In this document: piece after piece, positions 1 through 64,000 of the stretch
Numbering within the stretch: the stretch's first letter is position 1
Layout of the letters: each line of letters starts with the position of its first letter
IMG/VR virus record: IMGVR_UViG_3300037504_000213
Location: 1-64,000 of that record
Reading direction: 5' to 3' (one strand)
DNA length: 64,000 nucleotides
Origin: a virus
The notes under the pieces: model-generated
Database searches by the model: none
The model's input: the letters and a program-made list of their open reading frames with translations, nothing else
Told to the model about the DNA's origin: nothing
Translations under genes and position numbers: made by a program

Positions 1-3
1 AAG

Positions 4-726
4 ATGGGGAGAAAGCACGGGACAAAGGTTACGGGTGGAAGTGCAGGTAGATATGTGTTGACGTTGTTTATCTTCTGTGCATCCCTGATTTTTATGACAG
101 AAGACATTTTAACGACGGTTTTTGGTTATGAGACGCTTCAGACTGATGAGGTGTTTCCAATAACCAAATATGCTATCGGCGTGTTTGTTGTTGCACTTCA
201 GATTGTGTTAGGCTATGTACTTTTTAGTCAGGCTGGAGACTCCATGCCACGCAATGCCTCTCTGGTAGAAAAGTTTGCATCTATGTTTAGAATTAGCACT
301 ACAAGATGGGTGCTCGGCCTAATTGTATTACTTGTAACCTTTGCATTTGACACATACACTGATTATCTGTATCGTAATGGTGGCAGCACAACGTTTAATG
401 CCACCACAATGCTGGTCACATTGTTTATTTTTACAATCGGCAGTGAGGTTGCCTTTACATTTAGCCTCGATCAGCTTAAGGAAAACTCTGAGGTTGCTAA
501 GTATTGCCTTGATCTATTCAGAAGACTTCTTTCAAATATAAACGAATCAAGAGTAGACCTAATGGAAAGAATCAATGATGCTGCTGATAATGAAGATCGT
601 GCGTCTATTAAGACTGGGGGTGTAGATACATATTCCTTTCGTGGAGAAGACAGACGAGATTGGCCTGAGGCAGAAGAAGGTGGAAGGTCAAAAAAGAAGC
701 AGCCCTATAACAGACGGTTCACATAA
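4..726 (+). CDS. Polytopic membrane protein, unknown
   Basis: Predicted integral membrane protein of 240 residues with about four hydrophobic segments (roughly residues 17-35, 53-75, 100-117 and 132-155) and a charged, Lys/Arg/Glu-rich cytoplasmic-looking tail after residue 160. I recognise no family. It starts at the window edge, so the start could lie further upstream. It overlaps the next plus-strand gene and stands apart from the minus-strand virion genes, so it may belong to a separate transcript entering from the left. A membrane role in lysis or host takeover is possible but only a guess. Confidence 0.6.
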   Translation: MGRKHGTKVTGGSAGRYVLTLFIFCASLIFMTEDILTTVFGYETLQTDEVFPITKYAIGVFVVALQIVLGYVLFSQAGDSMPRNASLVEKFASMFRISTTRWVLGLIVLLVTFAFDTYTDYLYRNGGSTTFNATTMLVTLFIFTIGSEVAFTFSLDQLKENSEVAKYCLDLFRRLLSNINESRVDLMERINDAADNEDRASIKTGGVDTYSFRGEDRRDWPEAEEGGRSKKKQPYNRRFT

Positions 727-892
727 ACCAGTTTACCCGCCTATTTGCGCACATCCTGAGTGTAATAGGGGGTGTGACGTTAGAAAGAGGAAATTTTATC
801 AAGACTGGGCTGGTGGAAAAAGAAACTGGTATTGCTGCCAGGGTCATTATTATAACAGAAATAAAAGCCTGAATCAAAAAAGGGGCCGCTAG
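680..892 (+). CDS. Small Cys-rich protein
   Basis: About 70 residues, basic, with several Cys and His residues (CAHPEC, NRGCDVR, YCCQGH) that could bind zinc. The GTG at 680 is chosen because GAGG lies nine bases upstream; an in-frame GTG at 641 would give 83 residues but has no ribosome-binding site. The gene overlaps the end of the membrane-protein gene, and its stop codon lies inside the terminator hairpin that follows. Function unknown. Confidence 0.55.
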   Translation: MEGQKRSSPITDGSHKPVYPPICAHPECNRGCDVRKRKFYQDWAGGKRNWYCCQGHYYNRNKSLNQKRGR

Positions 893-899
893 GCCCCTT
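876..899. terminator. Bidirectional intrinsic terminator
   Basis: AAGGGGCC and GGCCCCTT pair around a GCTA loop (880-899). On the minus strand the hairpin is followed by six T residues (876-881 read in reverse), and on the plus strand by GGTTTTG. It separates the convergent plus-strand genes from the minus-strand lysis/virion operon. Confidence 0.85.
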
Positions 900-926
900 G
901 GTTTTGTCTAGGTTAACTTGGGACGT

Positions 927-1241
927 TCACTCTGGTTTTACAATTTCTGCCTGTTTAGCAGTTTCGAACACGCCAAGCGAAGTCAACCACGCAGACAGTA
1001 TCTGTACAGTGGCCATGCCAAGCTCAACGATGTTTTCAATTTCTATATTTGAGGCACCGCCAGCCTCTACAGCAAAAGCAATAAATGAGAGCGCAGCAAT
1101 TACAAAAACGTTCACTTTGCCGCCGTCTCCATCTTCAATGACTTCAAAGTGTAAAAGAACATTTTTTATAAGTTGTGTTATTGGTGATGCGATTGCGCCT
1201 ATGGCAATGCCACCAAGCAATATTGATTCAAACGATTCCAT
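927..1241 (-). CDS. Putative holin-like membrane protein
   Basis: 104 residues with two or three hydrophobic stretches (about residues 6-25, 45-62 and a weaker one at 72-92) and a short charged C-terminus. Its size, topology and position at the 3' end of the virion operon, next to a membrane-anchored coiled-coil protein, fit a phage holin, but there is no decisive motif. It overlaps the upstream gene by 14 bases and is followed directly by a strong terminator. No endolysin gene is adjacent. The holin role is inferred. Confidence 0.5.
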   Translation of the reverse strand: MESFESILLGGIAIGAIASPITQLIKNVLLHFEVIEDGDGGKVNVFVIAALSFIAFAVEAGGASNIEIENIVELGMATVQILSAWLTSLGVFETAKQAEIVKPE

Positions 1242-1662
1242 CCGCCTTCTCCTTTTTTAGTATTTCTATTTCTTCTTCTAAACTCTTAATTCTTGCCTCA
1301 AGCTCAGCTATTCTTTCTCTATACAGCTTAATTCGGTCAGAACAGTCGTCAAGCTGGCACTGCAAATCCTGTACGGTTTTTTCCAAAATGCCTATAGTGT
1401 TTTCGAGTGTGGCAATGGTCTTTTGGTATGTATCTATTCTGCTTTCTGTGCTATCTATGACTAGCTTGGTTTGAACCTCCATAGATGCTACTAGCTTTGT
1501 AGCATTGTCAATAAACGTTGTTTCCCGTTCGTTTATCGCCTGATTGCTTTCTCCACGCATTTGTCTAATTATTGACACGGACCTCAGTGCACCCTCAATA
1601 ACGAAGAATATAACAATTATCCATGTTGGTGTCGGGTTGTGGAGAAAGTCAAAGATGTTCAT
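1228..1662 (-). CDS. Membrane-anchored coiled-coil protein, spanin-like
   Basis: 144 residues. One N-terminal transmembrane segment (about residues 13-28) is followed by about 110 residues of heptad-like charged sequence, ending in a Glu/Lys-rich coil. This is the architecture of an inner-membrane spanin (i-spanin), which acts with an outer-membrane partner at the end of lysis. I see no outer-membrane lipoprotein partner nearby, so the call stays tentative; a unimolecular anchor or regulator is possible. It starts with a TAATG overlap with the upstream gene and overlaps the holin-like gene. Confidence 0.5.
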   Translation of the reverse strand: MNIFDFLHNPTPTWIIVIFFVIEGALRSVSIIRQMRGESNQAINERETTFIDNATKLVASMEVQTKLVIDSTESRIDTYQKTIATLENTIGILEKTVQDLQCQLDDCSDRIKLYRERIAELEARIKSLEEEIEILKKEKADGIV

Positions 1663-1877
1663 TATGCCTCTGCTATATCCTCTCTGGTGTCCACTATAGG
1701 TTTTCCTAACTCTGTCTCAAGCCCCGCGATGAACGCGGCCTCGTCGCCGCCGTGCGCAGCGGACCAATCCTCATCCGTCCACATGCTTGCGCTAGGTGGT
1801 ATCGCGATGGTGTCATCAACCTCACCGACATCCATCAGATTGTAATGCGTTCCAACATCAGCCAGCACGATTGCCAT
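1662..1877 (-). CDS. Hypothetical protein, 71 aa
   Basis: Small acidic protein, start supported by GGAG seven bases before the ATG. It contains a run W-T-D-E-D-W-S-A-A-H-G-G-D-E-A-A-F of the kind found in short proteins next to tail-fibre genes, but I cannot assign a family. It ends in a TAATG overlap with the coiled-coil gene and overlaps its upstream neighbour by 20 bases, so it is translated as part of the operon. Confidence 0.55.
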   Translation of the reverse strand: MAIVLADVGTHYNLMDVGEVDDTIAIPPSASMWTDEDWSAAHGGDEAAFIAGLETELGKPIVDTREDIAEA

Positions 1878-2091
1878 TGCTTACTCCTGTTTTGTTGTTT
1901 ACGGGTTTCCCGCGTGCCATGCGCGCCAAAAGCGCGGTTTCCGCTGCCTGCACTGGCATTTTCGGAAACAGGACGCGGGCCATTGCGACCCATACTTCGT
2001 CTGAAAATGCCGATTCATCCGCGCCGAACACGGGGTTCGCCTTCGGTTTTTCTACTGACATTTCGCTTTTTTTATGCGTTAACCTTATCAT
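1858..2091 (-). CDS. Hypothetical protein, 77 aa
   Basis: The start at 2091 is set by a TAATG junction with the stop of the LRR gene; a later in-frame ATG (about 2061) is an alternative. The product is small, Ala-rich in its second half, with no recognised domain. It lies between the LRR tail protein and the lysis-like genes in a stretch that looks more GC-rich than the rest of the virion operon, so it may have been acquired together with the LRR gene. Confidence 0.5.
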   Translation of the reverse strand: MIRLTHKKSEMSVEKPKANPVFGADESAFSDEVWVAMARVLFPKMPVQAAETALLARMARGKPVNNKTGVSNGNRAG

Positions 2092-3290
2092 TACGGTGCG
2101 CTGCCTCCATTCCAAACCCACGTCCACCCGTGATCGTTCACGAGGGAGTAGATGTATTCAAGGCCTGTTGACGGCGTTGCAGCCGCTTGATACGTGCCGC
2201 TTGGCGTGGCGTTGCCACTGCCGCCGATGTTTCCCGATGGCGATCCGAACGTCTGATTTCCAGCTTCCGCGTTGGCCCAAAAACCGCGCACGCTTTCGTC
2301 AACAGCCGCTTGAGTGAGCGAATTGCCATCTGCCCGAAATTCCTGAATGGCGTCGAGTCCCTCGGTAGCGCCAGACTCGACGTCATCAAGCTGATTGGCG
2401 TACAGCCACAGCACAGTCAAATTCGACAGGTTGCCCAATTCGGCGGGGATGCTGCCCGTCAGCTGGTTGACGTGCAACCGCAGATCCGTCAAATTCGACA
2501 GGTTGCCCAATTCGGCGGGGATGCTGCCCGTCAGTTGATTGCTGATCAGATACAGCACAGTCAAATTTGACAGGTTGCCCAGCTCTGATGGGATGCTGCC
2601 CGTCAGCTGGTTGATGTGCAACCGCAGATCCGTCAAATTCGACAGGTTGCCCAGCTCTGATGGGATGCTGCCCGTCAGCTGGTTGTCGTACAGATACAGC
2701 CGCGTCAAATTTGACAGGTTGCCCAATTGGGATGGGATGCTGCCCGTCAGTTGGTTGGAGTACAGCAACAGCACAGTCAAATTTGACAGGTTGCCCAATT
2801 GGGATGGGATGCTGCCCGTCAGTTGGTTGATGTGCAACCGCAGATCCGTCAAATTCGACAGGTTGCCCAGCTCTGATGGGATGCTGCCCGTCAGTTGGTT
2901 GGCGTACAGCCACAGCACAGTCAAATTCGACAGGTTGCCCAATTCGGCGGGGATGCTGCCCGTCAGTTGGTTGGAGTACAGCAACAGCACAGTCAAATTT
3001 GACAGATTGCCCAATTCGGCTGGGATGCTACCCGTCAACGCATCCGCATCCGCATCCAACTGCATAATCGCCGCCGCATCGATGCCCGTGAGCTTGACAG
3101 TTTTTGTGCCCGCCGCGAACGTGAATGTCGGCGAGTTCGACTCGCTGACCTGCCCGTCGCTGGCGCCCCATGTGCCCGTGCCGCTTGTGGTCGTGATTGA
3201 CGGGTCGAATGATGCCTCGGCGGTGGTTACAAACGTAATAACACCATCTGGTAAAACCTTTGGGAACAAGAATTGTCTTGCCCTAGTCAT
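2091..3290 (-). CDS. Leucine-rich-repeat tail/adsorption protein
   Basis: 399 residues. Residues 1-84 form a non-repeat N-terminal part. Residues 85-300 are nine near-identical 24-residue LRRs of the plant-type pattern LTGSIPxxLGNLSNLTxLxL followed by xxNQ. A degenerate tenth repeat and a Gly/Ser-rich tail with W-T-W-V-W-N near the end follow. LRR arrays are binding scaffolds, and the variable residues here sit at the x positions of the L-x-L-x strand that line the concave face. Placed after the tail-fibre genes and before lysis, it probably binds a host surface receptor. The start is a TAATG overlap with the upstream gene. Confidence 0.7.
   Translation of the reverse strand: MTRARQFLFPKVLPDGVITFVTTAEASFDPSITTTSGTGTWGASDGQVSESNSPTFTFAAGTKTVKLTGIDAAAIMQLDADADALTGSIPAELGNLSNLTVLLLYSNQLTGSIPAELGNLSNLTVLWLYANQLTGSIPSELGNLSNLTDLRLHINQLTGSIPSQLGNLSNLTVLLLYSNQLTGSIPSQLGNLSNLTRLYLYDNQLTGSIPSELGNLSNLTDLRLHINQLTGSIPSELGNLSNLTVLYLISNQLTGSIPAELGNLSNLTDLRLHVNQLTGSIPAELGNLSNLTVLWLYANQLDDVESGATEGLDAIQEFRADGNSLTQAAVDESVRGFWANAEAGNQTFGSPSGNIGGSGNATPSGTYQAAATPSTGLEYIYSLVNDHGWTWVWNGGSAP
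2391..3038 (-). repeat. Nine tandem 72-bp repeats coding LRRs
   Basis: The nine LRRs are encoded by nine in-frame 72-bp units whose DNA is nearly identical except at codons for the exposed strand positions (TVLLLYS, TVLWLYA, TDLRLHI, TRLYLYD, TVLYLIS, TDLRLHV). Units 3 and 6 have the same amino-acid sequence, as do units 2 and 9 apart from the framing residue, which points to unit shuffling by recombination. Confidence 0.9.
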
Positions 3291-3667
3291 TATGCCTTCA
3301 AGTTGTAGTAAATAGTGATTTCATCATCCTGATCGCAGGCTGATGTACCACCATTTTCAAGGAATCCGAACTTAAAAAATGACATGTCAAAAGCTGTGTC
3401 TGGGAAACCATATCTAACAGATCCAGAAGGCGAAGCGATATACACTTTGACCTTTCCACTGCTGTATGCAACATGAGATGCCGCGTCACTTGCGTTCGTG
3501 TGATAGGATATAAACGCAAGGTCACCGTTAACACTGGCATTGTCAAAATAGAGTTCGCCACCTGCCCAATTGCGGAAGTCAATTAAATCTGTAGCAATTG
3601 GGCTTCCAGACGACACAGTGGTAGAGCCGCTTTCAAACGCTCTACGCATATTAGTTAGTGGAGCCAT
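3290..3667 (-). CDS. Virion-associated hypothetical protein
   Basis: 125 residues, rich in aromatic and small residues with many predicted beta strands, typical of a tail-tip or decoration protein. GGAG lies six bases before the ATG. It lies between two other beta-rich proteins of similar size and ends in a TAATG junction with the LRR gene. I recognise no family; a fibre-associated role is inferred from position only. Confidence 0.55.
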   Translation of the reverse strand: MAPLTNMRRAFESGSTTVSSGSPIATDLIDFRNWAGGELYFDNASVNGDLAFISYHTNASDAASHVAYSSGKVKVYIASPSGSVRYGFPDTAFDMSFFKFGFLENGGTSACDQDDEITIYYNLKA

Positions 3668-3677
3668 GAAAAACTCC

Positions 3678-4046
3678 TTATGAAATCAGTTTTCTGGAAG
3701 CACCCAAGACCATTAGTCGAACAGCGCTCGCAACATCGACACATGCACCAAAAACGCTATTGGCATTGTGCATTCTTATTGGTGGATTAAATTCAAGCAT
3801 ACAGGCACCAGACGCAACAGTAGAGAGTCTGTAGATTTGATCACTGGCCGTAAGCGAACCAGTAGGATTGTAATAAATTGTTACCGACGCACCACTGTCA
3901 TCCGCGAACGCATAAATACCCTGGACCTCCGTTTCTTGCCCACTCGATAATGTATAAAGGGGGCAGGCTGAGGAAACGTCTGGCCTTCCCTTATAAAGAA
4001 CTTCCTGTCTGTCTGTCCATTTAAATTCTTGTCTAATCTGTGGCAT
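3678..4046 (-). CDS. Virion-associated hypothetical protein
   Basis: 122 residues, beta-rich, with an AGGAGGG ribosome-binding site just before the start. It is about the same length as the following 125-residue protein and could be a distant paralogue, but I see no convincing shared motif. Position downstream of the tail-fibre gene suggests a tail-tip accessory or trimming protein. Function not assigned. Confidence 0.55.
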   Translation of the reverse strand: MPQIRQEFKWTDRQEVLYKGRPDVSSACPLYTLSSGQETEVQGIYAFADDSGASVTIYYNPTGSLTASDQIYRLSTVASGACMLEFNPPIRMHNANSVFGACVDVASAVRLMVLGASRKLIS

Positions 4047-4086
4047 AAGCCCTCCTTGCTATTGTCTGTAAAATTGTGACGACGTG

Positions 4087-5541
4087 CTAATAAAGTACGT
4101 CCGTGCCATGCTTGTCGCTGTAAAAGTGGAAGTCAATTTCGTGAAGATATGCATCGTCAGAATAATCATCTTCTGATGCTGACGACTGTCTAAACACCCT
4201 GCCAACCAACATGGCAGACGTGTGTATGTCAGAACCCGATATACTGCCAATCGATGTAAACTCATGGTTGTGAGACGCTGTAGAAGAACCAGCGCCAATC
4301 AGTGTTTGTGTTGGACCAAACTCACAACCAATAGACGTAAACGTAAACTCAAGTCCCCAAGCCACACTGCCGTCACAAGATGTGCTTTTTGACCAATGCA
4401 CATGTGGTTTAAATATTGTGCCGCTGGCGTAGGAATGCGGAACCTGCATGGTGAAAAACAGCTCTTCATCCTTATTTCCAGCGAATGCGTAGTCATACAC
4501 ACCCGTGCTGGCTGATGACTTGAATGTGGTGAACGTTGGGGCATCAGTGGGGCCAGTCTTGGTTGAGGTTACTGGCACCCTTATGTCATCTACAAACCTT
4601 GCCTCTCCAGAAAGACTCAATGCACCAGATGCGTTAAAGCTGGCACCAGAAACACCAGATGTACCAAAGGTCGCTGTTGTACTATCAACTTGACTTGCAA
4701 CAATGCTGTCTATATAAGCGCTTGACGATAATATGGTAGCAAAGCTGCCACTTGTCCAAGGGATAGATTCATAAACATTTTTGTACCTGTTGTAAATATC
4801 GGGTTGTGCTATTTTCGTATCCGTGTCCCTGAGGTAAATATAGGCATATGTCATTATGCCCTTTGACACAGAAGGTGCGGCTGTTGATATATTTACTGGA
4901 TTGTCCCTGTTAAAACTTGCCCCATAGGCAACTTGCAAGCAGGCAGATGGATCTCTATAAAGCATAGCGTAAAGCGCTGAGTTTGTTGCTGATGGCTTTC
5001 CAGACAAAACGCCTTCGTAAGACTGACCGTCTGCAAAAACCCTGCAACCATCTGCGTCAGTGTAAATCATTGAGTTAATATATATCGATGCACTTTGTGG
5101 AACAGTTTGTCTAACCCATCCGTCAAGAAGTTGGCCATGATCTATATAAACTGGATCTTTGCCATTTGGCTGGTGTTGCTGTGCGTGCGATTGCACTTTG
5201 TCTGGGTAACCGCTCCAGCCATAATCGCCGTCGGTCTGTATAATATTGGTGCTGTCTATGGCAAGCACCTGCTCCCTGTTCGGTTCTTCTTGTGGGTAGC
5301 CAACAATTACGGGAAGATGTAGTTTGGGTTGTATGCGTTGGTTGTATACTGGCTGTGCTGTATCTGATGTTTCGCCATCTCTGTATACCCAGATGTAACC
5401 TGGGCGATTGGATACATATACCCTGTTTTGGGCATCCCCTATAATGCCAAACCATTTTGGCAATGTCTTTTGATACGCAGGGATAAATTGTTCCTGAATC
5501 GCGTTCCTTAAATCATCTCGTGTATATCTTTGTCTTGGCAT
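4087..5541 (-). CDS. Tail fibre / receptor-binding protein
   Basis: 484 residues. The N-terminal third is a putative attachment region. A low-complexity Ser/Ala/Thr stretch follows (about residues 285-315). The C-terminal domain, with segments such as DDIRVPVTSTKTG and HVHWSKS, resembles the end domains of phage tail fibres and tailspikes. It starts in a TAATG overlap with the large tail protein and is followed by small beta-rich genes and the LRR protein, so this is the adsorption block of the tail module. Confidence 0.6.
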   Translation of the reverse strand: MPRQRYTRDDLRNAIQEQFIPAYQKTLPKWFGIIGDAQNRVYVSNRPGYIWVYRDGETSDTAQPVYNQRIQPKLHLPVIVGYPQEEPNREQVLAIDSTNIIQTDGDYGWSGYPDKVQSHAQQHQPNGKDPVYIDHGQLLDGWVRQTVPQSASIYINSMIYTDADGCRVFADGQSYEGVLSGKPSATNSALYAMLYRDPSACLQVAYGASFNRDNPVNISTAAPSVSKGIMTYAYIYLRDTDTKIAQPDIYNRYKNVYESIPWTSGSFATILSSSAYIDSIVASQVDSTTATFGTSGVSGASFNASGALSLSGEARFVDDIRVPVTSTKTGPTDAPTFTTFKSSASTGVYDYAFAGNKDEELFFTMQVPHSYASGTIFKPHVHWSKSTSCDGSVAWGLEFTFTSIGCEFGPTQTLIGAGSSTASHNHEFTSIGSISGSDIHTSAMLVGRVFRQSSASEDDYSDDAYLHEIDFHFYSDKHGTDVLY

Positions 5542-8500
5542 TACAAAACCGTCCTAAACACCGCGTGCCTGACATATTGTGTTCCGAAATCAGACAAGTT
5601 GCCATATGTTGATTCAAAGTTTGATGCTTCGTCGTAAGAAACCTGCATTGCACATGCCTCCTCGTCTCCTGGAACAATAGCTATGAAGGATGCGTCTACT
5701 GGTGTTGTTAGAATTTTTCTGTATCTATTTATACCAGAAAGTGGCCTATTATGCTCTGTCCATGTTGTTGCAGTGTCAGAAGATGAATAGATGCTTCCAC
5801 CAGTATTAATCGCCCACAGCTTGACATTGCTGGATATGCCGTTAAGGCCATATGATAAGCTGTTCCAGCTGTCACTAGACGAAGGGTGATTCACCAAATT
5901 GAATGTTACTGCATCATCATCGCTGTATAATAGCCTTCTTGGCGTTACATAAATTTCAGTTGATGCTGTACTGGCTATTTCTGGAACTGTTCCCCTAATA
6001 AAGTGTGTGTCATTTCCAAGGTTTGCAGCAGGAGCATGTCGTCTATAAATCAGGTATCTGACAATTCCAGAATAACTGCCACTCCACACATGGTTGACCC
6101 ACCCAGTAGAAGATAACGACAAAAAAAATGTAGTAAATCCATCATTTGTGCCACATCCAGTGCCAAGCAGTTGATCGTACTTTCTGTTTTTAGTGAAACC
6201 GCCATATAGAACTGTTTCGGACGCATCAGAATATGTATAAGATTCTGAATATTGCACAACTATTGGATCATCAAAAAATATTTCAACAGCCGATCTTTCT
6301 GTCAAGCCCCCACCAATATCCGACAAAAAAGAAGACATGTAATTACCAGAAGCGCCACCACTAATGATTGAGCCACTCCTTATTCCAGCATAATTGGTGT
6401 ACGTACCAGCATCGTATGTTACAAGATAACTGGCAGAAAATGCCGAGTCAGAAGATGTTATGCCACCTGCGCCAGTAATCTTTGCTCCGTCCCTCCAAAT
6501 ATACTTATCCAGTGCTGTTCCCGCCCCAAAGGGTGCTTGGGCGGCCACTGACCAGCTGTCGCCATTATCGCTGCTTTGCAGGATATTACCACCACCTTTG
6601 CCCTCATAGCCATTTACAAATATTAGGCTTGATGTTGGCGTAATCGATTTGACGTAACTTGCCGTTGTCCATATTTGATCCCAGAATGGACAGGCACCAA
6701 GTTTCCACCCATCCCCATTGTTATATATTGTCCTGGCACATCTACAGCTGTTTTCGTACTCTATCGCACTATACAATGTGTCTTGTGAGATATTTGATTC
6801 TATATATGGAAAAAACGAAACCTCGTTTCCAGAAGCACCAAGTAATGTACATGCGTCAGACAACGCAAGATTCTCTTGCCAACCGATGGATGTATCCCAT
6901 ACATCACTCTTGTAATAAATGCCGATTTCTGTAACAGCATATGCTTGAACACCATCTGCCATTATAATAATGTCAGACGCACTTACGCCAGCAATGTTAA
7001 GGTCATTTTCTTCCCAAACAACATTGCTGCCATCATCATTTAGGTTTGCAGTCTTATATATCCCGTTGTCAGTCGCAATAACAGCACTTGCTATCACATT
7101 CACATCTGTCAATGGCTCGTCTGGTTCTGGCGGTTCTGGGAACTCATATGTATTCTCATACGAACTTGCGTCCCACTGCCAAGGATCTGGCTCTGTTGTA
7201 ACAGTTGGTGGTGGTGGAAATGTGATACTTGCACTGTTGCCAGGACTTGCCTCTTGCGTAATGACAAGTGTTGTCATCATGGCGTTCGTTTCTGGGTCTG
7301 GTGACAGCCGTGTTTCCTGAACCAACCACCGCTGTGATGTGTCAAGCCCAACATTTCTGTTATTGTTTGATGCAGACATTGTGAGTGTAATGTAAGATTG
7401 AGGAACAGCATCAAATGGATATTGCATGGCCAACGGCACTGTTCCAGATTTAAACGGCTTGTTTAGATCTGCCCTGTATCCACCAGCCCAAGACTCAAGT
7501 TCTGCTGGACTTGCCGATAGACCACGCTCGTAAATAGTAATATCGCCTTCCCAATATGCTGGATCGGCTGGCGACTGTGCACCAATTGGTGTGGCATAAT
7601 CAACGGCATACATCTTTACCTGTGCACTGTTACGCATCGTCTGGCGCGTGAACTGAACTTGATCAATGATGTCGTCTTCTGTGATATTTACAACGTTAAT
7701 GCCATTTTTACACGCCGATGATTTTATAATATCGTTTTCTTCGTCATATATAGCACCAGTCATGTCTACAGACGAAAAGCCAAGCTTGGTTTCTTCAATG
7801 TTCTTCTGTCTCATTGACCACAACGAGCCACGCGGTAAATCTTGATAGACAATTTGGTCATTCTCAGATGGAACATCTTCTGGGTAATACACATCTGTTA
7901 TCTCTGAGGTTGTGGACCACCACTGATCCAGGAAGCGCGTTGCGTTAGCTATGGTAAGTGGCTTATGCTCAATAAATCTTTGCGGTTGGTAAGATGGGTA
8001 GTCATCACCACCAACATTCTCTAACGTAATTGCATAATTGGTTGTTTTGCTTAACACAGCATCGATAGTTGCAACTTCAAACTCAACATAGCTCTCCTCT
8101 GGTTGTACATCAATTGTTTCTGACATGATGTAACCGTTGAAAAGGATGTTGTCTCTATATGGAAAATTTCTGTCACCAGCCTCAACCTGACTTGCACCAA
8201 ACCTGGATTTAGTAAACAAAACGACTTGCGCTTGATCTGGAAAATCTGATGCAGCAGCACCTCCGAAAACACGAAGTCTAGCAGAATGGCCTTTTCCAAC
8301 ACCGCCAGATATTTCGTTTACTACCATCGCTTCATATGGCATGTTGTCACCATCAAAGGCCCACACTGTTCTGTGGCCTTCGTGTGACTTACCGTTTGTG
8401 TCTTCAACCCTTAAATGGAAAGCTGCCCCGCCTGGGGACGCATTGGTATACTCTTTGATAACTGGCGATGATGCCTCCCCAAGTGTTGTGGACTGGGTTC

Positions 8501-9128
8501 CATCAGCGAATGTCCAAGACGCACTTAGGTTTCCAGAAGCCTCAGACCATATCTTGCTAAGCTCTCCAACATGGTACACATCGTATGTTGATGCCCCCTT
8601 CCATACAACAGCTGGTGGACCCATAACCGCCTGTGGCAGAAAAGATGCTGTCTGATCAGTGTAGCTGTATATGCCATCTATGATATAACATGCACTACAG
8701 GCTGTTATGCCACTTGCGTCAGTGAAAGTTGAATAACCAACTTCTGGATAATAAGGCGCTGCTCTGTATTCTGGCACAACGGTTATCCATGTGCCAACAG
8801 CCCAATCAAACGTGTGCTCTCCAGTTTCAGCTATTTCAAGAACTGAGCCGCTAGAGTAGTCTTGTAATACGCGGGACCATCCCTTGTCCCACTTATCACT
8901 GCCACTTGATCCACTGCCAAACCATACGGTCATGTTGCGTTCAATGCCAGATTCTTCGCCAATGCCATTGTTCCATGAGATGGACTGTGTTGGGTATGTT
9001 GTTGGCAGTGGTGTTGTGATTTGTGCTTGCAATATTGGGTCTGGCTTATAAACAGCAAGGTACAGTTCTTGTGCCTGCGGGTATGTCCTTATTTTTGTAA
9101 GCGTGCTTGCAGAAAGTTGGTTTTTCAT
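5541..9128 (-). CDS. Large tail-tip protein with BNR/PKD-like regions
   Basis: 1,195 residues. The ATG at 9128 is chosen because it forms an ATGA overlap with the upstream stop. The N-terminal half resembles phage tail hub or central tip proteins and includes a PKD-like segment (about residues 195-260). Around residue 675 a Pro/Glu-rich linker leads into a second half with repeated S-S-D-N-G/D-S-W type motifs, as in BNR/sortilin-like propellers that bind glycans. It follows the tape measure and a distal-tail-like gene, the usual place of the tip protein that carries the fibres. Confidence 0.6.
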   Translation of the reverse strand: MKNQLSASTLTKIRTYPQAQELYLAVYKPDPILQAQITTPLPTTYPTQSISWNNGIGEESGIERNMTVWFGSGSSGSDKWDKGWSRVLQDYSSGSVLEIAETGEHTFDWAVGTWITVVPEYRAAPYYPEVGYSTFTDASGITACSACYIIDGIYSYTDQTASFLPQAVMGPPAVVWKGASTYDVYHVGELSKIWSEASGNLSASWTFADGTQSTTLGEASSPVIKEYTNASPGGAAFHLRVEDTNGKSHEGHRTVWAFDGDNMPYEAMVVNEISGGVGKGHSARLRVFGGAAASDFPDQAQVVLFTKSRFGASQVEAGDRNFPYRDNILFNGYIMSETIDVQPEESYVEFEVATIDAVLSKTTNYAITLENVGGDDYPSYQPQRFIEHKPLTIANATRFLDQWWSTTSEITDVYYPEDVPSENDQIVYQDLPRGSLWSMRQKNIEETKLGFSSVDMTGAIYDEENDIIKSSACKNGINVVNITEDDIIDQVQFTRQTMRNSAQVKMYAVDYATPIGAQSPADPAYWEGDITIYERGLSASPAELESWAGGYRADLNKPFKSGTVPLAMQYPFDAVPQSYITLTMSASNNNRNVGLDTSQRWLVQETRLSPDPETNAMMTTLVITQEASPGNSASITFPPPPTVTTEPDPWQWDASSYENTYEFPEPPEPDEPLTDVNVIASAVIATDNGIYKTANLNDDGSNVVWEENDLNIAGVSASDIIIMADGVQAYAVTEIGIYYKSDVWDTSIGWQENLALSDACTLLGASGNEVSFFPYIESNISQDTLYSAIEYENSCRCARTIYNNGDGWKLGACPFWDQIWTTASYVKSITPTSSLIFVNGYEGKGGGNILQSSDNGDSWSVAAQAPFGAGTALDKYIWRDGAKITGAGGITSSDSAFSASYLVTYDAGTYTNYAGIRSGSIISGGASGNYMSSFLSDIGGGLTERSAVEIFFDDPIVVQYSESYTYSDASETVLYGGFTKNRKYDQLLGTGCGTNDGFTTFFLSLSSTGWVNHVWSGSYSGIVRYLIYRRHAPAANLGNDTHFIRGTVPEIASTASTEIYVTPRRLLYSDDDAVTFNLVNHPSSSDSWNSLSYGLNGISSNVKLWAINTGGSIYSSSDTATTWTEHNRPLSGINRYRKILTTPVDASFIAIVPGDEEACAMQVSYDEASNFESTYGNLSDFGTQYVRHAVFRTVL

Positions 9129-9472
9129 GATGCCACCACGTGTGTTATTCTGACTTCCAGTCCATCCCACAGGTGATCTCCTGGCCCTTGTGTCCCAGGA
9201 GATGTAATTTCAACAAAGAAGGATGCAGATGATGCTGCTGTTTTTGAGTTTGGATTCATGATCATACCGTTTTTAGATTCTCCGTCGTCGTAAGCTCTCC
9301 ACGTAGCGTAATCTGATTCCGAAAGAGCACCAAACGTTAGAGTCAGTGCGGTGTAATAGCCCTTAACACGACCGCCAGAATGCCTTCTGCCAAGATTAAC
9401 TGGCTCGTCATACACAACGGATGTTGGCTGCACTGGTGACGCCCCGCCTATTTCAAATATAGCTTCTGTCAT
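9125..9472 (-). CDS. Minor tail protein (distal tail-like)
   Basis: 115 residues, beta-rich. It sits between the tape measure gene (ATGA overlap at 9469-9472) and the large tip protein (ATGA overlap at 9125-9128), the position of gpM or distal-tail proteins in siphophages. Motif evidence is weak: an N-terminal strand followed by a W-R-A-Y segment, as seen in small minor tail proteins. The role is inferred mainly from synteny. Confidence 0.55.
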   Translation of the reverse strand: MTEAIFEIGGASPVQPTSVVYDEPVNLGRRHSGGRVKGYYTALTLTFGALSESDYATWRAYDDGESKNGMIMNPNSKTAASSASFFVEITSPGTQGPGDHLWDGLEVRITHVVAS

Positions 9473-12400
9473 CTTATACCCAAGCCTCCTCTACCGCCAG
9501 CGCCACTTGGGGTGCTAACCATTGATGGCAGCACCTCATCAACATATACCTCTCTCGCTTGCTCTTTAACAACCTCGCCCTCAAGCTCTATAACATTGTT
9601 TATTCTAGTCTTGGCTTTCATGTACCACGGTGCCGTTGTTTGTGCGCTTGATTGAGACATGGCTGTTGACGGCGAACGTGCTGGAGGCGCAACACCACCA
9701 CCAAACACGCCAGAGCCAAACCCAGGCGACCGCGTGTTGGTCATTCTTCTGTTGCCACCAGTTATTGTCATGCCCATTCCAGTAGCCATGTTTGCTAATG
9801 TGGAGTATCTTTGCTGAAGCATGGTTTGCATCATTATAGTTGTCTTATTAATTTCTCCAGCAACCGCAGCCCTTTCCAAGCCGTATTGATCAAGAAGTTG
9901 TTGGATATAGAGGTTGTGCTGGTTTTTCATTGTGGTTTCAACGTCATCCCACTTATCAAGCTCAGCCTGTATGAGTTTGTTTTTGTTGTCCTCAGCTTTT
10001 TCAATAGACTTCTGGTATTTGGAGGCAATGTCCTCAAGCGCCTTGTTGTAATCGGCAAGTGTGTCTTGTTTAGATTGATTGAATTTCCTTAAGGCATCTG
10101 CACGAGCCTGATCGTATACTCTGAGTTGATCTGTTACAGCATCCCTGAAGTCTTGTTGCGCGTCCTGGTTTGCCCTCTTTTGGTCAAGATATGCGTCTTC
10201 TATAGCACGCTTTGTTTCAACTCTCAGTTCTTCTAATGACGCAGCCTGCTCTGTTGCCCTTGCCTCAGCAGCACCTTCTCTGGCAAGCATCTCCGCTTCG
10301 TTTGCTCTGTCAAGTGCGTCTTGCAATGCCAACGCATCTCGCTCTCGTATTGCGTCATCCCTGTCTTTCGCATAATCGCGCCATATGTCACGAAGCTCTT
10401 TTTGAAGATCATTGTTGATGTCACGAATGCGCTCTGACGAACGTAGCTCAATGTCCTCCTCTTTTCTTACCCTGTCTGTCTCAATATCCTCAAGCTCTCT
10501 TGCCAAATCCTGCGCGTTATCACGGCGTTTTCTTCGTAGGTCTATGCCAAGTTCTCCAACACCCGCGGAGACACCAGATAACGAAATGTTGTTTAATGCT
10601 GCTTCGACGTCTCCAATTTGTCTAATAGTATCCAGCTTTATCTCGTTGACACGCCTGCCATAGTCCTTGGCAAGCTCACCCATCTTTTCTTGATAAGTGT
10701 CAAGTGCTGCTATCTCGTCCTCAAGTTTTTTGCTATCGAGTTTTTCTATTTCTGTGTTGTAGTCGTCTATGATTTTTTCGATGTTGCCTGATATTTCTTC
10801 CTGAGCATCGCCAATTTCCTTGGCAAGTATTTCCATTTTGCTTGAAAGGGCTTCAGAAAACGCCTTCTGTTGATTTATTGCGGCTGTTTCTTTTTGAGCA
10901 GCGGCCTTGGCTTGTTCTGCTGCTTCCTCTGACTGCTTCCAGAGGTTATATGCCTGCTCAATGTTTTGATATTCTCGTTCGGTTACTTGGTTAAGGCCCG
11001 CCATGCCAGCAAAACCTTGAAGACCAAACTGAGACTCTGTACCCCTAGCTCTCAACACCTCTTTCCTGAACGCAAGTTCTGCTTCCAGCGCCTTGCGTCT
11101 CTCGTCTGTTAGGTTTTTGTTCTTCTCAAGTTCGGTTTCAATAATCTTTACACGTTTTTCTGCGGCATTTACTTGCTCTTTTGTTAGAGCGGCATCCGCT
11201 TCTCCTGGTTGATAGAACTCAAGCTCATTGCCAAGTGCAAACCTCGCCCGCTTGATTTCTTCAATAGTCGTTCTGTCAATACCAAGACTAGAAAGAAGCT
11301 GCTCAAATGGGTCAAGTTCAATCAAGCCAAGTTCCTTCATGGCGTTAAGTTCGCCGTAAATGCCCTCAAGCTCTTCTTGCAACTTGGCGAGTTCTTGCTG
11401 CTTGGCGGTTAATTCGTCAAATACATTGCCAATATTTAAAACGCCCTCGTCTGTTTGCTCTACCAAAACCTTACCAGCCCGAAGCGCCTCGTTAAGTGCA
11501 AGTTGGCTTTTCTCATTCTCTGTAAGCTGGCGGCCAATCTTGGCCTCCATATCGGCTATGGCTTCTCTGTTGATCAAGCCCTGACCAGCAATGTTGTCTA
11601 GCCTTTGCGTTGAACCTGTGATAATACCATCTATAAGGTCTTCGAATTGTTTGCCATATTCAATACCTTGGGCACCAGCGGTTACAAGCGCGGTTTTGAT
11701 TAAGTCTGGCAGCGCTTCGCCCAAATTGCCAGACATGTCACTCATCAGCGCCTTGGTGGCCTTGCCAACAAGTTCTGTCTCATCTATAAGTCCTCCAGCT
11801 GCATCCTTTATGTCATCCAGAAGCCTGACTGGGTTGTCTACACCACGTTGGGCTGCTAGGTTCAAAAAAGCCTGTTCGGAACGTTGAAGCTGTGCAAACC
11901 CTTGGCCAGCTTCTATGGTTGACTCTTTCCATTCTTTGTGGCCTTCTGCAACATTAACAAGAGCTTCGCGCAACGTCCCAAGAACACCAAGAACACCAGT
12001 CACAGCAAACGACAGCTTTCCCAAGCGTTCCATCCACGAGTCTGACCCATCCCTTACGTTGTCTATGGCATTCTTGGCAACCCTAGTGGCTTTGGCAAGA
12101 TCATATGTGCCCTTTACCATTTCTGGCAACGCCTTGTTGTGCCCCTGTCTGCCCAAAAACCCAATGAGGGTTCTCATAGTGTCGCCTGCATCTTGCCTTG
12201 CCTTATTGGCTCTTTCTTCTGTTCTTGCAAGTTCAACGTTGCGCTGTGCAGCCTCGACACTCGCCTTCGCCCTGTTGTATGTGAAATCCTCAAGTTTCTT
12301 TTCTGCCCACAGTCTTAATCTTACTATAATGTTCGCTTCTTTTTCGGATTCAATTGTTTTTTTGTTTACACTCAGGAATGCTTCTTGTGACGCATTTCTG

Positions 12401-13947
12401 GCTGCCTGTCGTTTTCGCATAGCGTCGTCTAATTTGGATTGCTCCTCATCTAGTTTCTTTTTTGCTTTTGCTACTTTTATAGACTCTTCCATGCCAAAAG
12501 CGACGCGGAGTTCCATCTCCTCTTGTTCTGTTGCTGTTTTAATAAGTTCTTGCCGTGCGGCGTTAGTGAGACCAGTTTTAATACCGAGTTCTTCCTGCCT
12601 GTTTGCTACAAGCTGATCTGCTTCAGCAACAGCGCGTTGGTAATTCAGCAGCGCGTCTAGCTGTTTTGTTGTGAGCTGTCTGCCCTTCACGAGTCCATCA
12701 ATAGCTTGAATTTGTTCTTCAAGCCTCTGCTTTCCGACTTTCCTAACTTCATTTATATCGTACTCGCCGTTGATATAATTTGATATTGCAGTCTGTGCAT
12801 CGCGATACATTGAAACAAGGCCAGCTGTAGAAGCAACAATTTCACTAGCAATTACATTTCCTATATTCGATGCGGCTTCTGATATATTTTGAACCTGCTG
12901 TTCTCCGATAATAGCTGATGCTATTTTTGGAGCAACAGAACTAGTAACAAAATTAGCTATATCACTAAATGCGCCCTTATATATCTTGGCGGTGTTTTTA
13001 ATTACATCTACTCCCAGGCCAAGTGCGGTTGGCGTAATGGTACCAACTGCTTCGCCTAGTGCCCCGCCAGTTTGCATATCTTGCAATCTTCTAAGCCTGA
13101 GTTCCGTTAATCGTTCTTCTTCTCTTGCAAGGCCAAATTCAGCACCACGGGCGCGTTCTTGTGCTTTTTGTCCCTGATAGGCTCTGTAGGTTCTGCCAGC
13201 GCCCATTAACGCGCCCATTGCAAGACCAGCACCACCAGCGATAGGGGCAATGCCGCCAGCAGCGGCAAAGGCACCAGTCGCAAAGCCTGCGGCAGATATT
13301 GCTGGCGTAGCAGTGGCAGCAGCGACCATTATTCTTCTGCGTTTTTCAAAGCCCTCTGCAAGTGCATCTGTGTTCTCTTCAAGGCCAAAAAGAAGCTGAT
13401 CAAACCTTTCAAGCATAACAGCGTTGACGACAGATTCGTTAAACGCAGACCACACGTCAGCGCGCCTTATCAGAAGGTCAATTTGTTTTTCAATAGCATT
13501 TGAGCCTCCCTTTATCATTTGTATTTCTTTTCGTAGTTCTAGTTCTCGCTCTTTTGCGGCAGAACGTTGGGCTTGACGCTGCGTTTTGCGCTCATGCTCG
13601 GCCTTCCTGTTAATTTCCCTTTGTTTTTCGGTTAGTCTTGTTTCCTCGGCAGTTAACTTGACACGCTTCGTGACCTCTTTAGATCGCTCCTCACCAGCTT
13701 TTGATCTTACGGTTCTGAGCATTTGCTCTGTGAGCTTTTTCTCTTCGTCTGTAAGCTGCTGGATGCCACGCTGCATTTGTCTCAACATTGGTTCAGCTTC
13801 GTGCTGGAATGCCTTAAAGAACGCCTCAACACTGTTGATTGACGTTCTGGCCTCGCTCTTGATCTGATCGATTTCAACGCTTATTCGATTAAGCGAGTTG
13901 CTTACATCTTCAAGTTGTCTCGCTACATCACGCGGCGTATCTGCCAT
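9469..13947 (-). CDS. Tape measure protein
   Basis: 1,492 residues, by far the longest gene in the window. Charged coiled coil dominates residues 1-160 and the region after about 790. A hydrophobic Ala/Gly-rich segment (about residues 205-250) is typical of tape measure proteins, which line the tail tube and set its length. At about 1.5 angstrom per residue this predicts a tail of roughly 220 nm. I see no lysozyme or peptidase motif. It lies directly downstream of the frameshifted chaperone pair that loads it. Confidence 0.9.
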   Translation of the reverse strand: MADTPRDVARQLEDVSNSLNRISVEIDQIKSEARTSINSVEAFFKAFQHEAEPMLRQMQRGIQQLTDEEKKLTEQMLRTVRSKAGEERSKEVTKRVKLTAEETRLTEKQREINRKAEHERKTQRQAQRSAAKERELELRKEIQMIKGGSNAIEKQIDLLIRRADVWSAFNESVVNAVMLERFDQLLFGLEENTDALAEGFEKRRRIMVAAATATPAISAAGFATGAFAAAGGIAPIAGGAGLAMGALMGAGRTYRAYQGQKAQERARGAEFGLAREEERLTELRLRRLQDMQTGGALGEAVGTITPTALGLGVDVIKNTAKIYKGAFSDIANFVTSSVAPKIASAIIGEQQVQNISEAASNIGNVIASEIVASTAGLVSMYRDAQTAISNYINGEYDINEVRKVGKQRLEEQIQAIDGLVKGRQLTTKQLDALLNYQRAVAEADQLVANRQEELGIKTGLTNAARQELIKTATEQEEMELRVAFGMEESIKVAKAKKKLDEEQSKLDDAMRKRQAARNASQEAFLSVNKKTIESEKEANIIVRLRLWAEKKLEDFTYNRAKASVEAAQRNVELARTEERANKARQDAGDTMRTLIGFLGRQGHNKALPEMVKGTYDLAKATRVAKNAIDNVRDGSDSWMERLGKLSFAVTGVLGVLGTLREALVNVAEGHKEWKESTIEAGQGFAQLQRSEQAFLNLAAQRGVDNPVRLLDDIKDAAGGLIDETELVGKATKALMSDMSGNLGEALPDLIKTALVTAGAQGIEYGKQFEDLIDGIITGSTQRLDNIAGQGLINREAIADMEAKIGRQLTENEKSQLALNEALRAGKVLVEQTDEGVLNIGNVFDELTAKQQELAKLQEELEGIYGELNAMKELGLIELDPFEQLLSSLGIDRTTIEEIKRARFALGNELEFYQPGEADAALTKEQVNAAEKRVKIIETELEKNKNLTDERRKALEAELAFRKEVLRARGTESQFGLQGFAGMAGLNQVTEREYQNIEQAYNLWKQSEEAAEQAKAAAQKETAAINQQKAFSEALSSKMEILAKEIGDAQEEISGNIEKIIDDYNTEIEKLDSKKLEDEIAALDTYQEKMGELAKDYGRRVNEIKLDTIRQIGDVEAALNNISLSGVSAGVGELGIDLRRKRRDNAQDLARELEDIETDRVRKEEDIELRSSERIRDINNDLQKELRDIWRDYAKDRDDAIRERDALALQDALDRANEAEMLAREGAAEARATEQAASLEELRVETKRAIEDAYLDQKRANQDAQQDFRDAVTDQLRVYDQARADALRKFNQSKQDTLADYNKALEDIASKYQKSIEKAEDNKNKLIQAELDKWDDVETTMKNQHNLYIQQLLDQYGLERAAVAGEINKTTIMMQTMLQQRYSTLANMATGMGMTITGGNRRMTNTRSPGFGSGVFGGGVAPPARSPSTAMSQSSAQTTAPWYMKAKTRINNVIELEGEVVKEQAREVYVDEVLPSMVSTPSGAGGRGGLGIR

Positions 13948-14266
13948 AACGCTTCATTTCCTCTACCATATGCTTGGTTAATTCCATTGCGGCATTGAAG
14001 GACTGCATGTTTTGCATTCTAAAATTAGTCGCTTGCTTGCCTTCCATCTTGTTGTATGTGTCCATAAAATCATAAGCATCAAGATATTCTCTAACACGAA
14101 GCAAGCGGTTGAGGTCGCCATAATCCATTTCTGTATACTCTACTACAGATGGCGTGACGTTCAACCGCTCTCTTCTAAACAATTTTGTCACACAGAATGG
14201 TTGCCTACCGCCTTGATATAGATAGGCACCTATCTGCGCTATTTCGTAGGGTCCAAGCTCGTGGCT
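13928..14266 (-). CDS. Tail assembly chaperone T domain (-1 frame)
   Basis: This reading frame is open from the slippery site at 14272-14265 to the stop at 13928, with no stop between, and lies in the -1 frame relative to the upstream chaperone. A GTG at 14191 could give an independent 87-residue product but has no convincing ribosome-binding site. By analogy with lambda gpG/gpGT it should be made as the C-terminal part of a fusion of about 251 residues. It overlaps the tape measure start by 20 bases, as T domains usually do. Confidence 0.75.
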   Translation of the reverse strand, partial: SHELGPYEIAQIGAYLYQGGRQPFCVTKLFRRERLNVTPSVVEYTEMDYGDLNRLLRVREYLDAYDFMDTYNKMEGKQATNFRMQNMQSFNAAMELTKHMVEEMKRYGRYAA

Positions 14267-14682
14267 TTTTCCTTGGCATCGTTATAGCATTCTGTAAACC
14301 AAGACGACATCCCAATTGAGTTATACTCGTTCTCAAATGTCATGCCCCAGAAGCCATCATCAATATCTTTATATGCCTTTTGCTTGTGGGGATATGGCGG
14401 TTCTGGCCATTCTTCATCAAATCCGTCAGTAATGTGCCACGCAGCTACATTCCGAAGCCTAACGGCATTCATATCACGCATGAGCCTGTCTGCCATGTCT
14501 CTTGGAAGATCAACCTCTTCTCTGCTCTTCCCCTGCTCTTCGCAGAGGTGCACCACCTCGGCGTCATATCTCTCATACACATCACGTATGGCTTCTTCGT
14601 CTCGTGTAAGCCACGGACCCCTAAAATCAATCCAGTTGTCTTCGTGACCCTCTAACGGGCACTCATAATGATATTTGTTCAT
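14239..14682 (-). CDS. Tail assembly chaperone G
   Basis: 147 residues, acidic and Trp-rich (WIDFRGPWL, WPEPPYP), directly between the major tail protein (TAATG start) and the tape measure gene. Siphophages have the gpG-type tail assembly chaperone here, needed for loading and folding of the tape measure. The frame ends 26 bases after a purine-rich slippery run, and the -1 frame is open through this point and into the next gene. Sequence alone would not name the family; synteny plus the frameshift arrangement is strong. Confidence 0.75.
   Translation of the reverse strand: MNKYHYECPLEGHEDNWIDFRGPWLTRDEEAIRDVYERYDAEVVHLCEEQGKSREEVDLPRDMADRLMRDMNAVRLRNVAAWHITDGFDEEWPEPPYPHKQKAYKDIDDGFWGMTFENEYNSIGMSSWFTECYNDAKEKATSLDPTK
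14265..14272 (-). promoter_or_regulatory. Probable -1 frameshift slippery site
   Basis: The minus strand reads GGAAAAAG. In the zero frame it is read as G GAA AAA G, and slipping back one base gives GGA AAA AGC. The AAA codon re-pairs perfectly and the first codon imperfectly, so the site is not a canonical X-XXY-YYZ heptamer, but it is the only slippery run in the overlap of the two open frames. Confidence 0.65.
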
Positions 14683-15131
14683 TAGACTGTCACCGCGCCT
14701 GTTGTAACAGAACCATCAAAAATGTTGAGCGTCGCAGTCATCTTTACCATTTCCTGACCAGGAATGTCGAACGACATGTCTGTAACAATCATGGATGCAG
14801 ACCACAACGGATAAGAGGCAAGACAACCAGCTGGAGCAAGCTGTACCAGAAATGATGTTTCTTCGTCATAATAATGTTTGATTGCGCAAGCGGCGTTGGA
14901 TGCCGTAAGACCAACCCAAAACCCGTTGATGTCAATGGAAAATTCCTTGAGGCCAGACGAAGAGTACGAGCGTGTTGTGTCACACATTCGTGTGGTCTCT
15001 GGAACCTCTCTCGTGAAGTTAGCTGTGATCTGTTCAAGGTCACAGCTAAACTTGGTTAACGTACCGTCGCCAGCAATATCGTCGAAAAGCAGAACAGCAT
15101 TTCGACCGTGTGCTTCTATATTTCCTGCCAT
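14682..15131 (-). CDS. Major tail (tube) protein
   Basis: 149 residues with the size and beta-rich composition of siphophage tube proteins. Segments such as FSIDINGFWVGL and MVKMTATLNIFDG match the alternating strands of that fold. It lies between the tail-terminator-like gene and the two chaperones, where the tube protein is always found in this type of phage. It has its own strong ribosome-binding site (AAGGAG) that is partly inside a leader hairpin, consistent with separate control of a product needed in hundreds of copies. Confidence 0.8.
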   Translation of the reverse strand: MAGNIEAHGRNAVLLFDDIAGDGTLTKFSCDLEQITANFTREVPETTRMCDTTRSYSSSGLKEFSIDINGFWVGLTASNAACAIKHYYDEETSFLVQLAPAGCLASYPLWSASMIVTDMSFDIPGQEMVKMTATLNIFDGSVTTGAVTV

Positions 15132-15139
15132 AAATAACT

Positions 15140-15180
15140 CCTTGTCTGATAGCTATCATCGCTATCAAGATGTGACAAGG
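15140..15180 (-). promoter_or_regulatory. Leader hairpin of major tail gene
   Basis: On the minus strand CCTTGTC (15180-15174) pairs with GACAAGG (15146-15140), and inside it TGATAGC pairs with GCTATCA. The hairpin ends in the AAGG of the AAGGAG ribosome-binding site, ten bases before the ATG of the major tail gene. It may control translation or be a processing/stability element; it has no T tract, so it is not a normal terminator. Confidence 0.6.
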
Positions 15181-15189
15181 GGTTGTGGG

Positions 15190-15651
15190 TCAACAATTTC
15201 CGCTTGGTATCCCAGACTGCACAACATCAACGCCAACATAAATATCGGCCCATCTCCTGGATTTGTAGGCCAGGCCGCTTTTCAGGTCTCTCTTTGTCAC
15301 CCTGACATTTTGCACATGTATATTGTCTGATGCGGCGTATCCAAGCTGTTGATTTGCCAATATGGAAGAGGCGGCAGCATGTGCAGCGTCATAAAGATTG
15401 CCTAGCGTGCCCACTGCATCCCTGGCGCTCTGTACACCTATCGTGATGGTAATTGGGATAGATAGCTCAAACGCTCCACCTGTACGTATAATGGAATAAT
15501 CCCATCCCCCATCTGGTGACACAAAAAGCGCGCAACCGCTGTTTAAACTGAACACCTGTGCGTTGCAAGCACTGATTTGATATTGGTCAAATTCTGGGGC
15601 CGCTACCATCGTTTCAACGACTTTAACAATAATTTCTTCTGGTGATTTCAT
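15190..15651 (-). CDS. Tail terminator / completion-like protein
   Basis: 153 residues. It begins with a helix followed by a conserved-looking strand (MKSPEEIIVKVVETMVAAPEF) and has a central ITITIGVQS strand and DAAHAAASSIL helix, consistent with tail-terminator proteins (gpU-like), which cap the tube. Position between the HK97 gp10-like neck gene and the major tail protein is the usual one. Assignment rests on synteny and general fold, not on a catalytic motif. Confidence 0.55.
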   Translation of the reverse strand: MKSPEEIIVKVVETMVAAPEFDQYQISACNAQVFSLNSGCALFVSPDGGWDYSIIRTGGAFELSIPITITIGVQSARDAVGTLGNLYDAAHAAASSILANQQLGYAASDNIHVQNVRVTKRDLKSGLAYKSRRWADIYVGVDVVQSGIPSGNC

Positions 15652-16280
15652 AAATCAATGTCCAAATCCAAGTTTTCTGTCCAATCCTTTGCCAACATGC
15701 CTGAAAAATCCTTGGCCAATGACACAAAAACATTATCTTCAGCAATATCGTCTTTAAATGGATAGGCATAAACGCCTCTCTCTTTAATCTTTCTCCATAT
15801 CGGAAACGCTGGCAAGCTCCTTGCGTCAGCCCATAACATAATGGGCGTCCAAGGCAGGTTTGGTATTGGATCAGTCCCGAACTCAAGGTTGGCGGCTGCC
15901 AGAAACTCTTTCCCGCCAGAATTGTAATAATACAAGTCACTGTACACCGTCATGCGATTTCCATCAATAACGTACTGCCAGCTTTTGGAAAGCTCTCCAG
16001 TGTAGTAGTGATCTTCGTTGGCAATGAAGTCTTGTATCTCGCTGATTATTGCGTCTCCAACCTTTTCAAGGAAAGACTCTGCCAATTGCTCTGGAACCAT
16101 TGAGGCCACCGTGACAAGAAATTGCATCTCGTCAGTGGCCTCAATTGTCAGCAAATCTTCTTCTGATGGCAAATCTGGTCGAAGGCTTGCTATCATTTCC
16201 TTAATCTTAGATTTTAGGTCATTTACCCAATTCTCAAGCCTGTCCGCAAGGCCAGTTATTCCATTAAACAGTTTTTGCAA
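15648..16280 (-). CDS. Neck / HK97 gp10-like protein
   Basis: 210 residues. The central part, YYTGELSKSWQY followed by YSDLYYYN and the later W/P-rich segment, is like the HK97 gp10 family of head-tail joining proteins. The N-terminal 80 residues are helical. It overlaps the tail terminator gene by four bases (ATGA), and the upstream glycosyltransferase gene overlaps its start by 17 bases. It would sit at the head-tail interface. Confidence 0.6.
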   Translation of the reverse strand: MQKLFNGITGLADRLENWVNDLKSKIKEMIASLRPDLPSEEDLLTIEATDEMQFLVTVASMVPEQLAESFLEKVGDAIISEIQDFIANEDHYYTGELSKSWQYVIDGNRMTVYSDLYYYNSGGKEFLAAANLEFGTDPIPNLPWTPIMLWADARSLPAFPIWRKIKERGVYAYPFKDDIAEDNVFVSLAKDFSGMLAKDWTENLDLDIDL

Positions 16281-17625
16281 TCTCCCTTATAAGCTGCGCA
16301 ACGTTTTTTGCCCCACTGCCAGTGCCCTGATCCATTCTTCTCACAAAGTCTGCCATGTCTTTTCTGTAGTCGTATTCACTTGTAATGTGAATACGAATAG
16401 CTTCCGCAATATCATCGACATTCATATCTACATCCATTGGGTACTGCGTGCCGTAAACCTCATCTTTGTACTCATCAGCGTAGATGAGGGGAACGCCATC
16501 CAACACAGCTGCTTCTGTAGCAGAATTTGTGGCTGTGCACGATATGAGCAGCGACGCACTTGCAAGGACATTGCGGTATTCATCAAAGTCTGTAATAATA
16601 CGAAGATCTAGCGATTTGAATGGTTCAACGTGTTCTTGCACATGAGCCTCGCTTGGGTGTGGCTTGTACACCACAACAACTTGCTTATCTGTGCTTTCTG
16701 CAAACTTTTTTACCGCCTCGGCTATTGTAGACATCCATCTGGTCACAACGCCAAAGCCATGCTGGCCAGCGTGAGCCTGTTCTTCTGTGCCAATAACTGT
16801 GAGTACAATGGCGTCAAGGGGAAGATCAAGTACACGTCGTGCCATATCGCGTGATATGGCGTCTGCGGCTTGCCACATTTCATCAAAATGAGGGTTGCCA
16901 GTTACGATATACTGGCACTCATCGTTCCCGCGTTCTCTGTACCAATCAACATGATGCTGTCCTCCACAGCACAGGTGTGTAGCAAATGTGATGTCATGTA
17001 CGTCTGGCTCATTTGGGTCAAACTGCCTGTAGTGATTGGCATGAGGGATGTGAATGACATTTTCGCCAAGATGATTCAACATCATAGCCGTTGGTCTGGC
17101 ACGTGCTGTTACATCCTCCCATGTCAAGAATCCTACAAAGTTATCAATGCGTTGCGACACCCACCAAGCTCTGAACATATCTCTTGCAGCCTCAATGACA
17201 TTTCCCAAAAGAAGGGCATCTTCTGGCACATGATGTTTGGCAATTTTATCAAGAAACGTTCGGCTGGCGTCATGTATATATTTCCCAAGTTCGACCTTGG
17301 GAAGCTCCATGTTCACCACATGGTATCCACCTCTCGTCATGTATTTGCTAATATCATCGGATATTGGCAAAAAGAAAAAGTCATCCTTCAGGTGTGGAAG
17401 CACTGGCAGTACCGTATGCCTGCCACCAACGTGAACCATAATTAATGGCTTCTCTAGTGAAATTGTGTCTTGTGAGGGCGGTTTAGTGCGAATTTTTTCA
17501 TGCGCCCAAGGCAGCATTGCGTATTCCAACGCCACGTTGAGATCTACCCCGTCCACCATGCACCCCTGCCATTTAAAGGCTGTGTCGAGGGCTAAGTGGT
17601 GCAACTCACGATTCTTGTCTGTCAT
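16264..17625 (-). CDS. GT-B glycosyl/glycerophosphotransferase-like protein
   Basis: 453 residues. The C-terminal half carries V-Y-K-P-H-P-S-E and a later S-C-T-A-T-N-S-A-T-E-A-A motif, the pattern of CDP-glycerol glycerophosphotransferases, KpsS-like capsule enzymes and UDP-GlcNAc 2-epimerase-type GT-B folds. These transfer a sugar or polyol phosphate from an activated nucleotide. It is embedded between the neck gene and the capsid genes, unusual for a transferase, and forms a pair with the next glycosyltransferase (20-base overlap). The acceptor is unknown; a virion protein or host surface glycan is plausible. Confidence 0.7.
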   Translation of the reverse strand: MTDKNRELHHLALDTAFKWQGCMVDGVDLNVALEYAMLPWAHEKIRTKPPSQDTISLEKPLIMVHVGGRHTVLPVLPHLKDDFFFLPISDDISKYMTRGGYHVVNMELPKVELGKYIHDASRTFLDKIAKHHVPEDALLLGNVIEAARDMFRAWWVSQRIDNFVGFLTWEDVTARARPTAMMLNHLGENVIHIPHANHYRQFDPNEPDVHDITFATHLCCGGQHHVDWYRERGNDECQYIVTGNPHFDEMWQAADAISRDMARRVLDLPLDAIVLTVIGTEEQAHAGQHGFGVVTRWMSTIAEAVKKFAESTDKQVVVVYKPHPSEAHVQEHVEPFKSLDLRIITDFDEYRNVLASASLLISCTATNSATEAAVLDGVPLIYADEYKDEVYGTQYPMDVDMNVDDIAEAIRIHITSEYDYRKDMADFVRRMDQGTGSGAKNVAQLIREIAKTV

Positions 17626-19027
17626 TAAACATCTCCTGGTATGTGCTTGTAGCTGGTGCAGATGGAAGCTGGCGTGTTTGCTTAACTTTCATGGCATTTA
17701 CAGCAAACGCTATGTAACGATGTTGATTGGCAAATGCTGTAAGATTTTGCCTTGCATGCCTCATTGCGCCTAGCATTTTTTCCTTCTCCGCACTTAGGTT
17801 ATCAATAACCTGTCTTAACTTATTATACCATGCAGATTGTGTATTTTCAACTAAATGACCAAACGAGTTTGCCATTAGCTTGGGTGCTGCACTTGGGATG
17901 TAGCTGTCCTTATCCTGGTATGGCGCGCCGTTTGTTGCAATAAATGGTACACCAGCCATCATGTATTCCAGAACCTTAATCCACGATCTGTGCTCATCAT
18001 ACGAATAGCCAAAGTCATCTATTGGTTCAAGCTCAAGTGGCGCAATACCAACGTCAAACGTAGACACAACCAGTGGCCATGTGTAGCTGTTTACATAACC
18101 CTGGTGAATAATACGATCCTTTGGTACGTTGCCAAGTGGACCATCAATAATTCTTGTGTCGCCACCGCAAATCTTAATCATAACATTGTCTGTCTCTTCA
18201 ATTATTTGCTCAAGCGCTGGCACAATGTTGCTCAGATAAAAGCTGTCAAGGTGACCAGAGCTTCCACCCCATCCAATGATGATCTGGCGTTCGCTTCCAT
18301 CTCTTTCAGCTACATCAAATCGTCTTTGATCTGCCAAATGAGACACTGCATTAACGAATGATCTTGCTGGCATATTGCCCCACGATGGAAGATAGGCAGA
18401 TATGTTGTCCTGCATAAGCTGGTGCATCACATCTGCATCTATTGGCCTATTGTGCGGTTCGAACATAACGTCTGGCGCGCCGATTTGTTTTTGTCTAACG
18501 GTTCTATATGATCGCGGGTCTGCAAAGTTTGGAAGATGAAATACTGGCAGTGTTGCATCAAATCTCTTCCAAGATTCCAACAAAACCTTCGATGGTGAAA
18601 CGACACCGTCGCTGTGATTTACGACACCTTCTATTAGACCTTCAACAGTGTCGTACGGCAATCCAGATCTGCCCTTGACCCAGTACTGGTGCGCTGGGTT
18701 AATCGGCGGCAGGGCAGTGTAGTGATCATCCAAATCTACCAAGACAACCTGCCCGCGCAGCCTAAAACGATCCATTGCCTCCATAATGGATTTATCAAAG
18801 ACGTTTCTTTCCATAATGATAATATCGGCAGTTCCGATCAGCCTGTCAACTTCTGGGTCTCTCCAACGCGCTGCCGAGTTTAGGTGAATAACCTGAGCTT
18901 CAAGGATGTTGCCACCACCAGTTATGTTTATGCTGTCTGCTGGTGTTCTGGATCTCCACTGAGAGACATTGGCGTTTCTAATATCATCAGCATACAAAAA
19001 CATTAACTTCAACTTGTTCTCTTGCAT
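17606..19027 (-). CDS. Glycosyltransferase, GT-B (GT4-like)
   Basis: 473 residues. The C-terminal Rossmann-like half has GWGGSSGHLDS, D-V-G-I-A-P-L-E and W-I-K-V-L-E-Y-M-M-A-G-V-P-F-I-A, the signature of retaining GT4-type transferases, where the E-Y-M-A-G-P region binds the nucleotide sugar. The N-terminal acceptor half is variable. It has a GGAGG ribosome-binding site and its own strong promoter at 19046-19086, so this pair of transferase genes can be expressed apart from the head genes. Likely partner of the sugar operon at 26-36 kb. Confidence 0.75.
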   Translation of the reverse strand: MQENKLKLMFLYADDIRNANVSQWRSRTPADSINITGGGNILEAQVIHLNSAARWRDPEVDRLIGTADIIIMERNVFDKSIMEAMDRFRLRGQVVLVDLDDHYTALPPINPAHQYWVKGRSGLPYDTVEGLIEGVVNHSDGVVSPSKVLLESWKRFDATLPVFHLPNFADPRSYRTVRQKQIGAPDVMFEPHNRPIDADVMHQLMQDNISAYLPSWGNMPARSFVNAVSHLADQRRFDVAERDGSERQIIIGWGGSSGHLDSFYLSNIVPALEQIIEETDNVMIKICGGDTRIIDGPLGNVPKDRIIHQGYVNSYTWPLVVSTFDVGIAPLELEPIDDFGYSYDEHRSWIKVLEYMMAGVPFIATNGAPYQDKDSYIPSAAPKLMANSFGHLVENTQSAWYNKLRQVIDNLSAEKEKMLGAMRHARQNLTAFANQHRYIAFAVNAMKVKQTRQLPSAPATSTYQEMFNDRQES

Positions 19028-19045
19028 GTTTCCTCCGAATCAAAT

Positions 19046-19086
19046 AAGTCCGACCTAATTATAGATCGGACTTAATATTATGTCAA
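19046..19086 (-). promoter_or_regulatory. Consensus sigma70 promoter within inverted repeat
   Basis: On the minus strand TTGACA (19086-19081), 17 bases, then TATAAT (19063-19058): both hexamers and the spacing are perfect. The -10 box sits in the loop of a 9-bp inverted repeat, TAAGTCCGA (19045-19053) and TCGGACTTA (19066-19074). It drives the two glycosyltransferase genes; the repeat is probably an operator, or less likely a terminator of the connector gene. Confidence 0.9.
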
Positions 19087-19096
19087 TACCAATATA

Positions 19097-19603
19097 TTAA
19101 TTGTAGTCGAACTGATCTTTCCTAAACGAAGGCTGCACAAGATCTGAGTCGTCAAGAAGCTCTTCTTTGTCGGTTTTGCTTTGTCCAGTTATCTTGACAT
19201 GTGTGTTATAAGTAAGGCCAAGCTCACTGAGTTTTGAGCACTTTAACATATCCAGGTTTTCAAGATACTCTTTTCGTCTCAACTCCCCCCTGGTTCTTTC
19301 CTCTATGGAGATCGTTGCAGATATTTGCCTATCCTCTGCTCTCCATGCGGCATACAGCGCGCTTGTGATAGTCAGGAATGGATAAAATGCTATGTCACTT
19401 CCGACTGGAACCGTATATCCGCGTGTCGCTAAAACAGCATTTATTTGCTGATCTGCGACATTCAACCATGTGTTTACAACGGTCAGTGAAGGATTAGTGT
19501 CACTGGCAAAATTACTTGCGCCAGTGCCACCATAGTCGGCGTCCGTAAATATGACTCCTTCTCCGACTATGGCAGCAACATCAGAGGCGGATGCGTACGA
19601 CAT
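19097..19603 (-). CDS. Head-tail connector (gp6-like)
   Basis: 168 residues. The helical N-terminal part (S-Y-A-S-A-S-D-V-A-A-I-V-G, a short loop, then a helix with W-L-N-V-A-D-Q-Q-I-N-A-V-L) is typical of phage head-tail adaptor proteins that bind the portal. The acidic C-terminus is extended. It lies immediately after the major capsid gene, six bases away, as expected for the first connector. It is the last gene before the glycosyltransferase insertion. Confidence 0.65.
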   Translation of the reverse strand: MSYASASDVAAIVGEGVIFTDADYGGTGASNFASDTNPSLTVVNTWLNVADQQINAVLATRGYTVPVGSDIAFYPFLTITSALYAAWRAEDRQISATISIEERTRGELRRKEYLENLDMLKCSKLSELGLTYNTHVKITGQSKTDKEELLDDSDLVQPSFRKDQFDYN

Positions 19604-19609
19604 TAAATA

Positions 19610-20596
19610 CTAAGCTAAGCAGTCCGATACGAGGAGTCCAGCCTCAGAGCTAACGACCACTTCGTCAACAAAGTGCTCGGCAACCATCTTGGTAAAGCCT
19701 TCCTCGTCATATCTGAATTCCTTGATTTGTCTTGGAACGCCGATATAGTCTGGAACCCATTCTACAATCGCACCAGCTGTTGGATTCATGAACGCTGGAG
19801 CGGCATCAACGTAACCCCACCAACAGTAATCGCCATCCCATATATCTGACATTGACGATTCCTCGCCCTGATCAGATGTGTCATAGATGGCTGTACCGAT
19901 AAGGATTCTTTCCATCTCCCACATAGCCTGAAGAAGCTGCACGGTGACCATAGCTGGTTGGCCGTTGGTCGCACCACCTTCTACACGAGCAAGCATATCT
20001 GGATGATTCCTGAGAGCCTGCCACGTCTTGGCACCCATAACAACAGTGTTTGGATACACGCCCATCTGTGTTCTGAACGTTTCTCTAATATCAAGGCCAC
20101 CCTTGATAACCTCAGCAGTGTCGTCATTAAACTGAGCGCCAAAGATGTTTGTCGCAGTATCAGAGTTGCTGCTCCAATTGCCACTCGTGTTAACCATGTC
20201 GGCAACACGCTTTTCCATGCTCAGGAACAGTGCGTCCATCGCCAATTCCATAGTTGTGGTTCGTATCAGCGGTCTAGCGGCATCATCTGCGATGTCAAGC
20301 GTGTGATCCAGCAATCTTTCACCGTGAGAATAGTTCTCACAATTATATGTCCCTGGATCCCCCATACCCCACGTCGATGTGGAGTACTTGGTGCCTGGAG
20401 CATGAGCAGTCGCCTTCAGTCTAAATCTGTCGTTCTTCTGTAACTTTCTGAACTGACCAGACTGCTGATCGGATCTGAACATTGGGAAAATGAGTTCGGC
20501 AATGTACTGCATGTTGGAGTAGCCCGTAGCCAGCTGGCTAAGGACACGGTTAATTGCATTGATTTGATTCTTACCTAAAGTTGGATTATAAGCCAT
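19610..20596 (-). CDS. Major capsid protein (HK97 fold)
   Basis: 328 residues, the usual size for an HK97-fold major capsid protein made without a large delta domain. It contains the E-loop-like N-terminal strands and a conserved-looking central G-V-Y-P-N-T-V-V-M-G-A-K-T-W-Q-A-L segment, a common pattern in this family (a helix after a strand that builds the axial domain). It follows a protease/scaffold gene and a small head protein and precedes the connector. It has a strong ribosome-binding site. Confidence 0.85.
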   Translation of the reverse strand: MAYNPTLGKNQINAINRVLSQLATGYSNMQYIAELIFPMFRSDQQSGQFRKLQKNDRFRLKATAHAPGTKYSTSTWGMGDPGTYNCENYSHGERLLDHTLDIADDAARPLIRTTTMELAMDALFLSMEKRVADMVNTSGNWSSNSDTATNIFGAQFNDDTAEVIKGGLDIRETFRTQMGVYPNTVVMGAKTWQALRNHPDMLARVEGGATNGQPAMVTVQLLQAMWEMERILIGTAIYDTSDQGEESSMSDIWDGDYCWWGYVDAAPAFMNPTAGAIVEWVPDYIGVPRQIKEFRYDEEGFTKMVAEHFVDEVVVSSEAGLLVSDCLA

Positions 20597-20607
20597 TATT
20601 GTTCCTC

Positions 20608-21045
20608 CTAGCTCGCAATGCCGTCGCCAGCATCAGTATCAAAGTGTGGCGGCAAAATGAGACCAGTACCCAACTTTGAACCACTTGTAAATGTTGGCCC
20701 AAGGTAACGACCGTATCTCGAAGACGCGCCAGAGGCCGCAACAACAGCGCCATTTGTGTGAACAGTAAACCAATCACCAGTGCTAAGACCATTGCTTGCT
20801 CTGACAATTGCCTCACCCATATAAACAAGTCTTACGAATTCACCAGGGCACGAAGAAAGGTTAAACTGTGACGGAAGCACTCCAAGTGCCGTTGGGTTGC
20901 TGGCACCAGTAGCCTTGGCGACATATGGAATTTCGTCATTTCTTGTCGCACTCCCGTTAGGGGCGAAAAAATAGCCCATATCAGAAGCATACAAAGCGTT
21001 TGAAGCACAAACCCCAATTGTAGCCTGCCATCCTTCAGTAGGCAT
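20608..21045 (-). CDS. Head decoration-like protein (DUF2190-like)
   Basis: 145 residues, Gly/Ala/Ser-rich and beta-rich. It resembles the small head proteins of the DUF2190 kind that sit between the protease/scaffold and the capsid gene, often acting as capsid-stabilising decoration proteins. A pattern of G-E-A-I-V-R-A-S-N-G-L-S-T-G-D-W-F fits that family (cleft around a loop G-D). It overlaps the protease/scaffold stop with a TAATG-type junction. The role is inferred from family and position. Confidence 0.6.
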   Translation of the reverse strand: MPTEGWQATIGVCASNALYASDMGYFFAPNGSATRNDEIPYVAKATGASNPTALGVLPSQFNLSSCPGEFVRLVYMGEAIVRASNGLSTGDWFTVHTNGAVVAASGASSRYGRYLGPTFTSGSKLGTGLILPPHFDTDAGDGIAS

Positions 21046-21605
21046 TACATACCCTCCTTAATGAGTGTGGCGTATTCTGGCTTGTTGCTCATGTATACAA
21101 GCGCCTTGTTCAGGTCGCCACTGAACTTCTCGTCTGCAACCGATCTCATTGCATCAATCAGCTTTTGCTCTGGATCCCCGTCGCTAGATGGTTCTTCCGT
21201 AGAACCCTGCATCTGAAAGTTTGTCTTGGCAAGCTCATTGACTTTGGCCAACCAACCAAAAACTTCCTCTACCATTTCATCATTAACCCCAGAAACCAGC
21301 TTTGTTACAAAGCCAGCGTCTGGAAGAGCGTTAAAGTGCTCAACGCGAGCCTGTAACTCGGCGAACCGCATCTTCTGCTGCATCGCAGAAAAATTAGCCT
21401 CCATGTCCCGAAGGCGCTTTTCCATCTGATCGCGTTCGCGTGCCAACTTTTCGTTCTGCCGTCTCAGCAGGTTGTCAACATCGCTCGCGTGGTTAGCAAA
21501 GCCTTCAGGAGTGTCTGGCTGCGGCACCGCTTCAGCTTCAACGTCAGAAGCGTCGATAACCTCGACCTCTTCAACGTTTGGCTTGTTGCCGTGTTCATCT
21601 GCCAT
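21045..21605 (-). CDS. Nested scaffolding protein (internal start)
   Basis: An in-frame ATG at 21605 inside the protease gene is preceded by TAGGAGAG, seven bases away, an excellent ribosome-binding site. It would make a 186-residue product that is acidic and coiled-coil-rich (residues KLARERDQMEKRL onward), matching the Mu I/Z and lambda C/Nu3 arrangement in which the scaffold is made from an internal start. Direct evidence is the site and frame; expression is inferred. Confidence 0.75.
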   Translation of the reverse strand: MADEHGNKPNVEEVEVIDASDVEAEAVPQPDTPEGFANHASDVDNLLRRQNEKLARERDQMEKRLRDMEANFSAMQQKMRFAELQARVEHFNALPDAGFVTKLVSGVNDEMVEEVFGWLAKVNELAKTNFQMQGSTEEPSSDGDPEQKLIDAMRSVADEKFSGDLNKALVYMSNKPEYATLIKEGM

Positions 21606-22136
21606 AATATCTCTCCTACTCGTTAAATCTGCGAATACAGCCGTGTTCTCTCCGAAATACGGCTGGTTGGTGAGGGCCACCGCAACTAAAACGTTGTCGA
21701 TTTCCTCACCATCTCTTTTCTGATATAATGTGTCGAAGAAGTTGGACCAAACCACTTCAGCGCTTGCATATTCATATTCTCCACGCGACAGAATATCCAT
21801 GCCAGCCTCGTTGTATTCTGGCGTGACATAAAGGCCTTCTCCTGGCTCATACCGAAGACCAGCAACGTTGCCAATCTTGGGCGGGTCTTCTGAGAAGCCA
21901 GGATGTCCAGCCCAAATTGGTATTTTCATGTCTGGGATATTGGCATCGAAGTTAGCTCTCATTTGTGCTAATCTGGCATCTGTGACCTCTATTTCTCTGT
22001 CTCCACGCTTAAATGTTCCAATAGGAAACAGAAGGAACTCTTTGCCTTGCTCTAGCTTGGCAAACTTATCATTCTTCCGTTTCTGTGTCTGGTTCAGATT
22101 CTCCCTCTGGCTCAGAATCCAATCCGTCTTCATCAT
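21045..22136 (-). CDS. Prohead protease with C-terminal scaffold (Mu gpI-like)
   Basis: 363 residues. The start ATG at 22136 has GGAGG eight bases upstream; a longer TTG start is weaker. Residues about 30-165 resemble Mu I-type prohead proteases (LLFPIGTFKRGDREIEVT, then WAGHPGF with a candidate catalytic His, and a downstream ASAEVVWSNF segment). After residue 178 an acidic, coiled-coil scaffold region begins. Such enzymes cleave the scaffold and capsid delta region during maturation. The gene overlaps the portal gene and carries a nested scaffold start. Confidence 0.8.
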   Translation of the reverse strand: MMKTDWILSQRENLNQTQKRKNDKFAKLEQGKEFLLFPIGTFKRGDREIEVTDARLAQMRANFDANIPDMKIPIWAGHPGFSEDPPKIGNVAGLRYEPGEGLYVTPEYNEAGMDILSRGEYEYASAEVVWSNFFDTLYQKRDGEEIDNVLVAVALTNQPYFGENTAVFADLTSRRDIMADEHGNKPNVEEVEVIDASDVEAEAVPQPDTPEGFANHASDVDNLLRRQNEKLARERDQMEKRLRDMEANFSAMQQKMRFAELQARVEHFNALPDAGFVTKLVSGVNDEMVEEVFGWLAKVNELAKTNFQMQGSTEEPSSDGDPEQKLIDAMRSVADEKFSGDLNKALVYMSNKPEYATLIKEGM

Positions 22137-23466
22137 TTTGCATACCTCCAATTATTGCTTCTTTTTGCGCCTCTTTTTCTTCTATAGCCTTTTGGTATTC
22201 AGATTCATCAAATGGAAGGCTGGAGAGTTCGTGCATGAACTCACTGATTTTTTGTGTTGGCATGATATAGCCCTTGTCTGTCATAAGGCCAATAAACGCC
22301 CCCATCTTCTCAAGATCATAAGACATTGAGCTTGCTGGTTTAAACCTTGGTGCCTTGGTCAAGTCCATTCCGTTTATTCGCATCAGCCTTGGAATGGCAA
22401 ATCTGTTTAAGACATCAGATATTCTAGTGTTCATAACATCGATTGCTTGAAACAGAACATCAATAACGCGATCTGCCAATGCCTGAGTTCCAGTTGCGCT
22501 CATACCAAGAAAAATAAATTGTGCCAGTGCTGACATAGCCATTCTTTGCTCATAACGTTCAATAACGCCATGAAATGTGCCAGCCTGAAAACTGCCAGCG
22601 TTAAGCAACTCCAGCCTGATGCCCTTTCCTTCCTTGGCACCCTGGCCCATCTTTGCATATGGCAATACCACACCGCCACGCTCATCAATGCGAATGTCTT
22701 CAACTATTTGCTCTAGCTTTCCGCTTTCAATATCCTCTCTTGCCTCGTCTGAGGCATAGATCACTGGGAAGCCAGCACCCATGCGTTCTAGGGCTATTGC
22801 CTCTACTTCGCCAAGCCTTGTTGCATAATAATACGGAACATAGGCGTTCCTGAGCACAGATCTTCCTTCTGGCCTTGCCGAACCACCATAAGTATTGAAT
22901 AGCAGCATCTTTTCTATACTAACGTCAATTAGCTCACCACCCTCAGCACGTAGGTCTTGCCTGATCGACATTAAGCCGCCATGTGCATCTAGCCCCCAAG
23001 GTTCATCTACATAAAGGCTTTCTGCATCCCACGGTGCCCACTTACGCCACCCTATTTTCCCGTCATCGTATTTACTTGGCGTCGTGGCATCAAGCCCACG
23101 TCTGTATTTATATACAATTTCAAACACACTGAAACCATAATAAAGCATGGTGAATATCTGGCTTAGCGTATCAGACCATGAATGCGTCATGTCTTTCCAG
23201 CACTCGTCAACAAACTGAAATTCTTGTTCTCCGTCAGGTGCTGGCTCAAGTTTCCACTCAACAGACATAGCCATTAGCTGTATCGCCATGACGATAGCAC
23301 CAAGCACTGGATTGTTATCGCGCATCTCCCTATACGTCTTAAGGCCCTTTGCGCCCTTAAGGGACGGGAGGAAATCATCATACAGCTGGTTGTCATAGCG
23401 GTGCGGATCGTAATTGCCGTATTCTTGAAATTTACCGCGTCTTGGCCTGCCACGTAATCTAGGCAT
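22069..23466 (-). CDS. Portal protein
   Basis: 465 residues. The segment NNPVLGAIVMAIQLMAMSVEW, the later Y-Y-G-F-S-V-F-E motif and the D-A-I-D-V-M-N-T region fit phage portal proteins of the Mu gp29 (DUF935) type, which form the dodecameric ring for packaging and tail attachment. It lies between the large terminase (8-base overlap) and the protease/scaffold (overlap), the usual order. The C-terminus is acidic and Glu-rich. Confidence 0.85.
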   Translation of the reverse strand: MPRLRGRPRRGKFQEYGNYDPHRYDNQLYDDFLPSLKGAKGLKTYREMRDNNPVLGAIVMAIQLMAMSVEWKLEPAPDGEQEFQFVDECWKDMTHSWSDTLSQIFTMLYYGFSVFEIVYKYRRGLDATTPSKYDDGKIGWRKWAPWDAESLYVDEPWGLDAHGGLMSIRQDLRAEGGELIDVSIEKMLLFNTYGGSARPEGRSVLRNAYVPYYYATRLGEVEAIALERMGAGFPVIYASDEAREDIESGKLEQIVEDIRIDERGGVVLPYAKMGQGAKEGKGIRLELLNAGSFQAGTFHGVIERYEQRMAMSALAQFIFLGMSATGTQALADRVIDVLFQAIDVMNTRISDVLNRFAIPRLMRINGMDLTKAPRFKPASSMSYDLEKMGAFIGLMTDKGYIMPTQKISEFMHELSSLPFDESEYQKAIEEKEAQKEAIIGGMQNDEDGLDSEPEGESEPDTETEE

Positions 23467-25144
23467 ACTTAAAATTCCTTCTTCCGCTTCCTAATAAACT
23501 CTTTGTCGGGTTTCGCCATTTGGATGGTCTTCTTGGTCCTCTAGGGCTTGCGTGATAATATGGTTTGTTAACCATACACAACACAAAAGCGTCTGCAAAG
23601 TCTGGGGATCGCCCAATCCTGGATTTAATCTTAGACTTTTTGTGAACATACCTTCTGTTTCTGGCATCTGTATCCCATGTGATGCTCGTTAGCTCACTTA
23701 GCAACATTTCGTAGTCTTCTTCTTCTATTCTGCTAAGATCCACTGGTGTGTCAGCCAAGGTTTGCGCTATGGCAAAATGTGTTTCAGACCGTAAGTAGTC
23801 ATACTGTTCTGGTACATTTGGAGATGCCCCGCCATTGTATGGAACTATATCCCAGTTTGGTGGTGCCTTGGTGGATAGAATATCTGTAATAGCACCGCCA
23901 CTTCCAACATCGTCTATCCTAACAGTAACTCTGTCATCTCTGTTTGCGACCATTAAAATACTGTGTAGTGCCCTGTTGGCACTGTCATCCAAATCTGCCT
24001 TTATCCAATACTCACACTTAAATACAACCCAACCACGTCTAAAAAACAAAACTGTCTTATCGGCACCATGTCTTGCCACATCAATGCCAACTGTAAGTGG
24101 CAAGTCGTTAAGACTATCCCAGTCCGTACTGCCATCTTCTTCAGAGTATGTTTCTCTCATTCTCGCCTGTTCAATATGCGTAATGTTGAACAAGTTGTCT
24201 GTTTGCGTTGTAGGAAAGCGGCCAAGCATCTTAGCTTCTGCCATAGGCTTGGGCTTGTACCACTCATTACTGTTAGGAGGAAACTCAAAGCAGTCTGGGG
24301 TAATTTCATTCATCGATACACGTTGGCACCACATTGGGTTGGTCAACTTGTCTTCAATCCAGTCCAACGTAACAGCACCTGGAAAAATTGGTGGTTTGCC
24401 ATCAAGTTGTGCCTGAATGTTTGGGTGCTCTAGCGTAGACACAGTAATAACATGCCAGCTGTTGTCTTTTTGGGCACGCCGTGCAGCATTATAAAAATAA
24501 CCATGAGACACAGTCGGGTTGCCAATAGCTAAGATATGGTTGCTTTGTCCAGTTGCAATAGAGTCTAGGCCCATCCATACCTCTGGCGCAATGCCAGGCC
24601 CCTCATCAAGGACAACAAGCATGTGCTCTGCGTGACGACCCTGCATTGCCGTACTTCCCATTTCATCTGAGCTTTTAGATACTTTGGGAGACATACCGTA
24701 AGCAAGGTGTTTTGGTGAATACTCATCTTTAATACGTAGCGTTAGTGGTTCCCCTGGTGCGTCATTGGGCCTAAGGTCATTGATCTCGCTCCACAAAACA
24801 TCTTTGACCTGTGGCCACGTTGGAGCCGTTGTGATAGTTAAGGATGGATCAAATGAATCAAAATGCCAGTTAACCAGGGCCGCCGCCAAGAACGTCTTAC
24901 CAACTCCATGCCCAGCCTTTACAAGTACGCGACGGTATTTCTGTACAGCATTCGCAATCTCTATCTGCTTGCTCCACAGCTTTACGCCAAGGATATTGTG
25001 TGCATATCCTACTGGATCGTTGGGATAAGCAGAGAAGCGCCTGTAGTTTTCTAGGCGCTTCTGCTCATCTTCGAGGTATGCTTTTAACTCCTGAAGTTCA
25101 TCAGGATCCATTTCGTCAATCCATTGCAGTTCGGCTCTCGGCAA
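23459..25144 (-). CDS. terL: Terminase large subunit
   Basis: 561 residues. The N-terminal ATPase has a Walker A variant KAGHGVGKT (about residues 77-85), a Walker B-like MLVVLDEG, and a coupling region after it. The C-terminal nuclease has the first acidic motif GIDVARHGADKT. It cuts and packages concatemeric DNA. The chosen start is a TTG at 25144 with GGAGG nine bases upstream; an ATG at 25111 without a clear site is the alternative. It overlaps the small subunit gene. Confidence 0.9.
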   Translation of the reverse strand: MPRAELQWIDEMDPDELQELKAYLEDEQKRLENYRRFSAYPNDPVGYAHNILGVKLWSKQIEIANAVQKYRRVLVKAGHGVGKTFLAAALVNWHFDSFDPSLTITTAPTWPQVKDVLWSEINDLRPNDAPGEPLTLRIKDEYSPKHLAYGMSPKVSKSSDEMGSTAMQGRHAEHMLVVLDEGPGIAPEVWMGLDSIATGQSNHILAIGNPTVSHGYFYNAARRAQKDNSWHVITVSTLEHPNIQAQLDGKPPIFPGAVTLDWIEDKLTNPMWCQRVSMNEITPDCFEFPPNSNEWYKPKPMAEAKMLGRFPTTQTDNLFNITHIEQARMRETYSEEDGSTDWDSLNDLPLTVGIDVARHGADKTVLFFRRGWVVFKCEYWIKADLDDSANRALHSILMVANRDDRVTVRIDDVGSGGAITDILSTKAPPNWDIVPYNGGASPNVPEQYDYLRSETHFAIAQTLADTPVDLSRIEEEDYEMLLSELTSITWDTDARNRRYVHKKSKIKSRIGRSPDFADAFVLCMVNKPYYHASPRGPRRPSKWRNPTKSLLGSGRRNFKYA

Positions 25145-25616
25145 GCCGCTTATCCTCCAGTCTTCCCTTCGCCATTTCGCTTAGCCTACTCATTTGCTCC
25201 ATAATATCTTTCTTGAGCTGCTTCTTGTTTTTTGCAGAACGACTATTAGTTGTTTTCTCAAACTGTGATGGAAACCGCATTCTTAGTGTTTTCTCTGCGT
25301 AATCTGGATCCCCATGCGTCTCTCTGCCAGTTGCTCTAGACCACAAAACATTCCATAAATCAGTTTGAACAAACGCCTCTGCATAAGATATGCTGTCATA
25401 AAGATATAATACAATTTTCTCATATTCAGAAAGCCTATCTTTGTCTAAGGCCCCAGAAGCAATTTGTTCTGAGACATAATAAGCATCATCCATCATAGCC
25501 TCGAAAATATCGCTGTTGACTCCAGCCATTCTCGCCGCTTCTGTTGGCTTTGTCGCGGAATCCATGATGTGCATCTTGATTTTATTAATCTGTTCTTGAG
25601 TAATGCTATGACGCAT
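25116..25616 (-). CDS. Terminase small subunit-like protein
   Basis: 167 residues, helical, with an N-terminal helix-turn-helix-like segment (ATKPTEAARMAGVNSDIFEAMM) and a basic C-terminal tail. It lies directly before the large terminase subunit, where a DNA-recognition subunit is expected. The ATG at 25616 overlaps the upstream stop by 11 bases; an ATG at 25658 is possible but would overlap further and also lacks a clear ribosome-binding site. Confidence 0.6.
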   Translation of the reverse strand: MRHSITQEQINKIKMHIMDSATKPTEAARMAGVNSDIFEAMMDDAYYVSEQIASGALDKDRLSEYEKIVLYLYDSISYAEAFVQTDLWNVLWSRATGRETHGDPDYAEKTLRMRFPSQFEKTTNSRSAKNKKQLKKDIMEQMSRLSEMAKGRLEDKRLAESRTAMD

Positions 25617-26100
25617 CGTATATAACCATATCGATGTGATTTGCTTTTCTGTACTCATGGTTCTGTCTACAGGATGAGTATGGAGAATTAGGAAGAAGAG
25701 GGTCTGTCATGTTAGGGTCAATTCCATAACCCTCAAGCTCCCAGTAACTCCTGGAATGCCAACCACGAATCTGCCTTCCAGTAGTGTGTATGGCCAAGCC
25801 ACTTCTTTCTGGCTCTGGGTACATCATGACAGTAAAATACTGAAGATCAACACCATCAACCTGCTCTGGCATGGCAACCTCGTAACCGCTCTGCCGATGC
25901 CTGTTGGCATTGTGATACCTGTTGTCTTCCATGCGTATCAATGTCCTTAACCAGGGTTCATCATGGCGTCCAGCGTATTCTTTATTGCACTCAACACATA
26001 AAGAAAATCTTTTAGAAGACAATCTTCTGTTGCATATTGCGCAATGTTTTTTATCTATTTGATACCTGTTGTCCCTTATTGTTGTCATCATCATCACCAT
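25606..26100 (-). CDS. Zinc-ribbon protein, HNH-like or structural
   Basis: About 164 residues. The N-terminus has a C-x2-C (CAIC) and C-x2-C (CVEC) pair that should form a zinc ribbon; the rest is His/Tyr-rich and shows no catalytic motif I can name. Start choice is uncertain because a run of ATG codons (26100 to 26088) follows a poor ribosome-binding region. It lies between the terminase genes and the sugar operon, overlapping the cytidylyltransferase gene. Confidence 0.5.
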   Translation of the reverse strand: MVMMMTTIRDNRYQIDKKHCAICNRRLSSKRFSLCVECNKEYAGRHDEPWLRTLIRMEDNRYHNANRHRQSGYEVAMPEQVDGVDLQYFTVMMYPEPERSGLAIHTTGRQIRGWHSRSYWELEGYGIDPNMTDPLLPNSPYSSCRQNHEYRKANHIDMVIYDAS

Positions 26101-27100
26101 TACTGTGACATTCAATCTCTTCCCTAATACTGTCTTTTAAAGACAGCCACCACGAAGATACAGTCTGCTGAGCAACACCATAGTGCTCACCTATTGTGCG
26201 TTGTAGGTGATTCTGCAATATTGCTGCCAAGATCCATTTGTCATGATCAGACAAACCCTCTACAACCGCCTTAAGCTCTGGGTTTTCAAACTCAAGTATT
26301 TCCAAAGGATCGCCCTGGAACTCAGTTATGGTCTTGGTCGGTACGCTTGAGTTAATTTCAGCAACCTCTGGGTGTTCATCAAGCCAAGTCACCAGGTCAC
26401 TTAACTTGCTGGACTTCATTGGCATTTCTTTGTCAACTGCCCTTAGCCATTCAATATCCTTCTCTGTATCCACCTCAACTCTATACTTTGGACGCCAATA
26501 AATATCGTCGTCCTTTAGTACACCAACCCTTATCTTTGAAGCATCCTTGAGGTCATTAATGTTCTTGTACATCCATTGTCCAGCGTGCTCAAGGTCATCC
26601 TTAGACTTGCTGTTTTCAACAATCATATCCCATGCCTTGATAGACCAAGGGCTTTCGGCTGATCCGTACAGCGGCCAATTTCGTTTACCATTTGCTGGAA
26701 GAGACTTTGGTATCATGACATCCATGTTGTGTAATGCCATGTGCTCATATGCCCATATTACATTGTTCCACTCAATGTACGGGCAATCGCCAAGACCCCT
26801 GAAGATGTACTTGACATCTGGGAACATGAGCCTCACCAAGTTCATGTTGTGTACAAGGTTGCCCATCTCAGATCGCGCAACCTTTATGCCACGCTTTTTA
26901 GCAACCTCAACAATAACGTCGTCACAGCTGTTAATTGTTGTTGCAATAGCAACACTAACATCTGGAGCGAAAAAAAACAATCGGTCAAGCCATTTTTCAA
27001 CTAGTGGCTTGCCATTTATGTCTGCCATCATCTTTCCGTGACGTCTCTTTGCGCTCATATGGGCGCATAAGACAACTAGCATATCTTTATTCAAACTCAT
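26051..27100 (-). CDS. Cytidylyltransferase-like protein with C-terminal HTH
   Basis: 349 residues. The ATG at 27100 follows GAGG six bases upstream. Residues 6-200 resemble acylneuraminate cytidylyltransferases and SpsF-type nucleotidyltransferases (LVVLCAHMSAKRRHGKMMAD, then RGLGDCPYIEW, then Y-R-V-E-V-D-T-E-K-D), which activate a nonulosonic acid as its CMP sugar. The C-terminal 60 residues contain a sigma-region-4-like helix-turn-helix (HYGVAQQTVSSWWLSLK). That enzyme-HTH fusion is unusual. It is the last gene of the sugar operon. Confidence 0.65.
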   Translation of the reverse strand: MSLNKDMLVVLCAHMSAKRRHGKMMADINGKPLVEKWLDRLFFFAPDVSVAIATTINSCDDVIVEVAKKRGIKVARSEMGNLVHNMNLVRLMFPDVKYIFRGLGDCPYIEWNNVIWAYEHMALHNMDVMIPKSLPANGKRNWPLYGSAESPWSIKAWDMIVENSKSKDDLEHAGQWMYKNINDLKDASKIRVGVLKDDDIYWRPKYRVEVDTEKDIEWLRAVDKEMPMKSSKLSDLVTWLDEHPEVAEINSSVPTKTITEFQGDPLEILEFENPELKAVVEGLSDHDKWILAAILQNHLQRTIGEHYGVAQQTVSSWWLSLKDSIREEIECHSNGDDDDNNKGQQVSNR

Positions 27101-28271
27101 ATGTCCCCTCAAGATATTCAGCGCCAGCACGGGCGGCCATATCTGCCTCAATAACATTGTTGGCAACTACTATCACACTTCCAAGCCTATCGCCGTGGCT
27201 TTTAACACCATCAAACTTATCGCCAACCTTCTTATATTTGACCTCCATAACGCCAACCGCGCTATTCGTTGACGGCATTGGCATTTCATCGTAACATACG
27301 GATGGCTCTGGGCCACGTACAATAGTTCCGTTTTTAGGAAAGCCGTAGCGTTGCGAAAACCACTTGCCATTCCATGACACATTACCAGAAACATCGTGAT
27401 CCATGTCAAGGGCGTGCATTATCGCGTGCCCCACAATGTCCATTCCTGGAAACACGGCGTCAAATATATCTGACGCCAAGTAGCCGCCACTTAGCCTTGG
27501 TGCTATCTCAAGCACATAGATGTTTTCTCCGTCATATATGGTGTCAAGTTTTAATGCGGCTCCCTCTTCTACGCCGAAGACGTCAGCAACCTCATCAAAA
27601 GCCAATTTGTTTATAAGGTAAAGATCGCTGTTGATAACAGGACCAATACAGCCGTCCTCTACTGGATGTGTGCCAAAGGTTTTGTCGTAATTTCTCATTG
27701 CGACACCAATTAGCGGAGAACCAACGACACCCTCCACACTAAACTGCTTTCCTTTTATTTCCTCGGAGACAATAATGCTTCTAAGTATCTGTACATTTTT
27801 TGCACCCCTGCTTTTATTAGCTGTATATATATAAAAATTACCATGCTTCTTGGGCGGGGACAAGAAACTAACATAACCAGCCTTTTGCAATCCAGACAGG
27901 GTGCTATAAAGCCCCATTTTGTCAACACTCAGTATCGCAAGTTCTTCTGGAACAGCGGCTTTGCAAGACAACGATAGTGCAACTTGACATTGTACATCAG
28001 CGGCATCGGTTGCCGCGCACATTACACCATCAACCTCCAACCCGTCAATCAGTTGCTTGTAATACAATTCTCTGATAATTTCGTCTGCGTCATAGCATGA
28101 AGCCTTTACAAAAACATCAGCCTCTTGGACACAAAACGCATTTGGGTCCATGTCAATTGCCACTATGCGACAGCCAAGCTCCCGTGCACGATTATAGATG
28201 CTGGCAGCCTCTATGCCAGCACCCAACATCGCAATTGTCATCCCATTAGCAGCACCACGATCAACCTTCAT
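27087..28271 (-). CDS. ATP-grasp ligase-like enzyme
   Basis: 394 residues. An N-terminal Rossmann-like start (MTIAMLGAGIEAASIYNRAREL) and the later pattern of a substrate-binding domain followed by L-E-I-A-P-R-L-S-G-G-Y fit the ATP-grasp superfamily, related to carbamoyl-phosphate synthase and PurK-like ligases. Such enzymes join a carboxylate to an amine or thiol with ATP. In sugar clusters they often acylate an amino sugar. The start at 28271 follows GAGG nine bases upstream. The substrate is unknown. Confidence 0.65.
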   Translation of the reverse strand: MKVDRGAANGMTIAMLGAGIEAASIYNRARELGCRIVAIDMDPNAFCVQEADVFVKASCYDADEIIRELYYKQLIDGLEVDGVMCAATDAADVQCQVALSLSCKAAVPEELAILSVDKMGLYSTLSGLQKAGYVSFLSPPKKHGNFYIYTANKSRGAKNVQILRSIIVSEEIKGKQFSVEGVVGSPLIGVAMRNYDKTFGTHPVEDGCIGPVINSDLYLINKLAFDEVADVFGVEEGAALKLDTIYDGENIYVLEIAPRLSGGYLASDIFDAVFPGMDIVGHAIMHALDMDHDVSGNVSWNGKWFSQRYGFPKNGTIVRGPEPSVCYDEMPMPSTNSAVGVMEVKYKKVGDKFDGVKSHGDRLGSVIVVANNVIEADMAARAGAEYLEGTYEFE

Positions 28272-28545
28272 CTGTGCCATCCTCACTCGCATCTCTGGGC
28301 GTACGGTCAGATTGTTCCTCAATTCTTAATATCTTAACGACACCAGACCGCCTACAATATCTGGTAGCCTCTGGCTTTCCATCATCATTTTTAGAAATAT
28401 CGTATGTCATTGAACCCATTACTTCATGGGCGTGTTGCTTTAGCCACACCTCTGGATCTGTAGCAACAATACCATCTTGGTATACCTCATTCTTTACCTC
28501 ACCACCCAACGATGGGTCGATTTCGATATGTCTAGCAATATACAT
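28261..28545 (-). CDS. Hypothetical protein, 94 aa
   Basis: Acidic small protein with an AAGGAG ribosome-binding site before the ATG, overlapping both neighbours. The C-terminus is Asp/Glu-rich. It lies inside the sugar operon between two enzymes and has no recognised domain. Confidence 0.55.
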   Translation of the reverse strand: MYIARHIEIDPSLGGEVKNEVYQDGIVATDPEVWLKQHAHEVMGSMTYDISKNDDGKPEATRYCRRSGVVKILRIEEQSDRTPRDASEDGTDEG

Positions 28546-28767
28546 TTAATACTCCTTCAGTATTTCATTTACTTTCGCTACTGCAAAATCAATATCTCTC
28601 CATGCAAGTGTTGTAATGTTAGACAGCCGTCTAATTAACTGATCGTCAATCACTACATTGCTCACAAGGACACTTCTCTTCTGTTGTCTGCGTCTGTCCA
28701 CCAGCTTTACCTCTGTCAACATGCGTACTCCGTGCACAATATTCTCGTATATTGACAGTCTTATCAT
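28546..28767 (-). CDS. Hypothetical protein, 73 aa
   Basis: The ATG at 28767 follows GGGAG five bases upstream; the stop is directly adjacent to the next start. The product is helical and charged with no family I recognise. It overlaps the 97-residue gene upstream by about 120 bases in another frame, so at least one of the two could be weakly expressed, although both have plausible starts. Confidence 0.45.
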   Translation of the reverse strand: MIRLSIYENIVHGVRMLTEVKLVDRRRQQKRSVLVSNVVIDDQLIRRLSNITTLAWRDIDFAVAKVNEILKEY

Positions 28768-28939
28768 CTTTACTCCCAAGCGTATTCATGCCAACGTTAT
28801 TTATGGCTTCGCACACAGCATCCCATACAGACATTGGATCTATGAACGTGTTTGCACTAATACTGTGCGTTCCACCCCTAGTGCCCATTGCGAATTCACA
28901 GACAACACCTTCTTCATCGACCTGTATAAAAATTTCCAT
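28646..28939 (-). CDS. Hypothetical protein with C-terminal Cys pair
   Basis: 97 residues ending in C-P-C-E-Q-C-S-D. The start overlaps a TAAATG junction with the fusion gene upstream and has AAGGATAA before it. A large overlap with the following gene makes this a less certain call. Function unknown. Confidence 0.45.
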   Translation of the reverse strand: MEIFIQVDEEGVVCEFAMGTRGGTHSISANTFIDPMSVWDAVCEAINNVGMNTLGSKDDKTVNIREYCARSTHVDRGKAGGQTQTTEEKCPCEQCSD

Positions 28940-30136
28940 TTATCCTTTATCCTTTATCCAAAGTTGAATTGCATCTAACGGCAGTTTGCTTTGCATCGCA
29001 TAATCCATCTTTACATAGTGTTCTCCTCTCGTAACAGCCCAAACCATGTCAACTGGAAGGCCGTGATCCCCAACGAAGCCTACAAACTGCTGTGGTGTTT
29101 GCCAATTTTGCTTGTGTGATGGCATAACTGGCACACCCCACGGAAATTGCTTCTCCAAAGGGACCTCAAGAATTAAAAGCCCACTTTCGCCTAGCATCGT
29201 CCATAGGTGCCATAGCGCAACCTCTGGCTCATCAAGATGTTCAAGCGTGTGGCACGACACAATGAGATCAAAGCCACCATGTGACTTTTTGTTGATAAGT
29301 GCATCTGGCAACGTGTTCCTTTCCATATCCCAATACACAAGGTGATTGCCCTCACTTCTACAATGAGAAAAATCAATATCAGCACCAACAACTTCACGCG
29401 CATATTTGTTCATTGCATTTGTGCCACTTCCCGTGCCACAGGCTGCATCAAGTGCAAGATCAAACCAGTCAACGTCATAGTGCTCAGACGCCAGCTTCAA
29501 GAACTTATTATATTTACCGTAATTTCCAAGGTCGTGCCTCTCAAACCAGCTTGGCTTATTTCTAATCTCCTGTACTGACATTATATCGCCGTATTCCCTT
29601 GGATAGCACGGCGCTGATTTGAACTCATCATCATGATGCAGTATATAGTTCCACGGCCTCATTTTCACGGAGCTTTCGTGTTCATGTGACGCAAGTTTCT
29701 GAACCGCCTCGCGTGAAAGTACGTCAGCACCAGCGTTCACGTTCCAGCTATGTGGAAGATGAACGTAGTCTAGGTCTTTATCAACAAGGAGTTTTATCTG
29801 CTGAGCAATAACTTCCTGAGACGAGTAAAACCTTGGAAAAATAGTTCTGACAATAACATCGTAATTGCATGATTCTGCGAAAACCCTCATTTGACCAACA
29901 AGATCTTTGTTTGGTAAAAAGTGGCGGCTTGCTATATCCCATATATTGCCGAGATAATCGAAGATGCTATTTTCTGGACCAAAGTCACTGCAAATCGTCA
30001 TACCCCAAGAATTGTCAAATGCTCCTGGTGCCCAGTTTGACTTGTCAAGAACATCAAGCCAACTCATGTCATCAACAATGTCTGTATGGTGGGCCTGAAT
30101 AAAAACACCTATCTTCTTACCCTTGTACGAACGCAT
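28940..30136 (-). CDS. SpsF-like / methyltransferase fusion
   Basis: 398 residues. The ATG at 30136 follows AGGAGAAGG. Residues about 1-200 resemble a degenerate SpsF-type nucleotidyltransferase (V-I-V-R-T-I-F-P-R-F-Y, then N-A-G-A-D-V-L-S-R-E-A-V), without the canonical N-terminal nucleotide-binding loop. Residues about 240-390 are a SAM-dependent methyltransferase (LDAACGTGSGTNAMNK, then V-V-G-A-D-I-D-F-S, then S-C-H-T-L-E-H-L). The product probably O- or N-methylates the sugar made by the operon. Confidence 0.6.
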   Translation of the reverse strand: MRSYKGKKIGVFIQAHHTDIVDDMSWLDVLDKSNWAPGAFDNSWGMTICSDFGPENSIFDYLGNIWDIASRHFLPNKDLVGQMRVFAESCNYDVIVRTIFPRFYSSQEVIAQQIKLLVDKDLDYVHLPHSWNVNAGADVLSREAVQKLASHEHESSVKMRPWNYILHHDDEFKSAPCYPREYGDIMSVQEIRNKPSWFERHDLGNYGKYNKFLKLASEHYDVDWFDLALDAACGTGSGTNAMNKYAREVVGADIDFSHCRSEGNHLVYWDMERNTLPDALINKKSHGGFDLIVSCHTLEHLDEPEVALWHLWTMLGESGLLILEVPLEKQFPWGVPVMPSHKQNWQTPQQFVGFVGDHGLPVDMVWAVTRGEHYVKMDYAMQSKLPLDAIQLWIKDKG

Positions 30137-30893
30137 TGACCTTCTCCTCAATTTTGTCTGCAATCCTGCACGCAGCGTCACTCCTGACAACCCTTTCTGG
30201 TCTATTGTACATTAATCTGTCAATTACGTCGGCCAAGTCTTCCCATCGCATATCTTCGTTTACAAAAAACACCTCTTGTGCAACACCACGCTCTAACATT
30301 AACATGGCATCATCCATTCTTTTCTGATCCACCGCCAGCAACACAACTGGCTTTCTCATGGCGTTGGCCTCATAGGCAATGCGCCCTGGCGCAGTCAAAA
30401 CGACTGCACTGTGACCAACGACATTATACCACGCTTGATGCGGAATCTCAACGACATTTTTAGGTATCTCGTAATCCTGTTGCACAAGATTACCCCTCCC
30501 AAGCATAAACTTCATGGTAGGCCAATTCGTTGCAAGTTCGGCAAGAACGCTGTTACCAAGATCATCAACATCAGAGGAACCAAACGCAACTGCCACATAA
30601 CCATCAGACCTTGTGTTCTGAAACCACTTCTTATCAACCACAACGTCCTGCACGCTATCAACAAGCTCGCTATAATATATCGTTAGCGGAAGAAAGTATC
30701 TTCCGTCGGCCTTCCACCAGTCATACACGACAGCATCTGTATCGTGATCTGGGGTAAAGACCTGATCCACGTTTAGCCTGTAGAGCCATGCGTCATGGCC
30801 CCTATTTCTCATCTCTTGAACGATAGGTTCACACCTTGCCGCATGACCGCCACCACAGCAAGTGTCATATGAAACAACAAAATCCACTTTCAT
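30117..30893 (-). CDS. PseG/SpsG-like GT-B protein
   Basis: 258 residues. The ATG at 30893 forms an ATGA overlap with the upstream stop. The N-terminus (SYDTCCGGGHAARCEPIVQEM) matches the G-G-G-H-x-x-R start of PseG/SpsG and MurG-like proteins, and F-G-S-S-D-V-D-D plus L-T-A-P-G-R-I-A-Y-E-A lie later, as in the GT-B fold. PseG removes the UDP from the amino sugar before condensation by NeuB/PseI. This fits the neighbouring synthase. Confidence 0.6.
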   Translation of the reverse strand: MKVDFVVSYDTCCGGGHAARCEPIVQEMRNRGHDAWLYRLNVDQVFTPDHDTDAVVYDWWKADGRYFLPLTIYYSELVDSVQDVVVDKKWFQNTRSDGYVAVAFGSSDVDDLGNSVLAELATNWPTMKFMLGRGNLVQQDYEIPKNVVEIPHQAWYNVVGHSAVVLTAPGRIAYEANAMRKPVVLLAVDQKRMDDAMLMLERGVAQEVFFVNEDMRWEDLADVIDRLMYNRPERVVRSDAACRIADKIEEKVNAFVQG

Positions 30894-31531
30894 AACCAAT
30901 ATCCTTCTCTATATGGATTTAGGGCCGAAACATCATCTCTTTTTGTAGGACCAATAAATGGCATGTCCATTATATCAAAAAAATTTATCTCTGTAAATAG
31001 AGCTTTATGAGGACTTCTCGACACGACATCATTAGTGGCCCTTTCCCTTATGACCAGTTCTCTGACGCCCCAATAATTTTTTACATTTCTTGGCCCAACA
31101 CGCCAGTCGTCGTTCAAGCAGCCGCCGTACATTCTATTAGATATAAGTGTCCTCCAAAATTCATTGGAAGACGACAGTCTAAGCCTTGCGCCTCCCCACC
31201 CAACCTGAGACGGGGGAGTAACAATCTTAACCTTAACGCCATCAATTTTTGTTCTTACTATCTGCCCCTTTCTCATTACCTTTCGCTTGTAGTCAAGTTC
31301 AAATTCAGCCTCTATGCCAGCGTCTTGCACAGCACCCCTTATATGTGCCCAGGTGTAAGAGGTAAAAGGCTTGAGGTGCCCGTAAGGAAGTCCAAGTGCG
31401 GTAACAGCCATAACGTTTTCATGTAACATATAGACATCACCGCACGGAACCAACTTGGCGTAAACGCTCTTAAACAACACTTTGACTTCTTCAAATATCC
31501 TTTTGCCCTCTTCAAGAGTTACGCATTTCAT
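30890..31531 (-). CDS. DNA polymerase X / pol-beta thumb-like protein
   Basis: 213 residues. The segment V-K-I-V-T-P-P-S-Q-V-G-W followed by R-L-S-S-S-N-E-F-W and the C-terminal T-E-I-N-F-F-D-I-M-D-M-P-F-I-G-P resemble the palm end and thumb of family X polymerases (typical: TGSKEFN, then TEEDIFDLLGLPYIPP). The first half lacks a clear G-S motif and the usual catalytic Asp pair, so it is likely inactive or altered. Its presence in a sugar operon is odd; it may be a nucleotidyltransferase-derived protein with another substrate. Confidence 0.5.
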   Translation of the reverse strand: MKCVTLEEGKRIFEEVKVLFKSVYAKLVPCGDVYMLHENVMAVTALGLPYGHLKPFTSYTWAHIRGAVQDAGIEAEFELDYKRKVMRKGQIVRTKIDGVKVKIVTPPSQVGWGGARLRLSSSNEFWRTLISNRMYGGCLNDDWRVGPRNVKNYWGVRELVIRERATNDVVSRSPHKALFTEINFFDIMDMPFIGPTKRDDVSALNPYREGYWL

Positions 31532-32678
31532 TTAACACCTCTACTGCTTCTTTCGCCAACGATATGGCATCTTCCTTGGTGTGTATAAGTGTTGCAAAGT
31601 TTGGACGCCACACTAGATGCCCGCGCCGTAGCAATTCCATACTAAACTTTTTCATAACACTGTCTGGCACATCAAACCATGTTCGCGTTGGGTTGTTTCC
31701 AACAATGCGATAAGAAATATAGTTTTCGTTCGCAAGGCCATTGAACGTTGACATAAGTGTATCACCAACACTGTAAATGTGATCGTAAAGCTCTGGGTGA
31801 TCTCTATAATACTTCAAGTTTAACTGTGCCGCCCGTAAACCACGCGGGTGTCCAAAATATGTCCTACTGAAATGAACATGTTTCCCGTGAAAGGGTGAGA
31901 GCATTAACATTACATCTTTGTTGCCAACAACAGCACTAATGGGTTCGTCACCGCCAAGCGCCTTACCATAACAGGCCAAATCTGGTATGACACCATAATG
32001 CTCAGTCGCACCGCCAATCCCGTAACGGAACCCAGTCACCACCTCGTCAAAGATTAACAATGCTCCGAGCTTGTCGCACACTTCTCTGCATTGTGTCAAA
32101 AATTCTTTGTATTCCTTATATGGCATTTTGCCATCGTCTTCAACAATAATAGCGGCTACTGAACCAGCCATTTTTGTATTTCTTAGCCACTGCAAAGAGT
32201 GTTTATCCAGCTTCAGTATATTGTTGTTTTTATTGAACTGCGCTTGAGTTCCATACTTTGAGTCTGCCCAGAGAAAAGATGAGCCATGATAGCCATAGGA
32301 ATAAACATTCTCTCTGTTGGTATAAGCTATGGCCAGCTTCACAGCCATTTCTGTTGCATCACCTCCACTTAGGGCAAAACGCGCCATGTGATCCTGCGTG
32401 TTTGCCCAAGGCAACACCTCTATCAAAAGCCTTGCGACGCGACTTTCTAGCGGTGAACGAAACGAACCGCATGGATTGGCCTCTACGCCACCCCAGTAGT
32501 TATATCCAAGCAATGGGCCGTATTGACCCATAACCCAACTTGTACACGGATATTCAGAACCGTCACTTGCAATCACAGTTTCGTGTACACCTTCACAAAT
32601 TAACGTCTCGCCATCTAATGGGCGATACTTTAGCGTCCTGCTGTCTAACGACGCACCGCCTGGAACGAGATTATCCAT
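31512..32678 (-). CDS. Class III PLP aminotransferase (HemL-like), copy 1
   Basis: 388 residues. LIFDEVVTGFRYG has the catalytic-pocket Asp, and C-Y-G-K-A-L-G-G has the PLP-binding Lys, both hallmarks of class III aminotransferases and glutamate-1-semialdehyde aminomutase. SGGDATEMAVKLA binds the cofactor phosphate. In nonulosonate-type clusters an enzyme of this family can aminate a keto sugar. GAGG lies six bases before the ATG. It overlaps a polymerase-like gene downstream. Confidence 0.8.
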   Translation of the reverse strand: MDNLVPGGASLDSRTLKYRPLDGETLICEGVHETVIASDGSEYPCTSWVMGQYGPLLGYNYWGGVEANPCGSFRSPLESRVARLLIEVLPWANTQDHMARFALSGGDATEMAVKLAIAYTNRENVYSYGYHGSSFLWADSKYGTQAQFNKNNNILKLDKHSLQWLRNTKMAGSVAAIIVEDDGKMPYKEYKEFLTQCREVCDKLGALLIFDEVVTGFRYGIGGATEHYGVIPDLACYGKALGGDEPISAVVGNKDVMLMLSPFHGKHVHFSRTYFGHPRGLRAAQLNLKYYRDHPELYDHIYSVGDTLMSTFNGLANENYISYRIVGNNPTRTWFDVPDSVMKKFSMELLRRGHLVWRPNFATLIHTKEDAISLAKEAVEVLNEMRNS

Positions 32679-33003
32679 CTGTTACCTCCACATACCCCAA
32701 ACTTTCTATAGCGTTGGCAATCGCAAGATCAACAGCACTGTCCAAAACAACTTCTAATTTGGCAACATAATCATAGTCCATTGATGATGCAGCCATAATT
32801 GATATGCAACCATCACATGTCTTGACAAAAACCCGATACCGCTTTTCGTCAGGGCAAAATGGCCGTGGGTCACCGCCTATGATATAACTCTCACCTATTG
32901 GCTTAAAGCTACCAGATGTCCATTCGCCAAAAGTAACCTTCTGGGCTAACCAATCAGTAGAATCACAGCGGATAAGACCATCAGCTTTTATTTCTTTTCC
33001 CAT
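32671..33003 (-). CDS. Hypothetical protein, 110 aa
   Basis: Small protein between the two aminotransferase genes with no recognised domain. Overlaps on both sides (8 and 16 bases) indicate co-translation. It might be an accessory subunit, but nothing in the sequence says so. Confidence 0.5.
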   Translation of the reverse strand: MGKEIKADGLIRCDSTDWLAQKVTFGEWTSGSFKPIGESYIIGGDPRPFCPDEKRYRVFVKTCDGCISIMAASSMDYDYVAKLEVVLDSAVDLAIANAIESLGYVEVTDG

Positions 33004-34103
33004 GTCTTAACTTTCTCCAATGTTGTTTTCACATCAAGTTTGTTATGCGCGTCTGTCGCATAATTTCTATTCCACATGATAATGCCATTATCGAACATGT
33101 GCTTGGCAAAACTCTTTCGCTCATCCCTGGGCAGCCTTATTGAAAAATTAGTGTCTTGCCCAACTGTTCCAAAGCCAAGGTCCTGAAGTCCTTCCTTTAG
33201 GCTGTGTCCAATCTTGGATATTTTTTCAAATACGCTATCAAACCTTGTGACATTTTCAAGAAAGGCTATTGCTATAGATACTGCAAATGGGTCCCCAGAA
33301 AACGTTGATGAAGAATACACATCATCAGCAAGGTGTTGCATAAAATCGATTTGTCCACCCAACACGGAAACAGGTGAACCCCACGCTTTCCCATATACAA
33401 CCATAGATGGGTTTATATCAATACCAACTTTTCCGTAATACTCAACTGCACCACGCAAGCCAAGTCTGAACCCAGTTACTACTTCGTCAAGAATAATTGG
33501 TATGCTAGATTTTGTGCATAGGTCAATGCCAAGCCTCAACCAATCCAGGAAATCATCAGTTCCATCATCCATCGACAGATCCACAATCCAACACGCGGCC
33601 ATACTGTCCAGACGACGCTTCAGCTCCTCAGAGTCGCGATATGGCACATAGCGAGTGCCCTCAGCCGTTCCATAAGTAATACCACCATCTCTGGGTGGCC
33701 GTATAAAGCTACTGCTCATTCCGTGATAACCAGATGAGACAACCCTGTTCCTGCCCGTTTCTGCACGAGCAATGCGTACAGCAGCCTCACAGGCGTTACC
33801 ACCAGTTTGACTTAGCCAAACAGCTTCAACATGTGGCATAATGTCACAAACCATGCCAGCAAGCCTGTTTTCAAGTTTATGCCCAGACGACCCCAGTGAG
33901 CCGTTGCCCATAAAGATTGGTGTCCCTGGTATGTTCCTGGGATGATGAAAACCAAGCACGGGACCATAATGGCCCATCTGCCATGACTTGTACTTATTCC
34001 CATCTTCGCCAACCTCTACAGCACCCCAATAGCCATATGTTTGTTGGCCTATAGCATTGTACAAGGACGAACGCGCTAAACACGATGATTTATTAATGAG
34101 CAT
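32988..34103 (-). CDS. Class III PLP aminotransferase, copy 2
   Basis: 371 residues. I-I-L-D-E-V-V-T-G-F-R-L-G carries the conserved Asp, and V-V-Y-G-K-A-W-G-S-P the PLP Lys. It is a diverged paralogue of the other aminotransferase 400 bases downstream, with a differing N-terminus and phosphate-binding region (TGGNACEAAVRIA). Two such enzymes in one operon suggest two amination steps or a diamino sugar product. Confidence 0.8.
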   Translation of the reverse strand: MLINKSSCLARSSLYNAIGQQTYGYWGAVEVGEDGNKYKSWQMGHYGPVLGFHHPRNIPGTPIFMGNGSLGSSGHKLENRLAGMVCDIMPHVEAVWLSQTGGNACEAAVRIARAETGRNRVVSSGYHGMSSSFIRPPRDGGITYGTAEGTRYVPYRDSEELKRRLDSMAACWIVDLSMDDGTDDFLDWLRLGIDLCTKSSIPIILDEVVTGFRLGLRGAVEYYGKVGIDINPSMVVYGKAWGSPVSVLGGQIDFMQHLADDVYSSSTFSGDPFAVSIAIAFLENVTRFDSVFEKISKIGHSLKEGLQDLGFGTVGQDTNFSIRLPRDERKSFAKHMFDNGIIMWNRNYATDAHNKLDVKTTLEKVKTWEKK

Positions 34104-34287
34104 ATCCTGGCTTCATCCTTTTATTTGGCACATCTGACATATCGTCGTTTTCCCAGATCTTGACACACGCAACCTCATCAGATTCTTTCATCCTCTGAAT
34201 GCCTAATGCGTCAAGCGCCTTCCAGCTGCGCCACTTTTTCTGAAATGTACATATGCCGTTCCAGTCATATACCTTCATGATAGCCAT
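34093..34287 (-). CDS. Hypothetical protein, 64 aa
   Basis: Starts in a TAATG junction with the NeuB-like stop and overlaps the aminotransferase gene by 11 bases. Rich in Trp and Lys at the N-terminus. No family recognised. Confidence 0.5.
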   Translation of the reverse strand: MAIMKVYDWNGICTFQKKWRSWKALDALGIQRMKESDEVACVKIWENDDMSDVPNKRMKPGYAH

Positions 34288-35216
34288 TAAAGCACGCCCC
34301 TAACAGCACGAAGTGGTCGCTTTTCGTCAAGCGGATCAGCACGCCAATAAACCTCGTCTCTTTCACATTCTTGCGGAAACTTATAGCCATCGCCAAGGCG
34401 TTCGTCTCTCTGACTTTCAAATTCATTGTCTGGCGTCATATTAATAATGTTTCTAGCGTCTCTTGAATACCCATAGGGGTCATCCAAAAAATAAGAATGC
34501 CCATTTTCATTCCCAATACTATCTAAATCGAAATGAACCTCTATAACCTCGGCACCAAGATTCACGGCCTGTATTACAACGTTGACGTTTGCAGTATGGT
34601 CGCTATAGCCAATTGCAACTCCAGGAAACGCTCTTTTTAGTGCCTCAATGGCAAGAAGATTAACTTGATCCTCTGGCGTTGTATAGGCAGACACACAATG
34701 CAATATTGACAACTTGCCATCAGGTAAATCAAGTGCCCCACCCAAAGACAGGGAGGACATAATCTCTGGCATTGTGGCGGCCCCAGTAGACACAATGATG
34801 CCCTTTACCCCAGAGTTTTCAGACGACACAATCTTAGTGGCTTTTCGCATCATTTTATAGTTCAACAGTTCATAGCTGCCAAACTTGATGTAATCAATGC
34901 TTTGTCCAGCAGACCACTTCATTTGACTTATTCTATCAAGATTATTTGTATTCAGTGTAGTAACAATGTAGTCCATCCCAAGCTCATGTGTGTATTCGCA
35001 AAGCATTGGATGCCAACTGTTTGGCGTAAATGGATAATACGGATTAGACTTGTACTTCTCAACTGCATATCTTTCACAGTAGACGTCTTCCCACTTAGAA
35101 AGCATTTGGGTTTTCACTGCGTCAAACCCAACATCCTTGACAGCCTCAATTAGCTCAAGCGCCCTGTGAATGTCACCATTGTGATTACTGCATAACTCAG
35201 CGATATAGTATGTCAT
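34287..35216 (-). CDS. NeuB-like nonulosonate synthase
   Basis: 309 residues from the ATG at 35216, which follows GGGAGGGAAGG. The start Y-Y-I-A-E-L-C-S-N-H-N-G-D is diagnostic of the NeuB/SpsE family, and V-S-T-G-A-A-T, then L-L-H-C-V-S-A-Y-T-T-P, then G-Y-S-D-H-T-A complete the TIM-barrel core. The enzyme condenses a sugar with phosphoenolpyruvate to make a nine-carbon nonulosonic acid. The C-terminal antifreeze-like SAF domain of full NeuB proteins is not visible; the tail after residue 250 is unlike it. Confidence 0.8.
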   Translation of the reverse strand: MTYYIAELCSNHNGDIHRALELIEAVKDVGFDAVKTQMLSKWEDVYCERYAVEKYKSNPYYPFTPNSWHPMLCEYTHELGMDYIVTTLNTNNLDRISQMKWSAGQSIDYIKFGSYELLNYKMMRKATKIVSSENSGVKGIIVSTGAATMPEIMSSLSLGGALDLPDGKLSILHCVSAYTTPEDQVNLLAIEALKRAFPGVAIGYSDHTANVNVVIQAVNLGAEVIEVHFDLDSIGNENGHSYFLDDPYGYSRDARNIINMTPDNEFESQRDERLGDGYKFPQECERDEVYWRADPLDEKRPLRAVRGVL

Positions 35217-35220
35217 TGGC

Positions 35221-36201
35221 CTAGCCTTCCCTCCCGAACATTGCGATATGATCATTATACACCTCATCAACCATTTTTTCAAGTGGAATGCCAAACATCG
35301 CGGCGTCTTCAGAAGAACGCATGGCCACATGTGGTAAATCTGTTTCCTCGCTCCCACATTTATAGATAGCGATTATCTCGTTTACCAACTCAAGCACCTT
35401 GACCTCCCTTTGGTTAATCAGGCTTTCATGTTGTTTTTCCTCTTGGCCAAGGCCAATCCATCTCACACCACCTAACACATTCAGTGTTGCCAAGTCACCA
35501 GAAACCATTTTGAATAACACCTCTGCAAGCGCAGTTATAGAAGAAGCATTCATACAACGAACATACAGGCCACTGTCCATCTCAAGGACATTGTCTATAA
35601 AAGTTACTGCTTCTCTGAACGTCATCCAATACCTAGTTACTATAGGTAGGGGGCCAACTATCGTTAGAAGTTGACTTGCATTAATTTGATCAATCCATTT
35701 CCAGAAAACACTTCCTCTGCTACCAAGGACATTCCCATACCTTATAACTTGCGAGCACAAGCCTTTATTTGCCAATACCAGTCGCTCTGCAACAGCCTTT
35801 TGCATTCCATATATATTTACTGGTTCCACAGCCTTGTCGCTACTAATTTGCAGGAACTTCCCAATATCAGCGGCAACAGCAGCATAGCTAGCATTAGCAG
35901 CGCCAGTTGCATTTACAGAATGCGAATAATATGGATTGCGGTTACATGCACCAACAGATTTAACTGCGGCTGCATTTACTACAGCATCAATATCGTGCTC
36001 CTTGAATATTCTTGTCAGTTCATCCGTGTCCCGAATATCACAAGCATGAAATTTGGGTAATTTGGGATAATTTTGTGATAAAGACTGAATTTCGTCAAAC
36101 TTATGCCAGTCCCTTGCACACCCAGCCACAATCTCATGCCTGGAAAACATCATCATTGCTCTGCCCAAGGTACCAGTGATGCCAGTAACAAAAATTCTCA
36201 T
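35221..36201 (-). CDS. UDP-sugar 4,6-dehydratase (PseB/CapD-like SDR)
   Basis: 326 residues. F-V-T-G-I-T-G-T-L-G-R-A binds NAD(P); S-S-D-K-A-V-E-P-V-N-I-Y-G-M-Q-K contains the SDR Tyr-x3-Lys pair; R-Y-G-N-V-L-G-S-R-G-S-V matches the PseB/FlaA1 group of UDP-GlcNAc 4,6-dehydratases. It should open the pathway by making a 4-keto-6-deoxy amino sugar. It is the first gene of the sugar operon and has GGAG eight bases before its ATG. Confidence 0.8.
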   Translation of the reverse strand: MRIFVTGITGTLGRAMMMFSRHEIVAGCARDWHKFDEIQSLSQNYPKLPKFHACDIRDTDELTRIFKEHDIDAVVNAAAVKSVGACNRNPYYSHSVNATGAANASYAAVAADIGKFLQISSDKAVEPVNIYGMQKAVAERLVLANKGLCSQVIRYGNVLGSRGSVFWKWIDQINASQLLTIVGPLPIVTRYWMTFREAVTFIDNVLEMDSGLYVRCMNASSITALAEVLFKMVSGDLATLNVLGGVRWIGLGQEEKQHESLINQREVKVLELVNEIIAIYKCGSEETDLPHVAMRSSEDAAMFGIPLEKMVDEVYNDHIAMFGREG

Positions 36202-36202
36202 A

Positions 36203-36231
36203 TTGCATACTCCAATAATAGATGATATAAT
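36203..36231 (+). promoter_or_regulatory. Sigma70-like promoter for HNH gene
   Basis: TTGCAT, 17 bases, TATAAT on the plus strand. It lies inside the leader of the sugar operon on the other strand, so the two transcripts overlap head to head. Confidence 0.7.
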
Positions 36232-36240
36232 ACCAAAAAG

Positions 36241-36269
36241 ATCTTATCACATAAAGGAGAACATGTCAA
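36241..36269 (-). promoter_or_regulatory. Sigma70-like promoter for sugar operon
   Basis: On the minus strand TTGACA (36269-36264), 17 bases, TAAGAT (36246-36241). It faces the plus-strand promoter 10 bases away, so RNA polymerases starting here cross the other promoter. Confidence 0.75.
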
Positions 36270-36270
36270 G

Positions 36271-36822
36271 GTGTCTCGAACACAGAAGTTTGCCAATACA
36301 TGCAGGTTTTGCGGATCAACGTTTTACAGAAAAACGAGAAGAAAAAAGGTCTTTTGTCCAGTTTGCGACTGCAACCCAATGATTAAGCACTACAATAAAA
36401 TAGTCAATAACGCCAACAGGCGAACACGAAAGCTAGGGCTTCGCTCTGATTTAACGCTTTCAGAATGGTTTGACACACTCAGAGATTTTTCATTTTTCTG
36501 CTGCTTCTGTGGAACACACCCAGCAAGCGACCTAGAGCATTTCATACCAGTGTCAAAGGGCGGCGGCACAACTAGAAAGAATGTACTGCCAGCATGTAGA
36601 TACTGTAATAGTCAAAAGGCTAACCTTGTGCCTTTTGTTGACGAAATGGACGACATAAGGTTTTCTATATCAAGGTTGAGGAGGGCATTGGATTATTTAG
36701 AGCAATTCGGAACCGTAGAGATACCAGGGCTGTCAGATGAAATGGCATATCAATTGACACAAAACAGGAAGTTCCTTATCCCAGGAACAGCAACCTACAG
36801 AAAGCCAGAAAGGGCGTGGTGA
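36271..36822 (+). CDS. HNH endonuclease
   Basis: 183 residues. Two Cys pairs (C-R-F-C and C-P-V-C) come first, then C-C-F-C-G with D-L-E-H-F-I-P-V-S-K-G-G and N-V-L-P-A-C-R-Y-C-N-S-Q-K, the HNH (His-Asn-His) zinc-nuclease motif. It is a lone plus-strand gene among minus-strand genes, as expected for a homing or intron-like endonuclease. The start used is GTG with AGGAG 11 bases upstream; an ATG at 36263 has better spacing but is in another frame and ends at 36382. Confidence 0.8.
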   Translation: MSRTQKFANTCRFCGSTFYRKTRRKKVFCPVCDCNPMIKHYNKIVNNANRRTRKLGLRSDLTLSEWFDTLRDFSFFCCFCGTHPASDLEHFIPVSKGGGTTRKNVLPACRYCNSQKANLVPFVDEMDDIRFSISRLRRALDYLEQFGTVEIPGLSDEMAYQLTQNRKFLIPGTATYRKPERAW

Positions 36823-36836
36823 TTAGCCACACCCCT
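36811..36836. terminator. Hairpin between convergent HNH and SSB genes
   Basis: GGGCGTGG and CCACACCC pair with one mismatch around TGATTAG. It sits at the end of the HNH gene, but there is no T tract, so termination would be weak. Confidence 0.35.
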
Positions 36837-36857
36837 TCCAACTCGAAACCAGGAGGC

Positions 36858-37250
36858 CTAGAATTCAAATCCATCCATCGCAGACGGATGATTGTTATCT
36901 ACATCACGATAGTTATCATCACCACCACCTCGCCCACCCATAAACTTCACGGTTTGTGCCGTAAGCTCAAGCTGTGCACGCGGTTCGCCATCAGCGCCTA
37001 CCCAGGCATTTGCTGATGGGCGACCAACGACCATTACCTGACTTCCCTTTGACAAATATTCAGAGCACGTCTCTGCCTGTCTTCGCCAGACATTAACACG
37101 ATACCATGTGGTGCGCTCTTTCTTTTCCTTATCCTTATACCAGACTTCGTTAACGGCCACAGAAAAGTTTGCAACCGCAGTTCCATTGTCAAGGTACTTG
37201 AGTTCTGGGTCACTACCGAGGTTTCCTACAATAATCAACTGGTGAAACAT
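36858..37250 (-). CDS. ssb: Single-stranded DNA-binding protein
   Basis: 130 residues. MFHQLIIVGNLGSDPELKYL is the classic start of bacterial/phage SSB, followed by N-F-S-V-A-V-N-E-V-W and T-T-W-Y-R-V-N-V-W, then a Gly/Asp-rich tail ending in M-D-G-F-E-F, like the acidic SSB tip that recruits partners. It coats single-stranded DNA in replication and recombination. Its separation from the replication module at 54-61 kb is notable. Confidence 0.9.
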   Translation of the reverse strand: MFHQLIIVGNLGSDPELKYLDNGTAVANFSVAVNEVWYKDKEKKERTTWYRVNVWRRQAETCSEYLSKGSQVMVVGRPSANAWVGADGEPRAQLELTAQTVKFMGGRGGGDDNYRDVDNNHPSAMDGFEF

Positions 37251-37253
37251 ATT

Positions 37254-37565
37254 TTATTTATCCTCCTGGATAGTATCTTTACTAAAACGAGTATAGCACA
37301 TCGCGTCACACGAGTCAATAGAATTCCGCTCTTTCCACCAAGGGCTGTGAAACTTCATGCCCTGATTAATTTCAAACGACGTGTCAGCATTGTTGGCGTC
37401 TATAGCGAGTCTCAGGTAGCGCAGCTTTTCTTGAGAACAACCATCAAGAAGTATAGAGCAGCTTGTCGTTACGATATATATACTCTTGTCATCTTCCATA
37501 AAATGCGTAACGTTTCGAGGATTTATCCAGACGCCATCTCCATTAACCGTTCTTGCATAAATCAT
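37254..37565 (-). CDS. Hypothetical protein, 103 aa
   Basis: The ATG at 37565 gives an ATGA overlap with the upstream stop. The product has a mixed alpha/beta composition with two Cys pairs far apart; no family recognised. It is the last gene before ssb and likely shares its transcript. Confidence 0.5.
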   Translation of the reverse strand: MIYARTVNGDGVWINPRNVTHFMEDDKSIYIVTTSCSILLDGCSQEKLRYLRLAIDANNADTSFEINQGMKFHSPWWKERNSIDSCDAMCYTRFSKDTIQEDK

Positions 37566-37894
37566 TCTGAACCTCCAACAGATTGCCACACATGAATAAT
37601 TTTCTCAACTTTCTTAACACGTATCATTTTGTCACACGTATTATAATGATAATCTGTGAAGTAACTACCAGAAAGAGTAACATAAAGTTTGTAAAACGCC
37701 CCAGGGTAATCAGCATGTTTGATAATGAGTTCCCTTTTGAAGTATTTTCCTTCATCGGTCCACAACCCCTCTTCAACCAACTCAACTTCCTCTGGTCCAT
37801 CCTCAATATCAAATCCAGATGCAGGCCAAAAGTCTTGGTTACTCCCAAACCACTCAGACGTATTAATCACATCAGGATAACTGTCATTGCACAT
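37562..37894 (-). CDS. Hypothetical protein, family A (PGAFY / KxIxxW)
   Basis: 110 residues. It shares D-Y-P-G-A-F-Y and the C-terminal pattern R-V-x-K-x-x-K-I-I-H-V-W with the 149-residue protein at 39731-40180, so the two are likely paralogues. No function is known. Confidence 0.5.
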   Translation of the reverse strand: MCNDSYPDVINTSEWFGSNQDFWPASGFDIEDGPEEVELVEEGLWTDEGKYFKRELIIKHADYPGAFYKLYVTLSGSYFTDYHYNTCDKMIRVKKVEKIIHVWQSVGGSE

Positions 37895-37909
37895 TTTATT
37901 TCTCCTAGC

Positions 37910-38119
37910 CTATCGCCACACTACACGATTGCGAACAGACACGCCATATGTTCCATTTGATTTTTCCAGTCTAAACACCCCCATTACTGCATCGAAGTGG
38001 TCCTCTGGCTCCCTCTCGCATTCAAGCCACAGCACCCTGCTGTCAGGGTCCTGCACGACATTGACAGCACTCTTGCACTCAGGGCATTCACATACGCCAC
38101 GCTGAATTGTTTCCTTCAT
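37910..38119 (-). CDS. Small zinc-finger-like protein
   Basis: 69 residues with a C-E-C-P-E-C motif near the N-terminus and a second Cys later, suggesting a small metal site. The start follows a GAGG site right behind the methyltransferase stop. Confidence 0.5.
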   Translation of the reverse strand: MKETIQRGVCECPECKSAVNVVQDPDSRVLWLECEREPEDHFDAVMGVFRLEKSNGTYGVSVRNRVVWR

Positions 38120-38785
38120 TTATTCCTCCATTGGCACTGGTTCAATAGTATTTCCGCTAAAATCTTTGATCTCAAAATCGCAATCCACTTCATTGCCCCA
38201 CACATCGTATCCAGGTTGCTTTTTCCTTGCAAATATCTCACACCTGTTAACGCGGTCTGGATACAACGCATCTATCATGTCATATTGAGAGTCTGGCTTC
38301 TCAGAATGTTGTCTGCGTATGTCCAATAACACAGTATGATCCAACAAATTTAAGACACCATGATCTGACACTGGTGCACTGCCGCCATTCTTGACACAAA
38401 TCCAGAGTTCCTCCACACAACCGCGTGTATAATAACCCATTGACATAGCAGGGCGGTGCGGTTTGCCCTTAGTGTGCTTAACCCAGTACACTTTAGTACG
38501 AGCACTAAAGCCCCATCTGTGCAAAAGGGAGGCAACTGGATTGACTATATAATCAATGCCATCGACCTTGACCTTTTTGAAATCAACGCTGTGTGGCGTA
38601 GTTGTCCACAAGAACATAACAGCATCGTCAGTCGTCAGATCTCGCAAATTCATATTCATCAAAAAGTCATAGCCCTGAACAGGGTAGTGCTGTTCAGCAG
38701 AGCGACCAGTACCCTTAGCAGACCAAACACGAAACCTCCACGGAGGATCGATTAAGACTAAGCTGTACTTATCGTTCCCAAGCAT
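38120..38785 (-). CDS. MT-A70-family adenine methyltransferase
   Basis: 221 residues. LVLIDPPWRFRVWS contains the D-P-P-W catalytic motif of N6-adenine methyltransferases, and the later V-E-E-L-W-I-C-V-K and D-V-W-G-N-E-V segments fit the MT-A70 fold. It probably methylates phage DNA for protection against restriction. It overlaps the small protein upstream by 17 bases, and the boundary sequence is shared with the next gene pair. Confidence 0.75.
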   Translation of the reverse strand: MLGNDKYSLVLIDPPWRFRVWSAKGTGRSAEQHYPVQGYDFLMNMNLRDLTTDDAVMFLWTTTPHSVDFKKVKVDGIDYIVNPVASLLHRWGFSARTKVYWVKHTKGKPHRPAMSMGYYTRGCVEELWICVKNGGSAPVSDHGVLNLLDHTVLLDIRRQHSEKPDSQYDMIDALYPDRVNRCEIFARKKQPGYDVWGNEVDCDFEIKDFSGNTIEPVPMEE

Positions 38786-39080
38786 CTATTTTCTCCGTCC
38801 ATTTTTTAAGGTCCGCTTCGTCAACAGTATCTTCGCTTAAAAGGTTTGTAAAAATCTTGTACAGTGCAGAAGAGCGTTTGCCTATATCATGACAGACATC
38901 ATCTTCACACACAATTTTTAGCACCACAACATTATTTTCTATGACGTAATAAGCCTTATCAGCACCCCAGGATTTTACTAACAACCTAAGGCAAAACGCA
39001 AGCGTTGTATTGACTGGACTGTCGCAGGCCAGAAAATAAACATTGCTAGAGTCTTTGTCCTGTTGCCCTTTCCCAGGCAT
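38769..39080 (-). CDS. Hypothetical protein ending K-I-D-A-W-E-R
   Basis: 103 residues. Its C-terminus W-T-E-K-I-D-A-W-E-R is nearly the same as that of the upstream 171-residue protein, and the DNA encoding it also forms the start codon of the next gene. No domain recognised. Confidence 0.5.
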   Translation of the reverse strand: MPGKGQQDKDSSNVYFLACDSPVNTTLAFCLRLLVKSWGADKAYYVIENNVVVLKIVCEDDVCHDIGKRSSALYKIFTNLLSEDTVDEADLKKWTEKIDAWER

Positions 39081-39561
39081 CTATCTTTTCCCTCCACTTC
39101 CTCTCTGTCTTTGTCATCCTCTTTTGTTTGGCAATGGGCTTAGCTTTGCCATCAAACTGCCATGATCTTATTGTACCATACTTTGCCTCGCTTGGATATA
39201 CAAGCTCTACATTACCAATCAGTTCTAACAATGTTCCAATACAGGCATGAACACTTTGGCTAACCCCCTTCCCAAAACACATTAACTTAAGAGAGGAAAG
39301 CCAATAGGCTGCGCAACCCAAAACATTCATGTCGCAAAAAATGTTATCTGTTAGCAGTTGAATGCTCTTTCTGAGGTTTCGTTCAATGTAGGTATTAGCA
39401 AACTCGATTGGATCGTCCTTCATGTTAGATTGTATGTGAGACAGACTTTCGTCATTCATCTCAAAATATTTCGCTGGATAAAGAACACAATCCCTAATGG
39501 ACGCTAAAAAGGATGTTTGCCAAGGTTCAGACTTGTAGTAAACGACATCGTATTCTTTCAT
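39046..39561 (-). CDS. Hypothetical protein, 171 aa
   Basis: 171 residues with a helical middle and a C-terminal tail W-R-E-K-I-D-A-W-E-R-A-T-G-Q-R-L. The ATG is preceded by GGAGG. It lies directly downstream of the tRNA-Cys gene. It is not recognised; the shared tail suggests a module boundary copied between neighbours. Confidence 0.5.
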   Translation of the reverse strand: MKEYDVVYYKSEPWQTSFLASIRDCVLYPAKYFEMNDESLSHIQSNMKDDPIEFANTYIERNLRKSIQLLTDNIFCDMNVLGCAAYWLSSLKLMCFGKGVSQSVHACIGTLLELIGNVELVYPSEAKYGTIRSWQFDGKAKPIAKQKRMTKTERKWREKIDAWERATGQRL

Positions 39562-39573
39562 TTATCCTCCTTG

Positions 39574-39645
39574 AGGCCCAGGTGAGACTTGCACTCACAT
39601 GAAAACGCTTTGCAGGCGTATACCTTTCTATTCGGACACTGGGCC
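39574..39645 (-). tRNA. tRNA-Cys (GCA)
   Basis: Acceptor GGCCCAG pairs with CTGGGCC. The anticodon loop CTGCAAA gives GCA, with stem ACGC/GCGT and a T-T mismatch at the outer pair. The T arm is GTGAG-TGCAAGT-CTCAC, with an atypical loop. Discriminator U; no CCA is encoded. Confidence 0.75.
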
Positions 39646-39647
39646 TA

Positions 39648-39720
39648 AGCTCCGAGTGAGATTTGCACTCACGGCCTCCGCGTTACAAAGGCGGCGCTCT
39701 ACTAACTGAGCTATCGGAGC
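39648..39720 (-). tRNA. tRNA-Thr (UGU)
   Basis: Acceptor GCTCCGA/TCGGAGC, D stem GCTC/GAGC, anticodon UGU in a loop whose top pair is C-C, and T arm GTGAG-TGCAAAT-CTCAC. It follows the tRNA-Cys gene two bases away and shares the same unusual T-loop start, so the two are probably processed from one transcript. Confidence 0.8.
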
Positions 39721-39730
39721 GTTGTACTAT

Positions 39731-40180
39731 TTAGCTACTTGGCCTCGACCAAGCTTCAATGGTCTTCTTCTTCTTTTCTACGCGATACCCCTTCGAGTCA
39801 GTGTAAAAAGCCCATTCTGCTCTGCCAGCCCCATTGCGCTTCCACTGGTAAAATATATAGTAAGCACCTGGAAAGTCATCAAACTGAAGAATGTATTCAT
39901 GGCATGGTGAGTTCCATCCATTTCCTGCAAGTTTGTTGTGATCTATGAACTTGACGTTGTCAATTTTGTTGTTATAACCCAAGTCTGCTATAAACTGCTC
40001 CCAACTCTTCCAACTTTTCAGGTTGCCAATACAAGGGCGATTCCTAAGATCGACATAATCTAAGGCTTCAATCGTGTCTGGTGCATTCACATTGTTTGGT
40101 GTACTCATGCCATTCTCCTTATTTGACAACTGTGGTTCAAGGCCAGTTATTTCCGCATTGTCCTTGCCTAATGTACTCAT
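39731..40180 (-). CDS. Hypothetical protein, family A (PGAYY / KxIxAW)
   Basis: 149 residues from the first ATG, or 125 from a second in-frame ATG 24 codons later; both are preceded by AAGGAGAA and both start with ATGAGTAC, which suggests duplicated starts. The C-terminal half has D-F-P-G-A-Y-Y and K-T-I-E-A-W, shared with the protein at 37562-37894. Unknown function. Confidence 0.5.
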   Translation of the reverse strand: MSTLGKDNAEITGLEPQLSNKENGMSTPNNVNAPDTIEALDYVDLRNRPCIGNLKSWKSWEQFIADLGYNNKIDNVKFIDHNKLAGNGWNSPCHEYILQFDDFPGAYYIFYQWKRNGAGRAEWAFYTDSKGYRVEKKKKTIEAWSRPSS

Positions 40181-40191
40181 GTTTTTCTCCT

Positions 40192-40467
40192 TTAATAGTC
40201 CATTAAGTAATACTTATTATCACTTGACGATTTTACGTACTCGCCACCAACCCCAACATTCTTAAATCCACACCTCATCAGATCCCCAATATCTATGGGA
40301 CTGGATATGACATATCGATCAGGCTTAACCAGAAAATCATCACCTCCTAACATGTCTTCAAATTTTTTACGTGCGTCCTCCTCACTTTTTGCTGTTACAA
40401 GGGCTTGCCTAGTAGAGAAGCCACGCGGCCATTTAAATACCCACAGGTTGTCCTTTTCTGTTCTCAT
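40192..40467 (-). CDS. Hypothetical protein, 91 aa
   Basis: 91 residues with a W-P-R-G start and a G-G-D-D-F-L-V core; no recognised family. It lies just downstream of the tRNA-Met gene and is preceded by AGGAGG-type sequence. Confidence 0.5.
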   Translation of the reverse strand: MRTEKDNLWVFKWPRGFSTRQALVTAKSEEDARKKFEDMLGGDDFLVKPDRYVISSPIDIGDLMRCGFKNVGVGGEYVKSSSDNKYYLMDY

Positions 40468-40494
40468 TATACCTCCTAACCTTAATTAAACCCA

Positions 40495-40567
40495 TGCTCG
40501 CGGCTGGACTCGAACCAGCAACCTGTCGGTTATGAGCCGAATGCTCTAACCATTGAGCTACGCGAGC
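40495..40567 (-). tRNA. tRNA-Met (CAU)
   Basis: Acceptor GCTCGCG/CGCGAGC, D stem GCTC/GAGC, anticodon loop CTCATAA with stem TTCGG/CCGAC (one mismatch), T arm GCTGG-TTCGAGT-CCAGC. CAU can also be tRNA-Ile with a modified C34; sequence alone cannot decide. Confidence 0.85.
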
Positions 40568-40575
40568 TTGTATAT

Positions 40576-40604
40576 ATTCTACCACTTGTTGTGTGGTGCC
40601 ACAA
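40576..40604 (-). promoter_or_regulatory. Sigma70-like promoter before tRNA-Met
   Basis: On the minus strand TTGTGG (40604-40599), 17 bases, TAGAAT (40581-40576), nine bases before the tRNA 5' end. It lies within the end of the upstream coding region. Confidence 0.6.
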
Positions 40605-40863
40605 GGGCAAGAACACAAGCGAGACCAAGGCGGCCAAGCAGCGCCAATGCCCTCAAGTTGGCTAAGTAGACAGATCCCCGCATAACCTCATCTCCGTTAT
40701 CTTCGCTAATAGCTTCAATCTCTAAGACTTTTTGTCCACCAAGATCACTTGGAGCATAAGCTGCCCACCAACATCCGTGGTCATATTGCTTGCGCTCAAT
40801 AGTATAACCAAGACCCTTAAGGGTCTCAACGATAAGTTTTGCGTCAGGGGGTTTTTCTTCCAC
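40579..40863 (-). CDS. Hypothetical protein, 94 aa
   Basis: The GTG at 40863 is used because GGAGG lies in the end of the upstream gene; a longer form to 40986 would overlap it fully. The product has a W-W-A-A-Y-A-P segment, a D-N-G-D-E region and a hydrophobic C-terminal helix. Unknown function. Confidence 0.5.
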   Translation of the reverse strand: MEEKPPDAKLIVETLKGLGYTIERKQYDHGCWWAAYAPSDLGGQKVLEIEAISEDNGDEVMRGSVYLANLRALALLGRLGLACVLALVAPHNKW

Positions 40864-40867
40864 CGTT

Positions 40868-41248
40868 TCACTCCTCCTCGACTTCCAGCTTTGCCATCTT
40901 GATCGTCGGGGCACGAGCATCGTCCCATACCCACATGGTATTGTGGTGCAATGCACGTGTAAAAAGTTCATCGGCGGGTCCTGCATAGTAGGTAATATAA
41001 ATGTGAAATCCTATTCGGTGAAAGCTTCCCAAAACGGATATTCTAATACCGTTGGCTAAATGGTGTTCACCTCGGCAGTACCACAAATCATACTCACCAC
41101 GATCCTTTGTCCATTCAAGATCGACCGCATCCTCACCAAGTGGAAGCGCGCCAAGCGCAAGGTGCGCCAACTTGTCGAAGTGAGGAATAGGGTCGCCAGC
41201 GGTTTTCGCATTTTTAAGCTCATTCTTCATGGCACCGTAAACGTTCAT
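40868..41248 (-). CDS. Hypothetical protein, 126 aa
   Basis: Mixed alpha/beta protein with a W-Y-C-R-G-E-H-H-L-A-N-G segment and an acidic C-terminus (V-E-E-E). The ATG at 41248 lies behind GAGGAGG. It is followed by a GTG-started gene five bases away. No family recognised. Confidence 0.5.
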   Translation of the reverse strand: MNVYGAMKNELKNAKTAGDPIPHFDKLAHLALGALPLGEDAVDLEWTKDRGEYDLWYCRGEHHLANGIRISVLGSFHRIGFHIYITYYAGPADELFTRALHHNTMWVWDDARAPTIKMAKLEVEEE

Positions 41249-41297
41249 TGTTTTAGTCCTCCTCGTCTTCCGCACGCCACAATTTAAAAAGACAAAG

Positions 41298-41370
41298 CAC
41301 CTGCTACAGGATTCGAACCTGTGACCAAGAGTTTAGAAGACTCCTGCTCTGTCCTCTGAGCTAAGCAGGC
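41298..41370 (-). tRNA. tRNA-Arg (UCU)
   Basis: Acceptor GCCTGCT/AGCAGGT (G-U at the first pair), D stem GCTC/GAGC, anticodon loop CTTCTAA (UCU), T arm ACAGG-TTCGAAT-CCTGT. It reads AGA, a codon used by the phage in the AT-richer genes. Confidence 0.85.
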
Positions 41371-41373
41371 TTG

Positions 41374-41420
41374 TTGCCAACGGCAAGATCGCTTTATAGA
41401 CACGCAAGCTACGTTGGCAA
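41374..41420 (-). other. tRNA-like inverted-repeat element
   Basis: Nine-base inverted repeat TTGCCAACG / CGTTGGCAA around 29 bases containing a GCTTGC..GCAAGC-like inner pairing. It has the size of an acceptor stem with one arm only and lies between two true tRNAs. It may be a shrunken tRNA or a processing hairpin. Confidence 0.4.
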
Positions 41421-41421
41421 A

Positions 41422-41493
41422 TCGGGCAGGGTAGAATCGAACTACCTTCAATTTCTTCATGAGAGAAATGCACCTCCATTGTGCTTCTGCCCG
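41422..41493 (-). tRNA. tRNA with CAU anticodon (Met or Ile)
   Basis: Acceptor CGGGCAG/CTGCCCG, D stem GCAC/GTGC, anticodon loop CTCATGA with stem TTTCT/AGAAA, T arm GGTAG-TTCGATT-CTACC. It differs from the other CAU tRNA in every stem, so one of the two may be Ile-CAU or an initiator; the acceptor has a C1-G72 pair, which does not look like a bacterial initiator. Confidence 0.8.
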
Positions 41494-41496
41494 TAA

Positions 41497-41569
41497 TCTG
41501 GGTGATTGGACTTGAACCAACGACCTCCTCGACCCAAACGAGGCGCGCTACCATCTGCGCTACACCCAG
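41497..41569 (-). tRNA. tRNA-Pro (UGG)
   Basis: Acceptor CTGGGTG/CACCCAG, D stem GCGC/GCGC, anticodon loop TTTGGGT (UGG), stem CCTCG/CGAGG, T arm GTTGG-TTCAAGT-CCAAT. It is the first tRNA of the Pro-CAU-Arg cluster on the minus strand, directly downstream of a promoter. Confidence 0.9.
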
Positions 41570-41577
41570 TTAACACA

Positions 41578-41605
41578 ATTATACCCAATCATTTGGACTT
41601 TCAAC
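41578..41605 (-). promoter_or_regulatory. Promoter with -10 box containing a stop codon
   Basis: On the minus strand GTTGAA (41605-41600), 16 bases, TATAAT (41583-41578). The TAA of TATAAT is the stop codon of the upstream coding gene. It starts the tRNA-Pro transcript. Confidence 0.6.
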
Positions 41606-42214
41606 ACTAAAGTCTTGTTTATAATAAATGTAGCTTCTATGTTTTACTGGCCCAAGCTCAACCAATCCACGTACAGCATCGTTAACATCATGTTCAAAAA
41701 TAACATTGACACCCCACAACTTATCTGGAGTATAGCACCAACCGCTTGTTGTCCGTTTCATTACACCATTAACTTTCAGTTCATCTACAAAACTATCAAC
41801 ACGCTCGTAATCGCAGGCGTCAAACTTTTTTGAATGTAACGTCATGCTGTGATGGCCAATGCGAACAATGGTAATTGTAGCTTTAATTTCTGGTTTGACG
41901 GCTTCAGTTTTGCCAAGAAGATATGCCTCTAAGGCTACTTTATCGTACAAGTGTTCTGGTCTTATGGTCACATGGCAATGCGGTGTAATACCAGAACGGA
42001 CAACGTCATAAGAAATACTATAATTAAACTTGCACAGCCTTCTTTTTAATTTGTATATATTAACATCTCTAAACGTAAGTCTAATCGGTACAACCTTAAC
42101 AGAACCAACCCCATCTATGTTAAAATGCTCAGCGCTGTTGTAAATACGAATGGCAATATATGCCCAAATCAACAAGATCAATAAGATAATTGCCAAGCCC
42201 ACTGTTATCTCCAT
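41579..42214 (-). CDS. Membrane-anchored protein, unknown
   Basis: 211 residues. One N-terminal hydrophobic segment (about residues 5-23) is followed by a soluble domain with a C-H-V-T-I-R-P-E-H-L-Y-D segment. The C-terminus P-N-D-W-V is shared with the HigA-like protein upstream because the same promoter-like sequence ends both genes. No family recognised. Confidence 0.5.
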   Translation of the reverse strand: MEITVGLAIILLILLIWAYIAIRIYNSAEHFNIDGVGSVKVVPIRLTFRDVNIYKLKRRLCKFNYSISYDVVRSGITPHCHVTIRPEHLYDKVALEAYLLGKTEAVKPEIKATITIVRIGHHSMTLHSKKFDACDYERVDSFVDELKVNGVMKRTTSGWCYTPDKLWGVNVIFEHDVNDAVRGLVELGPVKHRSYIYYKQDFSVESPNDWV

Positions 42215-42272
42215 TCCATTTGTCTATTGAGCCAAAATTGCCATCTATTCAAAGAACCTCTATCTACGCAAT

Positions 42273-42300
42273 ATTATACCCAATCGTCTGGAGAAGGCAA
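42273..42300 (-). promoter_or_regulatory. Promoter overlapping the HigA-like gene end
   Basis: TTGCCT (42300-42295), 16 bases, TATAAT (42278-42273) on the minus strand. The -10 box again contains the upstream gene's stop codon. It drives the 211-residue membrane protein. Confidence 0.6.
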
Positions 42301-42672
42301 GTTAGAACTTCGTTTGATTTTTGTCTTGCCACATTCTCCACATGACGCAGAACTTGGGGGAACAATGCAACCATGCGCACTTCCAGAAACAATGATTGAG
42401 TTACCGCCTGGGAGATCACCCTGAGAGATGTCGTATTGGTGCTGGCGTTCAAGCCAAAACTCACTCGGAATGCCAAGCCCGACACTTAGTTTGTCGGCAA
42501 TCATGTTGTCTATAGACGTTCGTCCATCTAACACCATATCTGCTGCAAACGGAGAAACATTAAGCATTCCAGCAAGATCGAGCCTGTTCATGTTGGCGTC
42601 AGAAAGCACCTCACGCAACGTTTCAAACGGAGGTGTCACATAATCTGGATCATATTCCAAATAGTTCGTCAT
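42274..42672 (-). CDS. HigA-like XRE repressor/antitoxin
   Basis: 132 residues. The segment T-P-P-F-E-T-L-R-E-V-L, then M-N-R-L-D-L-A-G-M-L-N-V-S-P and G-I-P-S-E-F-W-L-E-R-Q matches HigA antitoxins (XRE helix-turn-helix). The C-terminus has a C-I-V-P..C-G-E-C extension that is unusual for HigA. No HigB-like toxin is adjacent, so it may be an orphan antitoxin used against a host toxin, or a transcription regulator. Confidence 0.7.
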   Translation of the reverse strand: MTNYLEYDPDYVTPPFETLREVLSDANMNRLDLAGMLNVSPFAADMVLDGRTSIDNMIADKLSVGLGIPSEFWLERQHQYDISQGDLPGGNSIIVSGSAHGCIVPPSSASCGECGKTKIKRSSNLPSPDDWV

Positions 42673-43345
42673 GTTTTCTTTTCTCCTCTGGGGACATCAT
42701 GGTTTCAAGCGTTGCAATATCATGCAAGTCAGCAAGCACGTTTTTCCAATACTCAACATTCTGTCCGCGAACACGGGAAATGACTGGCTCCCTTTTCTGT
42801 CCCTGGTATTTGCCGTTTCTATCAGCATACGATACAGCTGGCTCGTCTATCCATCTGAAGACTAACTGTGCCACACCTTCTCCAACACGCAGCTTGATGG
42901 GCCTAGGAGCAGCGTTAAACAATTCAAGTGTGAGGTATCCCTCCCATTCACTCTCTGCTGGCGTTAATAATGGCAATATACCAACACGGGCAAGTGTAGA
43001 TTTTCCCAAACACTCTACCATAATGTTTCTTGGTATTCTTAAATATTCTATAGAGTGTCCAAGTACAAATTGCCCTGGCTGAAGAATAATGTGATTTTTT
43101 CTATGAACAACCTGAAAGTCGTCTTCAGCAACATGTGCCAAGTCCAAAACTTCGTCAGACGGGATCATAAACTTGAACGTTTCACCAAGCCTAATATCAT
43201 AACCGCTTGATGACAGACCATATGATATTCCATCGCTGACTTGGTGAGAGACGAATGGAGAAATCATTGGTTGCTGTTTGTCACACAGCTGTGCTATTTG
43301 CTTGTCGTTTAGTGTCCCTCTCCCCCCTCCTATCTCTCTCTTCAC
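42650..43345 (-). CDS. dcd: dCTP deaminase
   Basis: About 231 residues. S-S-S-G-Y-D-I-R-L-G, then C-L-G-K-S-T-L-A-R-V-G and L-T-P-A-E-S-E-W-E-G-Y-L-T-L-E-L-F-N, are the nucleotide-binding and catalytic motifs of dCTP deaminase/dUTPase-like enzymes; it makes dUTP from dCTP for dTMP synthesis with ThyX. The GTG at 43345 lies close to the predicted RNA start; a strong AGGAGGGG tract lies after it, in front of no standard start codon. Confidence 0.85.
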   Translation of the reverse strand: MKREIGGGRGTLNDKQIAQLCDKQQPMISPFVSHQVSDGISYGLSSSGYDIRLGETFKFMIPSDEVLDLAHVAEDDFQVVHRKNHIILQPGQFVLGHSIEYLRIPRNIMVECLGKSTLARVGILPLLTPAESEWEGYLTLELFNAAPRPIKLRVGEGVAQLVFRWIDEPAVSYADRNGKYQGQKREPVISRVRGQNVEYWKNVLADLHDIATLETMMSPEEKRKHDELFGI

Positions 43346-43356
43346 TACACTTATCT

Positions 43357-43385
43357 ACTATACCACAACATCTCCACCTCATCAA
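43357..43385 (-). promoter_or_regulatory. Sigma70-like promoter for dcd
   Basis: TTGATG (43385-43380), 17 bases, TATAGT (43362-43357) on the minus strand. The predicted start is near 43350, only about five bases before the GTG of dcd, so the mRNA may be almost leaderless. Confidence 0.6.
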
Positions 43386-43600
43386 CACATCCCCTTGATT
43401 CTAACACTATTCTTATACTACAAGACATCGAATATAAGAGATATGTTAGAAATAAGCATTCTTATGAATTTCTTACTTGACAAGGGTAATTTTCTGGAGT
43501 ATAAAAGAGATATGGGTTGATCTACCTGGTGGGGGGCGTTGATCTATAAGATATGATTACTATATATTATATGATCTAGATATATATATGTATATTTTCA

Positions 43601-43625
43601 TGAATATATACTTCGTATATATTCA
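43601..43625. repeat. 11-bp inverted repeat
   Basis: TGAATATATAC and GTATATATTCA around a TTC loop, within a TATA-rich stretch; a possible operator or hairpin origin element. Confidence 0.7.
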
Positions 43626-43675
43626 TACAATCTCAACATCAACATCAAGTGAGACCTTTAGGACAACATTAACGC

Positions 43676-43704
43676 TTGACTATTCGTTCTCTTTATGATA
43701 CAAT
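43676..43704 (+). promoter_or_regulatory. Strong extended -10 promoter
   Basis: TTGACT, 17 bases, TACAAT on the plus strand, with TG one base before the -10 box. The predicted start is just in front of a strong nested hairpin and no coding gene follows, so it should make a non-coding RNA. Confidence 0.75.
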
Positions 43705-43705
43705 T

Positions 43706-43778
43706 CAGATACCCCCCAAAAAGGCAGAGGACAGTTGCAATTCCTGCGCTGTCCTTTGTCTATTTGGGGTATCCTCTG
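43706..43778 (+). ncRNA. Structured ncRNA candidate
   Basis: GATACCCC/GGGGTATC (outer stem, with AAA/TTT) encloses AGGACAG/CTGTCCT. CAGAGGA (43725-43731) can instead pair with TCCTCTG (43772-43778), which breaks both, so the RNA has two exclusive folds. A strong promoter ends just upstream. No protein is encoded. Confidence 0.6.
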
Positions 43779-43983
43779 AAACACGTTTCCCATCTCTTTG
43801 TTTCAACATCATGTCATATACACATTACCAACGTCTAAACGGCATTGTGCTGCATGTAGAACAATGCTGTGTGATGCTATGTCCTCATTCAAATATTACA
43901 TTTCACGAACATATACCCTCTAATCAACGATACACAATTCTATGACGTATATGACCTGTACTCAATGCATATCGCCACAGAGC

Positions 43984-44042
43984 TTATCCTGGTGCACAAG
44001 AGCAGTGTTTTTGATGATTTAGACACTGACTGCTGAGGATAA
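43984..44042. other. Nested hairpin, possible ncRNA or origin element
   Basis: TTATCCT/AGGATAA encloses CAGTGT/ACACTG. AGCAGT can instead pair with ACTGCT. The pattern (long nested stem with alternative inner pairing) resembles the neighbouring ncRNA candidate. No clear promoter is seen. Confidence 0.5.
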
Positions 44043-44396
44043 ACGTTGATGTCGTTGATTGTAATAGCAAATCTAAGTGCTCGCAACATTCGATTGACAG
44101 TGTATATAGTATATAGATCTATATATAATATTCTTTACTCTATAATATATATATAGACATATAATATACACTAGCGATCTCGATCTCTTCGTATGATAAT
44201 TGTAATCATACAATGTGTTATTTGTGTTGCTTCACAGAATATCTGTATCATTCAAGGAAAATTGATGTCATGATGTGTAGTTAGAAGTATTCGTGTTTAT
44301 TTTCGATAAAACGACCGTATTCCGCGCTATTAGTCGATTTATTTATGAAAAATGGCTTTTCTGTGAACTTTATGTTGCTTTTTATTGCAAAATGAT

Positions 44397-44425
44397 GATG
44401 TGCTAAGCATATTGCACTTAGCACA
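44397..44425. repeat. 10-bp perfect inverted repeat
   Basis: ATGTGCTAAG and CTTAGCACAT around nine bases. It is close to the iteron-like repeats and may be a protein-binding site. Confidence 0.75.
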
Positions 44426-44440
44426 TGGCATACATGATAG

Positions 44441-44470
44441 CTTTTGGTAGTATTTGGTAGCTTTTGACAG
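44441..44470. repeat. Three 10-bp direct repeats
   Basis: Three 10-mers in a row: TTTTGGTAGT, ATTTGGTAGC, TTTTGACAGA. The spacing of one helical turn suggests a binding array. Confidence 0.5.
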
Positions 44471-44662
44471 ACTTGTGTAAGTGTTAATTGATGTGTGTTG
44501 TAGGCTTGTTGATAGCATGTGTTATGTATTTTAGTAAGAGCTGCGATTCTGTTGGTATATGTGCTGTTTGTGTTGTGGTAATAGTGTGTAATGAGATGTG
44601 ATTAGTGTGGAAAGTGTTAAGTTAAGAACGTAGATCTAGGGAATCTTTAAGAAGTGTAAGAT

Positions 44663-44695
44663 TGTGCATATCCTGTGCATATCCTGTTCATAACT
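44663..44695. repeat. Three 11-bp iterons, DnaA-box-like
   Basis: TGTGCATATCC twice, then TGTTCATAACT, directly adjacent. In reverse complement they contain ATATGCACA and TTATGAACA, each one base from the DnaA consensus TTATNCACA; a TTATACACC follows at about 44695. This is the layout of a replication origin. Confidence 0.6.
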
Positions 44696-44726
44696 TATAC
44701 ACCGTTCCCAATTCGTATCAACTCAC

Positions 44727-44939
44727 CTAACATCGCTCACGCTTAAACTTAACATACACATGCAATCCACCACAGCTGTCGCTACTGTACGTTTCGCCAT
44801 CAACCGTCCATCCTATGAACACAAAGCCGTAGCCCTGTCTTTCAATGGCATCTGCCATAAGTGGTTGAACAATACCGACATAATCCACTTCTCTGCCACG
44901 AAATCTTTCTCCAGGCTCTGGAATATCTCTATGAATCAT
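44727..44939 (-). CDS. Hypothetical protein, 70 aa
   Basis: 70 residues with a D-Y-V-G-I-V-Q-P segment and a basic C-terminus. It overlaps the small peptide gene upstream and is the last gene before the non-coding region. Unknown function. Confidence 0.5.
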   Translation of the reverse strand: MIHRDIPEPGERFRGREVDYVGIVQPLMADAIERQGYGFVFIGWTVDGETYSSDSCGGLHVYVKFKRERC

Positions 44940-45054
44940 GCTTACCCCTATCTTTAGATCCAGTATGTAGAATACACTTTGTCTTCAACATTGCCATCAA
45001 GACCAACAAAGACATCATCGTGCCCATAACCCCCATTGTGGCTGTTATACACAT
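44929..45054 (-). CDS. 41-residue membrane peptide
   Basis: ATG one base after the upstream stop codon. The N-terminal half is hydrophobic (M-G-V-M-G-T-M-M-S-L-L-V-L-M-A-M-L), so it should be a single-span membrane peptide. It overlaps the next start by 11 bases. Expression is uncertain because no clear ribosome-binding site is seen. Confidence 0.45.
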   Translation of the reverse strand: MCITATMGVMGTMMSLLVLMAMLKTKCILHTGSKDRGKHDS

Positions 45055-45055
45055 G

Positions 45056-45337
45056 TTAGAATGGCTCTACTTTGTCTGGGTGCGTCCAGATTATAACTCG
45101 TGATGGGTGCTCTGAGAACCATATCTTTACCATCCGAGGGTCACCTAGGTAATGCGCAGGTGGTTCAACCCAGTTTTCATCCAGAAAAGTTGGTTCGTAT
45201 GCAGTATGTTCCCATTCATCAGTCGTGTTTTTCACTGTTTCGTCGTCTACTCTCTTTGAAACACCAACTATCACATCTACATCGCCAAGATCTTCCATAT
45301 AGTCTTGCAGGTCAGCAATCAGTTCACTTAATTTCAT
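45056..45337 (-). CDS. Hypothetical protein, 93 aa
   Basis: MKLSELIADLQDYMEDLGDVDVIVGVS is a common start of small phage proteins of unknown function that begin with a helix and a V-V-G-V-strand. It overlaps the thyX stop by 14 bases and is therefore in the same operon. Unknown function. Confidence 0.55.
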   Translation of the reverse strand: MKLSELIADLQDYMEDLGDVDVIVGVSKRVDDETVKNTTDEWEHTAYEPTFLDENWVEPPAHYLGDPRMVKIWFSEHPSRVIIWTHPDKVEPF

Positions 45338-45929
45338 TTTTATCTCCCTTGCTTTTATTCCACCACCATTCCATTGTAACTGGGAAGTGGCTCTTTGTCA
45401 ATGATTGCATTGCCCAGGCATAGCTGGCTGTTTCTGGCTGAGCGTGGTCACTGCATCGAAGGTCGAAGAAGTTGAGCAAGCTGCGGAGGTTCATTTTCAT
45501 CTGGAACACGGTGTATGTTCCCATAGGCAGCACCGAACGAGCATAGCCAGGGCGTTCCCCGCGATCAAGCATGGTGTAGTACACCTCTGTAGCTTGGTCG
45601 TATACAGCATAAAGCTCAGGCTCGCCCTGGTCAAAGAATTTCAAATCGGATGGCACTACATATCTCAGTGACCTTTCAAGGTATGACGCAATGCGATGCC
45701 TCATAATTTGTCTCTGCACGAAGATAGGGCATTCCAATCGAAAGTGCATGGATGCGAACTCGAATGGGCTGGTGTGCCCAAGGTCAAGTAGCTTCCTGAC
45801 GAGTTGCTCGTTGCTTTCACCGTCACCCTCTGACTGCCAGCTTTCTCTGGCCACGTTGGCAATTAGCTGGTCACTTCCGTAGTGGCCGATGTATTCCACA
45901 AAGCCATCGTAGACTTCTATTTTGCTCAT
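45324..45929 (-). CDS. thyX: Flavin-dependent thymidylate synthase
   Basis: 201 residues. R-Q-I-M-R-H-R-I-A-S-Y-L-E-R-S-L-R-Y is the ThyX signature (RHRx7S), which binds FAD and dUMP. The enzyme makes dTMP with methylene-tetrahydrofolate and NADPH, and works with the deaminase at 42.6 kb, which supplies dUMP precursors. A four-base ATGA overlap links it to the next upstream gene. Confidence 0.95.
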   Translation of the reverse strand: MSKIEVYDGFVEYIGHYGSDQLIANVARESWQSEGDGESNEQLVRKLLDLGHTSPFEFASMHFRLECPIFVQRQIMRHRIASYLERSLRYVVPSDLKFFDQGEPELYAVYDQATEVYYTMLDRGERPGYARSVLPMGTYTVFQMKMNLRSLLNFFDLRCSDHAQPETASYAWAMQSLTKSHFPVTMEWWWNKSKGDKNEIK

Positions 45930-46159
45930 TTGGCCTCCCTGCTGCTTCGCAAGAACTCTACAAGTTCATTGCCTGGGTCTACTCTATCTAGTTCTTTCTC
46001 AAGGTAATCAATTATGATCGTTGCCATTTCGCAAGTTCGTGGGTAATGGCACACTGTGCAAAAAATGCCCTGTGCACCATCAAACCAGCAATTGTCACAT
46101 CTTCCACCATCACGCACAAAAGATGCCCTGTTGATTAGCTTTTCCACTGACGTTTTCAT
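45926..46159 (-). CDS. Cys-rich small protein
   Basis: 77 residues with C-D-N-C, then C-T-V-C and a further Cys, probably a zinc site. The ATG at 46159 directly follows the upstream stop. It lies between the Ro60 operon genes and thyX. Unknown function. Confidence 0.5.
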   Translation of the reverse strand: MKTSVEKLINRASFVRDGGRCDNCWFDGAQGIFCTVCHYPRTCEMATIIIDYLEKELDRVDPGNELVEFLRSSREAK

Positions 46160-46160
46160 A

Positions 46161-46439
46161 TTACACATCTTCGTTTTCAGCAGCCAGTTCAACAAGTTTC
46201 TCAGCTGCGTTCATTACCCGCTCGCGGAAATTACCACTTGACCCGCGCCAACACAAGTTGATGTCTTTTGGCTTGACATGATCTGCAAAAAGCTGGATTA
46301 GCATTGTCCTTGCGGTTCCCCTCGACGCGAAAGCAGCCGCCTCAAGGTGTGCTGCGCGGTCATTCGATAGTTGATCGTGTGCAAGCTCTTCATAGTAGAT
46401 CGATGCAGCGTTGATTAAATTCTGTTTGTCAATGTACAT
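46161..46439 (-). CDS. Hypothetical protein downstream of Ro60
   Basis: 92 residues, all helical, with an 11-base overlap with the Ro60 gene, which implies coupled translation. It could be a partner of Ro60, but has no known domain. Confidence 0.5.
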   Translation of the reverse strand: MYIDKQNLINAASIYYEELAHDQLSNDRAAHLEAAAFASRGTARTMLIQLFADHVKPKDINLCWRGSSGNFRERVMNAAEKLVELAAENEDV

Positions 46440-47961
46440 AGTTTCTCTCGCCTACAAAGTTAGAAATCAAACCTGGGACATTGGCATCAAACCCAACAAT
46501 GTCTATCATACCAGGATCGTTGGGATCGGCGATGCTGAACTCTGTCGCTGTGGTGGCAGCAACCAACAGCTTGGCATTGTGAACGCCTGATTGTTCGCGG
46601 TACATCCTGAGGGCATCAGCAGGCACGTACTTGTTGACATTGGTCTCGTTATCTGTGTAAATCACAAATGCGTCGTACAGCAAACCCTTTTCCATTGCCC
46701 AAACCATTGGCATGTCGCATGCCGTTGCGCCGAAATTGAGAGATCGTATCTCTGCGATTATCTCTCCAAGGCTCATTCTGTCATGCAGCTTTAAAGGAAC
46801 AATGTCTTTCGAGAAAGCTATAATATCCCAGTCATCCTCAATGCGCATTGTAATCATAGCCATTGCAGCACTGATTTCCCTGGGTGTAAGGCCACCCCAT
46901 GCGTTATCGAATGTCATGGAGCTTGACACGTCAAGTGCAATGCAAATGCGTTTTCCAGTTGGCTCCACGTTGTCAAACGCAAGGTAAAACATTTCATCAA
47001 GCGCAGATATAATGTGTCCTATTGGATCCCACGAGTTGCTGCCCCTAATGCCCTCTCCGTTGCTGTATGTAACCAACGCCGACAAAACTGTAATGGGGTG
47101 AATGCGTGACCTTATAACAGATGTTCTGTCTGTAAGCATTTTGGCAACACTTCGAACGTTGTCACGAGAATCGAAGTAACCTGATCGGGTGATAGTGCCA
47201 AGGTTTCGAACAATTTCCCAAAGACCCATGTTGGGCATAAGGGCTTCCCAGGCTTCTGAGAATTTCCACAGTTCTCCTGGTACAATTGAGCGAGGGAGGC
47301 CGTATTCTTCAATAATTGCTATGGCCCTGCGTGCATCGTTGGTATCTTTCAGTAGTTCGTACCCCACAGTAAGTTTTGTGTTTGGGTTTTCCTTGCCAAC
47401 GGTCCATCCAAACAGCCTGTCGTGCCATACGCTAGCTGGCTTGACGTGTGCCAGCCTGAGGACATCTCGGTGAGACATGCCACCGCGCTGTCCATACTTT
47501 ACGATTTGGTAGTCAACAGCATCCTTTGTGTTATACCACGCCGCAAAGGCTCGCCGTATCATTCTCCCCCATCCGCGCATATCGTTTATGAAGTTGGCTA
47601 TAGTCAAGAGGTGAGAACCTGTTCTGACTGTTTTGAGGAATGTGCTAACGAAGTCTTCGTGCGCACCAGTGGTTGACACTAGCGCAAGCGCAAATAACGC
47701 TGGATCGTTTGATGGTGCACGCCCGCTATCGCTAATGTCGCCGATTAGCTTAAGCGTTCGTTTGGGATTTTCTCGTGCACACTCAAGTACAACATCTGCA
47801 TTGTCTTCTGTGAGTTTGCTTGAGTTTGCATAATACGTCGAGGCACTTCCTATAATAAGAAAGCGTTCCAAACGTGTCCATTTGTCAACGACATATGACA
47901 TGCCGCCACCATTATTGTGTCTTAAGCCATCCTTATGTCTTTTGCTGTAGTTTCTATACAT
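46429..47961 (-). CDS. rsr: Ro60/TROVE-vWA RNA-binding protein (Rsr-like)
   Basis: 510 residues; the ATG at 47961 follows TTAGGAGAAAC. Residues 20-330 are a TROVE domain (W-T-R-L-E-R-F-L-I-I-G-S-A-S-T-Y-Y, then L-G-T-I-T-R-S-G-Y-F), a ring of helical repeats with a central hole that binds misfolded RNA ends. Residues 335-500 are a vWA domain whose MIDAS is C-I-A-L-D-V-S-S-S-M (D-x-S-x-S). Bacterial Ro60 (Rsr) works with Y RNAs and PNPase in RNA quality control. The gene is preceded by a probable Y RNA. Confidence 0.9.
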   Translation of the reverse strand: MYRNYSKRHKDGLRHNNGGGMSYVVDKWTRLERFLIIGSASTYYANSSKLTEDNADVVLECARENPKRTLKLIGDISDSGRAPSNDPALFALALVSTTGAHEDFVSTFLKTVRTGSHLLTIANFINDMRGWGRMIRRAFAAWYNTKDAVDYQIVKYGQRGGMSHRDVLRLAHVKPASVWHDRLFGWTVGKENPNTKLTVGYELLKDTNDARRAIAIIEEYGLPRSIVPGELWKFSEAWEALMPNMGLWEIVRNLGTITRSGYFDSRDNVRSVAKMLTDRTSVIRSRIHPITVLSALVTYSNGEGIRGSNSWDPIGHIISALDEMFYLAFDNVEPTGKRICIALDVSSSMTFDNAWGGLTPREISAAMAMITMRIEDDWDIIAFSKDIVPLKLHDRMSLGEIIAEIRSLNFGATACDMPMVWAMEKGLLYDAFVIYTDNETNVNKYVPADALRMYREQSGVHNAKLLVAATTATEFSIADPNDPGMIDIVGFDANVPGLISNFVGERNYVH

Positions 47962-47974
47962 AGTTTCTCCTAAC

Positions 47975-48017
47975 AAGCACGGGATGCCATTTGATTCTGG
48001 CATCCCGCTATGTGCTT
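47975..48017 (-). promoter_or_regulatory. Strong hairpin in the Ro60 leader
   Basis: GGGATGCCA (48006-47998) pairs with TGGCATCCC (47989-47981) around an eight-base loop. AAGCAC and GTGCTT extend it after a five-base bulge. It lies just before the ribosome-binding site and downstream of the Y RNA part, and could set the 3' end of the RNA or control translation. Confidence 0.75.
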
Positions 48018-48018
48018 T

Positions 48019-48073
48019 CGGTCAAATCAGTGTGGGTCGAAATTTTCCGAGATAACGAACCACTTCGTACCGT
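48019..48073 (-). ncRNA. Probable Y RNA
   Basis: The RNA would start at 48073, seven bases after the -10 box. CGGU pairs with ACCG, A is bulged, and CGAA pairs with UUUG, giving the Y RNA Ro60-binding stem; a five-base one-sided loop follows, then GUGG/CCAC and UCG/CGA close a large loop. It sits in front of the Ro60 gene, as Y RNA genes often do in bacteria. Confidence 0.65.
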
Positions 48074-48079
48074 ATTTAT

Positions 48080-48107
48080 AGTATAGCATGTTTTGTCGTA
48101 TTGTCAA
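48080..48107 (-). promoter_or_regulatory. Sigma70-like promoter for Y RNA and Ro60
   Basis: TTGACA (48107-48102), 16 bases, TATACT (48085-48080) on the minus strand. The predicted start near 48073 coincides with the 5' strand of the Y RNA stem. Confidence 0.8.
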
Positions 48108-48121
48108 GTATCAATTTGGTA

Positions 48122-48211
48122 TTAATCACCAATATCGCGAAATACGTAAGCGATATAGATTGCAAGGGCCAAAATTGACAGTATTATCACAAATGCGACA
48201 ATTACCGTCAC
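48122..48211 (-). CDS. 29-residue membrane peptide
   Basis: GTG start with GGAG nine bases upstream. The peptide has a single hydrophobic helix (V-A-F-V-I-I-L-S-I-L-A-L-A-I-Y-I-A-Y). It follows the pentapeptide gene by six bases and precedes the Ro60 promoter. Unknown function. Confidence 0.5.
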   Translation of the reverse strand: MTVIVAFVIILSILALAIYIAYVFRDIGD

Positions 48212-48217
48212 GTCAGA

Positions 48218-48526
48218 TTACTCCAGTCCCATAGCGCCTGTCATGTCAGCGCCCTTGAGGTTTGTTCCTTGCAGGTTAGCGTTCTGTAAATCTGCGCCAC
48301 GAAGGTTCGCACCTGTCATATCGGCATCATGAAGGTCTGCGCCACGCAAATCTGCGCCACTCAGGTTTATGCCACGAAGATCTGAGCCTGCCAGATTGAT
48401 GCGGCGAAGGTCCATGTTACTAAAATCAAAACCACTAAGGTTCATCATGCTCATGTCGTGATCGCGCAGGTTTTCGTGTGTGTTGCGAATTTCTTGATCT
48501 ATCTCAGACATCTGTTGCCCTTTCAT
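48218..48526 (-). CDS. Pentapeptide-repeat protein, small
   Basis: 102 residues. From about residue 28, repeats of the form A(D/N)LxG run to the end (L-S-G-A-D-L-R-G-A-D-L-H-D-A-D, etc.), which fold into a right-handed beta-helix. Such proteins can mimic DNA and protect gyrase, but many have other roles. A methyltransferase gene precedes it. Confidence 0.7.
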   Translation of the reverse strand: MKGQQMSEIDQEIRNTHENLRDHDMSMMNLSGFDFSNMDLRRINLAGSDLRGINLSGADLRGADLHDADMTGANLRGADLQNANLQGTNLKGADMTGAMGLE

Positions 48527-48540
48527 GTTACATATCCTAT

Positions 48541-49152
48541 TTATTTCTGCTGATTCTCCAACAACAATTTCCCCCATTGTTCTGCCATTGCGTTAGCAAT
48601 CCCACGGTAGGTTTTTGACCTCAGCTTTGAGCGATTCTTTGACGGTGGCATATAGTGAATTCTGTTTTGAACAGACTTTGGTAGTGTTAACATTTCATCA
48701 TATACATTGTTTGTTGGTTTTAAGGGTGGCAACCCCTTTAACCACAGACATGTCGATTTCTTTTCTGGGTGACCAAATTGCCACGGATGAATGATTTGAT
48801 CTGGTTTTCTCCATTGTGTTGACATAATGCCAATGGGGTTTTCGATTGCCACATATGGGTTATCAAGGTTTGCAAAAAGCATGAAAAAGTCAATGGCCTT
48901 TTGCTGTCTTCCGTCCTCTCGTTTTTGTTTAAACCACCTGGCCCCACTTGATGCAAGGTGTGTACACGGCGGGAATGCTATGATCATGTACCACGACTCA
49001 AGGTCAAGGACAGATTTTACATCCTGTTGGATGTGAAAGTCTGGTCTTGGGCCAGACGTTGGTTGCAAGTCACACGAGAACGCGATTATTCCCAACCTGC
49101 GCATTGCCATCGTTACTTCTTGGCTCTCTTCACATGCAACAAGTACTTTCAT
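48541..49152 (-). CDS. C5-cytosine-methylase-like protein
   Basis: 203 residues; ATGA overlap with the upstream gene sets the start. MKVLVACEESQEVT is a SAM-site-like start; A-F-P-P-C-T-H-L has the P-C of the C5 methylase motif IV (normally P-C-Q); I-E-N-P-I-G replaces E-N-V. This compact family is found in phages and may methylate DNA or act as an inactive relative. The recognition domain is missing or very small. Confidence 0.65.
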   Translation of the reverse strand: MKVLVACEESQEVTMAMRRLGIIAFSCDLQPTSGPRPDFHIQQDVKSVLDLESWYMIIAFPPCTHLASSGARWFKQKREDGRQQKAIDFFMLFANLDNPYVAIENPIGIMSTQWRKPDQIIHPWQFGHPEKKSTCLWLKGLPPLKPTNNVYDEMLTLPKSVQNRIHYMPPSKNRSKLRSKTYRGIANAMAEQWGKLLLENQQK

Positions 49153-49433
49153 GTCAACTCCCAGTTTAGCCACAGTCGCATAACGGCTAGGCTGTAGCTG
49201 TCATTTGTAAACTGAACTTTTTTGATATTCCTGAAGTCAAAGCGTTCGACCGTTGGCCTTCGCCTCGTTTCCATAAGCCATCCCTCTGATTTGGAATACA
49301 TTTTCGCAGATGGAATTTCCGCGAAGGCGCTCATCACCTCTGCGCTTGTTGATACTTTCATGTACGGGCAAATCTTTTTCATAGCTTTGGACAGTCTTTT
49401 GTGTCGCTCTGCGTTTAATCGTGTTTTGTTCAT
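49149..49433 (-). CDS. Hypothetical protein, 94 aa
   Basis: 94 residues, basic N-terminus, no recognised domain. It lies between the macrodomain gene and the methylase gene with an ATGA overlap at its end. Confidence 0.5.
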   Translation of the reverse strand: MNKTRLNAERHKRLSKAMKKICPYMKVSTSAEVMSAFAEIPSAKMYSKSEGWLMETRRRPTVERFDFRNIKKVQFTNDSYSLAVMRLWLNWELT

Positions 49434-49448
49434 GCTAGCTCCTTCGTG

Positions 49449-49916
49449 TTACTTTCCAGTCCATTCGTGGATCCAACAGATATTAGGCAGAGGCCGTAGT
49501 GCCTTTTCCATTACTGGCTTTACAACCTCCCACTCAAGTCCACCGAGTCCACATCCTAACATTGGGAACGCATATTCATGCTGGTGCGCTGTATTTATTG
49601 CCTCGATGAGCTTTACGCAGTACGCAAGGGTTTCTTCTACAAACAACTTTGTGGATTTTTCCCAGTGATTAACCTTGGTTGGCAAGCTGATGAACGGCTT
49701 TGTGATGCCACCATCTGTTGCCACGAGCATCAACACTCGTGCTCTGTCATAGTCTCCAGCACGGCAGTGCAATCTGTGCTGCTTTAGAAGCTCTGGGTAA
49801 CGATCTGCAAACTTTTTGGCAAGTCCAGCGCCCATGACGCCAGACTTGTTTGTCGGAATGACCTGGATAACGTTGATTGGGTGATTAAAAATGCTGTCAT
49901 TGGTGTATTTAATCAT
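49449..49916 (-). CDS. Macrodomain protein (ADP-ribose binding)
   Basis: 155 residues. N-K-S-G-V-M-G-A-G-L-A-K-K-F and F-P-M-L-G-C-G-L-G-G-L-E-W are the two glycine-rich loops of the macrodomain; the latter matches the ALC1/TARG1 or DarG-like type. Such domains bind ADP-ribose and several remove ADP-ribose from DNA or protein, so it may undo host DarT-like defence. The start forms an ATGA overlap with the upstream gene. Confidence 0.8.
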   Translation of the reverse strand: MIKYTNDSIFNHPINVIQVIPTNKSGVMGAGLAKKFADRYPELLKQHRLHCRAGDYDRARVLMLVATDGGITKPFISLPTKVNHWEKSTKLFVEETLAYCVKLIEAINTAHQHEYAFPMLGCGLGGLEWEVVKPVMEKALRPLPNICWIHEWTGK

Positions 49917-50581
49917 AGGATTTCTCCAGTGTTCAGTACTCGCGTTGTCCCCATTTGTGACAATGCGTATAATGTTAAGTCAACGTCTTGTGTTATTCCA
50001 TACAGTACGGGCATATGCCCGTACTTGTCCCTAAAGGTTCCGCACGCCTCACATGGGCCAAATCTTTCCGACATTGAGGATATAAGATAACAGTTTTGTT
50101 GAACATATTTCAGGTCCTCACTGCTAACAATCACAAGTGGGTGGTAATTGGTGTCTGCCCAATAGGGGCTTTCGCTTCCACAGAACAAGCGCCCATTTGC
50201 AATGCTAAATGATTGCTCTCTGTCTATAAAATAAACAGCAGAGTCAACCCCCTGTATCATGATGGGTTTGTGCTTTTTTCCAAGCAACATCAATGATAAA
50301 GCGTCATAGTTGAGAACATGGCGCGAAAACACATCTATTTTTAGGTCTGCGACACCAGAATGGTACAGATTTTTATATTCTATGTCTATGTAATCAACGT
50401 ATTGTTCGATTTCGCGACGTACCTGATCTATGTTGCCTCGCATTTGTATGGTGCGTTTGTGCTGATCCACCATTTCGCAAACGATGCCCATTAGCAGGGT
50501 GTCATTTCTTTTTGAGTACCTTACCCTCCTTCCTGTCGTGTTGCATTTTAATAATCTTTTAATCCTATCTTTGATTGACAT
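49913..50581 (-). CDS. Hypothetical protein, 222 aa
   Basis: 222 residues; a basic N-terminus, a long helix, and a C-terminal C-E-A-C-G-T motif that could bind zinc. No family recognised. It overlaps the macrodomain gene by four bases and may work with it. Confidence 0.5.
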   Translation of the reverse strand: MSIKDRIKRLLKCNTTGRRVRYSKRNDTLLMGIVCEMVDQHKRTIQMRGNIDQVRREIEQYVDYIDIEYKNLYHSGVADLKIDVFSRHVLNYDALSLMLLGKKHKPIMIQGVDSAVYFIDREQSFSIANGRLFCGSESPYWADTNYHPLVIVSSEDLKYVQQNCYLISSMSERFGPCEACGTFRDKYGHMPVLYGITQDVDLTLYALSQMGTTRVLNTGEIL

Positions 50582-50585
50582 GTTT

Positions 50586-51014
50586 CTATAGCTCCCAGTT
50601 AATATTGTATCGTTTCACGACTTCCCATGCTACGTCGATCATGGCATTTGCTATGTCGGATCCCTTGATGGTGCACAATGTTCTTTCTGCCCCTATTGCT
50701 GGAAAGCCAACTACAACCCCAGGGTCTCTGTGGTGTCCATGGTTGACAAAGCAAAAGGATATACGTGCTTCGTACCCAATGATGTTCTGCACGTCCGACA
50801 TGAAGATCATGGCGTTTTGGATGTTGTCTTTTATTGAGTAGCCATCGTAAAAATAGAGGCCACTCAATGGGGTCAGAAGTATGTCATCCTTCATGATTGC
50901 GACCACAGAAGGGCTGTAGCTGTGTAGAACTTCGTACACCTGCCCTTCGTTATCGCTATCTATTTTTCTGAATTCAAAGCCATACCACTCTAAGATTTCT
51001 TTGTTAGTAGGCAT
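50586..51014 (-). CDS. Hypothetical protein, 142 aa
   Basis: The ATG at 51014 gives an 11-base overlap with the upstream gene. Mixed alpha/beta protein with S-F-C-F-V-N-H-G-H-H-R-D and V-V-V-G-F-P-A-I segments. No family recognised. Confidence 0.5.
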   Translation of the reverse strand: MPTNKEILEWYGFEFRKIDSDNEGQVYEVLHSYSPSVVAIMKDDILLTPLSGLYFYDGYSIKDNIQNAMIFMSDVQNIIGYEARISFCFVNHGHHRDPGVVVGFPAIGAERTLCTIKGSDIANAMIDVAWEVVKRYNINWEL

Positions 51015-51234
51015 CGTTATATTCCAGTTCTGGAGCGCCAAACTTTTCATCTGGAACAGTAATTTCAGCAAGGTCAAGGGACAAGGTCTTATACGCATCA
51101 AGCGCTAACCCCTTGTAGTATTTGTACTGGGCCTGATCGAGTGCCGATCCTCCGTTGATCACCTTGGCGTAGTAAGCCAACATTTGGCCAACAGCACGCT
51201 CAAATTGATTGGCATCCAAATCTACTCTTCGCAT
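51004..51234 (-). CDS. Hypothetical helical protein, 76 aa
   Basis: The ATG at 51234 follows GGAGG by five bases. The protein is helical with a Y-Y-K-G-L-A-L-D-A-Y segment. It overlaps both neighbours. Unknown function. Confidence 0.5.
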   Translation of the reverse strand: MRRVDLDANQFERAVGQMLAYYAKVINGGSALDQAQYKYYKGLALDAYKTLSLDLAEITVPDEKFGAPELEYNDAY

Positions 51235-51668
51235 TCTTCCCTCCGTTTTCTGTATCCAAGCCACAAAAGGGCGTAGTTAGCAAGATCCATGATGGTGTCC
51301 TCAAACCTCTCGTCCTCAAAGTCCTGGTTTGGTGTCTCCGTTATTCTGGCCCACTTCAGGGCCATGTAAAACAAAAACGCTTGGTCAATCGGCATTCCAG
51401 TAAGCTGGCTTACTTTTTCAAAGTTAACGAACGGGTTGGGGTTCTGATCTTCATGTCCAGCGTATTTTCGCCTGCGATCAGCCACGACATCGCCAGCTTC
51501 CAAAACGGCGCTGAGCCACCACTCGTTGGCAGATTTGACGTTTTCTTCCCAAGACTCTAGTTGGATATTCCCCAACCACCCAAAGAAACTGTTACAATTC
51601 TCACACATAACCTCCCGCGTTTCTTCATCTATATTGAATGTGTCGTTGCCGCAGTTTTTGCATTTCAT
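51222..51668 (-). CDS. Zinc-ribbon protein with helical domain
   Basis: 148 residues. C-K-N-C and C-E-N-C form an N-terminal zinc ribbon. The helical part with D-L-A-N-Y-A-L-L-W-L resembles small phage proteins annotated as nucleotide-modification-associated or MazG-like. It is in the same operon as a MazG gene (ATGA overlap). Confidence 0.55.
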   Translation of the reverse strand: MKCKNCGNDTFNIDEETREVMCENCNSFFGWLGNIQLESWEENVKSANEWWLSAVLEAGDVVADRRRKYAGHEDQNPNPFVNFEKVSQLTGMPIDQAFLFYMALKWARITETPNQDFEDERFEDTIMDLANYALLWLGYRKRREECEE

Positions 51669-52183
51669 CGGTTATCTCCTTCTCCGTGAATAGCGTTGCG
51701 TTGTGCTCTGTCCGTTAGCTTTGCAACGTTCATGTCCATGATTTCTTCGATTGACGATCCAAGGCGGCTGGCAAGTTCGTTTATGGCGCTCAGGGAAATT
51801 GTGATAGAAATCTCAAGGTACGGCAGATCGGGAAAAATAATGTTGTTCTCTATCTGAGACAGGTTTCTTGATATGATATTGAGAAGGCTTGACCATGAAA
51901 ACTCTGCCAGTTCAGTATATTTCATTTCATGTCCAGTATGATCGGCAACCCTGGCAATATACCACAGCACATCACCAAGTTCATCAAGCACCTTGGCGCG
52001 ACGTTCCTCAGTAAGCTCTGCTTTGTAGTCACTGACGGCACACCCGTCGTCTCTGATAGCCTTCTTCAGTTGGTTGCGAACCTCGCCCCATTCCCAAAGG
52101 CCGTGCGGTACATAGTCTTTCCACATGTCGTGGTCATACTTTGCTGTTGACCGCGTGAACTCCATATATTCCTGTGGTTTCAT
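51665..52183 (-). CDS. MazG-like NTP pyrophosphohydrolase
   Basis: 172 residues. E-W-G-E-V, K-K-A-I and D-E-L-G-D-V-L-W-Y-I-A-R-V-A match the metal-binding E-x3-E..D-E-x2-D helices of MazG-type hydrolases, which remove abnormal or stress-related nucleotides. The family is common in phages of aquatic bacteria. The start overlaps the upstream stop (ATGA). Confidence 0.8.
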   Translation of the reverse strand: MKPQEYMEFTRSTAKYDHDMWKDYVPHGLWEWGEVRNQLKKAIRDDGCAVSDYKAELTEERRAKVLDELGDVLWYIARVADHTGHEMKYTELAEFSWSSLLNIISRNLSQIENNIIFPDLPYLEISITISLSAINELASRLGSSIEEIMDMNVAKLTDRAQRNAIHGEGDNR

Positions 52184-52437
52184 TCTGACTCCTGTGGCTG
52201 AATTTTGACTAAATCTTGTGCTACGGTTTTCTCAAGGCCACATCGTGGGCATTTCCATTCGCCCATACACAGCGTATCGAAATCAAGCCCTGCTATTTCA
52301 AAATCGCATCCGCATTCTTTTTCATATGTGCCATATGGTCGCGTCTGAATATCCACCGTGCTCGTACAATGGAATAGGAGGTTAAACCGAACTCCTTCAA
52401 AACCATCAATTAGAGCACCCCTAAGTTGTTCGTTCAT
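52180..52437 (-). CDS. Zinc-ribbon-like protein
   Basis: 85 residues; start at 52437 by ATGA overlap. C-G-C-D, then C-M-G-E-W-K-C-P-R-C, suggests a metal-binding ribbon. No function assigned. Confidence 0.5.
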   Translation of the reverse strand: MNEQLRGALIDGFEGVRFNLLFHCTSTVDIQTRPYGTYEKECGCDFEIAGLDFDTLCMGEWKCPRCGLEKTVAQDLVKIQPQESE

Positions 52438-52715
52438 TCTGGTAACCCCAATTTGGCGATTAGCTCTATGCGCCTGCGTAAGTACGATACGATGACATCG
52501 CTCCACTCAGCATCCTCAGATTCTTTTGGTGTTGTCACTGGGAATCTGTATTGAAGTTCTCTTGTCATTATCCATGCGTAACCAGATTCCATTGGTATAT
52601 TCCGTATAATTGTTATTTCTGGCACCTCTCGTTCGCCAAAAAACGCCTTTGCGGTAATGTCAAAGGACTTGTCTGCTCTCTCGGTGACATCATATACGAT
52701 CTTGCTGAACTTCAC
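52434..52715 (-). CDS. Hypothetical protein, 93 aa
   Basis: The GTG at 52715 forms a GTGA overlap with the upstream stop, which defines the start better than longer alternatives. The product is beta-rich at the start and helical at the end. Unknown function. Confidence 0.5.
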   Translation of the reverse strand: MKFSKIVYDVTERADKSFDITAKAFFGEREVPEITIIRNIPMESGYAWIMTRELQYRFPVTTPKESEDAEWSDVIVSYLRRRIELIAKLGLPE

Positions 52716-52921
52716 TTGTATTCCCCATCTTGTGCTACTTCGAAAAACCTTCCGCAGTGCGCACACAATATGCGCTTTCTGCTCCAAGGTCTAAAGCGAC
52801 GTGGTGGAAGCTGAACGCTTGCACGAATGCAACACGGGTTTTGCCCGCATTCGGGGCATTCACCATGCCACTTGCTTGATAGGATAATGGTCATTTCTCT
52901 TGTCTCTTTTCTTGCTGTCAT
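52712..52921 (-). CDS. Small zinc-finger protein
   Basis: 69 residues; the ATG at 52921 gives an ATGA overlap. C-P-E-C-G-Q-N-P-C-C and C-A-H-C-G-R-F-F provide four or more Cys for one zinc site. Unknown function. Confidence 0.55.
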   Translation of the reverse strand: MTARKETREMTIILSSKWHGECPECGQNPCCIRASVQLPPRRFRPWSRKRILCAHCGRFFEVAQDGEYK

Positions 52922-53088
52922 ATAGATCTCCATAGTACTAGCACTGTGCCTGCAATAATCATTGTTGCGCCAGCCTTTGATGTGTCATCACTTTCACCGA
53001 TTATTGTAATGACAGTACCAAGAGCGATCAGCAGCCACGGCGTTAATTTCATTGCGTTAGCGTCAACCCAATTCATAAAGTATTTCAT
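52918..53088 (-). CDS. Small membrane protein, 56 aa
   Basis: ATG at 53088 with GAGGAG five bases upstream. Two hydrophobic segments (W-L-L-I-A-L-G-T-V-I-T-I-I-G and M-I-I-A-G-T-V-L-V-L-W). Unknown function. Confidence 0.55.
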   Translation of the reverse strand: MKYFMNWVDANAMKLTPWLLIALGTVITIIGESDDTSKAGATMIIAGTVLVLWRSI

Positions 53089-53090
53089 TG

Positions 53091-53675
53091 TCACTCCTCT
53101 ACTTTCTCGATTAATACTAGACGCCCGCATCGAATTTTTCCATTCGTGTTGAATGGCACGATAACATCAGCCAAATCGCACCATTCGATGCGGCATCGCC
53201 ATATCACCACGTTTTTGTAGTGTTCCCGAACCCAATCCAACGTGGCTGCTGCAATACCGCAACCACACTCCGTGCATGGGTCTGGATTCACCGTCTCCGT
53301 GAGAACCGCACCAGGGGCGAACAGCCAATGGTCAGGATTATCAAATCGGCCCTTCTCGCTGCGGTACACAATGTATCCGCGCTCATCAGACTCTAAATTT
53401 TTTCTCATCCACTCGGATGTGGATACGAGGCCCGTTGCACCGCTTAGGTCTGCGTAGTGCAGGTCCGTATAGCGCAGGTCCGTGTTGTTGAGGTTCGCGT
53501 AGCGCAGGTTTGCGTCGCTCAGGTCCGCATAGCGCAGGTCCGCGAAGCGCAGGTTCGCGCCGCTCAGATTTACGCCGCTCAGGTTCGAACTGCGCAGGTC
53601 TGCGTAACTCAGATCAGGGGTTTCGCCTCTCTCGCGGGCGTCTTCAACTATCCTTAATACGTCTTGTCTGTTCAT
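53091..53675 (-). CDS. Pentapeptide-repeat protein with C-terminal domain
   Basis: 194 residues. Residues 20-80 are about 11 A(D/N)Lxx repeats, which form a right-handed beta-helix. A separate C-terminal domain follows with C-T-E-C-G-C-G and a later C-R-I-E-W-C, which may bind zinc. The pair with the protein at 48 kb suggests independent copies, not one family. Function unknown. Confidence 0.65.
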   Translation of the reverse strand: MNRQDVLRIVEDARERGETPDLSYADLRSSNLSGVNLSGANLRFADLRYADLSDANLRYANLNNTDLRYTDLHYADLSGATGLVSTSEWMRKNLESDERGYIVYRSEKGRFDNPDHWLFAPGAVLTETVNPDPCTECGCGIAAATLDWVREHYKNVVIWRCRIEWCDLADVIVPFNTNGKIRCGRLVLIEKVEE

Positions 53676-53677
53676 TG

Positions 53678-54289
53678 CTACCGTCGCTTGCAGAAGCCAT
53701 CAGCAGGCCAAGGATTGGGAGGGCCGTCTGGCACATCTCCGAGTAAAATACCGCGCTCAACGAGTTCATCTCGAAATGCGTATCGAACGCTGTCGGAAAA
53801 TATCAACTTGTCACGCTCAAAGGTGGTGATTCCTACGTTATCATTCAAATCGCGTCCAGCATCCGTACCCGCCGACATGCTGCGGGTCATGCCACGATAA
53901 ACAACTTCTTGTTTGTCGTCTTCCTTCTCAGACCATACTGCAACGGCCACAACACCCTCGTTGCCACCAAGCCCGCTCTTGTAAGCGTAGCTCAATTTAC
54001 TATATGTGGCGACAAATGCCATAACGTTATTCATTGACGTTCGCCAGCCCTTGACGACAACATCAAGTGGTGCGATGAGGCCGCGATTGTGTTGCGATGC
54101 TTTCTTGCCACTTATAACATCTACGCCGTCAACAGAAACGACGTACTCTCGACGCGCCCAACCATACCCGCGTGGTTCAATTTCCACACGAAATTCCTGC
54201 CCAGGCCTTACCTCATACCATCGCTTCCCTTCGTGATTATAAGAAGGAAGCTCTTTACCGCGATTGTCCGTCAATTTCAAGTAAAACAT
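53678..54289 (-). CDS. Hypothetical protein, 203 aa
   Basis: 203 residues, beta-rich first half (N-R-G-K-E-L-P-S-Y, then W-Y-E-V-R-P-G-Q-E-F-R-V-E) and helical second half. It is the first gene of the minus-strand block left of the replication module. No family recognised. Confidence 0.5.
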   Translation of the reverse strand: MFYLKLTDNRGKELPSYNHEGKRWYEVRPGQEFRVEIEPRGYGWARREYVVSVDGVDVISGKKASQHNRGLIAPLDVVVKGWRTSMNNVMAFVATYSKLSYAYKSGLGGNEGVVAVAVWSEKEDDKQEVVYRGMTRSMSAGTDAGRDLNDNVGITTFERDKLIFSDSVRYAFRDELVERGILLGDVPDGPPNPWPADGFCKRR

Positions 54290-54341
54290 TTTGTCTCCTT
54301 TTGCTGTTCTGATACGCTCCTATTGTACCATGTCGTATGGC

Positions 54342-54366
54342 ATCATATATTAGAATTGTATATGAT
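54342..54366. repeat. 8-bp inverted repeat near replication promoter
   Basis: ATCATATA and TATATGAT around nine bases. It lies 14 bases before the plus-strand -35 box and may be an operator. Confidence 0.6.
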
Positions 54367-54379
54367 CTCTCGGTGGCAC

Positions 54380-54408
54380 TTGATAGTATTTGCCTGGGAT
54401 GATATGAT
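54380..54408 (+). promoter_or_regulatory. Sigma70-like promoter for replication operon
   Basis: TTGATA, 17 bases, TATGAT on the plus strand. A TATGGAGGC ribosome-binding site and the ATG of the Sak4-like gene follow. Confidence 0.75.
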
Positions 54409-54446
54409 GGTGACATCGAATAAGCAACTTCAACTATGGAGGCAAA

Positions 54447-55535
54447 ATGCAACAAAACGATTTTGAGTTTTTAACGAGTGATAAGGTTCGTCTTCGGATT
54501 GCCGTTATGGGGCCTACCAAGGCTGGAAAGTCTACCACAGCAATACGGCTTGCGACGCTAATTTGTTATTTACGTGGCATAGAGAAACCGAACATTATCG
54601 TCATCGACACGGAGTCTGGGAGGTCATTGATCAATAACGGTGTTCGGTTTGAGGACGACCCTCTTCCGATGCGCTTTAAGGTTATTGGTATGGACCCGCC
54701 GTATACGCCAGACCGTTACATTGCGGCCATGCAACATGCCGCAGAGTTGGAGCCAGACTTTGTTATCCTCGATCAGGCCAGCAATGAGTGGCAGGGGGAG
54801 GGCGGGTGTCTTCAGATGGAGGCCGAACTTGAGAGTCGTAGCGATTACAATCGAATGCGGGCCTGGGGCGTAGTCACAAAGAAGCACGACCGATTCATCA
54901 GCACCATTGAAAGTTACCCGTACGATCTTATGGTAAACATTCGAAGCAAGTCCAAGGTGGTTATTGAGGATGAGAGTGGTGGCAAGGCCAAGAGCAGGCA
55001 GATGGCCCTCGACGCGATTCAGCGTGACGACTTTGAGTTTAATCTCGACATTGTATTTCGTGGCTCTGAAAATGCAGAGTTTGTGGTTTGGAGTCGCTTT
55101 CCTACGCTGAACGACAAACTTTTCATAAAGCCTGGCATGGAAGTGGCAAAATTGATTGTTGCTGAAATGGATCGCATCAAGAAGGCTGAGGATACGATTA
55201 TCTCGCTTGATGATCTTGGTGACGTGCCAACATATAGCATTGAGGATATTAAGAAAGAAATTCAGGCCCACATCGACTCGGCAACGAAAAAGGGTTTTAG
55301 CGATGATGTGCCAGAAGCAGACAGCCCTGGTCGCCTGCGTGCTGCAACAGCTATTCAACAAGCTGTTGGCACCATTTCTGATGAGTTCTACAGCACAATG
55401 TTTGGAAAGGATGACTTTAATTCGCTTTCTCAGGCTGAGCTGGTTGCTGTAAGTAATTGGGTTAGCGAAATGGAAAACAATCTTGGCGAGACACAACTAA
55501 AGGTTGAGTTGTCAAGGTTTGACAATGCAAGCTGA
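54447..55535 (+). CDS. Sak4-like ATPase (RecA-fold, recombination)
   Basis: 362 residues. M-G-P-T-K-A-G-K-S-T-T-A is a Walker A motif and F-V-I-L-D-Q-A-S-N-E the Walker B region, as in AAA_24/Sak4-type phage proteins that work with SSB in single-strand annealing. The C-terminus is an acidic, helical extension. It is the first gene of the replication operon and overlaps the helicase start by 11 bases. Confidence 0.75.
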   Translation: MQQNDFEFLTSDKVRLRIAVMGPTKAGKSTTAIRLATLICYLRGIEKPNIIVIDTESGRSLINNGVRFEDDPLPMRFKVIGMDPPYTPDRYIAAMQHAAELEPDFVILDQASNEWQGEGGCLQMEAELESRSDYNRMRAWGVVTKKHDRFISTIESYPYDLMVNIRSKSKVVIEDESGGKAKSRQMALDAIQRDDFEFNLDIVFRGSENAEFVVWSRFPTLNDKLFIKPGMEVAKLIVAEMDRIKKAEDTIISLDDLGDVPTYSIEDIKKEIQAHIDSATKKGFSDDVPEADSPGRLRAATAIQQAVGTISDEFYSTMFGKDDFNSLSQAELVAVSNWVSEMENNLGETQLKVELSRFDNAS

Positions 55536-56871
55536 GAAGGTATGGCCTGCGTCGGTCGATGCAGAGGAGGCACTCTTGGGGTGCCTCCTCATCAACCCAG
55601 ATGATATTTGGTCTGTTGCAAACAAGATAACGCAAGAAGATTTCTTTTTGCGCAAGAACGGCAATATCTATGATGCCATGATGCACTTAGCTAGCAATGG
55701 GCATGGCATTGATAACATCACCGTTTCTGAGCAGCTGGACAAAAACGATCTGTTGAACAGTGATGTGCAGGCCCATATGGCGCATCTCCTTACCGTGGCA
55801 CCGTATGGCGCTAACATAGAAACGTACGCAGAGCAGGTTATCGAAACATCTGTTCGTAGGCGGCTGTTGGATGCATGTAACAAGGCTGCCAAGCTAGCCT
55901 TTGATGAAAAGACCCCGCTGTCTGATGTCATACCAAACATCACATCAAGGTTCTCAGAGGCGTCTGGTCACGGGGTTGGCGATGACATCCTGAGTGGTCA
56001 TGACCTCGCAACACTGCATAGTGAGCACGTAGAGGCCTTGCGACAGCTGGATGAACCCCCTGGGATAAAGACGGGCTACAGCAACCTTGACAAGTTAATT
56101 GTAGGCATCCAGCCAGGAGACTTCTTTGTGCTTGGCGCTGGCACAGGGCACGGCAAAACGCAGATGTCTATCAATATTGCGCTAAATGCCATATTGCAGG
56201 GTCACGGCATCATGGTTGTGTCTTTTGAGATGCGCCCAGAGCAAATGATGAATCGTGTGGCTGCACTCATGTCAGGTATTTCATCTCGGAAGTTCAAGTC
56301 TGGCGATCTCACTAACGACGAGATGTCAAGAGCTTACGGCGCTTGGGATAGCATAAGCAGGATGCCACTGTGGATTACGAGGCCTAGCATTGGCGGTAAG
56401 ACAATGTCAAACATCATTGCTAATGCCTCAAGGTTGCAGATGCAAGAAAAACTCGATCTTGTGATAATAGACTATCTCCAACAAGTTCAACCAGAGCGAG
56501 CAGGCAACAGAACACAAGAGGTTGGTAGAATAGCCGATGCTGCCAAGAACATGGCAATGGAGCTTGGGGTTGGTGTCCTGGCGCTATCTCAGTTGAATAG
56601 GCGCGGGCAACGGGATGATCGCCCTAGCCTGAATGACTTGAGGGAATCTGGCAACATGGAAAACAATGCGGATGGCGTGTGGCTGTTATTTAACCATGAT
56701 GCAGCGCACGGCCCTGATGCAGAGTACCCTGGTATAATAGAACTTGATGTTGCGAAAAACAGGGATGGGCCAACGGACACAATCAATTTGCATATCAACT
56801 ACATAAATGGTAAAATCACTGAAGTCAATCGCGTCAGTGATGATTATGGGAACAAGATACACTTGCCCTAG
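55525..56871 (+). CDS. dnaB: Replicative DNA helicase, DnaB-like
   Basis: 448 residues; the ATG at 55525 overlaps the Sak4-like stop. The N-terminal domain starts A-E-E-A-L-L-G-C-L-L-I-N. The C-terminal ATPase has Walker A G-A-G-T-G-H-G-K-T, Walker B L-V-I-I-D-Y-L-Q, and S-Q-L-N-R-R-G. It unwinds DNA at the fork and is loaded by the DnaC-like protein at 59.5 kb. Confidence 0.95.
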   Translation: MQAEKVWPASVDAEEALLGCLLINPDDIWSVANKITQEDFFLRKNGNIYDAMMHLASNGHGIDNITVSEQLDKNDLLNSDVQAHMAHLLTVAPYGANIETYAEQVIETSVRRRLLDACNKAAKLAFDEKTPLSDVIPNITSRFSEASGHGVGDDILSGHDLATLHSEHVEALRQLDEPPGIKTGYSNLDKLIVGIQPGDFFVLGAGTGHGKTQMSINIALNAILQGHGIMVVSFEMRPEQMMNRVAALMSGISSRKFKSGDLTNDEMSRAYGAWDSISRMPLWITRPSIGGKTMSNIIANASRLQMQEKLDLVIIDYLQQVQPERAGNRTQEVGRIADAAKNMAMELGVGVLALSQLNRRGQRDDRPSLNDLRESGNMENNADGVWLLFNHDAAHGPDAEYPGIIELDVAKNRDGPTDTINLHINYINGKITEVNRVSDDYGNKIHLP

Positions 56872-56880
56872 GAGGTACAG

Positions 56881-57495
56881 ATGCCAGTGTCCACTACATG
56901 GGATGGCAAAAAGAAGCTCAAGAGCGGTTCCAAGACCGCAGACATTTTTATGACCAAGCATAAGCGTGGCCCTAAAAATGCTTATTGCATGGACTTGGAT
57001 TGTGTGATCTATGATTTTAAAAATAGGATTATCGCTGTTGTAGATCACAAGCACATAAAACGAAGGCACAATCTTACGTCTGGCGAGGTCACTGTATATG
57101 ACCAAATGCTTGAGATGGGTATCCCAGTGTTCATTGTTGCTACTAATGATGATGTGACGTCGCTGTCGGTATATCAGTATCTTGGTGCTCACCCAAGAAA
57201 AAGATGGCCAAGTTATAAGAAGCCGTCTTTTGACCTTGACGTCGTATTTGAGGATAGCGACTGGAATGATTACTGGAAATGGGAAATGGGGCTGCGGCGT
57301 TCTGTTGCTGTTGAACGTGGCGGTATTGGAGAAAATAATCATAACGCTCATATTAGCGAGCACGACGTTGATATGATACGATATTTATACGGTGACGGAG
57401 ATGACCTGACACAGCAGGATATTGCGGATTTGTTTGGCATCTCACGGCAGCAGGTTTCTAAAATCGTAAGGAAAGAGATGTGGAATCATGTCTAA
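56881..57495 (+). CDS. PD-(D/E)XK-like nuclease with HTH tail
   Basis: 204 residues. M-D-L-D-C-V-I-Y-D, then I-I-A-V-V-D-H-K-H, form a D-x(n)-D-x-K active-site-like pattern of the restriction-endonuclease superfamily. Residues 160-204 have an HTH (L-T-Q-Q-D-I-A-D-L-F-G-I-S-R-Q-Q-V-S-K). It may cut recombination intermediates or bind a specific DNA site. It follows the helicase by nine bases. Confidence 0.65.
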   Translation: MPVSTTWDGKKKLKSGSKTADIFMTKHKRGPKNAYCMDLDCVIYDFKNRIIAVVDHKHIKRRHNLTSGEVTVYDQMLEMGIPVFIVATNDDVTSLSVYQYLGAHPRKRWPSYKKPSFDLDVVFEDSDWNDYWKWEMGLRRSVAVERGGIGENNHNAHISEHDVDMIRYLYGDGDDLTQQDIADLFGISRQQVSKIVRKEMWNHV

Positions 57496-57676
57496 AAATA
57501 CGGTTCACCCGATAATGGCATGGGCATCTATAGCTTCGACTTACAATCGATTGCTCATGGCCATAAGGCAGTCCAAGCAAATCGACAGTGTTGATGTCGT
57601 GTGGATGCTGAAAGAGGCCGCCGTCTTGATCAGGTGTGCAGAGCAGATGTTTAAGAGAGGAAACAGTGATGAGTGA
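57488..57676 (+). CDS. Hypothetical helical protein, 62 aa
   Basis: Overlaps the nuclease stop by eight bases. A small helical product with no recognised motif; it belongs to the replication operon. Confidence 0.5.
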   Translation: MSKNTVHPIMAWASIASTYNRLLMAIRQSKQIDSVDVVWMLKEAAVLIRCAEQMFKRGNSDE

Positions 57677-58121
57677 TTATGTAGAGAGGGTGAGAGAGTT
57701 AAAGAAGCTGTCTGGTGAGTATCAAAAATACATGAAGCTGTGGATTAAGATGGCAAAGCTGGATGGCTACAAAGTGGTTGAACAGAAGAGTAACGGCGGC
57801 AAGCCATATTATCAGATAGCTAAAGGCGACGTCATGCTCTACGACTGTGGGGCTACACCAGAAGAGGCGTGGGAAAATGCATATTGGGATTACGACCTAC
57901 CAGATTACTTGAACTCAATATCTGATGTTTGGCCTATTCTTGTGAAGCTGCTTAAGGCTAACCTAGGTACATACAACGAACCACAGGCAGCGCAGCTTGA
58001 CGACAGCGGGTTCTCGTTTAGCGCGAGTCCGTTTGCTTGTGACGAGGTTAGGTCTAGCAGTTCAAACGAAGATGATGTTGCGTATGCAATATGCAAGGCT
58101 GCTGAGAAATGGTTGACTTAA
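57669..58121 (+). CDS. Hypothetical protein, 150 aa
   Basis: ATG at 57669 with GAGG upstream, overlapping the previous stop. The first half has a Lys-rich helix and a Y-K-V-V-E-Q-K strand, the second half is acidic. Unknown function in the replication operon. Confidence 0.55.
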   Translation: MSDYVERVRELKKLSGEYQKYMKLWIKMAKLDGYKVVEQKSNGGKPYYQIAKGDVMLYDCGATPEEAWENAYWDYDLPDYLNSISDVWPILVKLLKANLGTYNEPQAAQLDDSGFSFSASPFACDEVRSSSSNEDDVAYAICKAAEKWLT

Positions 58122-58366
58122 ACTTGTGGGCTAAGGTGCAAATTGATGGCGGGAAAGAGGCACTGTCGGCAATTGTAGATTTGCTGATGATCAACTACCC
58201 AGTGGTTAAAGAATATTTTAGAAAGTTGCCTGGAAGGGATGAGTACCGTGTCGTCTTACAAGTCAGGACAACCACACTGCCAGATGATGCCCCAGAAGAC
58301 ATTTTTAAGGCACTGGACTTCTTTGATCAAGGAACGGGAGGTAACGATGAAAATCAATCTTCATAG
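58109..58366 (+). CDS. Hypothetical protein, 85 aa
   Basis: Overlaps both neighbours. W-A-K-V-Q-I-D-G-G-K-E-A-L and R-V-V-L-Q-V-R-T-T-T are the best-conserved-looking parts. No family recognised. Confidence 0.5.
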   Translation: MVDLNLWAKVQIDGGKEALSAIVDLLMINYPVVKEYFRKLPGRDEYRVVLQVRTTTLPDDAPEDIFKALDFFDQGTGGNDENQSS

Positions 58367-59078
58367 TGATATTGTTGGTGCTATGTCATTGTTTAACGAT
58401 GCCCCAAGCAATACGCTTGGCCTGCTCCTAACAATGATGCAGAAGTCAAAGAATGGCCTCTGGACTGGATACAAGAAAGAGCTTTACAGCGCTATTGATA
58501 TGTCATATGGTAAACTGAACACGCGCTTGGAGTGGCTCAAGGAGCATGTTTGCATTGTTGAGGTCGAGTCTGTGTCCGACAAGCGCATGACATCGATGGT
58601 GATCACGGGAATCGTTGGTCTATCTGATGTTGCCTACCCGCTGTTGGGCGTGTGGCCAGAAAGCCTGGATATGATAGGTGTCCCCACGAGCTTCACTGGC
58701 ACGCTTGTTGGTGACACGATCCCAGTATATGATATGCTCAAAAGCTGCGCTGGCATTGGGCGTGACTGTTGTGATGAAGAGGACGTTGTCGAGGCTATGG
58801 CTGAAGCTATTGCGAAGATGTTGTTTAATGTTTCCCCTGGGTTGCTGTCTTTATCGAAGCGCAAGCAGCTTGAGCAATACGCCAATGTGCTTATAACCAA
58901 TAAGCCAGACGTGACACCAGAGGTGTTGCGTGGTTTTCCTGCGTGGTGGTATAAGCGTGGCAGCGGCAGCTGGTCGGACAGCAAAAGACCGCAGTTAGGA
59001 CATCTTCGCAATGAGCTTGGCGCTTATTTAGAGGATAAGGAAGAGACAAAAGAAGTGGAAGACGTCTTTGGACTCTGA
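58347..59078 (+). CDS. Putative replication protein (wHTH-like)
   Basis: 243 residues; ATG at 58347 with GGGAGG five bases upstream. The N-terminal part (L-L-L-T-M-M-Q-K-S, then Y-G-K-L-N-T-R-L-E-W-L) is like a winged helix that could bind the origin. The C-terminal region with W-W-Y-K-R-G-S-G-S-W and P-Q-L-G-H-L-R-N resembles ends of phage replisome organisers. It precedes the helicase loader by one short operon, which supports an initiation role. Confidence 0.5.
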   Translation: MKINLHSDIVGAMSLFNDAPSNTLGLLLTMMQKSKNGLWTGYKKELYSAIDMSYGKLNTRLEWLKEHVCIVEVESVSDKRMTSMVITGIVGLSDVAYPLLGVWPESLDMIGVPTSFTGTLVGDTIPVYDMLKSCAGIGRDCCDEEDVVEAMAEAIAKMLFNVSPGLLSLSKRKQLEQYANVLITNKPDVTPEVLRGFPAWWYKRGSGSWSDSKRPQLGHLRNELGAYLEDKEETKEVEDVFGL

Positions 59079-59107
59079 TTGTGCTACTTTGCGTTTTGTG
59101 ATATAAT
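59079..59107 (+). promoter_or_regulatory. Extended -10 promoter inside replication operon
   Basis: TTGTGC, 17 bases, TATAAT, with TG one base before the -10. It begins directly after the stop of the replication protein and drives the next genes. Confidence 0.75.
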
Positions 59108-59122
59108 GATATAGGAGGAAAC

Positions 59123-59215
59123 ATGAAGGACATTTGGATACTTGAGTTCGTCACGAACGGCGGGCTTGTACAGGCCAAACGTAATGACGTGTGCAATACA
59201 CTTAGATCGCGATAG
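59123..59215 (+). CDS. 30-residue peptide
   Basis: ATG with a perfect AGGAGGAAAC site. The peptide (about M-K-D-I-W-I-L-E-F-V-T-N-G-G-L) is followed by a basic end. It is the first product of the internal promoter. Role unknown; a leader-peptide function is possible. Confidence 0.6.
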   Translation: MKDIWILEFVTNGGLVQAKRNDVCNTLRSR

Positions 59216-59232
59216 CAAAAATGGAGGTTGCA

Positions 59233-59529
59233 ATGGATGGAGCCAAAGAATTATCCGAAAAGTTTGGTGTCGTTGTATTGGTAATTTTGGTGGTTTTGGC
59301 GGGGATTGCGGTTGTTTTGTTGTTTGTTGATGTGTTGGGTGATATTCTAAACGGCAACTTCTACGTTAGGTACAGAGTAGAAGACATAGACGACGGATAT
59401 ATTACACTTTCAGACAGACACCGCACTGTAACGTGCAGGGTTAACGACTGGGTGGTTGACTTTATCACGCATGGCGGCAAATTAGAAGCTATGCACAGCG
59501 ATGTATGCGGTACCTTGAGGGCGCAATAA
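59233..59529 (+). CDS. Membrane protein, 98 aa
   Basis: ATG at 59233 after GGAGG. A long hydrophobic segment (about residues 10-34) is followed by a soluble domain. It overlaps the loader start in a TAATG junction. Confidence 0.55.
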   Translation: MDGAKELSEKFGVVVLVILVVLAGIAVVLLFVDVLGDILNGNFYVRYRVEDIDDGYITLSDRHRTVTCRVNDWVVDFITHGGKLEAMHSDVCGTLRAQ

Positions 59530-60230
59530 TGACATGTGACCTTTGTAATGGCACTTCATACGTAACTGGCGAAGATGGTCGGCCAGCGCGCTGCCCAAAA
59601 TGCAATAAAGGGCCACGTCGCTCTGACATCATTCTCTCCAGGGCTGGTATACCGCCACGATTTGATAAGTCAATGCCCTTGGCAGATGCTTTGTCATCGC
59701 TGTCTACGTCTATTAACGAGCAGGCTCGTACAAATGTAGCCAAGTATGCCGAGTCCTTGACTGTTGTTCGCTCATCTGGACAGGAATTGCACTCCCTGGT
59801 GTTCTATGGCAAGCCAGGGAGTGGCAAGACCAGCCTTGCAACCACAGTGTTTAAGCAAATCATATGCAACGGCCTTGTTGACAGCGCCTTGTGGGTAAAT
59901 TCATCGGACCTACCAACCATGGTTCGTGCCACCTACGGCACATCTACATCTGAAGATGATGTCATCGATAAGTACAAAATGACTGACTTACTATTGCTTG
60001 ACGATTTCGGCAGGGGAAATATTACCAAGCACGCAGAGGATTTGACATATCGTGTCATGGACTATCGATATAGATGGGATTTGCCACTGATTGTTACGAC
60101 AAACGACGATCCCAGAGAGTTGGTTGAAAAGTTTGATATGGCCGTTGTGCAGCGTGTAGCAAGTACAGCGGCGTGGATAAGAATGGATGCACTTAAACGT
60201 GGCATTAAGCTAGAGGAGTGGGAGAAGTGA
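59529..60230 (+). CDS. DnaC-like helicase loader
   Basis: 233 residues. C-D-L-C and C-P-K-C at the N-terminus are zinc-ribbon-like. F-Y-G-K-P-G-S-G-K-T-S-L-A is Walker A, L-L-L-L-D-D-F-G Walker B, and V-T-T-N-D-D the sensor region of the AAA+ IstB/DnaC family. It should load the DnaB-like helicase. Confidence 0.85.
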   Translation: MTCDLCNGTSYVTGEDGRPARCPKCNKGPRRSDIILSRAGIPPRFDKSMPLADALSSLSTSINEQARTNVAKYAESLTVVRSSGQELHSLVFYGKPGSGKTSLATTVFKQIICNGLVDSALWVNSSDLPTMVRATYGTSTSEDDVIDKYKMTDLLLLDDFGRGNITKHAEDLTYRVMDYRYRWDLPLIVTTNDDPRELVEKFDMAVVQRVASTAAWIRMDALKRGIKLEEWEK

Positions 60231-60481
60231 CGAGGTTCTTTGTATTCTTGCTTGCCCTGTGCATTGCGGCAATAGGCGTTATCATGGTCATTAACGAGGT
60301 AGAGAGGCAGGGCTTGGTAATCATTGGCATTTCGTATACGGGTAGTGGCAAACTGCTGTTGTTTGAGATCGGTGGCCGCAAGGAAGCCTGTGTTATAACG
60401 GATGAGCAGATTGAGGCATTGCAAAATGGCGCTATGCTGTATGCCAGTATAGACAGGCCATGCGAATGGGAGATACGGTAA
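60227..60481 (+). CDS. Membrane-anchored small protein, 84 aa
   Basis: GTG at 60227, a GTGA overlap with the loader stop. One hydrophobic N-terminal segment (F-F-V-F-L-L-A-L-C-I-A-A-I-G-V-I-M-V), then a beta-rich domain. Unknown. Confidence 0.55.
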   Translation: MTRFFVFLLALCIAAIGVIMVINEVERQGLVIIGISYTGSGKLLLFEIGGRKEACVITDEQIEALQNGAMLYASIDRPCEWEIR

Positions 60482-61005
60482 TGGCTGTTTTAGGAGAATC
60501 CGCAACGTCATATAATGGTGACGGGGCATTAATTATGGTCAAGCAGGCTAGTGGTGATAAAGGTTTCCAAGATCCAGGCAATATGTTATGTATAGATGCC
60601 ACCAATCGTCTGGTAGCTATGTATGAGACATGGCTATATGACAATGACATAGGATACAAATATATTAATTTCGATAGGCTTGGTGGTTTATTTAGATCGG
60701 TAACAATTCTTGCAAATGACGGTCATGGCTTTTTGGAACAAGAAACTGGATTTCATAGGTATGTGTCAATAAATCCATACGACTCGATGTCGCGCCGATG
60801 GACCGTGTTTGTTGGCGTAAGGGTCGTTAGATCAAATATTTCGTTTCTTGAATATCTTAATCTTGTAGATGAAGGGTTAAGCCCCTGTCGAAGCTATGAC
60901 ATTTACAGGGGTCGCATAACAAACGAGCGAGAAGGAATTAGCACCGACAAAGTTGAAGAATATTTTAACGGTAATTTAGGGCTAGTGAGGAGAAATAATG
61001 GCTGA
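60481..61005 (+). CDS. Hypothetical protein, 174 aa
   Basis: TAATG overlap sets the start at 60481. The product has a V-K-Q-A-S-G-D-K-G-F-Q start and a W-T-V-F-V-G-V-R-V-V-R strand. Unknown function. Confidence 0.5.
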   Translation: MAVLGESATSYNGDGALIMVKQASGDKGFQDPGNMLCIDATNRLVAMYETWLYDNDIGYKYINFDRLGGLFRSVTILANDGHGFLEQETGFHRYVSINPYDSMSRRWTVFVGVRVVRSNISFLEYLNLVDEGLSPCRSYDIYRGRITNEREGISTDKVEEYFNGNLGLVRRNNG

Positions 61006-61240
61006 GACAGTAGACGCAACGACAGTAGTGTTTGGAATCCCTGTTGATGGAGAAACCCCAGTTAACGTTGAGGTATCTCCAAGTGGTGCCAGAATTGGCC
61101 CTATGCCTTGGATGTCTGGCGAGGGCATAGCATTAAACGGAGATAATGTGATTGCGAGGTTTGCAGCGCTCAAAGAGGCCCTTGCACACACAGAGAGGCT
61201 GTATATCGCAATGACAAGTGCCAGTGGGCTGGAAATCTAA
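60998..61240 (+). CDS. Hypothetical protein, 80 aa
   Basis: ATG after GAGGAG, overlapping the previous stop. Beta-rich first half, helical end. Unknown function; last gene of the replication operon. Confidence 0.5.
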   Translation: MAETVDATTVVFGIPVDGETPVNVEVSPSGARIGPMPWMSGEGIALNGDNVIARFAALKEALAHTERLYIAMTSASGLEI

Positions 61241-61250
61241 AGTGTTACGG

Positions 61251-61303
61251 TACCTTACAAAATGTTGTAAGGTATTGACATAGAACTAATTGCATGATAC
61301 AAT
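61251..61303 (+). promoter_or_regulatory. Strong promoter behind an inverted repeat
   Basis: TACCTTACAA and TTGTAAGGTA (61251-61260, 61265-61274) form a 10-bp repeat ending at the -35 box TTGACA (61275-61280); 17 bases on is TACAAT (61298-61303) with TG before it. It drives the short peptide gene and nothing longer. Confidence 0.8.
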
Positions 61304-61337
61304 AATGTTGTATAAAAGTAGAAAAGGAGATGAAATA

Positions 61338-61457
61338 ATGAGTCTTGGGTATTCTGGGGGTGGCGAGCGTGGCAGCCCCCGTCGTGGTGGCGACACTGGA
61401 TACCGCGAGAAAAAGTGGCCTCAACGCAACGGCGACACTGGATACCGCGAGAAATAA
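61338..61457 (+). CDS. 39-residue Arg/Gly-rich peptide
   Basis: ATG with AAAAGGAG site. A 24-base unit (61389-61412, 61431-61454) is repeated 42 bases apart and encodes G-D-T-G-Y-R-E-K twice. The peptide is basic and Gly-rich. It has its own strong promoter and terminator-like hairpins downstream; role unknown. Confidence 0.65.
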   Translation: MSLGYSGGGERGSPRRGGDTGYREKKWPQRNGDTGYREK

Positions 61458-61500
61458 CGATGTTGTGGGTGCCCAAGGTACCGATAGGTGTGCAGGTTGT

Positions 61501-61719
61501 TCATGCCCAACTTTTTACATTGGGCATGATATAGCATAACGACATGGCTGCGTGTTTTTTGACAATATCCTCTCTTATTGCTGAGAGGATATTGTTTTTG
61601 TCATCCATGCCCCTTGAGACATGCCCCATGACTATGCTATTGCTGTACCACCCACAGTCTGGGCAGTACAGCAAAATCGGCGTTCCTGTTACGGCAATGG
61701 GATTATGCTTGCAGTTCAC
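61501..61719 (-). CDS. Small zinc-ribbon protein, 72 aa
   Basis: ATGA overlap with the upstream gene. C-x-x-C (C-P-D-C) and an N-terminal Cys suggest a metal site. It carries a plus-strand terminator hairpin within its coding region. Confidence 0.5.
   Translation of the reverse strand: MNCKHNPIAVTGTPILLYCPDCGWYSNSIVMGHVSRGMDDKNNILSAIREDIVKKHAAMSLCYIMPNVKSWA
61502..61528. terminator. Hairpin at convergent gene ends
   Basis: CATGCCCAA and TTGGGCATG around nine bases, at the 3' end of the zinc-ribbon gene. No long T tract. Confidence 0.5.
61562..61599 (+). terminator. Strong intrinsic terminator for plus strand
   Basis: ACAATATCCTCTC and GAGAGGATATTGT around eight bases, then TTTTG. It stops the peptide transcript and lies within an opposite-strand gene. 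Confidence 0.75.
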
Positions 61720-62123
61720 GGTATTCCAATACCGCCTGTTCTGACGTATAGCGTAGTTTGGAACTCTGGTATCACAAGTTCCGTGTACAGCGCCCTGGCC
61801 TCAACCTCTGTGGTGTGGTATTTCACAGGGAACACCTTCTTCAGTAATTCTGGGAACCATCGCTCTTTGAAAGCATCCCACCATGTTTCAGGATACTCAA
61901 TGCGAACGTAGTCCAACTCTTGCGATGCAATATGCGCACGCATCGATACTATGAGTTGTTCGGCAACCATTCCACCAAGCCGATCAATGTCGATTGTGGC
62001 ATCTTGAATCAAATCGCATGAGATGGCTTCTTGGATAGACAGCTTAAGCCTTTCCAGCTTTATCTCTTTGATTTCCTCTTCGGTTTTATCCGTTATCATT
62101 TCTTGCTCTCCACTACTTGCCAT
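61716..62123 (-). CDS. Hypothetical protein, 135 aa
   Basis: 135 residues, acidic helical start, then W-W-D-A-F-K-E-R-W-F-P-E-L-L. No family recognised. It overlaps a membrane-peptide gene upstream by 11 bases. Confidence 0.5.
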   Translation of the reverse strand: MASSGEQEMITDKTEEEIKEIKLERLKLSIQEAISCDLIQDATIDIDRLGGMVAEQLIVSMRAHIASQELDYVRIEYPETWWDAFKERWFPELLKKVFPVKYHTTEVEARALYTELVIPEFQTTLYVRTGGIGIP

Positions 62124-62208
62124 TCATCTTATCGATAACTATAGACAAAAGAATAAGCACCAACGCGAGGTGCAATATAATCTCCACCAATGCTAATTCG
62201 TTACTCAT
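62113..62208 (-). CDS. 31-residue membrane peptide
   Basis: ATG with GGGAG six bases upstream and a TGATG junction with the preceding gene. A single hydrophobic helix (L-A-L-V-E-I-I-L-H-L-A-L-V-L-I-L-L-S-I-V-I). Unknown function. Confidence 0.6.
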   Translation of the reverse strand: MSNELALVEIILHLALVLILLSIVIDKMNGK

Positions 62209-62360
62209 CACAGACTCCCTTTGTACCATTGCCACAGATCAATAATGAGTGACCCTGCGGCTATGCCACCAATAAGCAGGATAGGTGCCAGCACGCCCAT
62301 CATGCTTGCCAGCAATAAGCTGCCTGAGATTATAACCAAGACTTGCCCTTCTCTACTCAT
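62208..62360 (-). CDS. 50-residue two-span membrane protein
   Basis: ATG with AGGAGG upstream. Two hydrophobic stretches (V-L-V-I-I-S-G-S-L-L-L and A-P-I-L-L-I-G-G-I-A-A-G-S-L-I-I). It has a holin-like size and topology, but there is no lysis gene nearby. Confidence 0.6.
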   Translation of the reverse strand: MSREGQVLVIISGSLLLASMMGVLAPILLIGGIAAGSLIIDLWQWYKGSL

Positions 62361-62679
62361 CGTTGCCTCCTGTTGTATAATAGAATGTAAACCTAACCTT
62401 CAGTCGCATGTATTCATGGTAGTATGCGGTTTCAACCTTCCACGCGCCCTTTTTCACCAAGTTGATGTCTATCTCACTTTTAACACTATGATACGCAATA
62501 TACGTCATGTCATCGACGTAGTAGTCGGTGAAGTCCTCTTTTAATTTTTCTAACCCAACTCCTTTAATAGAAAGCTCTATGCCTGTGCTGTAGGTGGCCC
62601 TAGCATCCCCAAGTGGCTCTATTCCAGGGTAAAGCTCTGGCACTGCATTTTCCTCTATGTAGTCTAGTGTTTCTTGCAT
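62353..62679 (-). CDS. Hypothetical protein, 108 aa
   Basis: TAATG overlap sets the start at 62679. Beta-rich, Tyr-rich protein (A-Y-Y-H-E-Y-M-R-L-K-V-R-F-T-F-Y-Y). Unknown function. Confidence 0.5.
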   Translation of the reverse strand: MQETLDYIEENAVPELYPGIEPLGDARATYSTGIELSIKGVGLEKLKEDFTDYYVDDMTYIAYHSVKSEIDINLVKKGAWKVETAYYHEYMRLKVRFTFYYTTGGNDE

Positions 62680-63548
62680 TATCCCCACCACCTTGGATCG
62701 ACATCGTGCTGAACTTTCCTTGCAGCATCTATTGCTGAATGTGCCACCGCAACCTCTTCACTAGTATACTCCTTTTTTTCCCATTTGACAAGGCGTGCAA
62801 GCTGATTGGCGTTGCGGATGCCAACGACGACTTTTTGGAAGTTATCGTTGTTAACCACATGTTTAAACGCAACCGCCGCTGGATCGAGTCCAGCCCTGTC
62901 GCAGTTGAAGTGATAAATTTCAGCAGTTCGCTTAACGCTTGCTGGCACATCATGCCGAAACCTCCAGCCAACAGCGTCTGCTATGATTCCCTGTAAGAAC
63001 ACACTGCGTGCCCACAGGTTTTTGAGCTTTTTGGCAAAGGCAAACTCTGCCATCGTGCTCTCGTGCCTTCGGTCCAATATACTGTACGGAACTACAATAT
63101 TTTTGATTAGCGCCATGTCCGTATAGGCCCTATAGGCATCTTCCTTGTTGTATACGGTGGCGCCACCGCTCACAATATTTGCGCCTTGCAGAGCTTCATG
63201 TAGCTTGCCATCTATGCTGGCAGTGTAATTGTAGTTGTGGATGTGGAGGTGAACATAGGCGTTGCTGCCAAGAAGCTCTATGCTATTATTTGTCTGAGGT
63301 TTATAGTGATTTCTTGTGCTGTTGTTGTCGCTGTGGGCCACTTTAGTGACAACATGCCATTTTCTTTCATGGTCTGGCAGTAGTTTCCCTAACCACTGCT
63401 CTGCCTTGCCATATGTGGGCGCTGTGTCAAACCAGGAAACCCCAAGTTTGTCTGCAACCGCCACAATGTTAGTGGCCTCATCGAAATCCACACTACCCGC
63501 AGGGTAGGAAGAACCCCACCCTGCGGTACCAATAACAATTTTACTCAT
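62679..63548 (-). CDS. Aldo/keto reductase
   Basis: 289 residues; ATG at 63548. G-T-A-G-W-G, then W-F-D-T-A-P-T-Y-G-K-A-E with the catalytic Asp/Tyr pattern, V-T-K-V with the Lys and H-L-H-I-H-N, are AKR family motifs. Enzymes of this family reduce sugar ketones with NADPH and often accompany SpsF/NeuB-type clusters, so it may serve the sugar pathway at 26-36 kb, although it lies 27 kb away. Confidence 0.85.
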   Translation of the reverse strand: MSKIVIGTAGWGSSYPAGSVDFDEATNIVAVADKLGVSWFDTAPTYGKAEQWLGKLLPDHERKWHVVTKVAHSDNNSTRNHYKPQTNNSIELLGSNAYVHLHIHNYNYTASIDGKLHEALQGANIVSGGATVYNKEDAYRAYTDMALIKNIVVPYSILDRRHESTMAEFAFAKKLKNLWARSVFLQGIIADAVGWRFRHDVPASVKRTAEIYHFNCDRAGLDPAAVAFKHVVNNDNFQKVVVGIRNANQLARLVKWEKKEYTSEEVAVAHSAIDAARKVQHDVDPRWWG

Positions 63549-63873
63549 ACTGTACCATTTCCCTATTGTTGAACTCGTATATCTGATGTGCATCTACACA
63601 GAATTGAATAATGGGTGGTGTTACGTTGCTCCCGCGTCTCCGCAGGATGACATGAACGTACCCATATGGACATTCCATTGGCTCCATCGTGAAATCAACA
63701 CCAGTTCTCCTTTTGGAATAGTAGGCGTTGATTGCCTTCACCACATCACTATACACGTGCTTTGCTACAATGTACACGCTGTACAGTGCATCTGTACAAT
63801 GATGCCTAGCCCCAAGAATGTCATCTGCATTCTTGGTGTAAACTGCCTTTTTAGGGAACCACTTTTTGATCAT
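63541..63873 (-). CDS. Hypothetical protein, 110 aa
   Basis: ATG at 63873 by ATGA overlap with the upstream gene. Basic N-terminus, Y-G-Y-V-H-V-I-L-R-R-R strand. Unknown function; it precedes the reductase and may share its transcript. Confidence 0.5.
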   Translation of the reverse strand: MIKKWFPKKAVYTKNADDILGARHHCTDALYSVYIVAKHVYSDVVKAINAYYSKRRTGVDFTMEPMECPYGYVHVILRRRGSNVTPPIIQFCVDAHQIYEFNNREMVQYE

Positions 63874-64000
63874 TCTAACACCCCGTCTACCAATATGGCA
63901 ACATCTCCGTTTGGAAATTTCCATCGAAGGGGGTTATCTTCGATGCTGATTAAGCGATCTGCTGCCTCCAGAATATCGTTGGTGGTCCAGCTTTCATTAT
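63870..64000 (-). CDS. Partial gene at window edge
   Basis: The last 43 codons of a minus-strand gene that begins beyond the window; it ends D-G-V-L-E before an ATGA overlap. Too short to identify. Confidence 0.5.
   Translation of the reverse strand, partial: NESWTTNDILEAADRLISIEDNPLRWKFPNGDVAILVDGVLE

Follow-up and report, generated by a model that had tools for sequence, protein, structure and literature searches.

To our knowledge, glycosylation of phage virions is a recent finding, known mainly from mycobacteriophages. In these phages, capsids and tail tubes are reported to receive glycans from phage glycosyltransferases (GTs) (Freeman et al., 2023, via PMC10877033, PMC11600133 and PMC12619734), and numerous phage-encoded GTs are described as glycosylating DNA (Pyle et al., 2024, via PMC12619734). 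For a phage-encoded nonulosonate pathway we found no direct precedent in the literature searched.

The DNA analysed here (the window) covers the initial 64 kb of an uncultivated virus record that is 76,273 bp long. Its structural genes lie on the minus strand and are transcribed towards lower coordinates. First comes a sugar operon (36201 to 26051), followed by small genes, the terminase, portal and protease genes, a 145-aa protein, the major capsid protein and an adaptor-like protein. Two GT genes, GT1 and GT2, come next, then a 210-aa gene, a 153-aa gene, the major tail protein, two genes of 147 and 87 aa, a probable tape measure of 1492 aa and more tail genes. The features around the GT genes are as follows.

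19610..20596, minus strand: major capsid protein (phrog_1005, 9e-55)
19097..19603, minus strand: head-tail adaptor-like gene, directly after the capsid gene and upstream of the GT insertion (phrog_195, E 0.0035; Mu Gp36, 0.089)
17606..19027, minus strand: GT1 (473 aa), a GT4-like GT-B enzyme from the 'LDDDLW' family of phage glycosyltransferases (profiles, relatives and model)
16264..17625, minus strand: GT2, 453 aa, probable GT-B transferase with a C-terminal half resembling CDP-glycerol transferases and TIGR04396
15648..16280, minus strand: 210-aa gene overlapping GT2, presumed neck or tail completion protein
14682..15131, minus strand: major tail (tail tube) protein (Pfam PF06199, 5e-4; phrog_1407, 8e-7)

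Genes, order and overlaps were read directly from the sequence, and both GT ORFs were confirmed, as was their position in the head–tail operon, where they follow the genes for the capsid and the adaptor-like protein and precede those for the tail. The original prediction that they lie between connector genes stands less firmly, as the upstream neighbour matches phrog_195 no better than E 0.0035 and the product of the 210-aa gene matched nothing in family searches. Elsewhere in the window we observed six tRNA genes (39573-41569) and a phage-encoded Ro60/TROVE protein with a vWA domain (46429-48003, minus strand; Pfam, 5e-59), with an 11/12 promoter match (48107-48080) and a hairpin of 10 bp ahead of it.

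The ORF at 17606-19027 on the minus strand clearly encodes a GT-B enzyme, as judged from its structural model. GT1 has a Shine–Dalgarno sequence, CGGAGGAAAC, ahead of its ATG start, and matched Pfam Glyco_trans_1_4 (7e-5) and phrog_7162 (5e-10). The AF2 model was confident (pTM 0.78), with two Rossmann-like domains resembling GT-B structures, and a Foldseek comparison with the PDB returned the GT4-type retaining enzymes MshA, PimA and BshA, with E-values down to 1.6e-12. Using a three-sequence alignment that included Arthrobacter phage Racecar gp174 and Streptomyces phage Zuko gp5 as query, we found 19 further viral loci with GT1 relatives, which were then aligned. The family has the motif ELDDDLW, and GT1 retains D100, D101, G252-W253, H259, P330, S348, K351 and E354, including the C-terminal K/E donor site; residues ~177-245 comprise ~70 extra positions modelled with low confidence.

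That both genes encode GT-B transferases, as had been proposed, is thus well borne out for GT1 and less so for GT2, which is nevertheless probably a GT-B enzyme on sequence grounds. GT2 scored below the curated cut-off of Pfam Glyphos_transf (PF04464; E 7e-4, 19.1 versus 22.1 bits) and of NCBIfam TIGR04396 (E 2e-7, 30.3 versus 125 bits), and appears related to both families without being filed as a member of either. GNPHFD and KPHPSE motifs are present in its C-terminal half, and, in our reading, GT-B enzymes with such HP motifs often take CDP- or CMP-linked donors. A model built without an alignment had a pLDDT of 37, with moderate values at residues ~270-360 only, so that only the C-terminal half is suggestive. 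The top Foldseek matches of this poor model were 2-epimerases, whose fold is also GT-B, raising the alternative that GT2 is a sugar epimerase of the UDP-GlcNAc 2-epimerase type that feeds the pathway and is not a transferase. We consider this highly improbable, as a fold ranking drawn from such a model is unreliable, no Epimerase_2 match was returned from Pfam at E 0.1, and transferase families do match GT2.

Searches of viral contigs, genomes, phages and plasmids gave no detectable relative of GT2; its phage matches at E 0.4-4 were judged to be chance, the best being an unrelated GT-B ORF. Exact peptide scans of viral contigs for GT1 and GT2 relatives, and a search of bacterial genomes for relatives of GT2 and an aminotransferase, yielded none that could be confirmed, and PDB sequence searches with either GT returned nothing real. 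The two as a pair were found nowhere else. Their GC and GC3 are in line with those of their neighbours, giving no sign of recent horizontal import, and neither contains transmembrane-like segments.

The region upstream of GT1 was predicted to hold a near-perfect promoter with an inverted repeat over its -10 box, and both are present, the promoter sequence proving to be a perfect consensus match.

19058..19086, minus strand: predicted sigma-70 promoter, TTGACA-17-TATAAT, a 12/12 consensus match with an expected start at ~19051-19052
19045..19074, no strand assigned: inverted repeat across the -10 box (13-bp arms, loop of 4, 92% complementary)

This is the best match, and the only 12/12 site, in the whole record. 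By a hand estimate such a site is expected by chance ~0.05 times per whole genome and 2-3e-5 times in the 69-nt gap between the adaptor-like gene and GT1; no other gap between the first sugar gene and the tail is as wide. The -10 box lies over the centre of the repeat, which as RNA gives z = -3.4 versus shuffles and is followed by a weak U-run (TTTGATT). It is, however, less special than it looks, since the genome is ~4 times richer in hairpins than shuffled sequence (38 versus ~8 of at least 10 bp; 9 versus ~0.2 perfect or near-perfect ones of at least 12 bp in dinucleotide shuffles), and many of the genome's hairpins are inside genes. The repeat is single copy, with no second occurrence in the genome within 2 mismatches, and a phage regulon sharing it as operator is accordingly unsupported; on its own it is not strong evidence for an operator. 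Transcripts arriving from the head genes would include the whole hairpin, whereas those from the GT promoter would start inside the second arm of the repeat and could not form it. This arrangement fits a block to read-through, an operator or both, and we regard the repeat as a candidate operator, a candidate terminator for the head unit, or both. Past the end of the window, at record positions 67164-67209, we also saw a perfect 16-bp inverted repeat.

Downstream, GT1 and GT2 overlap by 20 nt and GT2 and the 210-aa gene by 17 nt, the latter gene starting with a TTG codon within the 3' end of GT2 (Shine–Dalgarno sequence AAGGGAGA), and no terminator was found between them. The promoter therefore appears to open a unit of GT plus tail genes and not a closed cargo cassette, and probably serves both. 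A moron would bring its own promoter, which the GT pair has as a predicted site, and its own terminator or separate unit, which it has not. Thus, whilst the feature itself is real, the description of the pair as separately controlled cargo is doubtful: a predicted promoter of its own was found, whereas a separate unit with its own 3' end was not, leaving that description unsupported as written. The original observation is in this sense partly confirmed, and its interpretation partly supported.

A sugar operon, on which that interpretation drew, does exist and is of the nonulosonic acid type.

35221..36201, minus strand: PseB-like UDP-GlcNAc 4,6-dehydratase, the first operon gene (TIGR03589, 2e-37, below cut-off; PDB matches)
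34287..35220, minus strand: NeuB/PseI-like nonulosonate synthase (Pfam NeuB, 8e-36; TIGR03569/TIGR03586; PDB matches to SpsE, PseI and NeuB)
31512..34103, minus strand: two class III aminotransferases (32988-34103 and 31512-32678, family matches) with a 110-aa gene between them
30117..30899, minus strand: PseG-like nucleotide-sugar hydrolase, a weak match (TIGR03590, E 0.002)
26051..30190, minus strand: tailoring and activation genes, namely a methyltransferase (28940-30190), an ATP-grasp ligase (27087-28322) and a CMP-transferase (26051-27166)

The operon combines a NeuB/PseI-type synthase with a CMP-transferase, the latter from a sub-threshold Pfam match, and the assignment to the nonulosonic acid class, although not to an exact sugar, is well supported by these family matches. 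No PseH-type N-acetyltransferase (GNAT, PF00583) was matched in the record; a 213-aa gene of no recognized family lies at the right place for one. The NeuB/PseI-like ORF extends to 35357, its true start probably being internal, and for gap measurement the starts of NeuB, the methyltransferase, the ATP-grasp ligase and the CMP-transferase were set as internal by hand. From the first sugar gene through the terminase, portal and capsid genes the gaps are then no larger than 11 nt, so the sugar operon and head genes look co-expressed as one unit; a promoter-like site lies ahead of the PseB-like gene, at 36269-36241. Separately, a C-terminal stretch (275-350) of the CMP-transferase-like ORF (26051-27166, minus strand) matches sigma-70/ECF factors and a phage sigma-factor family; in this ORF a helix-turn-helix domain may be fused to a sugar-activating enzyme. 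A 'Sialic acid synthase' match in Moritella was rejected as coming from a bacterial contig filed among phages; this sequence (FPLJ01000048.1) is a Moritella viscosa capsule-locus contig present in the phage collection despite its bacterial annotation.

Phage GTs may also act on nucleic acid, and the window contains one further gene relevant to this.

45324-45929, minus strand: ThyX-type thymidylate synthase, a possible base-modification enzyme

Together with the DNA glycosylation described above for many phage GTs, this gene would suit the proposal that the pair glycosylates phage DNA bases against restriction. We hold this to be very improbable: the GTs are placed in a structural unit, and in a partial scan no base hydroxylase, hydroxymethylase or base glucosyltransferase was recognized among the genes covered.

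Whether the same insertion occurs in other phages had been raised as a check, and the answer was mixed, with GT1 relatives in head or tail operons of three viruses and the pair in none. A GT1-like gene lies between the portal and protease in L012, between the protease and major head protein, beside a methyltransferase, in L019, and directly behind the tail genes in L018. The placement thus recurs, and in L012 and L019 it is, as here, an insertion within the head operon; unlike here, none of the three has a strong sigma-70 promoter at the GT (7-8/12). Zuko gp5 lies, with a UDP-glucose dehydrogenase, just upstream of the terminase, and L023 has two GT1-like genes ahead of its terminase. In L022 it is a primase that adjoins the GT1-like gene, so structural placement is frequent and not universal. 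These loci, together with Racecar gp174, share the GT1 family and its conserved motifs, and differ from the present one in mostly carrying a single GT (two in L023), with neither a GT2 partner nor NeuB. In L023 (2418-6706, tandem GT1-family genes upstream of the terminase) the match to the terminase additionally contains two TGA codons, possibly from stop-codon reassignment or from a match overrunning the gene end.

NeuB was found in none of the 19 records with GT1 relatives, many of which are short fragments. As GT1-family genes occur without it, GT1 by itself does not imply a nonulosonic sugar. This speaks for a reading in which the 12/12 site does no more than drive late expression of the tail genes, and the two GTs are an ordinary passenger in a post-capsid insertion site, with chemistry unrelated to the sugar operon; so do the coding overlap with the tail genes and the lack of a terminator. 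The site does take insertions in Laroyevirus phages, which are relatives of this phage's head module and to which portal matches reach E 1e-85: gp26 and gp27 are adjacent in Waltz, whilst LiSara has three extra genes (gp27-29) between their homologues. We nevertheless judge this reading rather improbable, because two co-directional, overlapping GTs and a nonulosonate pathway are unlikely to meet by chance in one small genome, and because makers of nucleotide sugars would be idle without a transferase and no other was recognized among the scanned genes.

Some GT1-family loci also hold nucleotide-sugar epimerases and further GTs, which would fit a role of the pair at the host envelope, modifying a lipid-linked glycan, teichoic acid or surface polysaccharide and thereby blocking superinfection or freeing progeny. 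The families nearest to GT2, CDP-glycerol glycerophosphotransferase and the 'surface carbohydrate biosynthesis protein' TIGR04396, likewise act on cell-surface polymers, and nonulosonic acids are sugars typically found on cell surfaces and flagella. Against this, no integrase or resolvase, no GtrA flippase (a host flippase could serve) and no multi-transmembrane protein of the seroconversion type was recognized in the record, which may be incomplete, and the genes are placed late, among structural genes. These absences, with that of transmembrane segments in the GTs, point to a phage protein being modified in the cytoplasm rather than to surface conversion by a prophage, and we consider the envelope reading unlikely, if less so than the passenger one.

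Sugar-coating of the virion is the best single explanation of the locus, to which we give about an even chance. The promoter at 19086-19058 would open a second late unit, comprising GT1, GT2 and the neck and tail genes, right behind the head genes, and the repeat would either stop read-through from the head unit or bind a repressor that covers the -10 box. We infer that both GTs are glycosyltransferases expressed late and acting in the cytoplasm, of which GT1 would most likely add the first sugar to a phage structural protein (candidates being the neighbouring capsid, neck and tail-tube proteins) and GT2 would most likely extend it, plausibly with CMP-nonulosonic acid from the upstream operon. 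That the pair glycosylates a virion protein in the cytoplasm, with a glycan that may include the phage's own nonulosonic acid, seems to us evenly balanced. The fuller proposal, that the phage makes a nonulosonic sugar within its late head operon and two dedicated transferases set it on the capsid or tail to give a self-sialylated virion, is possible and on balance doubtful. In favour of virion glycosylation are the GT1 relatives seen in head or tail operons of three other viruses, the way the sugar operon runs on into the head genes, and the precedent of the glycosylated capsids and tail tubes reported for mycobacteriophages. Counting against it are the GT1 relatives without NeuB, the position of GT1 outside the Che8 GT family and the weak support for the class of GT2.

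Donor-sugar synthesis, head assembly and the GTs seem to be linked through neighbouring late units; this would make the question of why phages sugar-coat themselves testable and yield new CMP-sugar enzymes. GT1-family genes recur inside head operons elsewhere among viruses, which points to a more widespread practice that has received little study.

Amongst known systems, GtrABC lysogenic-conversion cassettes are likewise phage genes that alter sugars, and differ in the GtrA, transmembrane GT and integrase not detected here. PseC is a DegT-type aminotransferase. The PseBCHGIF and Bacillus sps operons, like that of the phage, unite PseB-, NeuB/PseI/SpsE-, PseG- and CMP-transferase-like genes, whereas the phage operon has class III aminotransferases instead of PseC, no GNAT that we could find, and in addition a methyltransferase and an ATP-grasp ligase. 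A phage NeuB amid sugar-nucleotide genes is also carried by Marine virus AG-345-L05 (Kyanoviridae), only 28% identical over 66% and with neighbours identified by eye from ORFs; around 10128-12828 this NeuB lies beside an apparent cytidylyltransferase and an apparent DegT-type aminotransferase, in what would be another phage nonulosonate region. Mycobacteriophage Che8 differs in that its GT genes 108-110 lie at the right genome end, away from the head and tail genes, in that its capsid glycosyltransferases belong to a family other than that of GT1 (an HMM search of L034 gave no match), and in the lack of a nonulosonate operon in the Che8 stretches examined. With Che8, Rita and the cluster O mycobacteriophages the locus nevertheless shares tandem phage GTs, for which capsid and tail-tube targets are reported there.

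Follow-up and report, generated by a model that had tools for sequence, protein, structure and literature searches.

The stretch of DNA analysed here, called the window, comprises 64,000 nucleotides of a 76,273-base IMG/VR virus record in which genes for a portal, a terminase, a head protease and a DnaB-like helicase are present. The phage carries six tRNA genes. A DNA similarity search against phages gave no match, and no close DNA relative of the window was found. Our interest lies in a Ro60 gene and its leader, whose features are collected in Table 1. The gene likely starts at the ATG at 47961 rather than at a longer in-frame ATG at 48003, which lies inside a hairpin of the leader. The short ORF overlapping its end is likely to be translationally coupled to it, and searches of Pfam and PHROG returned no match for that ORF, which belongs to no known family. 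Just upstream of the leader promoter lies a small ORF of 29 aa with a GTG start (48122-48211, minus strand), the product of which forms a single hydrophobic helix. A Macro-domain protein (PF01661) is encoded near Ro60 at 49449-49916 on the minus strand and, together with ThyX, dCTP deaminase and a MazG-like protein, marks a region of nucleotide and RNA metabolism.

Table 1. Features of the Ro60 gene and its leader, in window coordinates.
Feature	Position	Strand	Description
92-aa ORF	46161..46439	minus	overlaps end of Ro60 gene
Ro60 gene (TROVE + vWA)	46429..47961	minus	510 aa, intact; Shine-Dalgarno AGGAG 47970-47966
10-bp hairpin CGGGAUGCCA/UGGCAUCCCG	47980..48007	minus	between Y RNA and gene; without a U-run
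Putative Y RNA, 54 nt	48019..48072	minus	from fold and covariance models built without the window
Predicted promoter TTGACA-N16-TATACT, extended -10 (TGC-TATACT)	48080..48107	minus	TTGACA 48107-48102, TATACT 48085-48080

An earlier note on this DNA had described a complete TROVE-vWA gene, and this is borne out by two Pfam domains (TROVE, E 4.4e-24; vWA_Ro60, E 4.6e-59) and by alignment over the whole length to solved Ro proteins: residues 18-503 of the product align with Xenopus Ro (1YVP, E 7.3e-93) and with D. radiodurans Rsr (2NVO, E 1.4e-91). The DxSxS motif of the MIDAS is also present, its residues D344, S346 and S348 being invariant in 17 homologues. By its domains, its MIDAS and its full-length alignment the protein is a member of the Ro60 family, and it is assigned to PHROG 850. 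In mouse Ro60, mutation of H187 abolishes Y RNA binding (PMC11277228); the residue aligned to it in the phage protein, H172, is conserved in the alignment.

The leader promoter agrees with the consensus at 11 of 12 bases. Between 46000 and 50000 there are 12 promoter-like sites (6.3 expected), and it ranks first among them. RNA is predicted to start at about A48073, one base before the 54-nt element (48072), which agrees with the claim of the earlier note that RNA would start right at the 5' strand of a fold. Similar arrangements occur at other Ro60 loci. For instance, a perfect (12/12) TTGACA-N17-TATAAT promoter abuts the Y RNA of L021, as in the window, weaker promoter-like sites end 9 nt before the Y RNAs of L044 and L054, and in L032 a TATAAT stands about as far from the Y RNA. 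Downstream, 57 nt separate the 3' end of the element from the Ro60 start codon. The leader folds as a whole with a z of -4.6, and the 10-bp hairpin within it is a possible processing or attenuation site. A search for an intrinsic terminator in the stretch from the element to the gene found none; polymerase is thus expected to read on into Ro60, in line with co-transcription.

This layout could also be read in another way, namely that the element acts in cis: Ro60 would bind the leader of its own mRNA and tune its own translation or the decay of the leader, with little or no free Y RNA being made. The element is single, the predicted RNA start lies at its 5' end, and the short distance to the gene without a terminator would suit such a role. 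We nevertheless regard a purely cis-acting leader as unlikely, as the tandem copies of relatives, often accompanied by a tRNA-like module, fit trans-acting RNAs better, and so do the copies within tRNA arrays downstream of Ro60.

The element itself has the layout of a Ro60-binding stem, that is, a helix, a single bulged base, a second short helix and a one-sided 3' bulge. CGGU (48072-48069) pairs with ACCG (48022-48019) to form a lower stem of 4 bp, which is followed by the bulged A48068 and by a second helix of CGAA (48067-48064) with UUUG (48026-48023) containing one G-U pair; the one-sided 3' loop is ACUGA (48031-48027; 5 nt). All of these parts had been drawn in the earlier note. Our analysis adds an upper stem of GUGGUUCG (48063-48056) with CGACCCAC (48039-48032), in which 7 of 8 positions are paired and one is a U-C mismatch, and a terminal loop of 16 nt that opens with UUAUC (48055-48051). 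At the loop start the upper stem ends in the motif GUUA[UC]C (GUUAUC, 48056-48051), and the element lies next to the Ro60 gene on the same strand. Folded as an isolated 54-mer, however, the Y fold reaches -12.3 kcal/mol versus -13.1 for a competing hairpin, with a probability of about 0.3. Since the competitor is 0.8 kcal/mol more stable, energy alone cannot prove the Y fold, and it is the comparative evidence that decides.

That evidence comes from a sample of phage Ro60 loci and 80 IMG/VR loci. Long gaps are frequent upstream of phage Ro60 genes, and the repeated elements found there share one architecture: a lower stem, a bulge, CG[AG], an upper stem strand, UUA[UC]C, the other upper stem strand, a linker ending in (C/U)UG and the closing strand of the lower stem. 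A first covariance model, R1, was built from 42 short Y RNA-like elements of other phage Ro60 loci, with the window excluded. These 42 were chosen by a descriptor that demanded base pairs in the upper stem and at columns 3-6, 8 and 9 of the alignment. Columns 1 and 2 played no part in the choice and are nevertheless paired in 36/42 and 39/42 elements, with many two-sided changes. Covariation in the 42 elements exceeds that in all 500 shuffles and in every slid control, the outermost pairs included. The earlier note had held that its reading would fall if the paired strands neither covaried nor were conserved in related phages; we found the opposite, with helices that covary strongly.

Searched against both strands of the 64 kb, R1 gives the window element 26.2 bits (E 2.2e-4; E-values here are rough, model calibration having been short) and the next best match 11.7 bits, making the element the only convincing match. 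Among 92 phage Ro60 loci R1 has 143 matches at E<=1, most of them just upstream of Ro60 and 142 on its strand. A second model, R2, built from these phage matches and again without the window, scores the element at 28.8 bits (E 8.1e-5, equally rough). Furthermore, the phage-only R2 was run on 73 bacterial Ro60 loci, none of which had contributed to it, and found 159 matches, every one on the Ro60 strand. Most of the Ro60 loci examined, in phages and bacteria alike, thus contain Y RNA-like elements of this fold. Since many Y RNAs found by the model escaped a strict regular expression, the lack of a motif match in a single locus was not taken to mean that a Y RNA is absent.

A hairpin arising by chance, or an ordinary regulatory leader with a fortuitous likeness to a Y RNA, has some points in its favour, as a loose fold descriptor gives about 3 chance matches per 64 kb and minimum-energy folding prefers another hairpin. 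Neither point sits well with a model E of about 1e-4 over the window, obtained exactly at the expected place and strand, or with the bulged-A signature described below, and we consider such a coincidence very improbable. An ordinary riboswitch or attenuator was likewise dropped as a candidate given the covariance-model result.

The bulged base is A in the window and C or U in most relatives. Bulged A was found in 7 of the 143 elements, which represent 5 distinct RNAs from loci L083, L055 and L032 (L033 duplicates L032). All seven share the closing U-A pair of the window and have the sequence GGUACG ... UUGACC. The corresponding window sequence is GGUACG ... AUUUGACC, and a six-way alignment shows the GGUACG and UUGACC positions to be invariant. 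Viral contigs scanned for the exact pattern of the element yielded none. The lower stem is 4 bp long in the window versus 6-7 bp or more in most relatives, and this short stem, the mismatch in the upper stem and the competing fold would be expected of a decaying remnant, a formerly functional Y RNA that is losing its stem pairs in a phage that keeps Ro60. A remnant is, in our view, improbable, because the element retains an intact promoter, bulge class, UUAUC and UUGACC strand, and its bulged-A relatives have identical GGUACG and UUGACC strands.

The loop of the phage elements begins with UUAUC in 94 of the 143 and with UUACC in 30. As the covariance model partly rewards the UUA[UC]C motif, it is helpful that a count made without selecting for it, on structure matches from bacterial loci, places the motif at the loop start in 38 of 67 cases, against a background of 1.5%. 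Across bacterial and phage Y RNAs (L101-L174, A3), UUA[UC]C is near-universal at the loop start, which is also the position that UUAUC occupies in vertebrate Y RNAs and nematode sbRNAs. A review terms bacterial Y RNAs non-homologous to animal ones (PMC4726728), and the near-universal motif bears on the question of a common ancestry of the two.

Rfam 15 gave no Y RNA in the leader, either at the gathering score or with E up to 10; its best hits, P31 and snR39, fell far below the cut-off. At the gathering score it also gave none in 18 related phage Ro60 loci (including L003-L019), many of which carry clear, plain Y RNAs; R1 and R2 find them in most. Phage Y RNAs are thereby opened to systematic annotation, as the two models detect them where Rfam 15 has none.

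Many of the related loci hold several Y RNAs each, some with a tRNA-like module. By a strict pattern, this permuted T-arm/D-arm module is present in 40/98 phage loci and 44/80 bacterial loci; a regular-expression search of the 76-kb record outside its tRNAs did not find it. The 16-nt loop of the window element also lacks the inserted T-arm and then D-arm of YrlA-type RNAs. A second Y RNA, sought in the rest of the record (which may be incomplete), gave a best score of 12.1 bits (E 0.2). With no module pattern and no second Y RNA in the record, the window RNA is a minimal, single Y RNA without a tRNA-like module.

Counted against its being a Y RNA are the 4-bp lower stem, the U-C mismatch, the less stable fold and the lack of an Rfam match. 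For it speak the scores of models built without the window, the covariation of the family and the bulged-A signature, and on these sequence-based grounds the identification of the 54-nt leader element as a Y RNA, as the earlier note had proposed, is supported. A guess made by eye has become a testable RNA-protein pair of one 54-nt RNA and one 510-aa protein.

We propose that the Y RNA would be made from its own promoter, with its 5' end at the transcription start, and that transcription would read through into Ro60, the 3' end of the RNA probably arising by trimming or cleavage close to the hairpin downstream. Phage Ro60 would bind the bulged stem and so stabilise the RNA, and the bound Y RNA would act as a gate on the outer surface of the Ro60 ring, where RNA is bound. 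In the infected cell, the ring may then capture structured RNAs that are misfolded or broken and pass them to a host exoribonuclease for repair or decay. A review (PMC4726728) describes how, in D. radiodurans, Rsr is tethered to PNPase by a Y RNA, which also gates the access of RNA. The phage pair probably acts analogously, as an RNP of Ro60 and its Y RNA by which damaged structured RNA is sorted or degraded in the course of infection. Lacking a tRNA-like module, the window RNA is probably a minimal gate rather than a tRNA mimic. Transcription, processing, binding, gating and the role in infection are what we infer, and we hold the explanation as a whole, from Y RNA and promoter through read-through and Ro60 binding to gating and RNA sorting, to be highly probable. 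A combined function is conceivable but doubtful, in which a minimal stand-alone Y RNA, its 5' end being the start of the Ro60 mRNA, would serve as a cis autoregulatory leader and, once released, as a gate of the ring.

Bacterial Y RNAs of Ro60/Rsr loci reportedly include DrY of D. radiodurans and the Yrl RNAs of Salmonella and Mycobacterium smegmatis, said to have been described by Chen and colleagues in 2000, 2013 and 2014, and the 2014 abstract reportedly puts the number of species, bacteria and phages together, above 250. The window RNA resembles such RNAs in its place beside Ro60 on the same strand, its bulged lower stem, its upper stem and its UUA[UC]C loop start, but it is shorter, has a bulged A and a lower stem of only 4 bp, and is without the tRNA-like module. 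Among phages, we found Y RNA-like leaders in those of Mycobacterium, Gordonia, Microbacterium and Streptomyces. Ro60 is phage-borne in mycobacteriophages and these other phages, as in ours, and most of the loci have Y RNAs upstream of it; where ours has one minimal RNA, theirs often number at least two and many carry the permuted T-arm/D-arm module. Chen et al. (2014) are credited in PMC12282133 with reporting Y RNAs from diverse bacteria and from mycobacteriophages. Listeria phage CKA15 has an Rsr-like gene with abundant non-coding RNAs nearby that are suspected to be Y RNAs (PMC12282133, 2025). Both phages thus pair a Ro60 homologue with same-strand candidate Y RNAs; in CKA15 transcripts were seen and the identity of the RNA was left open, whereas in the window the identity is supported by covariation.

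The likeness to human Y1 drawn in the earlier note is one of architecture and of the UUAUC motif, which vertebrate Y RNAs carry in their loop (PMC4726728); no Rfam family was matched. Vertebrate Y RNAs and nematode sbRNAs share with the window RNA a lower stem with one bulge, a one-sided 3' bulge, an upper stem and the loop UUAUC, but differ in being Pol III genes with a bulged C and a longer stem. Phage Y RNA-Ro60 pairs being already known, the window pair is a solid and unusually small new example, distinctive for its single minimal RNA without a tRNA-like module, its bulged A, its short lower stem and its abutting promoter.

Our survey of related loci also offered several minor observations. 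Gordonia phages have Y RNAs among tRNA genes and beside tmRNA genes on the downstream side of Ro60 (L005 4621-4830 and 5372-5430; L008 4822-5453; L013 4960-5602). Taken with the six tRNA genes of our phage, these Y RNAs within tRNA arrays may hint at a connection with tRNA upkeep. Gordonia phage GMA2 also has a Pistol ribozyme match (56.8 bits, L005 4916-4972) within its tRNA array, and Streptomyces phage TunaTartare has a selenocysteine-tRNA-like match (51 bits, L017 808-893) that is unannotated in that phage. Finally, the locus of Mycolicibacterium houstonense (L168) contains identical stretches at 873 and 3285, 2412 bases apart, which suggests a duplication inside or near its Ro60 gene.
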